Below, in pieces: positions 1-24,297 of a stretch of 24,297 nucleotides of DNA; the stretch's first letter is position 1; each line of letters begins with the position of its first letter. Origin of the DNA: a virus. The position numbers were made by a program, and so were the translations under genes. The notes below the pieces were generated by a model, which had not been told where the DNA came from, did not search any database, and saw only the letters and a list, made by a program, of their open reading frames with translations. The DNA lies in the IMG/VR virus record IMGVR_UViG_3300008448_000628, positions 1-24,297 of that record; one strand, written 5' to 3'.

Positions 1-95
1 ATCATCCTGCCCGCAGATGGCGTACCCCCACCTGCGCCTCCGCCGCCCATCATCCTGCCCGCAGATGGCGTACCCCCACCTGCGCCTCCGCCGCC
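1..95 (-). repeat. 48-bp tandem repeat, two visible copies, cut by the window edge
   Basis: Bases 1-48 and 49-95 are identical over the 47 bases available in the second copy. The period is a multiple of three and encodes a 16-residue Gly-rich unit (MMGGGGAGGGTPSAGR) in the partial gene. Copy one starts exactly at the window edge, so more copies may lie outside. Confidence 0.9.
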
Positions 96-1247
96 GGTAG
101 CGACGACCATCCTGCGGCCGCCCACATTCCTGACATTACTGCGCTGGCGTAGCTTTGCCTGCCTACGTATCCCATTATCCGGGGTCGTTCCATATTGTGC
201 TCTACGTGCAGCTACCTCGGCCTCCGCTTGGGCTTGCGCCGCTGCTTGCCGTGCACGCATTTCCTGTAACTTAGGATTGACCGCTCCGCTGGGCTCGGTC
301 ATGGGAACAGTCATGCCCTGCGGTCGAGACCGAGGAATAGTATCCGCCAACGCAGGGTTGATCTGGCCGCTTCGGAGAGGTCCGGCTACCGGACCGCCCT
401 GGGGGATAGTTGTGAACGTCGCCCTGCTTAGGTCAGGGCGTACACCCGTCTGACCGCTTCGGAGAGGTCCCGACCCCGAAGCAGGGGGCGCGTGGTCAAC
501 GACTTTAACCCCTTCATTGTAATGGCGACGGAGTGCAGAGTCTGCGTAGGGGGCTGTGAGGCGCCCTAGCTCATTGGGGCTCTCATACTCCCACGTGCGG
601 TAAGGGACATAGCGGCTTCGAAGAGGTCCGGTAGCTGGACTACCGCCCGAGACCTGGGGCATAGTCGTGAGCGTCCCTAGGCCAGGGTGTACACCGCCTC
701 TGAGAGCTCCGGTAGCTGAACCGCCGCCCGAGACCTGGGGGATAGTCGTGAGCGTCTCCGTGTTTAGGCCAGAGCGTACACCGCTTCGGAGAGGTCCGGT
801 AGCCGGACCGCCCTGAGGCATCGGCGTGAACGTTGCCCTGCTTAGGTCAGGGCGTACACCAGGTTGACCCTGCGACACCTGAGGTAACGACACAGGGGCT
901 GTCGATGACGGCAATGTGGGCGCGGTGTTGGGAATAGCTTGACGCCGCCGAGCGACTTGCTCGGCCTGGGCTGCGCGAATATTCGCTAGGCGGCGCGCCT
1001 GCTGCTTTTTACTCGCAGCGACCTTCTCCCCGCCCACGCCCAGCATGCTGGTTAGCTCGGCCTGTGCCATAATCTCGGAAGGTGTTGGCACAGAGGCCTC
1101 AAGATTAGCACCAATAAAATTCAGCGCGGCCGCCAACTTAGTAATATCCGCACTGCTGCTTCCAACAGGAGCAAGCTCACGCGTGGCAGTCTCAGAGCGC
1201 CCTGCGGCATCTGCGAGCGCTCGGTCTATAACGTACTGTACGTTCAT
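1..1247 (-). CDS. Repeat-rich hypothetical virion-type protein, 3' end missing (runs off the window)
   Basis: I translated this frame by hand: it stays open for 415 codons from ATG at 1247 to the left edge, so the C-terminus is missing. A strong ribosome site (AGGAG at 1260-1256) lies 8 bases before the ATG. The first 105 residues are Ala-rich and probably helical. Then come four imperfect copies of a 26-29-residue unit with conserved parts GVRPDLS, T(T/P)(I/M)PQ and GPLRS (bases 369-860). Next is an Ala/Gln/Arg-rich helix and a Gly-rich tail of 16-residue repeats. No enzyme domain is visible. The composition suggests a flexible structural, fibre-like or linker protein, but that is inference. 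It follows the 294-aa gene after 67 bases containing a hairpin that overlaps its ribosome site. Confidence 0.75.
   Translation of the reverse strand, partial: MNVQYVIDRALADAAGRSETATRELAPVGSSSADITKLAAALNFIGANLEASVPTPSEIMAQAELTSMLGVGGEKVAASKKQQARRLANIRAAQAEQVARRRQAIPNTAPTLPSSTAPVSLPQVSQGQPGVRPDLSRATFTPMPQGGPATGPLRSGVRSGLNTETLTTIPQVSGGGSATGALRGGVHPGLGTLTTMPQVSGGSPATGPLRSRYVPYRTWEYESPNELGRLTAPYADSALRRHYNEGVKVVDHAPPASGSGPLRSGQTGVRPDLSRATFTTIPQGGPVAGPLRSGQINPALADTIPRSRPQGMTVPMTEPSGAVNPKLQEMRARQAAAQAQAEAEVAARRAQYGTTPDNGIRRQAKLRQRSNVRNVGGRRMVVATGGGGAGGGTPSAGRMMGGGGAGGGTPSAGRM
369..860 (-). repeat. Four imperfect 78-87-bp coding repeats
   Basis: Copies lie at 783-860, 696-782, 615-695 and 369-446. 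The first three are contiguous and the fourth is separated by a unique stretch (447-614). Each encodes GV(R/H)-x-(D/G)-L...(I/M)PQ...G-(P/A)-LR. The 17-base string CCGCTTCGGAGAGGTCC occurs exactly at 367-383, 454-470 and 781-797, with a variant near 612. All copies keep the reading frame. Confidence 0.85.
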
Positions 1248-1257
1248 TTATTCTGCT

Positions 1258-1294
1258 CCTAGCGCACATTGCGCTGTCCGCCAAAGGCGCTAGG
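1258..1294 (-). promoter_or_regulatory. Hairpin overlapping the ribosome site of the 1247 gene
   Basis: On the minus-strand RNA, CCTAGCGC (1294-1287) pairs perfectly with GCGCTAGG (1265-1258) across a 21-base loop. The 3' arm covers the first three bases of the AGGAG ribosome site (1260-1256) of the downstream gene. The fold could limit its translation. There is no U-run after the stem, so a simple intrinsic terminator is unlikely. Confidence 0.5.
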
Positions 1295-1314
1295 TGCGGC
1301 AGCGCAGAGAAGTA

Positions 1315-2199
1315 TTAGCTCAGGAGGGCGTCGATGATGTGCTGTGCCGCAGTGTCGAGCATCTCATCGTAGTGCGAGAACACCGCGTACTCGTCCTCAT
1401 CGGCAGCCTCGTCGGGAGTAGGGAAGCTTGCGATCTTCACATACTCAGGCTGCACGTACTCCAGAGTCTGCGGATCCACGCCGTTGGCCAAAAGGATCTC
1501 GGCGGCGCGGAGCTCCGCCTCCTTGGCAAACTCCTCGGGAGAGATCATGTCGACCAGCAACGATGCCGTCTTCTCGCGGTTCTTCATCATTCGGTACGCG
1601 CCGTAGCCGAGACCGCCGGCGAGAGCTGCACCGCCGATACCGAGGCCAATCTTCTGATTCTTGGAAAGATTACCGAAGAAACCACGCCTCGCGCGGAGCT
1701 CAGCCTCACGCTTATCGTAATAGCGCTTATTCGCGTTCGCGCTCATCTTCTCTCGCCGCCCGAGGCTCTTCTTCAGGTCAGCGTAATCCTGAGGCATGGT
1801 GGCGTCGGGATCGGGGAATTGCATCTTTGCTGCGAGCTTCTCGGCCATCCACGCCTCGGCCACATCGTTCATTGCATAGGCGACTTTGTCAAACATGGGC
1901 TCTCCATTCTCAAGTTGGTTCAGTTGATCGGCATAACTCAAAGCCATTTGGCGTCCGACGATGTCCGCCTCGGCAAGCTTAGATTGAAGCTCATCATCAG
2001 CATACTGCGCCTCGTCCTCATCTGACAAGACATAATGTGCAAATTTACTGAGCTCGTCATCATCGAGCTCGTCAAGGTTAATGCCAGACTCGGCAGCAAC
2101 AGCTTGCACAAGTTCAATCTGAGCCTGCTTGGTCTGCTCGTCGGCCTGTATTTGCTGAGAGCCGTATAGCTCCTGCAGAAGTAGCTCATCCATGCTCAT
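1315..2199 (-). CDS. Acidic 294-aa protein with one central membrane-like segment, unknown function
   Basis: The start is supported by AAGGAG six bases before the ATG. The N-terminal 75 residues are strongly acidic and helical (LDELDDDEL, LSDEDEAQYADDE). Residues 145-182 are basic. Residues 183-202 are a Gly/Ala-rich hydrophobic stretch able to cross or insert into a membrane. The C-terminus is acidic again. K-[TIV]-A tripeptides occur at 105-107, 210-212 and 255-257. It directly follows the protease candidate, where phages often place a scaffold or core protein, and the charged helical ends would fit. A membrane-like segment is odd for a scaffold, so an ejected internal protein is equally possible. 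I do not recognise the family. Confidence 0.85.
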   Translation of the reverse strand: MSMDELLLQELYGSQQIQADEQTKQAQIELVQAVAAESGINLDELDDDELSKFAHYVLSDEDEAQYADDELQSKLAEADIVGRQMALSYADQLNQLENGEPMFDKVAYAMNDVAEAWMAEKLAAKMQFPDPDATMPQDYADLKKSLGRREKMSANANKRYYDKREAELRARRGFFGNLSKNQKIGLGIGGAALAGGLGYGAYRMMKNREKTASLLVDMISPEEFAKEAELRAAEILLANGVDPQTLEYVQPEYVKIASFPTPDEAADEDEYAVFSHYDEMLDTAAQHIIDALLS

Positions 2200-2247
2200 A
2201 GAGTTCTCCTTGGAGGCATGTGTGCGGATTATCTTATATGTGCAACA

Positions 2248-4458
2248 CTAGCGAGTTGCAACAAGGGTTGCGAGATATTTCGCGATGTGGGGATTTTCCT
2301 CGGTAAACTTGCTGGCAAACGCAGCATCGCTGAGCGTGCGGTCGCAGCAGCAGCGGTTCCAATAAGCATGGCTGAAATATGCCATGGGCAGCTCTGAGAG
2401 CGCCTCCATGGCCGGTCCTTCGTCAGCATAACCGCCGCCGCGTGTTGTCTCAATGATCCTCATCACAGCTGGCGTATCCATAGCCGTCTTGATCAAATCC
2501 TCTGCGTGTAGCAGGAGATCTTCACGGTAGCCATTGTAGAGCGCGGCGATCTTGCTGAGGACTGGTGTGACGACGGGGGTCACCGCAGGCGTCGCTACGA
2601 TTTCCGCGGATCTCCTAAGCGCGAGCGGCGCCAAGGCGGAGCGCCGCTCAATCACGGTCTTGATCATGTCCATTAAACCCATAGGGATAGCCCCGACACT
2701 AGGGGCACGGATTACAATCCGTACTGAGCGCTCGACGGGCGCACGTGTGTAGTCAAATACCTGCCCAGCGTGCTGCAAGCGGTCTGCCAGATCTTGTTGA
2801 CCTGAGCGCACAAGAATAACCCGCTGGAACTCATGCGGCTTTAATACTATGCCTGCGGCGCCGAGCCCCCCGAGCGACTGACCTAAATCTGGTGCACCCG
2901 CTAGACGATCTAGAATCGTCGTCGGCATGTCGGGCTCTGTTCGTGTAAGCAACGGAACAGCGCGTCCCATCGGAAGCGAACTGACATTTTTGAAAATGTC
3001 AGACATCTTTGATACCTCGGCGGCTTTCTGCGCGGCGACCTTTTCGTTCGATGCAACCATGTCTCCTCCACGCACGGCGCTGTAGTCCGCGTTGGTTTCT
3101 TGTATGGGTACGTAATCCGTGGCTTGTGTCAGTCGCGTATCGACAATCTGAGACTGTGCACCCACGTTGATATATGTTACTGGCACGGGGCTGATCGCGC
3201 GGGCAGAGATCTCTCTGATAGCCTTACGAACAGCGTCACGGACCTTCCCTGCGGTGGGCACGTTCTTGTAGGTCGGCGCCACTTTATGGCTCAGCCGAAT
3301 ACCGATATAGGGCTGTACGGTGCCTGTCATCTTCCGCAGCTTCTTGCGCAGCGCCGCATCCGCGCTCAGAGCGGTTTTCTGAAAATTGAGCGAGGTGGAG
3401 GGATTATTTTGGCTCAGCGTAGAAGACATGCCAGGCGGCGGGGGCGGCTGAGTGTTCATACCTGCCGCCATACCGCCCACAGTTAAGCCCATCGCAGCTG
3501 TGCCCATCGCCCCCATATTGGCGACCTGCCCAACCGTGCCGCCGGCGGCCGCGCCGAGTAAACCGCCACGGAGCATCGCATGGACGCGATTTCCATCCTC
3601 GCCCATCATCGCACCCGTCGCCGCGCCCGTGGCGGCACCAACGGCCATGCGCTTGCCGATACCCTTCGTAGTCCAGTTCAGACCCTTTACGGTGTTGACC
3701 AGGCCCTGCCCAACGTAGGCGACCTTCTCTGCTTTCGGAGCACTGTCAATCCGCTCTAGCACGAAGGACGTGCGATCGGCTCCGATAAATACAAAGGAGA
3801 TGTCGAAAAATCGTGGATACGGGTTGTACACAAAGACCTTGCGCCCATCTTCGTATATCTTACCTGCCTGCGTTGTCATGTGCTCACAGTACTCTGGGCG
3901 GAACCTCGCCTTGTGACCACAAATAGAGCAGACGTCGTACGGGACGCGGCACCCCATACTTGTGCTCGGATACTCGCCGGCTTTGATGCGCTGTAGTGTC
4001 TTCTCCCCACCGTTGCGGACACACTTCTCATCGTCAATTGCCACAATGAGTTCGACGCGCTTCATTTGGCTGTTCAGCACCGATAGCAGCACGTCACCGT
4101 ATGCCTTCTCAGGGTCTTTGTTGACGTGGTGCGCGAAAGCGTGCGCGTTCAAGAACGTCTTGAAACCGTGCAAGTGTGGGTGCGGGGTCTTAGTGTGATC
4201 GTGTTGCAGGCCTTGCCACGGAAAGTGGTCGTTATTTAAGTTAGGTCCGTAATACTCTCCGGCGCCGAGCGCCAAGATATGCACATATGTCTTACCTGGC
4301 TCAGGAGAGAGCTGCGACTTATACGCGAGTATCTCAGGGTGGACGCTGGCAATCTTTTCAAACGAGTCGCCGGCGCTAGGTAGCTCTGTGAGGAGCCGGA
4401 CGAGCGGCTCGCCGCTAGGCCCCATTGCGGGGAACGTACTCTGCTTTATGATTGCCAC
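2248..4458 (-). CDS. Probable prohead (capsid maturation) serine protease with long C-terminal extension
   Basis: The start is GTG at 4458. It has a strong GGAGGT site (4472-4467) that includes the stop codon of the upstream gene. Residues 60-235 look like the herpesvirus/HK97/T4-type prohead protease fold. A His-rich stretch (H106, H110, H111) is followed by a Gly and the VELIVAIDDE strand. Then LQRIKAGEYPSTSMG carries a candidate nucleophile S167 in the S-M-G context typical of these proteases. A CxxC...CxH cluster (C177, C180, C191, H193) suggests a bound zinc. Residues 271-333 are a Gly/Ala-rich hydrophobic region, then a Pro run, and about 390 further residues of unknown fold. Phage proteases of this class are usually 200-350 aa, so 736 aa is long. 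Its role would be cleaving scaffold and head proteins during maturation. Catalytic assignments are by pattern only. Confidence 0.65.
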   Translation of the reverse strand: MAIIKQSTFPAMGPSGEPLVRLLTELPSAGDSFEKIASVHPEILAYKSQLSPEPGKTYVHILALGAGEYYGPNLNNDHFPWQGLQHDHTKTPHPHLHGFKTFLNAHAFAHHVNKDPEKAYGDVLLSVLNSQMKRVELIVAIDDEKCVRNGGEKTLQRIKAGEYPSTSMGCRVPYDVCSICGHKARFRPEYCEHMTTQAGKIYEDGRKVFVYNPYPRFFDISFVFIGADRTSFVLERIDSAPKAEKVAYVGQGLVNTVKGLNWTTKGIGKRMAVGAATGAATGAMMGEDGNRVHAMLRGGLLGAAAGGTVGQVANMGAMGTAAMGLTVGGMAAGMNTQPPPPPGMSSTLSQNNPSTSLNFQKTALSADAALRKKLRKMTGTVQPYIGIRLSHKVAPTYKNVPTAGKVRDAVRKAIREISARAISPVPVTYINVGAQSQIVDTRLTQATDYVPIQETNADYSAVRGGDMVASNEKVAAQKAAEVSKMSDIFKNVSSLPMGRAVPLLTRTEPDMPTTILDRLAGAPDLGQSLGGLGAAGIVLKPHEFQRVILVRSGQQDLADRLQHAGQVFDYTRAPVERSVRIVIRAPSVGAIPMGLMDMIKTVIERRSALAPLALRRSAEIVATPAVTPVVTPVLSKIAALYNGYREDLLLHAEDLIKTAMDTPAVMRIIETTRGGGYADEGPAMEALSELPMAYFSHAYWNRCCCDRTLSDAAFASKFTEENPHIAKYLATLVATR
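2981..3002. repeat. 22-bp near-perfect AT-rich palindrome inside the protease-candidate gene
   Basis: CTGACATTTT (2981-2990) and AAAATGTCAG (2993-3002) are exact inverted copies separated by TG. It is unusually AT-rich for this region. It overlaps codons just after an in-frame internal ATG (3006-3004). It may be chance, an operator-like site or an RNA hairpin. Confidence 0.6.
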
Positions 4459-4464
4459 CTGATC

Positions 4465-5520
4465 TTACCTCCGCGCTGCCGGAGACCCGTAAGACGACCT
4501 AGCCTCCGATACTGCCGCGCTCATATCATTACGGTACGCCCCGACACCGGCGGCAACGGTTTGGCGCGCACCTGCGAGCGCCATAGTATCCTGGAACGTA
4601 GCATTACCGACACCTGCCATCTCTGTAACTCCGGACCCTATGCCGCGCGCGAGATGCTTCGTGCTCTCCGTCAGCGCGGCGTCTAGTGGGCGTTGGCCGC
4701 GCAGACGACTAATCTCGTTCAGCGATGAGACGTTCGCCATGCGGAACTGCGCCATTTGCTTTAGCGTCTGACCGCCGAGAAGGGGGTCAGAGAGCACATC
4801 AGGCGTGTGCTGTGCCATGCTGTTGTACGCGATGTGCAGGTCCTGCGTAGGGATCGACCGCATGTCCGGATGAACCTGCTTCATCTCATTGAGGTATTTG
4901 TCACGGTTAGCGCGCACACGCGCAGCGCGAACAGCGTCAATTGCCGCCGGCACCGCGTATGTCACAGCCGCTGCGCCGACCGCGCCTGCAACAGGCGCCC
5001 AGTCAAAGGCGATTTTTTCCACACCGACCGAGTCGGCGGTTCTCTGGTAGACCGCCGCGAGGGCGCTATCGTCGAGACCGTACTTGGCTTTTAGATATTC
5101 TGCAGTTTTCATGTTCGCTAACTCTCCCATAGTTCTATTAGCTGTTGCACCGATTGAGGTGGCGAGCGCCTCGCCTGACGACCCGCCCGCTAAACTCGAA
5201 AGTTGACGGGCCTCTCTCAGAACAGTGTACGCAGGTGTCTTTCCGCGCGCCATATTTAGCACCATCTCCCCACCCACGTACGGGTCGCTTGCTAAATCGG
5301 GTGAGTAGCTTGCAATCGCACTGTACGCGCGCTCCTTCTTGTGCTGCGGTATGCGCCTGAGGGCCGGATTTTCTGCTTCCATCTGTGCAAGACTGTCCTG
5401 CATGCGGCGCTGTGCGAGGTGGGTACGGATCGCACCTATGCCCCTAGCTGCGGCAAAAGATGCGAGCGCCCCACCGGCGCCGTACGCTAGATGGCGCGCG
5501 ATTGGTGGCATACCGGCCAT
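4465..5520 (-). CDS. 351-aa protein with internal duplication and two hydrophobic segments, unknown function
   Basis: The start ATG overlaps the upstream stop (TGATG), with GGAG eight bases ahead. The protein holds two copies of one module: residues 13-108 and 175-273. Each copy has an Ala/Gly hydrophobic segment (about 11-31 and 174-195), a charged helix, then a shared core. Residues 51-91 and 217-257 align without gaps with 16 of 41 identities, including IP, AY, PD, SDP and GG. The hydrophobic stretches suggest membrane insertion, possibly in a protein ejected during infection, but this is inference. K-[TIV]-A tripeptides at 138-140 and 169-171 fall between the two modules. The stop is followed after six bases by the GTG of the protease candidate, so the two are co-translated. 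I do not recognise the family. Confidence 0.88.
   Translation of the reverse strand: MAGMPPIARHLAYGAGGALASFAAARGIGAIRTHLAQRRMQDSLAQMEAENPALRRIPQHKKERAYSAIASYSPDLASDPYVGGEMVLNMARGKTPAYTVLREARQLSSLAGGSSGEALATSIGATANRTMGELANMKTAEYLKAKYGLDDSALAAVYQRTADSVGVEKIAFDWAPVAGAVGAAAVTYAVPAAIDAVRAARVRANRDKYLNEMKQVHPDMRSIPTQDLHIAYNSMAQHTPDVLSDPLLGGQTLKQMAQFRMANVSSLNEISRLRGQRPLDAALTESTKHLARGIGSGVTEMAGVGNATFQDTMALAGARQTVAAGVGAYRNDMSAAVSEARSSYGSPAARR
4702..5484 (-). repeat. Protein-level duplication inside the 351-aa gene
   Basis: Module A is encoded at about 5484-5197 and module B at about 4998-4702. Similarity is visible in protein but not at DNA level, so the duplication is old. The most conserved stretch is P-x2-R-x-IP, then AY, then PD-x2-SDP-x2-GG, then MA. 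Confidence 0.75.
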
Positions 5521-6287
5521 CAGCTCATCTCCGTAACCACGCGCTGATGCGCGCGCTCTGCGTTTATCAGCGCGGAGCGATACTGCGCGGCAAGCTTAAC
5601 AGCGGACTCCGCCTCTGCGTAAGCCTTGTACACAGGATGGTCTCGATTGGGTAGCGACTCGACATAGTCGCCCTCCTTATGCTCCCAAGACAGCGCGCCG
5701 ACGACCGCGTGCGCTATCTTCGTGAACACCTCTCCGTCAGTCGAGGCCGCGCCCGCAAGCTGGAGAATAGGCTTAACGCCCACGCCGTACGATGCGCGCT
5801 TGCATAGCTGCACGAAGTTATGCACCGCCGCCTCAGCGTGCGCGTCGTGGGCGCTCGCCTCTTTCACGAGCACGTCAACCGCGCCCTTTGTGGCGTAGTA
5901 ATCGCGCCGCCATCTAACGTGCTCAGGAACATGGGCAGCGCTCTTCTCCTCTGGTATAGCGTCGAAGCCGTCAAGACGACGCTCGGCGCTTGGCGCCGCG
6001 AGGTACGCAGCGAGATCTCCCGCAGGCTCGTACCCACCACTCAGCTTGGCGTGAACAGCGTCAGGCTCTGCTAAGTCAAATGTGACATGCTTTGATGGGC
6101 CCGTCTTGAACATCTCCTCGAACGTAACGAGGTTAGCGTTCTCGATGATGCGCTGGACGTGATCCTTGCTGAGGTCACCTTTACCAGACGCGATCTTTAC
6201 TATAGCGTCGGTGAGTGGCACACCGTGCCGGAGATAAAGGTCGCTAGCGTCTTTGCCGAGCTGAGCAAGGCTCTCTTTTGTATACAT
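5520..6287 (-). CDS. 255-aa hypothetical protein of the virion gene cluster
   Basis: The ATG at 6287 has AAGGG nine bases upstream, although that region also holds the start of the divergent helix-turn-helix gene only 13 bases away. The protein is mostly helical and soluble. Residues 36-75 (GDLSKDHVQRIIENANLVTF, then HVTFD) look like a compact conserved domain. The rest is Ala-rich helix with K-I-A at 31-33 and 190-192. There is no signal peptide, membrane segment or catalytic motif. The stop overlaps the start of the 351-aa gene (TGATG), so it heads the run that continues through the duplicated protein and the protease candidate. Function unknown; a head or ejection-related structural protein is a guess from position. 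Confidence 0.85.
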   Translation of the reverse strand: MYTKESLAQLGKDASDLYLRHGVPLTDAIVKIASGKGDLSKDHVQRIIENANLVTFEEMFKTGPSKHVTFDLAEPDAVHAKLSGGYEPAGDLAAYLAAPSAERRLDGFDAIPEEKSAAHVPEHVRWRRDYYATKGAVDVLVKEASAHDAHAEAAVHNFVQLCKRASYGVGVKPILQLAGAASTDGEVFTKIAHAVVGALSWEHKEGDYVESLPNRDHPVYKAYAEAESAVKLAAQYRSALINAERAHQRVVTEMS

Positions 6288-6300
6288 AGGTGTAACCCTT

Positions 6301-6891
6301 ATGGAATCTGATGTTGATTATGTCTGTACACGTGATGCTGCGCAAGAGCTAGGTATCTCACGACGTACATTACAGCGGCACATTAAAGAAGGAAAGATAG
6401 AGGTTACGCGCCGCGTGGGCAAATCGGCGTTGATCGCGCGGAGAGAGCTCGCGCGCTATCTAGAGGCAGGCGCGACTGAGGGGCAGAGCGCGCGGGCACA
6501 GATTGCTTCACTTAGAGCGCATGTCGCCGCCCTTGAGCGGCGCTTGAGGACCCTTGAGGCGCTACTCGATATCTCCGCCCCTCACAAAGTCAGCCTCGAC
6601 ACCGACCAGGTACAGCTGCTGCGTGACGCGCTTATTACAGCGCTCACGCACAAGAAGCGCTGGGGGATCGCTGAGATATCAACGATGCTAGGTGATATTG
6701 GGAAGCTCTCATTGGATACGGTAGAAGCTGTCGGGAAAAGTTTAGTCTGCAGCGCCCTCGACAGGGTTAGGACAGAGGCGCGTTTATTGCGGCACTCGCG
6801 CTCTGAGATATATATCGGCCGCGCGCTGCTTATTGGGCGCGAGATTGGTGCACCGTCTGAGGAAGAAGCACATCTGGCCTCGGATTGGTGA
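6301..6891 (+). CDS. MerR/excisionase-type helix-turn-helix protein with coiled coil
   Basis: Residues 9-50 form a classic small helix-turn-helix domain: RDAAQELGISRRTLQRHIKE, followed by a basic wing and REL-x2-YL, as in excisionase and MerR-like domains. Residues 62-92 are a charged coiled coil, likely for dimerisation. The C-terminal 100 residues are helical and unassigned. An AGGTG site lies eight bases before the ATG. The gene is on the opposite strand to its neighbours: it starts head-to-head with the 255-aa gene and its last 62 bases overlap the TerL 3' end. It could be a regulator of the late genes. It could also be a small terminase subunit, since those also combine helix-turn-helix and coiled-coil parts and often neighbour TerL. 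The sequence alone does not decide. Confidence 0.85.
   Translation: MESDVDYVCTRDAAQELGISRRTLQRHIKEGKIEVTRRVGKSALIARRELARYLEAGATEGQSARAQIASLRAHVAALERRLRTLEALLDISAPHKVSLDTDQVQLLRDALITALTHKKRWGIAEISTMLGDIGKLSLDTVEAVGKSLVCSALDRVRTEARLLRHSRSEIYIGRALLIGREIGAPSEEEAHLASDW
6317..6345 (-). promoter_or_regulatory. Possible sigma70-like promoter for the 6287-1315 gene run
   Basis: On the minus strand, TTGCGC (6345-6340) and CATAAT (6322-6317) are separated by 17 bases. The start of RNA would fall near 6310, giving a leader of about 23 bases before ATG at 6287. The -10 matches 5 of 6 consensus bases but the -35 only 3 of 6. It lies inside the opposing gene, as it must, because the two starts are 13 bases apart. 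Weak evidence. Confidence 0.25.
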
Positions 6892-8590
6892 GGGTGCTGA
6901 CCAGGAAGGCGTACAGAACAGCGTGGAAGGTGTCGTCCGTAACGCCGCGACTTTTCTTGAACTCGCTCATGCGGCGCGTCTCGGAGTACTCAGAGAATAT
7001 GTTTAACATGTCCTGCGCGAACGGCACCTCGAAGTCCTCCCACCTTGGGTACGCGAAGACGCCCTTGCGTTTAATCGCGTTGAATATGTCGCTCATGACC
7101 TCAGTGCGGTTCACCATAAACCTGCCCAGCGCGGCGTCCCAGACAACCTTGCCGGCGGATACTGTGCTGTACTGATACTTGAACACCATTCGCGCGCCGA
7201 ACTTACGAAGCAGCGCGTCGTTTCTATCGAACCCGCCGCCGTAGTCCGCGCCTATGAGAGACACTCGCCATTCCTTAACGAGCACCTCAATTCTAGCAAG
7301 CTGAGCCTGTGGCTCACTCTCCGGCCCTTCAAATCTGCGCACGTAGACGATCGTAAACTTGCCGTCCATGTATGCGCAGATCGTGACAACTGTGTGTGTC
7401 TGCTCGCCCGTGCCCCAGTCGATGCCCATGAACACACGCGCGCCCGCCCCTATGAGGGCCGCGCGTGCCGCGCGGACGTCTGCATCTGTTAGTCCGAACT
7501 TCCAAGTGCAGTTGTCGATGACGTCTTGCTGTGTAATCGGACGCGTGCCGCTGTCGTACGATAAGCCGAGCACTTCGTTATTGAAGCGTGCTCGTGAGTA
7601 TGTCAGCTGCTTGTTGAGGATGTCCGACCATGATATCCACGGTACCATGAGCTGTGGGATCCTGTAGCCGTCCATTGGGTTTGGTACGCGCGGCTTTGGG
7701 TTGAGCGACGCCCACTGCGCATCGGCGTGCATGGAGTGTATCTGCTTGCCGCACTTCTCACAGATCAGAAACCTCGGTCCGATGTTGATCTCTGACAGGA
7801 TATTCCAATGTCGGTAATCTCCTCCACCACAGTGCTCACACGGGACAACCCACTCGTTCTGCGTGCTCTCGTCAACCCACAGCCCCTCTATCGTGTTGTC
7901 CAGAGATTTGGGCGTACCGCTGTACAGTTTATACTTAAACGGGCTGTGCGCGATGCACTCCTCGATCACGGAGATGTTGTCGGGGAGGATATCTTGTATC
8001 TCGTCTATACAGACCAAGTCCGCCGCGATACCGCGTGTGCGGTCTGCGTTTAGGTACGCATAGCGGAGCACGATCTGCGAACGGTTAATAAACTTCTTGT
8101 GGAACACGTTTTGGTTTAGCGCGGAGTCTGTCCACGCCCTAAGCCGTGGGCTGACATCGAGCGGCTCACGGATGCGGTCGTTCGAGAACGTCTTGGTCTG
8201 CTGGTTGGTAGGAGACACGTACAGCGCGGTAAAGTTTGGCTGTATGCATGACATCGACAGGAGGCGGTTACCGAGGTAGGTGGACTTCTCTACCTGGCGC
8301 CCACATTTGAGCAACACACGCGGCGACATCGTGTCATAGACAGGTTTGAGATACCGCCGTTCCCCAAACGAGAACTCCTTGAGCGTCTTGCTGTGCTGGT
8401 CAGGGACCATTATCGCGAACTCGACAAAGTCCGTGGGCCGCACCTCGACCTCTGTTACGTCGATGGACTTGACCTTCTCGCTCAGCCCCAAGTCCTCCAG
8501 TGTGACCTCTTCCTGCTGTGAGTTGGCGCGCCTATGTGCTATTTTACTCAGCGTTTTACGGTTTTGTGCCGTGTTCGGGACTATTGGCAT
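6830..8590 (-). CDS. terL: Terminase large subunit (DNA packaging ATPase/nuclease)
   Basis: This is the motor that pumps phage DNA through the portal and cuts it. The N-terminal ATPase has a variant Walker A (CGRQVEKST, 96-104), Walker B (LVCIDEI, 192-198) and the coupling motif YSGT (223-226). A zinc-ribbon insertion has C251, C254, C277 and C280, as in GpA-type terminases. The C-terminal RNase H-like nuclease has its acidic residues in FMGIDWG (D391), IGADYGG (D449) and VTDDTFHA (D552/D553). A length of 586 aa is normal. No strong ribosome site precedes the ATG; a plus-strand gene starts only nine bases away in the opposite direction. The 3' end overlaps the convergent helix-turn-helix gene by 62 bases. 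Confidence 0.94.
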   Translation of the reverse strand: MPIVPNTAQNRKTLSKIAHRRANSQQEEVTLEDLGLSEKVKSIDVTEVEVRPTDFVEFAIMVPDQHSKTLKEFSFGERRYLKPVYDTMSPRVLLKCGRQVEKSTYLGNRLLSMSCIQPNFTALYVSPTNQQTKTFSNDRIREPLDVSPRLRAWTDSALNQNVFHKKFINRSQIVLRYAYLNADRTRGIAADLVCIDEIQDILPDNISVIEECIAHSPFKYKLYSGTPKSLDNTIEGLWVDESTQNEWVVPCEHCGGGDYRHWNILSEINIGPRFLICEKCGKQIHSMHADAQWASLNPKPRVPNPMDGYRIPQLMVPWISWSDILNKQLTYSRARFNNEVLGLSYDSGTRPITQQDVIDNCTWKFGLTDADVRAARAALIGAGARVFMGIDWGTGEQTHTVVTICAYMDGKFTIVYVRRFEGPESEPQAQLARIEVLVKEWRVSLIGADYGGGFDRNDALLRKFGARMVFKYQYSTVSAGKVVWDAALGRFMVNRTEVMSDIFNAIKRKGVFAYPRWEDFEVPFAQDMLNIFSEYSETRRMSEFKKSRGVTDDTFHAVLYAFLVSTLTNPRPDVLLPQTVHQSRAQ

Positions 8591-8599
8591 GGTGTTCTC

Positions 8600-8923
8600 A
8601 TGAGCGTAGAAGATCGAGTGTGCAAAGATATCGCCCGACTAGTGAACCTGATCGCGTTCGATGTCTGCGACGTGGGTAGCCTACAATATATACGCGAAGC
8701 CGACGCACTCAAAGTGACCGCAGTGTGGCGCATCCTCGCCCCCATACCCGACCATCTTCACACGCCTATGCGGAAAGCTATCCGAGCGCTCGTAACAGAG
8801 ACAGGGACCGCCTTGCCTGGCGCGATCGGATTCGAGGGAGGCACGCTACGAATAGTGTTATACAAAAAGCAACTACGCGGGCCCGCGTATGACCCCGATG
8901 TGTCACCCAATGATCATCCGTAG
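8600..8923 (+). CDS. Small 107-aa hypothetical protein on the plus strand
   Basis: I start it at ATG 8600 (MSVEDRVCK), not at the upstream ATG 8534, which would run deep into the TerL start; GGTG five bases upstream is a weak ribosome site. The product looks like a compact alpha/beta protein: helices at 1-45 and 57-72, then strand-like GTLRIVLYKK at 84-93. It fills a space that has no minus-strand gene, starts nine bases from the divergent TerL start and overlaps the convergent 122-aa gene by 21 bases at its end. No domain recognised. It is probably real because the space is otherwise empty and the composition is protein-like, but the weak ribosome site leaves doubt. Confidence 0.6.
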   Translation: MSVEDRVCKDIARLVNLIAFDVCDVGSLQYIREADALKVTAVWRILAPIPDHLHTPMRKAIRALVTETGTALPGAIGFEGGTLRIVLYKKQLRGPAYDPDVSPNDHP

Positions 8924-9271
8924 CCCTTCGTAGGTTCCGCGTATGCCCCGCTCGATTACGCTACGCGCTGCAGCCACATTGTCTCCGAAGTCAGATACGA
9001 ACACGAATATGTTGGGCGGTATGCCATAGTCTTCGTCGTTGATAAGCTCAACGCGGAGCAGCTCGGCGGCTTTGTGACCCAGCGTGTCGGAGAATGCAGA
9101 CCGCGCAGCTTTCTGAAGCTGACCTAGGTGCGAGGATCTGTGCGGCTTAAAGTGAAACACTATCCCATCATCGCGGGTAGCAAAGTCGCAGTTAAAGAGC
9201 TCAGACTCGGCGGTCTCGAACACAACAGGGCGGGTCATGTAGCTCTTATTCATAACATCATCTATTTGCAC
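8903..9271 (-). CDS. 122-aa hypothetical protein, GTG start
   Basis: The longest frame begins at 9352 inside the upstream gene with an Arg/Cys-rich, unprotein-like stretch, so that start is rejected. GTG at 9271 has an ideal AAGGAG (9284-9279) seven bases ahead and overlaps the upstream gene by 14 bases. ATG at 9253 (MNKSYMTRP), just after the upstream stop, is the alternative but lacks a good site. The protein has two strand-rich segments (PVVFETAESELFNCDFATRD and PNIFVFVSDF) around a helix. Such short alpha/beta proteins in virion clusters are often tail-completion or connector proteins, but nothing here proves that. The last 21 bases overlap the convergent plus-strand gene. Confidence 0.75.
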   Translation of the reverse strand: MQIDDVMNKSYMTRPVVFETAESELFNCDFATRDDGIVFHFKPHRSSHLGQLQKAARSAFSDTLGHKAAELLRVELINDEDYGIPPNIFVFVSDFGDNVAAARSVIERGIRGTYEGLRMIIG

Positions 9272-10109
9272 GTGTCTTCTCCTTCTCGGCTGGAGCAGGC
9301 AACGCGCGCATCTCCTTAGAGAGCAACGCGAGCGGCAGTGGGCGCTCCACACTACGCGCCAGCTTGAATTGTTTCAACTCAGAGGCGATAGTGGCGAGCT
9401 CCTGATCCGCAGTGTTAATCACCGCGTGCGCCTTGGCGAGCACGGACATTGAGTCTGAGAGCATCCGCATTTTCTCGGGGGTTGTGTCCCAGTTCTTAAT
9501 CTCGTGTATCGTGGAGTTGACGGCGGCGACCACCTCGTAGACGGCGTCTTTTACGTTTGTCGCGCGGTCTAGTCCGATACGGTACGCTGTAGTGATCGGG
9601 CCGCCGTCCATGCACGCCATCATGTGGCGCGTGTTTGGGTCCTCCTCGTCTAGCAGATCCCCCCAATCTCCAGGATCGACGATATCTACGTTAAAGTAGT
9701 AGTGCCTCAGCGTGCGAAGGACCTGTGGGCCGACATCTAGATCGTGCTTGCGCGCCATGTGCATGGACAGGTCGCGATGATCAACACGGCCCATAAACCC
9801 GAGCAGCACATCTCTGCGCACAGTCGGGCGCTCGAGGATCTGCAGGCACTGCGTCACTGTCTTATCAGGGTGGTATATGCCGTCTACGTTGAGCGCGCGT
9901 AGGAACACGCGATCTTCTCCGCGCGCACCCGTAAATCCCGCAGGGCGCAGGCTCATGACTTGCGCGCGCAGGTCCGCGATATATGCGTCGGCCTCATCGC
10001 ACTCTTTTAGGTGTGGCAACCCGAGCGCAGCGACTAGGCGTCTAACCTCCTTGTCAGACTTCAGGTCGACGAGGAGCGACAGCAGAAATAACTCGCTCGG
10101 GTGGCGCAT
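9258..10109 (-). CDS. 283-aa helical hypothetical protein
   Basis: The start overlaps the preceding stop (TGATG at 10107-10111) and GAGAGGAAG lies just upstream, so it is translationally coupled to the 692-aa gene. The protein is almost entirely helical. One distinctive stretch (about residues 129-152) contains LRTLRHYYFNVDIVDPGDWG followed by acidic residues. The C-terminal third (195-255) could form a long coiled coil, and the end is basic and charged. There are no membrane segments, zinc clusters or catalytic motifs. I do not recognise the family. Its position suggests a structural or assembly role. Confidence 0.85.
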   Translation of the reverse strand: MRHPSELFLLSLLVDLKSDKEVRRLVAALGLPHLKECDEADAYIADLRAQVMSLRPAGFTGARGEDRVFLRALNVDGIYHPDKTVTQCLQILERPTVRRDVLLGFMGRVDHRDLSMHMARKHDLDVGPQVLRTLRHYYFNVDIVDPGDWGDLLDEEDPNTRHMMACMDGGPITTAYRIGLDRATNVKDAVYEVVAAVNSTIHEIKNWDTTPEKMRMLSDSMSVLAKAHAVINTADQELATIASELKQFKLARSVERPLPLALLSKEMRALPAPAEKEKTRANR

Positions 10110-12187
10110 CAGACTTCCTCTCTAGACATGACAAGCTTACGCAGCCCCATAATCACGTCCTCGATATTACGTAGCGACTCGGCGCACGCTGCCTCGTTGA
10201 TCTCGCTCGCACCGAGGCGAGCCGCGACGAGCAGATTGGCGAGATTAGACGTGGTCTCCTCGAACTGCGGTAGGTATGAAATAAACATGCTGATATTGCG
10301 CGGGTTTAGGAAGTTCAGCGCCAGCAGTGTGTCCGCAAGGTTGGGGTCATTGATCTCCGCTGCGTGCTTCGCCATGAAGTGATTAAAGCGTGCCGCGTAG
10401 CTGTCAAGTGCGGCCGTCTTTAGGCGACTGATTGTCTGCGGAGGTGTCACCGCGCGCAGGCAGGGTACCTCCATAAACCCGCCGGCTTTCGTAAGCAGCG
10501 TCGCGACCTTCTCGCGCGTGTACTGCGGATCTACGCCAGCGAGCGCGAGCATCCACTCTGCATCGGCGTAGTCCAAAAAGTGTGTGTACTTGTGCGCTAG
10601 CTTATCGAAGGCAGCGCCGCCTAGCGTGAGTGACCCCTCCTGTGTCATGCGCACGGTCGCGGTAATAGGAATATAAGACGCCTTCTTTTGGCGACCACCC
10701 TGCTGCTGTTGCGCCTGTTGCTGCTGCATCTCCATCTGCTGCTGCTGTTGCGCCTTGGCGAGCACGAACGCGCCCGCGCGCTGGGACGCCTGCATAGGAT
10801 CTGTGATGAGCGGATTGGTTTGCTGCCTAAAGGTACACCAGCGGACGTCGCCGGGTACCGCGAACTGCCCCTCTCCCATCTCCGCGGCGGCCTTCATGCC
10901 GTCCACTTTCATGATCTGGATTGGGTTGTTTCCAAGGATGGTCGTGCCCATAAACATCACGCTGCCGTCAGGCTGCTGTTGCTCACCTTGTAAGTCGATC
11001 GGAGCAAACGCGAAGGCTTTGCCGTTGCGAATAATGTAGAAGAAGCCGCGGCCCTGTGGTTGCTCGTTCGGCAAGTTCGCGTTCGTGCTGATCATCACAC
11101 CGGCGATCTGCTCTTGTGTGGCGAAGTTAGTGCCGTCTGTGAACAGCTGCATCGGGACCTTCTCCATCTTATACGAGAGTATGAAAGGGAAGACCCAGCC
11201 CATAATCTGTTCCGCGTTCACGGTGATCACCCTGTGGACGCCAAATGAGGACACGATCTGAAAATCGTCGCCCTCGAGCGTCTCCGGCGCAACTACCTCG
11301 GGCGCGGCGGTGGCTTGTCCGTTCTGCGCGAGCTCTGCCTGCATGTTGGGATCCATATTTGTGGCAGCCTGCTCAGCCGGCACCTGCCCCTGCTGCGGCG
11401 CAAACCCGTCTGGCTGAGCGATCTTGACCTGCACCATGGGTCCGCCCGACCAACGATACTGCACGACGCGCGCGCCGTTTGAGCTCGCTACCTTATCCTG
11501 ATGGAACTCGCTTGGGTCTATGGTCAGCGCACGGCGGAACACAGGGACAAGGTCCATACGCCCCCACAGGCTCACCTTGCCCTCGTCGCTCTGTACCCAC
11601 GATGCGAGCTTTGATAGCTGCTCGGGCAGCACTGTCCCCCCGAGCTGCCGCAGAAGCGATGACGTCTTTGTCTGTGCGCTCTGGCTCACCTGTGTGTTGA
11701 CGCCACGATAGAACTGACCAACGTTCTCCCACGGCGGCGTCAGCATTGTGCGGATATCGTCAGAGAGCGGATCATCTTTGCCAACAATGCCTGCGGCAGC
11801 TCCTGTCTGCTGCAGCACCTCACGGATACGCCCCTCCGACAGATAATACCCACGGCCCGTCGCGCTATCGAAGAAGATATCGAGCGGGCTCAGCATCCAG
11901 TTCTTAATAAATATGGGTATCTTAATATCAGCCGACTCGACATCGAGCATCGGGTCAGGCGTCTTAGGGCGCGCGATGATATAACCGAAGCCAGCACCCT
12001 TGTTCGGCTCCGTGCGGTCTAGCACAATCTCACTATGAAAGTTGCGCATAACGGGCGCTTGCCTGTGAAGCTCGCTGAGCACCTGCGGTGCCCATCGTGT
12101 GACATCGTCGGGGAGCTTGACCGTCACTGCCACTTTCTCAAAGTGAACAACGCGCTTACGGTCTAAGAAAAGAGGGGTATCGAGCAT
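10109..12187 (-). CDS. 692-aa hypothetical virion-type protein with Gln-rich linker
   Basis: The ATG follows the spike-candidate stop by one base (TAATATG), with AAGGTGAGG upstream. The N-terminal 260 residues are mixed alpha/beta. Residues 300-460 are strand-rich (FFYIIRNGKAFAFAPIDLQ) and include WVFPFILSYKM. A Gln run (480-496, broken by MEM and A) links to a helical C-terminal domain that begins ASYIPITATVRMT. K-[TIV]-A tripeptides occur at 18-20, 232-234, 255-257, 560-562 and 590-592. The two-domain plan with a flexible linker suits a tail, baseplate or internal virion protein. The gene lies between the spike candidate and the 283-aa gene in one transcript with the RNA polymerase, so it may be co-packaged with it; this is inference. 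No family recognised. Confidence 0.88.
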   Translation of the reverse strand: MLDTPLFLDRKRVVHFEKVAVTVKLPDDVTRWAPQVLSELHRQAPVMRNFHSEIVLDRTEPNKGAGFGYIIARPKTPDPMLDVESADIKIPIFIKNWMLSPLDIFFDSATGRGYYLSEGRIREVLQQTGAAAGIVGKDDPLSDDIRTMLTPPWENVGQFYRGVNTQVSQSAQTKTSSLLRQLGGTVLPEQLSKLASWVQSDEGKVSLWGRMDLVPVFRRALTIDPSEFHQDKVASSNGARVVQYRWSGGPMVQVKIAQPDGFAPQQGQVPAEQAATNMDPNMQAELAQNGQATAAPEVVAPETLEGDDFQIVSSFGVHRVITVNAEQIMGWVFPFILSYKMEKVPMQLFTDGTNFATQEQIAGVMISTNANLPNEQPQGRGFFYIIRNGKAFAFAPIDLQGEQQQPDGSVMFMGTTILGNNPIQIMKVDGMKAAAEMGEGQFAVPGDVRWCTFRQQTNPLITDPMQASQRAGAFVLAKAQQQQQMEMQQQQAQQQQGGRQKKASYIPITATVRMTQEGSLTLGGAAFDKLAHKYTHFLDYADAEWMLALAGVDPQYTREKVATLLTKAGGFMEVPCLRAVTPPQTISRLKTAALDSYAARFNHFMAKHAAEINDPNLADTLLALNFLNPRNISMFISYLPQFEETTSNLANLLVAARLGASEINEAACAESLRNIEDVIMGLRKLVMSREEV

Positions 12188-12188
12188 A

Positions 12189-13457
12189 TTACCTCACCTT
12201 TGTGTCTGTTGTGCGCACATCTTCTTCTGAGTCTACCATATTGGGGCGCACCGCAGGTAGAGCGTAGAGGCTGAGCGCGTTGAGTAGCGCCGTGCCCGCC
12301 GCCGACGTGGGCGGCAGCGCCAGGCTGATCGCCGCGATGTACGCAGAGAGCTTGATGAGCACATCCGCCATGACCTCTTGCTGTACAAGCGTCGGCCCCT
12401 GTAGCGGCGGCAAGCTCACGCCCATCGGCGTAGGGTGAACGTGATTAAACAGCCACGGCAGTATGTCCTCTGTCACTACGCGACGGCTCTCTACGGTATT
12501 ATCTGAGAACAGCATACGCTGGCCCTCGTATGACAGCTCCAGAAGTGGCGCGTCAACCGTGCTGCCGGCGGGTGCTATCTGGCGTATCTGCCCAGTCGCG
12601 TCTACTCCAATTGAGCCAGCGCCTCCCGAGAGCGCAACAGATGGCGCGGACATACCAAGGCTCACTGTCGACGAGATGAGCATAGACCCGACGCTCTCCT
12701 GCGTCCAACTACCCGTCGACGCGATAGACACGCTGCCGTCAGATGTGACGTCGAAGTGAAACCCCGCAGCCGCGTCTACCATGCTGACGAACGCAGTGTT
12801 GGGGACACCGGCTGCCGCGCCGGGGCGATTGAGCGTGACATTAAGCCCGCCGGCCACCGCTGCGCCCGCCGATACAGTCAGGTACGGTGCGGGGTCACTC
12901 TCGAACTCCTTGATCCCCAACAGGTACGCCACAGGGCCGCCAAGCTCATCCGCCGACACGGACCACCTGAAAGACCCGCCGCCGAGCGAGTGCTCATAGC
13001 TGGGCGAGTTGAGGCGCACGATCTCCTCCGTGCTCAGGAGCGAGAGCATGCACTGCTGATCCGATACCAGATAGACATCGCCGTTTTTTCTGAACAGTAC
13101 CTCGTTGCCGTTCTCCCCCTGCACGCGTATATCGCCAGGCGCGAGCTCGCCAACGATATTGCGCGCCTCTTGCGTGATGCCCCTAAACGCAATCACCATC
13201 GCGCTCGCGGACATACCTCGGTTAGACGCGGAGAGATTCTCTAATACAACGCAGTACGCCCCGACGGTGGGCTTGAAGTCGAAGCCTCCCAACCCCTGCC
13301 CACGGAAGCTCGACGCAACCTCGCAGTCAGTGAAGAAGCGCTGGTACGGCGACTGCACTATGACGTCCACCCTACCACTCTCGGCGTCAACGCGGGTGAT
13401 TCGGCCCGATAAAATGTTTGATGTGGCCTGCGTGGCCAGCCCTGTCTTGAGCTCCAT
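12189..13457 (-). CDS. Probable baseplate spike / OB-fold puncturing protein
   Basis: Residues 17-95 look like the N-terminal OB-fold of contractile-tail spikes: SGRITRVDAESGRVDVIVQS, a Gly-rich turn and a V-G-x-Y-C-V-V-L strand. Residues 108-132 (GDIRVQGENGNEVLFRKNGD) resemble the start of a spike beta-helix. Residues 230-320 are Ser/Gly/Thr-rich short strands. H339-V-H341-P-T-P matches the HxH pattern used to bind iron at the tip of spikes such as P2 gpV. Here it sits about 80 residues before the C-terminus, followed by a hydrophobic helical tail (354-400), so tip placement is uncertain. The start overlaps the polymerase stop (TGATG) with GAGGG upstream. If right, the phage has a myovirus-like tail. 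A generic baseplate protein is the alternative. Confidence 0.5.
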   Translation of the reverse strand: MELKTGLATQATSNILSGRITRVDAESGRVDVIVQSPYQRFFTDCEVASSFRGQGLGGFDFKPTVGAYCVVLENLSASNRGMSASAMVIAFRGITQEARNIVGELAPGDIRVQGENGNEVLFRKNGDVYLVSDQQCMLSLLSTEEIVRLNSPSYEHSLGGGSFRWSVSADELGGPVAYLLGIKEFESDPAPYLTVSAGAAVAGGLNVTLNRPGAAAGVPNTAFVSMVDAAAGFHFDVTSDGSVSIASTGSWTQESVGSMLISSTVSLGMSAPSVALSGGAGSIGVDATGQIRQIAPAGSTVDAPLLELSYEGQRMLFSDNTVESRRVVTEDILPWLFNHVHPTPMGVSLPPLQGPTLVQQEVMADVLIKLSAYIAAISLALPPTSAAGTALLNALSLYALPAVRPNMVDSEEDVRTTDTKVR

Positions 13458-16400
13458 CAGTAAGTACCCTCAGTGCCTGTACGCCCGAACTCGGCGCCTA
13501 CCGCAATGCCGGGCAGCGGGTTAGCGCCATGCAGGTTCGACTTGGCACCAAAGTTCATACCGTCTATGAGAGACTTACGAACGTGCTGGTAGTTCAGCTG
13601 CGCTAAGAAATCGCCTTCTGCTGCAACACGGACTGCCTGATTGATGTTGATGAGCACCGGCTTTGTCTTTATCGGGGCAAGCTTCTTGGCTGCGCGCTCA
13701 GAGTTGATCCGCCGAACCTGTGACTCTGTCAGCTGCTCACCGGGGATCTCCTCGTTGAGAGGGTCATCGACCACCTCAACGTTACCGGTCAGGTTCTTGA
13801 GTATCATCTCAACGTGGCGACGCCGCACACCGTACTCCCCATAAACCTTTTGTAGCTCCGACAACAGGTAAGTGCGCACGGGCCCCATACCGGCGTAGTC
13901 GAGCAGTTCATGCGGGTTAACAGGGCCAGACGAGACAGCTTGCCCTGGAGTGACTGTGTCGCCAACTCTAACCGTCACGTCTCGATCTGCGGGAACGCGG
14001 AGCGTCTCTCCTGTGCTAAGCGTGATGATCGAGCCACCCGCGATGGTGTCTTTATCGACAGCGGCTACCTGCGCCGCCACTGGCGCGAGCGTCGCAGAGC
14101 CGCGCAGCACCTGAGGTAGCGTAAATAAGCGCGCGAGGTGATCGAATTGGTTTCCGATCTGCGCACCAGCACCCGACGCCGACCCGCCCGTGTGGAACGC
14201 GCGCATCACCATCTGCGTGAGCGGCTCAGAGAGAGACTGCGCGGAGTTGACGCCAGCGTTCTCCCCGATCGCGTAATCTTTACCGCGCTCATTGAAGCCC
14301 GCGCACTTCTTGCACACGCCCTTCGTTGCCTTACAGGTCATCGGGCTGCGGACAATGACGGACGGGTAGTGCTTCCTCAGCACCTTTAGCACTGCGCCGT
14401 CGATCAGCGTGTTGTTTTTATAGGTGGTGTCGCCGCACTCAACGGGACCAATCAGGTAGCGACCTTCTGCGTCCACATCCGACGTGTTAATCGGGATACC
14501 CTTCGTGGTCCCGCAGTCATCTGTCGCGACGACGGTGCTGATGGATAAGTTAATGAGATCTTTTGCTTTGGCGCCAGGCTCGCTCGTGCCGGCCACACGC
14601 GCAAGCGTACCTGTGCGCACGCCGGGTATGCTGTCCCAGAAATCCGAGATCTTCAGCCCCTCGCTATACGACTTACGAACGGGATCAGGGACCACCTTGC
14701 CGTCACCGTCAACTACCTGTAGTGGCGACGCGATGATCTGCTCGATCTGGTTGTACTTGCTCGCGAGCGCTCCGCTCTTCTTGCTCATACGCCACGCACG
14801 GTTATCGGAGGTCGACAGCCTCTCGGCGAGCTCAGAACGAATAGCCGCCGCCGCTACACCGTACTCACGCACCTTGTCAGCGTCCGTCACGTTCTTTGTC
14901 TGCGCGAGTCGCGCGTCTGCTGCTGCGAGGTGCTTGTCACGTATGTCGCTGTGAGCGACAAAGTCCTCCAAGCCGTAGCTCCACGCCTTTTCGTGCGCGT
15001 ACTTATTGCCGAGGTCTTTCCAATCATCAACGAGGTTGGGGTAGAGATCCGGCCGCTCCTTAGCGATCTGCGTCAGTACCGTGTTCATGCGCTTCTTGTC
15101 CAGCTCGGGCCCGTACAGGATATCCTGCCCAAGCTGTGCGTCCTTGTACTCCTTGGGCATGGCGTCGTGCAGCATGATTCGCCCGATTGTTGTACGCTTG
15201 CCGTTTAACTCGAACACATCTCCGATATCGAGCTCGCCCGCCTTTAGCTTGAGATACGCCTCCGCTGCGCTCATCTTTAATGTCGTCTGTCGCGCGAACT
15301 CCGTGAGCTGCCAGATGCCGTACGCGGCATCCCACTCTGGCGTGTTCATGACCTGAAAGCCCTTTGCGCCAAAGAGGTTCTTGCTCGGCAACATGCGCTT
15401 GGCGTCCTCGCGCGCCTCGTCGGAGGACGGGACCCACACGGCCATCGTGTCTCCGTCGAAGTCCGCGTTGAAACCACCGCACACCAGCGGGTGTATCTGT
15501 ATTGACTTACCCTCGACAAGCTTAGGATAGAACGCGAGCACGCTGTGCTTATGCAGCGCGGGGTCGCGCTTGAGCAGTACGGGGCGCTCTTGAACAGCCT
15601 GGTCTAGCGCCGTGCGGACCGCGGGACTGAGCGGATCCTCACTGTAGATCTTAGCAGCCGCGAGCGTGGTGTAGCCCTGCATGCGCAGATTTCGTATAAT
15701 AAACGGACGGTACACGTTCATTGCCATCTTACGCGGCAGCCCAAGTTGATCTAGCCTCAGCTCGGGCTCGGGGGTAATCACGGAGCGACCACTTAAGTCT
15801 GAGCGCCGCTTTATGAGTTTCGCCTGGAAGAAGCCCTCCTTTGCCTGCTTATGCCCGCCCCCGCCCTCTTTCGGCTGCACAGCAGATTGCAGAAGCGAGT
15901 TCATGGGCGCGCCCTTGTTGTCCATGGCGCCATCGATGAACGCCTCGCGCACCTTGTTGTACAACTTGTACGCCGCCTCCATCTTATCTTCGGGCAGCGC
16001 CTCCTTCGGTATTTGACCGATCAGGTCGTTCGCGATGCCGACAGCCTTGTACATCTGATTGATGTCAACGGTGTCAATGTCACCGGCCGCCCCAACATCA
16101 GACGAGAGCGCGATGGGACGCATCCTCGGTGGTAGCACAGGCAAGAACCGCATTGTGTACGCGCCGTGCGGGGTCAAGTTCAGGCGCTTGAGGTTGTTCA
16201 GCAGCTTCAACTTTCGGTAGCACAGGTCTCGGTCAGTCTTTCGCGCCGATTTAAGCTGCTCAGTCGCCGCAGCGATCTCTTTGTCAACGTCCATCGACTT
16301 GAGCGCTTTGATGATGCTGTCCATACCCTGCCCGCCCCCAAAGTCTAGCGTGCCACGCATAAGCTCTGTCGTCTTGCTGGCTGGAACATTCAGCAACGTC

Positions 16401-19400
16401 GCGACGCTGCTCTCGAACACGGGATTTACGATAGGGGTGGCGAGCTTAATATGTCCCCAACGCGTACTGTCGCGCTCTCCCTCTGGGAAGTCGAACAGGC
16501 CACCCTTCTCCACAGACGCGTCCTTGCCGCGCAGCATGCGGTTTGGTTTAGTCACGACATGCGGACACTGCCTTAGCACATCCGCGTCAGTCATCGGCAC
16601 AAGCTGATACTCGTCTCCGTTCTTGACCGGATCGACGCCCATCGCCTTTAGATAGCTAAAGAACTTGCGCGTAGTGAACGTCGGTTTGGCGCTCGGGAGC
16701 GGCAGCCCGTGCATAATCGCGTTCCAGTAGTCATCAGAGTCGTACTCGCCCGGCTTCTCTGCGACCTCGTAGGTGGAGTGGTGGGTTTGAAGATCACGTA
16801 TAAACGCGCGGGCGTTATGCCCTAGCAGCGCGTACATACCTAGCGCGCCCATGGACTGCCCGCCAGCGGGCGCTCCAGAGACAGGCTGGTTATTGATATC
16901 GTATTTGTACCCAGACTGCCCTGGCAGCACACCGCCAGGTCGCGCGGTCATCTTCTTATCTACTTGGTGCGTCAGCTTATAGATGTACTGCTTTCCGCTG
17001 ATGATGGAGCCGAGAGCCTTGCTCGTCTTGGGGTCGTACGCGATGTCTTGATCAGACACGCCGTGCCGCTTCATCTCATCGAGCAGCTCACGCATGCGGT
17101 CGTTCGACTTGCGGTCAAAGTTGTTCACCACATAGGGCTTGCCGGTCTTCTCCGCGATCTTTGACGCACCGAGCTCCATGAGCTGCCCGATATTAATACG
17201 ACCGGGCATGCCCGCTGGGTGAAGTGCGACCTCGAGGTGCGTGCGATTGCCGTTCGCGTCGGTGCCGACAAAGGGCATCTCGTGGTTCTCGAGTATCTTC
17301 GTGATGATGCCCTTATTGCCATACCTGCCCGTTAGTTTGTCGCCGATCTTCATGGGCTCCTGCGTGCGCACATAAACGCGAACGTTCTTCCCTGTCTTGA
17401 CCACGCGCGACACAACGCCCACTGACTCCTTCTCCCACGACTCCTCTGCTCCGCGCCACGCGGACTTAATCTTCGTAGCGCGCATGAGTGTGGCGCGCGT
17501 TGGGTCATTGTCGGTCTTTCTGCAGGCCGCGATCAGGATCATTCCCTCGCGCACCTCGGACCCAACGGGTATGACGCCATCCGCGTCGAGCGCCTCGAAG
17601 TTCTCGTAGTTCTGCACAGAGCGCGGACACATGACGCGGAACAGGTCTTTCGAGACCACTGACGATCGATCTTCGAGCTTGTCTAGTAGGGCGGGCGTGA
17701 GCTTCGTGCCGGCCGCGATCGCGTTGTCGCACTCAAACGTGTACATGTGCTCCGACGTGAGCTTCTCGGACGCGGAGCGCGAGATGACGATACCGTCCTC
17801 ATAGTTGTACCCACGCATTGGGATATAGCCGACTCGCAAGTTTACGCCGAGCGCGAGAGTGCCGTTTCGGGTGTAGTTCGTGTCTGCCAAGACCTGTCCG
17901 CGCTTGACCGAGTCACCCACAGCGACAAGCGGCTCATGGTTTAGCAGCGCCTTCGTGTCGTTCGTTGGGAAGTTGTGATACTTCTCGATCTTCACAACCT
18001 TGTTGTCTACGCCACGGATATGGATCTCGTCGTCGGTGATCTTGACGACTGTTCCGTCTACTGGGCTAGGCAGGCAGTTTACTCGACCTACTGCTCCCTC
18101 CATCGTGACATTGGGGTCGTTCTCTTTAGCGATCTGGACAAGCGGCTCCTCTCGGTTCGACAACGAGACGGCTTGGTTGGCCATCTTGGTTCCGATCATG
18201 ATGCGGTTGCCGTTGTTGTTGTTGAGAAACGGCATCAGGTTCGTGCCAAGACCGAACTGCTCCTGCGAGAGCGCCATCACGTACTGACAGTCTTTGAGCG
18301 GGACTGACTTTGCGCCGCCGCGCGGCATTGACGCACGGACGAGCTCCTTGAGCGCGCGAGGTTTACCATTGACGAACTCGACATCGTCCGGAAAAGCCAC
18401 GATGCTCTGGTCTGCGGTGAGCGGGTCAACCTCGACGAACTCCCCCTTCTTCATGTCGTACATGCGTGCGTGGAGGCGATCGTCCTTCTTACCGGCGCCC
18501 AAGGACATGAGCAGCATGAGCCCCGTAGTGCTCTTCTCGCCGGTGTCCACTGGATCGAGGAAACCTATATGGCTTGAGTGCGCGTGCTGCGCAGTTCCAA
18601 GCTGCATACCCGGCCCGACACCGATACCTCCCATCCCTTTCACCGTCGTCATCCTATAGTTCGTCATCGTAGCGAGCGGGTTCGTCATATCTGCCTCGTT
18701 CACGAGCTGCGTCTCTCCGCCCTGCTTGAAGAACGCCGTGATATTCCTATTGAGCGCGTTGTTCGCTACTTCGACAGATGTGCTGTCGGGGCGCATGCGG
18801 TTCTTGACGCGCTGCTGAATATCGTACGACGAACGCATTAAGTAGTCGTGCAGCAGCTCCCCCGGCGAGAGGAGCTTCTTATGGCCGATGTTGTTATACG
18901 ACGTGGCGGCCACCTCGCCCTTGCTCACGCGCACCAGCTGTTGTCCTGCATCGATTAGGCAGTCAGGTGTAAGCGCGGTGTGCGCTCTGCCTAGGACGTC
19001 GTTCGTGATACGCGGATCCATCGTGTAGGCGCTGAGCTGTTGAAATATAAACGCCGCCGCGTCACGCGCGGTCGTGATCGGTGTCTCTGTTTTTACCATC
19101 TTGCGCGCGATCGCGATGACGGCTGCGTCGCGCAGCGCGTCCTTCTTGCGCGTCTTGTTCGCGTCAACTAGCGGACGGCCCCACGCCGCGGCGATCTGGT
19201 CATCGGTCTTACCCGCTGCGGAGAGCAGGTCGTACAGGCTGATACTCGAGTCACTGCCGCGCACCGGTTTAATTGTGATCTGGTAAGTGATTGGGTCGAA
19301 CTTCATCTTGAGCTGCCCGAGCCGCTCATTCGCCGCCACGGCTTCTATTTCGCCTCGATCGGAAACGCGGGTATATACACCGGACATACGACGGAATTGG

Positions 19401-19744
19401 TGCTGTATCTGGTACTCACGGCCGCCGACGATATAAGTGAGCCGCTGCGTCATGTGTGGCAGAGACCCGATCACGACGCGCCCCTTGTTTACTGTTTTCC
19501 CTGCGAGGTCCTGTAGCTCCGCGTCCGCGTAAACCTTTATAGCCCACGTACCGCCGGCCTCCTTCACTGCGCGCTGCTGCGCGAAGGCAACAGCGCTCGC
19601 GCCCTGCTCGAAGGTCACATTGTGTATCAGCAGCTTCCTGTGAGTACTCTGGAGGCCATTCAACAGATCCTTAACCGCCTTAGCGACCTGTGTCTTCATG
19701 TCGTTAAAGCCGTCTATCGGATTAAAGCTACCTATTGATGACAT
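13457..19744 (-). CDS. Single-chain RNA polymerase, beta and beta-prime fused (2095 aa)
   Basis: This is a DNA-directed RNA polymerase with both large catalytic subunits in one chain. The frame opens at 19879, but ATG 19744 has GAGGAG (19757-19752) seven bases ahead and is chosen. Beta part (about 1-1045): GGREYQIQHQFRRMSGVY, YNYEDGIVIS (648-653 region) and GDKLTGRYGNKGIITKI (802-818) with both active-site lysines, then PGRINIGQ and a recognisable beta C-terminus. Beta-prime part (about 1055-2095): WGHIKLATP, VLPPRMRP, GRSVITPEPELRLDQ, LLKRDP and the metal-binding NADFDGD (1426-1432, bases 15469-15449). It also has a trigger loop with MRAFHTGG (H1851), the second zinc site (C1744, C1804, C1811, C1814) and a typical C-terminus. 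The first beta-prime zinc domain is missing. No alpha, omega or sigma gene is nearby. Beta and beta-prime fusions are known in Helicobacter and Wolbachia; phiKZ-type phages have the subunits split. The stop overlaps the next start. Confidence 0.97.
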   Translation of the reverse strand: MSSIGSFNPIDGFNDMKTQVAKAVKDLLNGLQSTHRKLLIHNVTFEQGASAVAFAQQRAVKEAGGTWAIKVYADAELQDLAGKTVNKGRVVIGSLPHMTQRLTYIVGGREYQIQHQFRRMSGVYTRVSDRGEIEAVAANERLGQLKMKFDPITYQITIKPVRGSDSSISLYDLLSAAGKTDDQIAAAWGRPLVDANKTRKKDALRDAAVIAIARKMVKTETPITTARDAAAFIFQQLSAYTMDPRITNDVLGRAHTALTPDCLIDAGQQLVRVSKGEVAATSYNNIGHKKLLSPGELLHDYLMRSSYDIQQRVKNRMRPDSTSVEVANNALNRNITAFFKQGGETQLVNEADMTNPLATMTNYRMTTVKGMGGIGVGPGMQLGTAQHAHSSHIGFLDPVDTGEKSTTGLMLLMSLGAGKKDDRLHARMYDMKKGEFVEVDPLTADQSIVAFPDDVEFVNGKPRALKELVRASMPRGGAKSVPLKDCQYVMALSQEQFGLGTNLMPFLNNNNGNRIMIGTKMANQAVSLSNREEPLVQIAKENDPNVTMEGAVGRVNCLPSPVDGTVVKITDDEIHIRGVDNKVVKIEKYHNFPTNDTKALLNHEPLVAVGDSVKRGQVLADTNYTRNGTLALGVNLRVGYIPMRGYNYEDGIVISRSASEKLTSEHMYTFECDNAIAAGTKLTPALLDKLEDRSSVVSKDLFRVMCPRSVQNYENFEALDADGVIPVGSEVREGMILIAACRKTDNDPTRATLMRATKIKSAWRGAEESWEKESVGVVSRVVKTGKNVRVYVRTQEPMKIGDKLTGRYGNKGIITKILENHEMPFVGTDANGNRTHLEVALHPAGMPGRINIGQLMELGASKIAEKTGKPYVVNNFDRKSNDRMRELLDEMKRHGVSDQDIAYDPKTSKALGSIISGKQYIYKLTHQVDKKMTARPGGVLPGQSGYKYDINNQPVSGAPAGGQSMGALGMYALLGHNARAFIRDLQTHHSTYEVAEKPGEYDSDDYWNAIMHGLPLPSAKPTFTTRKFFSYLKAMGVDPVKNGDEYQLVPMTDADVLRQCPHVVTKPNRMLRGKDASVEKGGLFDFPEGERDSTRWGHIKLATPIVNPVFESSVATLLNVPASKTTELMRGTLDFGGGQGMDSIIKALKSMDVDKEIAAATEQLKSARKTDRDLCYRKLKLLNNLKRLNLTPHGAYTMRFLPVLPPRMRPIALSSDVGAAGDIDTVDINQMYKAVGIANDLIGQIPKEALPEDKMEAAYKLYNKVREAFIDGAMDNKGAPMNSLLQSAVQPKEGGGGHKQAKEGFFQAKLIKRRSDLSGRSVITPEPELRLDQLGLPRKMAMNVYRPFIIRNLRMQGYTTLAAAKIYSEDPLSPAVRTALDQAVQERPVLLKRDPALHKHSVLAFYPKLVEGKSIQIHPLVCGGFNADFDGDTMAVWVPSSDEAREDAKRMLPSKNLFGAKGFQVMNTPEWDAAYGIWQLTEFARQTTLKMSAAEAYLKLKAGELDIGDVFELNGKRTTIGRIMLHDAMPKEYKDAQLGQDILYGPELDKKRMNTVLTQIAKERPDLYPNLVDDWKDLGNKYAHEKAWSYGLEDFVAHSDIRDKHLAAADARLAQTKNVTDADKVREYGVAAAAIRSELAERLSTSDNRAWRMSKKSGALASKYNQIEQIIASPLQVVDGDGKVVPDPVRKSYSEGLKISDFWDSIPGVRTGTLARVAGTSEPGAKAKDLINLSISTVVATDDCGTTKGIPINTSDVDAEGRYLIGPVECGDTTYKNNTLIDGAVLKVLRKHYPSVIVRSPMTCKATKGVCKKCAGFNERGKDYAIGENAGVNSAQSLSEPLTQMVMRAFHTGGSASGAGAQIGNQFDHLARLFTLPQVLRGSATLAPVAAQVAAVDKDTIAGGSIITLSTGETLRVPADRDVTVRVGDTVTPGQAVSSGPVNPHELLDYAGMGPVRTYLLSELQKVYGEYGVRRRHVEMILKNLTGNVEVVDDPLNEEIPGEQLTESQVRRINSERAAKKLAPIKTKPVLININQAVRVAAEGDFLAQLNYQHVRKSLIDGMNFGAKSNLHGANPLPGIAVGAEFGRTGTEGTY

Positions 19745-19796
19745 GTGCCGGCTCCTCAAAGTGCGCGCTGTTTCTGTGATAACTATATACACCCAA

Positions 19797-19811
19797 AGCG
19801 CATCACGCGCT
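19797..19811. repeat. Small perfect hairpin upstream of the polymerase
   Basis: AGCGC (19797-19801) pairs with GCGCT (19807-19811) around ATCAC. It lies about 55 bases before the polymerase ATG, next to the AT-rich TATATAGTT stretch. A short stem like this can occur by chance. Confidence 0.45.
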
Positions 19812-19850
19812 AGAAAGGTTGAACCACCATGGACGAGTGGGGAACCGACG

Positions 19851-19871
19851 ATCAGTACTTCCAGTACTGAT
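19851..19871. repeat. Perfect 9-bp inverted repeat with 3-base loop upstream of the polymerase
   Basis: ATCAGTACT (19851-19859) and AGTACTGAT (19863-19871) pair around a three-base loop: TCC on the plus strand, GGA on the minus strand. With one G-U and one C-G pair the stem extends to 11 in RNA. There is no U-tract directly after it on either strand, so it is not a standard terminator. It may be an operator, a structured leader or a hairpin promoter. Confidence 0.75.
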
Positions 19872-19964
19872 TGATCCAACCTTGACGCGCGTTGCGTCTT
19901 TTTAGCTCTGACGGGTGCGAATTGCGAGCGGGTTGGGGTGATAATCTATTGAAAGGAGAACGCC

Positions 19965-20129
19965 ATGTCACGCGATCTTACAACTTTTGTCTACTCTGCT
20001 GTCGCAGGGGCGCTCGCCGCCATTACCTATCTCATTGCACAGGAAATCAAGTATGCGGAAGCACAGCAGCGCAGAGCTCTTGAAGATGCTCGTACCCGTT
20101 ACGCCGCCGCGCAGCAGCACAACGGGTGA
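19965..20129 (+). CDS. 54-aa single-pass membrane protein
   Basis: ATG 19965 has an excellent AAGGAG seven bases ahead. The product starts MSRDLTT, then has a hydrophobic helix from about residue 8 to 26 (FVYSAVAGALAAITYLIA), then a charged Ala/Gln/Arg-rich helix (EIKYAEAQQRRALEDARTRY) and a short polar end. It would sit in the inner membrane with the long helix on one side. The size and layout are compatible with a small lysis accessory, an anti-host membrane protein or a transcription anchor, but no family is recognised. It is the first gene of a three-gene plus-strand run beginning across from the polymerase. Confidence 0.75.
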   Translation: MSRDLTTFVYSAVAGALAAITYLIAQEIKYAEAQQRRALEDARTRYAAAQQHNG

Positions 20130-20349
20130 GCCTCCTCCGAGCGCCCCATGCGCGGTTGCGCCGAGCGGGCGCTGCGGTCATCTGCAGTGTGAGTCCTGCG
20201 CGCTTGTGCCGGGAGATCTGTGGATTTGCCTATGCTGTGTAGAAGCTCTCCCAGCCTCAATTGAGGTGCTGGCGTTCTACGCCGATCATTCTTGTCAACT
20301 CTGCGGCGCGTTGCCGCTGCTGACACTAAGGGTTAAACTATGCGAGTAA
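20053..20349 (+). CDS. 98-aa cysteine-rich protein, likely zinc-binding
   Basis: The frame holds eleven cysteines in pairs: CGHLQCESC (41-49), ICLCC (58-62) and CQLC (81-84). This indicates one or two zinc-ribbon or treble-clef modules of about 60 residues after a Pro/Ser-rich, probably disordered N-terminus. I choose ATG 20053 because AGGA lies eight bases ahead; ATG 20086 is possible and gives 87 aa with a poorer site. Either start overlaps the 54-aa gene in another frame, which is unusual. The end overlaps the next gene by 10 bases (ATGCGAGTAA), indicating coupled translation. It has no recognised family. Small phage zinc proteins often bind nucleic acid or host proteins, but that is inference. 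Confidence 0.6.
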   Translation: MRKHSSAELLKMLVPVTPPRSSTTGEPPPSAPCAVAPSGRCGHLQCESCALVPGDLWICLCCVEALPASIEVLAFYADHSCQLCGALPLLTLRVKLCE

Positions 20350-20846
20350 AGTGCGAGGATGCGTGTCTTCGGTGCGGCGGGTCTATCAGTGCGCTCCAGA
20401 ACCCAACTGAGCGCCGCGACGCTTTTATTGTGACGGGTTGTCAGTCCGACGATTGGAGGAATGCTGACATCCAGCAAACGTCTACGCGCGCCGCGCAGCT
20501 GTCGCTCTGCGACGAATGCTTCTCGCGCGAGTTCATGCAGCTAAAGCGTGGAAGCACGGTGTGGCCGACGAAGTGCTGCGACTGCGGCGAGCCCTTCGAG
20601 GATGTGGGCATTGGCGTGCGCATCAGCCTCGGTATTGTGGCAGATGTGCCGGTGCGCGAGACTGTGATGGTCGACGAGGTAGTCCCGCCACACTGCGTCT
20701 CGCCCGACGTGTTTATCTGCATGGAGTGCGCGGTGGAGTTCTTCGGCGCGCGTGACGCCTACTTCATTGTGGATATGGAGCTCCCCGAGCTATACGAAGA
20801 GGACGATGAGGAGGACCTCAGTAGCCAACCTTCCGCGCCGGCGTAG
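20340..20846 (+). CDS. 168-aa protein with two paired CxxC zinc modules and acidic tail
   Basis: AAGGG lies about seven bases before ATG 20340. Two cysteine modules are visible: C9/C12 with C57/C60, and C79/C82 with C127/C130. Each pair is 40-50 residues apart, like two zinc-bound domains. The C-terminus is very acidic (ELPELYEEDDEEDL). The first half resembles its upstream neighbour in cysteine style, so the two may be related. An acidic tail plus zinc modules fits a protein that contacts a polymerase or mimics DNA, but no homologue is recognised. The last 29 bases overlap the portal 3' end on the other strand, and a hairpin terminator begins at its stop codon. Confidence 0.82.
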   Translation: MRVKCEDACLRCGGSISALQNPTERRDAFIVTGCQSDDWRNADIQQTSTRAAQLSLCDECFSREFMQLKRGSTVWPTKCCDCGEPFEDVGIGVRISLGIVADVPVRETVMVDEVVPPHCVSPDVFICMECAVEFFGARDAYFIVDMELPELYEEDDEEDLSSQPSAPA

Positions 20847-22884
20847 CCCGAGAGGGCTTTTGCTGGGGCAGGGGGTTTGTTGTGGGGTTAAGTGGGTCGC
20901 TTTGGTCCCCCCTGCGCTGCTCTAACATGCCCGACACAATCTGGTACAGCTGCGGGTTGGCCTGTGACATGCGCTGCAATACAGGCTGCTGCCGATCTGG
21001 CGGCAGGCTCCTTATGTACGCAGCCGCTCTTTTAGCTACGTAAGTGATATCCATGTTGGCGTTGCCAGTTGCCGGTCCGCGCTTCATGTCGGCCTGCCAC
21101 GGAGGTAGGCCCGTCTGTGGCTTTGTGCGCCCATTCCTGGAGTACGCGGTCGCCCCGTCAGGGAAGCCGGGTGCCACACTATCACCTGTGATCGCTCCGT
21201 CTGGGAGCGCGCCGTTGGAGCTAAAACTTTGATTCGCTTGCGCCGCGAGCGTTGTCTGCTGCGCTTGCTGCGTCTCCGCCTCTGCCTCCTGCTGTAGCTT
21301 CGTCTGGAGCTTCTGGTTCTCCATCTGCCCGCGCGTCTGTTGCAGTTGCGATTGACCCTGATAGCGGGTGTTAATATCCATGATGTCGCCCTGTATGTGG
21401 GCTTGCTGCACTTGCATGCGACGCTGCAGCTCCAGCGAGCGGCCACGCTCCGCGTCCATCTTGCGGCTCTCGACCTCGGGGTCAAACCCGAGATCCTCCA
21501 GCAGCGTACGCTCAGAGAGCTTTTGCGCCTGTACGAGCTGGAAGTAGAGCATCGTCCGCTGCATATCATCCGCCATCTTGAATGGGCGGAAGTCGCCATC
21601 GATCGGCGGGTAGCCCATAAACGCTGCAATCTTGCCGAGGATAAAGTCGTACACGAGCTCGCGCTGATCGTCGATGTAGCCCAGGAACTTATTATGCAGC
21701 TGGAACATAGTTAAGTTTGTTCCGCTGAACTGAATACCCCCGAACACGAACTCAGGTGGGACGCCCATACCGGCGATGATGTGCTCCATCCACACACGAT
21801 ACTCTTGGTGAAGTATGAGCGCCCGCCCGTCGCCGCCAATGGTCTGCACACCGAGCGGGACGGGCATAATCGGGATACGGTTGGGGTCGAGCTTCCACTG
21901 CGAGAGCTGCTTAGTGATCTCCTGCTTCCAGTCTCCAAGATTGACCATCGAGTACGGATCTGATGTCGCAGTACCTGCCTGCGGGAATACGATACGCAGC
22001 GGTACTATATGCTCCTGTGCGATCGCCTCTTGGCTGCGGCGCAGAACGCCTAAGTAGTGCAGGTCTTTCAGGACAGGCATGACGAGCGGCACACCCCAGC
22101 CCATAGACTTCTGCGCCAGCGTGGGGCGCTTAAAGTGATATAGGTTATCCGCGCTCAGCATAACCTTGCGCTGCAGCTGTACTGCACGAATAAAGACCTC
22201 GGGGGTTGTCTCGATTCGCTCCTTGCGGCCCATACGGATCTCATTTTGGATCTCGGGCGGGATCTCGTAGTAGTACGTCGTCTTGCCGGTGAACGCGTCG
22301 TGTGACAGATCAATACGCTCGGGGTCCCACCTCAGTATCGTAATGTCGCGCACACTTTTTAGGTACTGATCGCGCGCCTTGGCGAACCCGACAAATCCAC
22401 ACTTGGCGCAGGTGAGCTGGTACTTCTGGCTCACCCACTTGTACTTCGTGCTCTTTGCTTTGATGTCGTGCGTGTGCTTGCACTCTGCGCAAGTCAGAAA
22501 CTTGCGGAACGGGAACATCACGGACACGAACGCGTTTCCGTATGTGTAGTAGTCTAGGCCGATCTCAACGCGGGCGGCCTTCAGATTTATATTACGCACG
22601 ATGCGCATGTACTTTTGGCGTAGTACGTCGTCGTCTGTTTTGAAGGTCAGGTCCGTTACAGGGTACTCTGCCATCTTAGTGATCGCAGAGTTCACCGCGG
22701 GGTTGGTCAAGTAATAGTACCGACACCAATGAAACAGGTTTTTAACCGACGTCGGTAAGTACGCCTGCCCCTGATCGAAAAATGGGTGCGGGTACTTAGG
22801 CGCGTTGCCCGCCCGCGCGTTGTCTGCTCCGGTGACGGCGCTATACTGCGCGCCGCGGCCTCCATAACCGAGTGGGCGACTCAT
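20818..22884 (-). CDS. Portal protein
   Basis: This is the ring at the head vertex through which DNA enters and leaves. Residues 40-125 begin like many large-phage portals (SVKNLFHWCRYYYLTNPAVN, then YYTYGNAFV). A zinc-ribbon insertion carries C132, C135, C159 and C162. The core includes LSADNLYHFKRPTL, the stem/crown region with GMGVPPEFVFGG and SGTNLTMFQLHNKF, and KIAAFMGYPP. A long Gln/Ala-rich coiled-coil region (485-550) and a Pro-rich end follow. A length of 688 aa is at the upper end of the usual range. The start overlaps the upstream stop (ATGA), so it is coupled to the Gly-rich gene. The end overlaps the convergent plus-strand gene by 29 bases. Confidence 0.9.
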   Translation of the reverse strand: MSRPLGYGGRGAQYSAVTGADNARAGNAPKYPHPFFDQGQAYLPTSVKNLFHWCRYYYLTNPAVNSAITKMAEYPVTDLTFKTDDDVLRQKYMRIVRNINLKAARVEIGLDYYTYGNAFVSVMFPFRKFLTCAECKHTHDIKAKSTKYKWVSQKYQLTCAKCGFVGFAKARDQYLKSVRDITILRWDPERIDLSHDAFTGKTTYYYEIPPEIQNEIRMGRKERIETTPEVFIRAVQLQRKVMLSADNLYHFKRPTLAQKSMGWGVPLVMPVLKDLHYLGVLRRSQEAIAQEHIVPLRIVFPQAGTATSDPYSMVNLGDWKQEITKQLSQWKLDPNRIPIMPVPLGVQTIGGDGRALILHQEYRVWMEHIIAGMGVPPEFVFGGIQFSGTNLTMFQLHNKFLGYIDDQRELVYDFILGKIAAFMGYPPIDGDFRPFKMADDMQRTMLYFQLVQAQKLSERTLLEDLGFDPEVESRKMDAERGRSLELQRRMQVQQAHIQGDIMDINTRYQGQSQLQQTRGQMENQKLQTKLQQEAEAETQQAQQTTLAAQANQSFSSNGALPDGAITGDSVAPGFPDGATAYSRNGRTKPQTGLPPWQADMKRGPATGNANMDITYVAKRAAAYIRSLPPDRQQPVLQRMSQANPQLYQIVSGMLEQRRGDQSDPLNPTTNPLPQQKPSRATPARKVGY
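20845..20861 (+). terminator. Likely intrinsic terminator of the plus-strand island
   Basis: AGCCC (20845-20849) pairs with GGGCT (20854-20858) around a GAGA tetraloop, followed by TTT (20859-20861). The stem starts in the stop codon of the 168-aa gene. The stem is short and the T-run brief, so termination may be partial. It lies inside the portal coding sequence on the other strand. Confidence 0.45.
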
Positions 22885-23588
22885 ACCGCGTTAGATCCTG
22901 TCTGCCGCTGAACTGTGGTCTGTGGCTGCGTACCATCGCCTGCCTGCACGCCGCGCACTGCGGAGACGCCGCGATCGACGACCCTACCCGCGGCAGCGCC
23001 AAGCGACTGACCTATAAGTTGGCCCCCCATACCCGCTAGTACGCCGGCGGCCATGCCCCCGCCCATGCCCAAGCGGTTGGTGACGCTGCTCGGCACCGCC
23101 CCAAGCAAGTTCCCGAGCGCTCCGCCCGCAACAGATCCGAAACGCTCAGTCTTTGAGCGGCCGCGACCGGTGGGGTCAATGTCCTTAGTTGCCTCAAGAG
23201 CCCCAGGGGCGAGCTGTGTGGCCATTGCTAGGCGTGCGCCCATCGGCAGGTAACGTCCGCGCAGCCCCGCTCCCATACTCGCGTTTCCGCCCGTACCGAG
23301 CGAGTTTCTCCATGCGGCGGACATGACTCGGCCTGGTACTTTATGCAAACCACCTTCAGCGAGCTGGGCGGCGTTATGTCGCAGCGCTTTTATGTTCTGC
23401 GCGCCAGTGAGGCTATTCGCGCCAATCCCACGCGGGCTCAGGCGCGCAAGCTGCTCAGGCGTAAAGTTGCCACGCTGTATGAACTTGTCTAGCTCTGGTC
23501 CGCGCAGTGCCTGTATCTCACGTGCTGCGTCGAGGCCCGTCGTTTGCCCCGAAATAATCGGCGCTAGTCGTTGTGCTATATCGGACAT
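22881..23588 (-). CDS. 235-aa Gly/Ala-rich hypothetical protein
   Basis: A near-ideal AAGGAGGT (23601-23594) five bases before ATG 23588 fixes the start, even though the upstream gene overlaps it by 71 bases. Residues 1-75 are helical and polar. Residues 100-205 are rich in Gly, Ala and Met, with a glycine-zipper-like stretch (151-201: GGALGNLLG, GGGMAAGVLAGMGGQ) that could insert into a membrane or pack tightly in an oligomer. The C-terminus is polar and disordered. It is coupled to the portal gene by ATGA. Possible roles are a head-vertex, ejection or pore-forming protein, but no family is recognised. Confidence 0.85.
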   Translation of the reverse strand: MSDIAQRLAPIISGQTTGLDAAREIQALRGPELDKFIQRGNFTPEQLARLSPRGIGANSLTGAQNIKALRHNAAQLAEGGLHKVPGRVMSAAWRNSLGTGGNASMGAGLRGRYLPMGARLAMATQLAPGALEATKDIDPTGRGRSKTERFGSVAGGALGNLLGAVPSSVTNRLGMGGGMAAGVLAGMGGQLIGQSLGAAAGRVVDRGVSAVRGVQAGDGTQPQTTVQRQTGSNAV

Positions 23589-24297
23589 CTCGGACCTCCT
23601 TTATATCTTTTTCATAGCGCGCCATCATACGCTTGCGCAAACTATTCGCGTCTAAGAGCTTCGCAACCTGCATATCGACCTGTGTGAGATCGAGCTGAAT
23701 TGTGTCTAGGTCTAGGAGCGCGAGCGCTTCGTACTTTGACGCGATCGGCGCGTAGTCGTAAAGACTGTACCTCTGAATGCTCGCGCCTCGATTCTCAAGG
23801 CCGGCTATGGGTGCGTCTATGAGGACCCCATCTTCGTAGCGACCCACGCACAGATCGCAGCGACCATCTATAAGGTCGTCGAGCTCCCGCCCTCCGTGCT
23901 CGGCGCATGTGTACATTTGGGGGCACAGGTACGGCATTGCGAACGTGAGCGGGTCGGGTAGATACAAGAACTCATCTGCTGCGGCGCACGCGGCAATGTA
24001 CTTCTTTACATCTTCCGTAAAAGTGACGATCCTACACATACGCAGCGCGTCGACAGTCACCGCACACTCCGCCGCGGTTAGGGGCTGGCGCAGCTCAAAG
24101 TTAGTCATATCGTTGTTAAACGCATGACCCACGTTCTCGAAGATTTCCCAGTCCACCCATGGACCAACCGTAGTGCGCGCTGCCTTGTACGCCGCGGCTT
24201 TGGCAGATGTCAGCTCGGTGATCGCGTATCCTGCAGCGCGAAGCTCATCACGTAGTGTGCGCTGTTCCCACGATAGCCACTCGTCGCCGAACAGCAT
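23518..24297 (-). CDS. 259-aa hypothetical protein with Cys/His cluster; start at window edge
   Basis: The ATG is the last three bases of the window, so the true start may lie further upstream. The N-terminal half is a soluble mixed alpha/beta protein. Residues 125-150 hold a candidate zinc site: C125, C131, H134, C147 and C150, in CPQMYTCAEHGG and GRCDLC. The last 60 residues are a charged helix (LDLDTIQLDLTQVDMQVAKL) ending in a polar tail. The 3' end overlaps the next gene by 71 bases in another frame. No family is recognised. It lies upstream of the portal in the same transcript, so a role in head assembly is plausible but unproven. Confidence 0.78.
   Translation of the reverse strand: MLFGDEWLSWEQRTLRDELRAAGYAITELTSAKAAAYKAARTTVGPWVDWEIFENVGHAFNNDMTNFELRQPLTAAECAVTVDALRMCRIVTFTEDVKKYIAACAAADEFLYLPDPLTFAMPYLCPQMYTCAEHGGRELDDLIDGRCDLCVGRYEDGVLIDAPIAGLENRGASIQRYSLYDYAPIASKYEALALLDLDTIQLDLTQVDMQVAKLLDANSLRKRMMARYEKDIKEVRDVRYSTTTSADYFGANDGPRRST

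Follow-up and report, generated by a model that had tools for sequence, protein, structure and literature searches.

The window analysed here, a stretch of 24,297 nucleotides from IMG/VR virus record IMGVR_UViG_3300008448_000628, encodes a prohead protease candidate and several virion-type proteins in which the tripeptide K-[TIV]-A recurs, which raises the question of what such a repeated motif does in head proteins. The first-pass annotation had offered two readings, either sites at which the prohead protease encoded here cuts or a packaging tag. We conclude that K-x-A (x, any residue) is very probably the motif which the prohead protease of the same gene cluster recognises and cuts.

A Lys-x-Ala pair in five window proteins

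The proteins concerned, and a partial gene beside them, are the following:

3..1247, minus strand: incomplete gene running off the contig end; two K-x-A (residues 37 and 75); may encode another substrate
1315..2199, minus strand: 294-aa protein, gene +1 of the protease; eight K-x-A; predicted core/scaffold substrate
2248..4458, minus strand: 736-aa protein; N-terminal leader, prohead protease domain (residues ~41-240) and long C-terminal region; eight K-x-A
4465..5520, minus strand: 351-aa protein, gene -1; internal duplication (21-107 and 187-273)
5520..6287, minus strand: 255-aa protein, gene -2; eight K-x-A; predicted internal core substrate
10109..12187, minus strand: 692-aa protein, near the RNA polymerase (RNAP) gene and away from the head cluster; eleven K-x-A; predicted substrate

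The 19 copies of K-[TIV]-A noticed by eye in the five complete proteins proved exact (three in the 294-aa, seven in the 736-aa, two each in the 351- and 255-aa and five in the 692-aa protein), against 2.35 expected from within-protein shuffles, none of which came as high in 1,000 rounds (maximum 8). The preceding preference for F, L or V two residues before the lysine was likewise borne out, with eight [FLV]-x-K-[TIV]-A against 0.43 expected, while the control tripeptides R[TIV]A, [TIV]KA, A[TIV]K and E/D/Q/N/S[TIV]A were all below expectation. RNAP, portal and spike candidate (together 3,250 aa), for which about two copies had been noted, contain two against 3.15 expected, one of them in the portal, and the single copies reported for the partial gene and for TerL agree with our counts.

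Because visual inspection had supplied K-[TIV]-A, a blind ranking was made of every residue pair separated by zero to five others (2,400 pairs). K-x-A came first in the five proteins (37 vs 14.4 expected). Compared with Glu-ending pairs in these proteins, it stood at 2.54x, with S-x-E at 1.58x (12 vs 7.6) and I-x-E at 1.38x (8 vs 5.8). The underlying motif is therefore K-x-A, present in two to eleven copies scattered along each chain, and the T, I or V in the middle is a preference; the enrichment claimed earlier stands, while the restriction of the middle residue was too narrow. When the same blind ranking was applied to T4 gp67, gp68, gp21 and gp22, I-x-E and L-x-E took first and second place, indicating that the ranking recovers a known prohead protease motif ([I/L]-x-E).

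Distribution of the motif among relatives

One scan of IMG/VR yielded 372 relatives of the protease, using patterns placed in the catalytic domain and outside any K-x-A site. The best 80 of these 372 matches, together with L008, L126, Salmonella phage Arash, Vibrio phage D181 and Bacillus phage G, gave 85 loci, two of which (L091, L115) had no protease frame; the remaining 83 were reduced at 80% identity to the 62 in which the motif was tested. Genes were called mechanically, with some frames wrong or overlong (such as the copy of the 692-aa protein in L002) and some real genes missed, and all counts are of sequences rather than events, homologous sites not being independent.

Relative to the protease gene (position 0), the ratio of observed to expected K-x-A in the 62 relatives was 1.8 at -3, 2.6 at -2, 1.4 at -1, 2.2 at 0, 2.5 at +1, 1.9 at +2, 2.3 at +3 and 1.5 at +4, and fell to 1.0-1.3 from +5 to +10; genes -8 to -4 also had 1.3-1.6x. 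A-x-K, R-x-A, E-x-A and K-x-S remained at 0.6-1.2 across these positions. Considering only gene sets of more than 900 residues, 35 of the 61 head sets had K-x-A in first place and 56 had it within the top 20, compared with none of 36 downstream sets of the same phages. The head genes of both Arash and D181 gave K-x-A rank 1 of 2,400 pairs. The five relatives outside the top 20 were L075 (rank 1,165), L002 (115), L093 (110), L059 (52) and L100 (51); L002 is the nearest relative, and the gene calling, being mechanical, passed over its homologues of the 255- and 294-aa proteins.

By protein family, clustered separately, K-x-A exceeded 1.7x in 11 of 28, with family means of 4.1-11.0 copies per protein in these 11. 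The 255-aa family reached 3.24x (475 vs 146.6 expected, 56 members), the 692-aa family 2.92x (195 vs 66.8, 21 members) and the 294-aa family 2.63x (201 vs 76.3, 26 members), while the 351-aa family had just 1.38x. Non-enriched families included TerL (0.65x), RNAP (0.96x), g283 (0.94x) and g422 (0.83x). The TerL and RNAP copies that had served as examples were consequently dropped: the LSKIA of TerL has no K[TIVL]A counterpart in the TerLs of L001, L002 and L003, and the ASKIA of RNAP lies within a GKIA[EQ]KT-like stretch common to Arash and D181.

That the pattern has no function, arising instead from composition, helix periodicity or homology among head proteins, seems hardly credible. Several sites of the 692-aa model do sit in predicted helices, and the dependence among homologous sites noted above speaks for such a by-product. 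However, within-protein shuffles contradict it, K-x-x-A, K-x-x-x-A, K-A, A-x-K, R-x-A and E-x-A stay at 0.6-1.3x where K-x-A is enriched, 11 separately clustered families have the pair in common, and the downstream genes of the same phages lack the excess. L-x-K is raised as well, but also outside head genes.

Within the enriched families, the density of K-x-A peaks at residues 25-36 (5.3x). In the 255-aa family, 42 of 56 members have a copy in residues 9-50 (15.7 expected), whereas the N terminus is little raised in the 692-aa family (7 of 21 vs 4.1 expected) and not raised in another enriched family (1 of 17 vs 3.3 expected).

The protease protein, its borders and the capsid protein

The 736-aa protein contains a prohead protease domain with a predicted T4 gp21-like fold. 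It matches PHROG 18299, head maturation protease (E 2.9e-8), and its model has pLDDT values of 78-97 by blocks of ten over residues 41-240. In VIA-align, among 967 preselected chains, T4 gp21 (5jbl) was the best match of the protease model (Z 10.4, 130 residues aligned, rmsd 2.6), followed by VZV (9.0) and PRV (8.7); VZV and pseudorabies proteases spanned Z 8.4-9.0, other herpesvirus proteases 5.5-7.2, and unrelated MlaD-type chains reached 6.2. Foldseek with the whole model found no match in the PDB at E<=0.001, the matches listed having E of at least 0.05 with MlaD chains first; against BFVD it matched gp19 of phage G as well as models that bear the name prohead protease. The candidate catalytic residues H111 and S167 are invariant among 54 sequences, with H110 at 90% or more. 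In a weak hhalign match to T4 gp21 (E 0.041, probability 1.3), S167 pairs with the first Ser of the SS in VSS, and H110, not H111, pairs with the His of NHPP. Neither Pfam nor a sequence search of the PDB gave a useful match for the protease or for the capsid protein of L002.

The K-[TIV]-A sites of the protease protein are distributed as follows:

4348..4356, minus strand: K-I-A at residue 35, leader/protease border, low pLDDT in the model; predicted auto-cleavage
3718..3726, minus strand: K-V-A at residue 245, at the C-terminal edge of the protease domain; predicted auto-cleavage
3370..3378, minus strand: K-T-A at residue 361
3277..3285, minus strand: K-V-A at residue 392
3034..3042, minus strand: K-V-A at residue 473, with an additional K-A-A at 478
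2545..2553, minus strand: K-I-A at residue 636, outside the stretches with pLDDT<50
2482..2490, minus strand: K-T-A at residue 657, outside the stretches with pLDDT<50

Borders were taken as the 30 residues ahead of the domain and, on the other side, as positions -8 to +30 relative to its end. With these borders, K-x-A was found near the N border in 61 of 62 relatives, near the C border in 61 and near both in 60, compared with 5 and 17 for R-x-A in the same stretches. The C-side copy lies within -4..+10 of the domain end in 55 of 62, and the window's K-V-A at 245 lies about nine residues downstream of the usual VLEKVAS position. Cutting of K-x-A by another protease, either a host or a second phage enzyme, would accommodate the fact that position and fold are what links enzyme to substrate; the copies flanking the protease domain and an excess centred on the protease gene leave it a very low probability.

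The earlier claim that sites often lie at domain borders holds for two proteins and is not borne out in a third. Six of the eight K-x-A in the protease protein fall in stretches with pLDDT<50, compared with 13 of its 38 lysines (P 0.011). In the 351-aa protein, whose duplication is evident from a self-match of 29% identity (E 4.7e-12), both K[TIV]A sit between the two domain copies. The sites of the 692-aa model are not more disordered than its other lysines (P 0.39), and disorder was thus discarded as a general property of the sites. Those of the other window proteins are:

1879..1887, minus strand: K-V-A at residue 105 of 294
1564..1572, minus strand: K-T-A at residue 210 of 294
1429..1437, minus strand: K-I-A at residue 255 of 294
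5101..5109, minus strand: K-T-A at residue 138 of 351, between the two domain copies
5008..5016, minus strand: K-I-A at residue 169 of 351, ahead of the second domain copy
6189..6197, minus strand: K-I-A at residue 31 of 255
5712..5720, minus strand: K-I-A at residue 190 of 255
12128..12136, minus strand: K-V-A at residue 18 of 692, in pLDDT<50 segment 1-20
11486..11494, minus strand: K-V-A at residue 232 of 692, in pLDDT<50 segment 217-237
11417..11425, minus strand: K-I-A at residue 255 of 692, in a predicted strand
10502..10510, minus strand: K-V-A at residue 560 of 692, in a predicted helix
10412..10420, minus strand: K-T-A at residue 590 of 692, in pLDDT<50 segment 584-594
10361..10369, minus strand: K-H-A at residue 607 of 692, K607 and A609 being invariant in 21 sequences

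The window contains no capsid gene. In 42 of the 62 relatives one was found, 4-11 frames downstream of the protease (5 or 6 in 30 of the 42), and 40 of these 42 major capsid proteins have a single K-x-A at residues 23-32, the exceptions without an N-terminal copy being those of phage G and L008. In L002, whose protease is 72% identical to that of the window, the capsid protein reads GRQKIAAYG at 25. The capsid protein of Arash matches Phage_capsid below the Pfam cut-off. The capsid-protein and C-border sites fall in regions that are conserved in any case. Around the sites, the consensus is (E/D)-[LMFI]-E-K-[TVIQ]-A-[S/E/A], and the residue profile is two-sided and limited to about -4..+4, roughly seven residues, while that of R-x-A is flat.

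These data also bear on the packaging or targeting tag, in which a core or shell partner would bind K-x-A and bring proteins into the prohead uncut. Concentration in head-cluster families agrees with such a role, as does the density peak at residues 25-36, given that T4 internal proteins have N-terminal capsid-targeting sequences. A tag fits less well, though, with several copies along the chain, with copies flanking the protease domain at either end and one in the relatives' capsid protein itself, and with a profile resembling a protease subsite pattern; moreover, the pair found by the same ranking in T4 is a cleavage motif. We consider the tag unlikely, although N-terminal copies may have a targeting role in addition to cleavage. 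The first-pass suggestion of prohead protease cleavage sites, on the other hand, is strongly supported by the enrichment, the domain borders, the capsid protein, the T4 check and the predicted fold.

Predicted processing and comparison with known proteases

The window protease resembles T4 gp21 in its predicted fold, in the location of its gene in the head cluster and in the many motif copies within core and scaffold proteins, and differs in its long C-terminal region and in a motif built on Lys and Ala. Herpesvirus maturational proteases cut at phi-x-A|S, with a hydrophobic residue, not Lys, at P3; the likeness to assemblin lies in the fold (VZV and pseudorabies) and in an A|S cut, proposed here, the difference in the P3 residue. 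In 356 pooled head genes, K-x-A reached 2.18x, whereas no Glu-ending motif was enriched, be it [IL]-x-E as in T4 or x-x-E as in phiKZ/SPN3US (L-x-E 1.22x, I-x-E 1.03x, A-x-E 1.07x, S-x-E 0.89x).

For SPN3US gp245 and the phiKZ protease, PMC10052503 and PMC5694885 describe motifs A-x-E and S/A/G-x-E with cutting after Glu, specificities that were established by mass spectrometry. These enzymes cleave themselves and the capsid protein, prefer Ser after the cut, and remove N-terminal propeptides, some of 20-24 residues and others longer, with several motif copies inside them. Apart from the cut after Glu, all of these features are predicted for the window lineage. The SPN3US and phiKZ-type portal is cleaved as well; the window's portal has one K[TIV]A. 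The SPN3US sequence record lists gp75 as an acetyltransferase, whereas gp75 is the capsid protein in the papers (the numbering differs). For the cut bond, we lean towards K-x-A|S over phi-x-K|x-A, by analogy with A-x-E|S in SPN3US and phi-x-A|S in herpesviruses.

Combining these observations, we infer that the protease would enter the prohead as a precursor, its domain being freed by cuts at the two flanking K-x-A, at residue 35 and at residue 245. Cutting at K-x-A by the 736-aa enzyme would also shorten the major capsid protein by about 26 N-terminal residues, remove N-terminal propeptides from several head proteins, and cleave the internal core proteins (255-, 294- and 692-aa families) and the protease C-terminal region at several sites, such that fragments could exit either ahead of DNA packaging or while it proceeds. 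The genes that follow the capsid gene, like those of terminase and RNA polymerase, have no K-x-A excess, and their products would stay whole.

More broadly, and tentatively, a large tailed-phage lineage (the window contig, Arash, D181, Bacillus phage G and perhaps actinobacteriophages) may possess a herpesvirus-fold protease with Lys-x-Ala in place of Glu as its target, working as a polyprotein-type processor, about 11 head families being cut at several sites and single genes, such as that of the duplicated 351-aa protein, giving rise to more than one mature head protein. A likely cut-site motif for a lineage with 372 IMG/VR protease relatives was obtained purely from sequence, T4 serving to check the method, and it suggests a switch of preferred residues, Glu to Lys/Ala, within the enzyme fold. 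In other phage groups, too, the top-enriched spaced pair in head genes may name the protease motif, which suggests a general test. Among the matches listed in a search of the PMC literature, outside which most subscription papers and preprints lie, none was found that describes K-x-A as a prohead protease motif, and the passage of PMC5618024 contains no such motif.

For the cultured phages Arash, D181 and phage G, the motif predicts mature ends and a list of substrates. In five actinobacteriophages, the pooled head genes gave 236 [KR]-x-A vs 142.9 expected, A-x-[KR] 180 vs 142.7 and control genes 148 vs 128.3, making an extension to this group only suggestive; Erwinia phage pEa_SNUABM_35 gave no K-x-A signal (9 vs 6.3, rank 309). 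The proteases of phage G (gp19) and Arash (gp222) are homologous to that of the window and have K-x-A on both sides of the domain, and Arash gp220-226 are K-x-A-rich genes near the protease. In phage G, K-x-A ranked second in six genes among gp4-gp14 and 23rd in gp15-25, a set in which gp23, joined from two pieces and translated straight through, is partly wrong, with no excess in gp26-27.

The K-x-A pair in the window

The window, a complete virus record of 24,297 bases, has the gene content of a tailed phage, with the head cluster on the minus strand.

Features of the window
2248-4458, minus strand: 736-aa protein, PHROG head maturation protease family (E 2.9e-8, residues 72-198)
6830-8590: terminase (PHROG 675, E 1.9e-75)
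13457-19879, minus strand: RNA polymerase, 2,140 aa (PHROG and RNA polymerase family matches)
20818-22884: portal, weak match (E 1.4e-5)

Both large RNA polymerase subunits apparently reside in the single 2,140-aa polypeptide (PHROG matches at residues 301-1040 and 1178-1527; RNA polymerase family matches at 830-927, 1346-1504 and 1676-1913), whereas the cultured relative Arash carries two separate genes (1,525 and 606 aa) annotated as RNA polymerase beta. An excisionase-like DNA-binding gene (6301-6891, plus strand) runs antisense to the terminase gene and overlaps the latter's 3' end; with matches to PHROG 66 (E 7.1e-8) and the terminase small subunit PHROG 57 (E 1.7e-4), it is a candidate small terminase by sequence similarity. 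The gene at 3-1247 (minus strand) is partial, truncated at the contig end, and finishes in low-complexity repeats with many G, A, P and T residues.

The first-pass annotation had described a recurrent K-[TIV]-A motif in five proteins (294, 736, 351, 255 and 692 aa) that was sparse in the RNA polymerase, portal and spike candidate, and both counts held: 19 copies against 2.35 expected (maximum 8 in 1,000 shuffles), and 2 in all against 3.15 expected. As this motif had been picked by eye, all 2,400 residue pairs at spacings of 0 to 5 residues were ranked blindly. K-x-A (one residue between) ranked first in the five proteins (37 vs 14.4 expected), in gp220-226 of Salmonella phage Arash (39 vs 17.1) and in 0275-0282 of Vibrio phage D181 (43 vs 17.7), whereas neither the polymerase nor the tail sets of these phages had it among their ten highest pairs. 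We therefore regard the K-x-A core as general and the T/I/V middle residue of the original motif as a secondary preference only.

The T4 prohead protease cleaves after [I/L]-x-E. As a positive control, the ranking of T4 gp67, gp68, gp21 and gp22 placed I-x-E first and L-x-E second (first and fourth once gp23 and gp24 were added), and thus detects an existing prohead protease motif.

Distribution among relatives

An alignment of ten proteases, with scan patterns situated in the catalytic domain, retrieved 372 relatives from IMG/VR, of which the best 80 were kept; 85 loci were examined, 83 had a protease frame and 62 remained after reduction at 80% identity. The protease also occurs on one contig from a bacterial collection, a Methylococcales MAG (QVQF01000100.1), together with the lineage's capsid gene; this hints at either one host or a binned phage.

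Across the 62 relatives, observed/expected ratios for K-x-A at gene positions -3 to +4, counted from the protease gene, were 1.8, 2.6, 1.4, 2.2, 2.5, 1.9, 2.3 and 1.5, respectively. Ratios were 1.0-1.3 at +5 to +10, and upstream 1.3-1.6 at -8 to -4, 1.1 at -9 and 0.9 at -10; the controls A-x-K, R-x-A, E-x-A and K-x-S gave 0.6-1.2 at all positions. Among 61 head sets, K-x-A ranked first of 2,400 pairs in 35 and within the top 20 in 56; it did not reach the top 20 in any of the 36 sets made up of genes +5 to +11. No comparable enrichment of Glu motifs was seen in 356 head genes (L-x-E 1.22x, I-x-E 1.03x, A-x-E 1.07x vs 2.18x for K-x-A); according to PMC5694885, the T4, phiKZ, 201phi2-1 and SPN3US proteases all cleave after Glu.

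Eleven of 28 families, each with at least seven members, exceeded 1.7x, including those of the 255-aa (3.24x), 692-aa (2.92x), 294-aa (2.63x) and 736-aa (2.19x) proteins; the 351-aa family reached 1.38x, and no excess was found in the TerL (0.65x), RNA polymerase (0.96x), g283 (0.94x) and g422 (0.83x) families. In enriched families, proteases included, K-x-A density peaked at residues 25-36 (134 vs 25.2 expected), this N-terminal excess being small or absent in two of the eleven. The major capsid family gave 0.88x overall, with one K-x-A at residues 23-32 in 40 of 42 members, the proteins of phage G and locus L008 lacking it. In five actinobacteriophages with a related protease (L038, L039, L040, L042, L043), [KR]-x-A is enriched in head genes, and one actinobacteriophage record is annotated 'capsid maturation protease'.

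A profile of 2,282 distinct sequence segments around K-x-A showed E/D/G at -3, M/L/F/I at -2, E at -1, K, T/V/Q/I at +1, A, and S at +3 (3.7x); it was nearly flat past -4 and +4, and flat around the control R-x-A.

Protease fold and flanking sites

AlphaFold2 modelling of the 736-aa protein (54 sequences) gave pLDDT block means of 78-97, mostly >90, for residues 41-240, with low-confidence stretches at 25-36, 240-266, 307-401 and 421-504. Plain Foldseek of the whole chain against the PDB missed the T4 gp21/herpesvirus fold match, and against viral predictions returned gp19 of phage G together with models labelled as prohead protease. VIA-align, a second comparison of chains preselected by Foldseek, placed T4 gp21 first (5jbl, Z 10.4, 130 residues, rmsd 2.6), followed by the varicella-zoster and pseudorabies proteases (Z 8.4-9.0); other herpesvirus proteases (Z 5.5-7.2) overlapped unrelated MlaD-type chains (up to Z 6.2). 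H111 and S167 were invariant in the 54 protease sequences.

Of the 62 relatives, 61 have K-x-A within the 30 residues preceding the protease domain and 61 have it around the domain's end, between positions -8 and +30 (between -4 and +10 in 55); 60 have both. The same N- and C-side stretches held R-x-A in 5 and 17 relatives, K and A spaced by two residues in 22 and 30, and adjacent KA in 16 and 18. K35 and A37 are invariant in the ten-protease alignment within a variable leader. In the window the usual C-side VLEKVAS is replaced by VLERIDS, with K-V-A about nine residues downstream, a shift shared by locus L002. In the 736-aa model, 6 of 8 K-x-A sites had pLDDT <50, compared with 13 of 38 lysines (P 0.011). 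K-x-A showed no preference for disorder in the 692-aa model (P 0.39; mean pLDDT 71.7).

Proposed processing at K-x-A

The K-x-A finding is real, and enrichment, positions and protease fold make the first-pass interpretation, cleavage by the encoded prohead protease, very probably right. The protease would cleave itself and the proteins of neighbouring genes at K-x-A. Self-cleavage is likewise described for SPN3US gp245, with short (20-24 residues) or long N-terminal propeptides and multiple motif copies within one propeptide (PMC10052503). The window's protease belongs to a known type of enzyme; searches confined to an open-licence library brought up no publication on its K-x-A specificity or on its spread through this extensive lineage, most of which is uncultured.

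The strongest fixed pair in the motif is K and A, with S after. Herpesvirus protease motifs have P3 and P1 fixed, then Ser. The same pattern is given for SPN3US (PMC10052503, PMC5694885), and by analogy we favour a cut after Ala.

The 351-aa protein (4465-5520, minus strand) is a tandem duplication: residues 21-107 match 187-273 (29% identity, E 4.7e-12). Its two K-[TIV]-A sites both fall in the stretch separating these copies, an arrangement suggesting that a single chain might be processed into two mature domains. Counterparts of the protein in loci L003 and L050 measure 180 and 196 aa.
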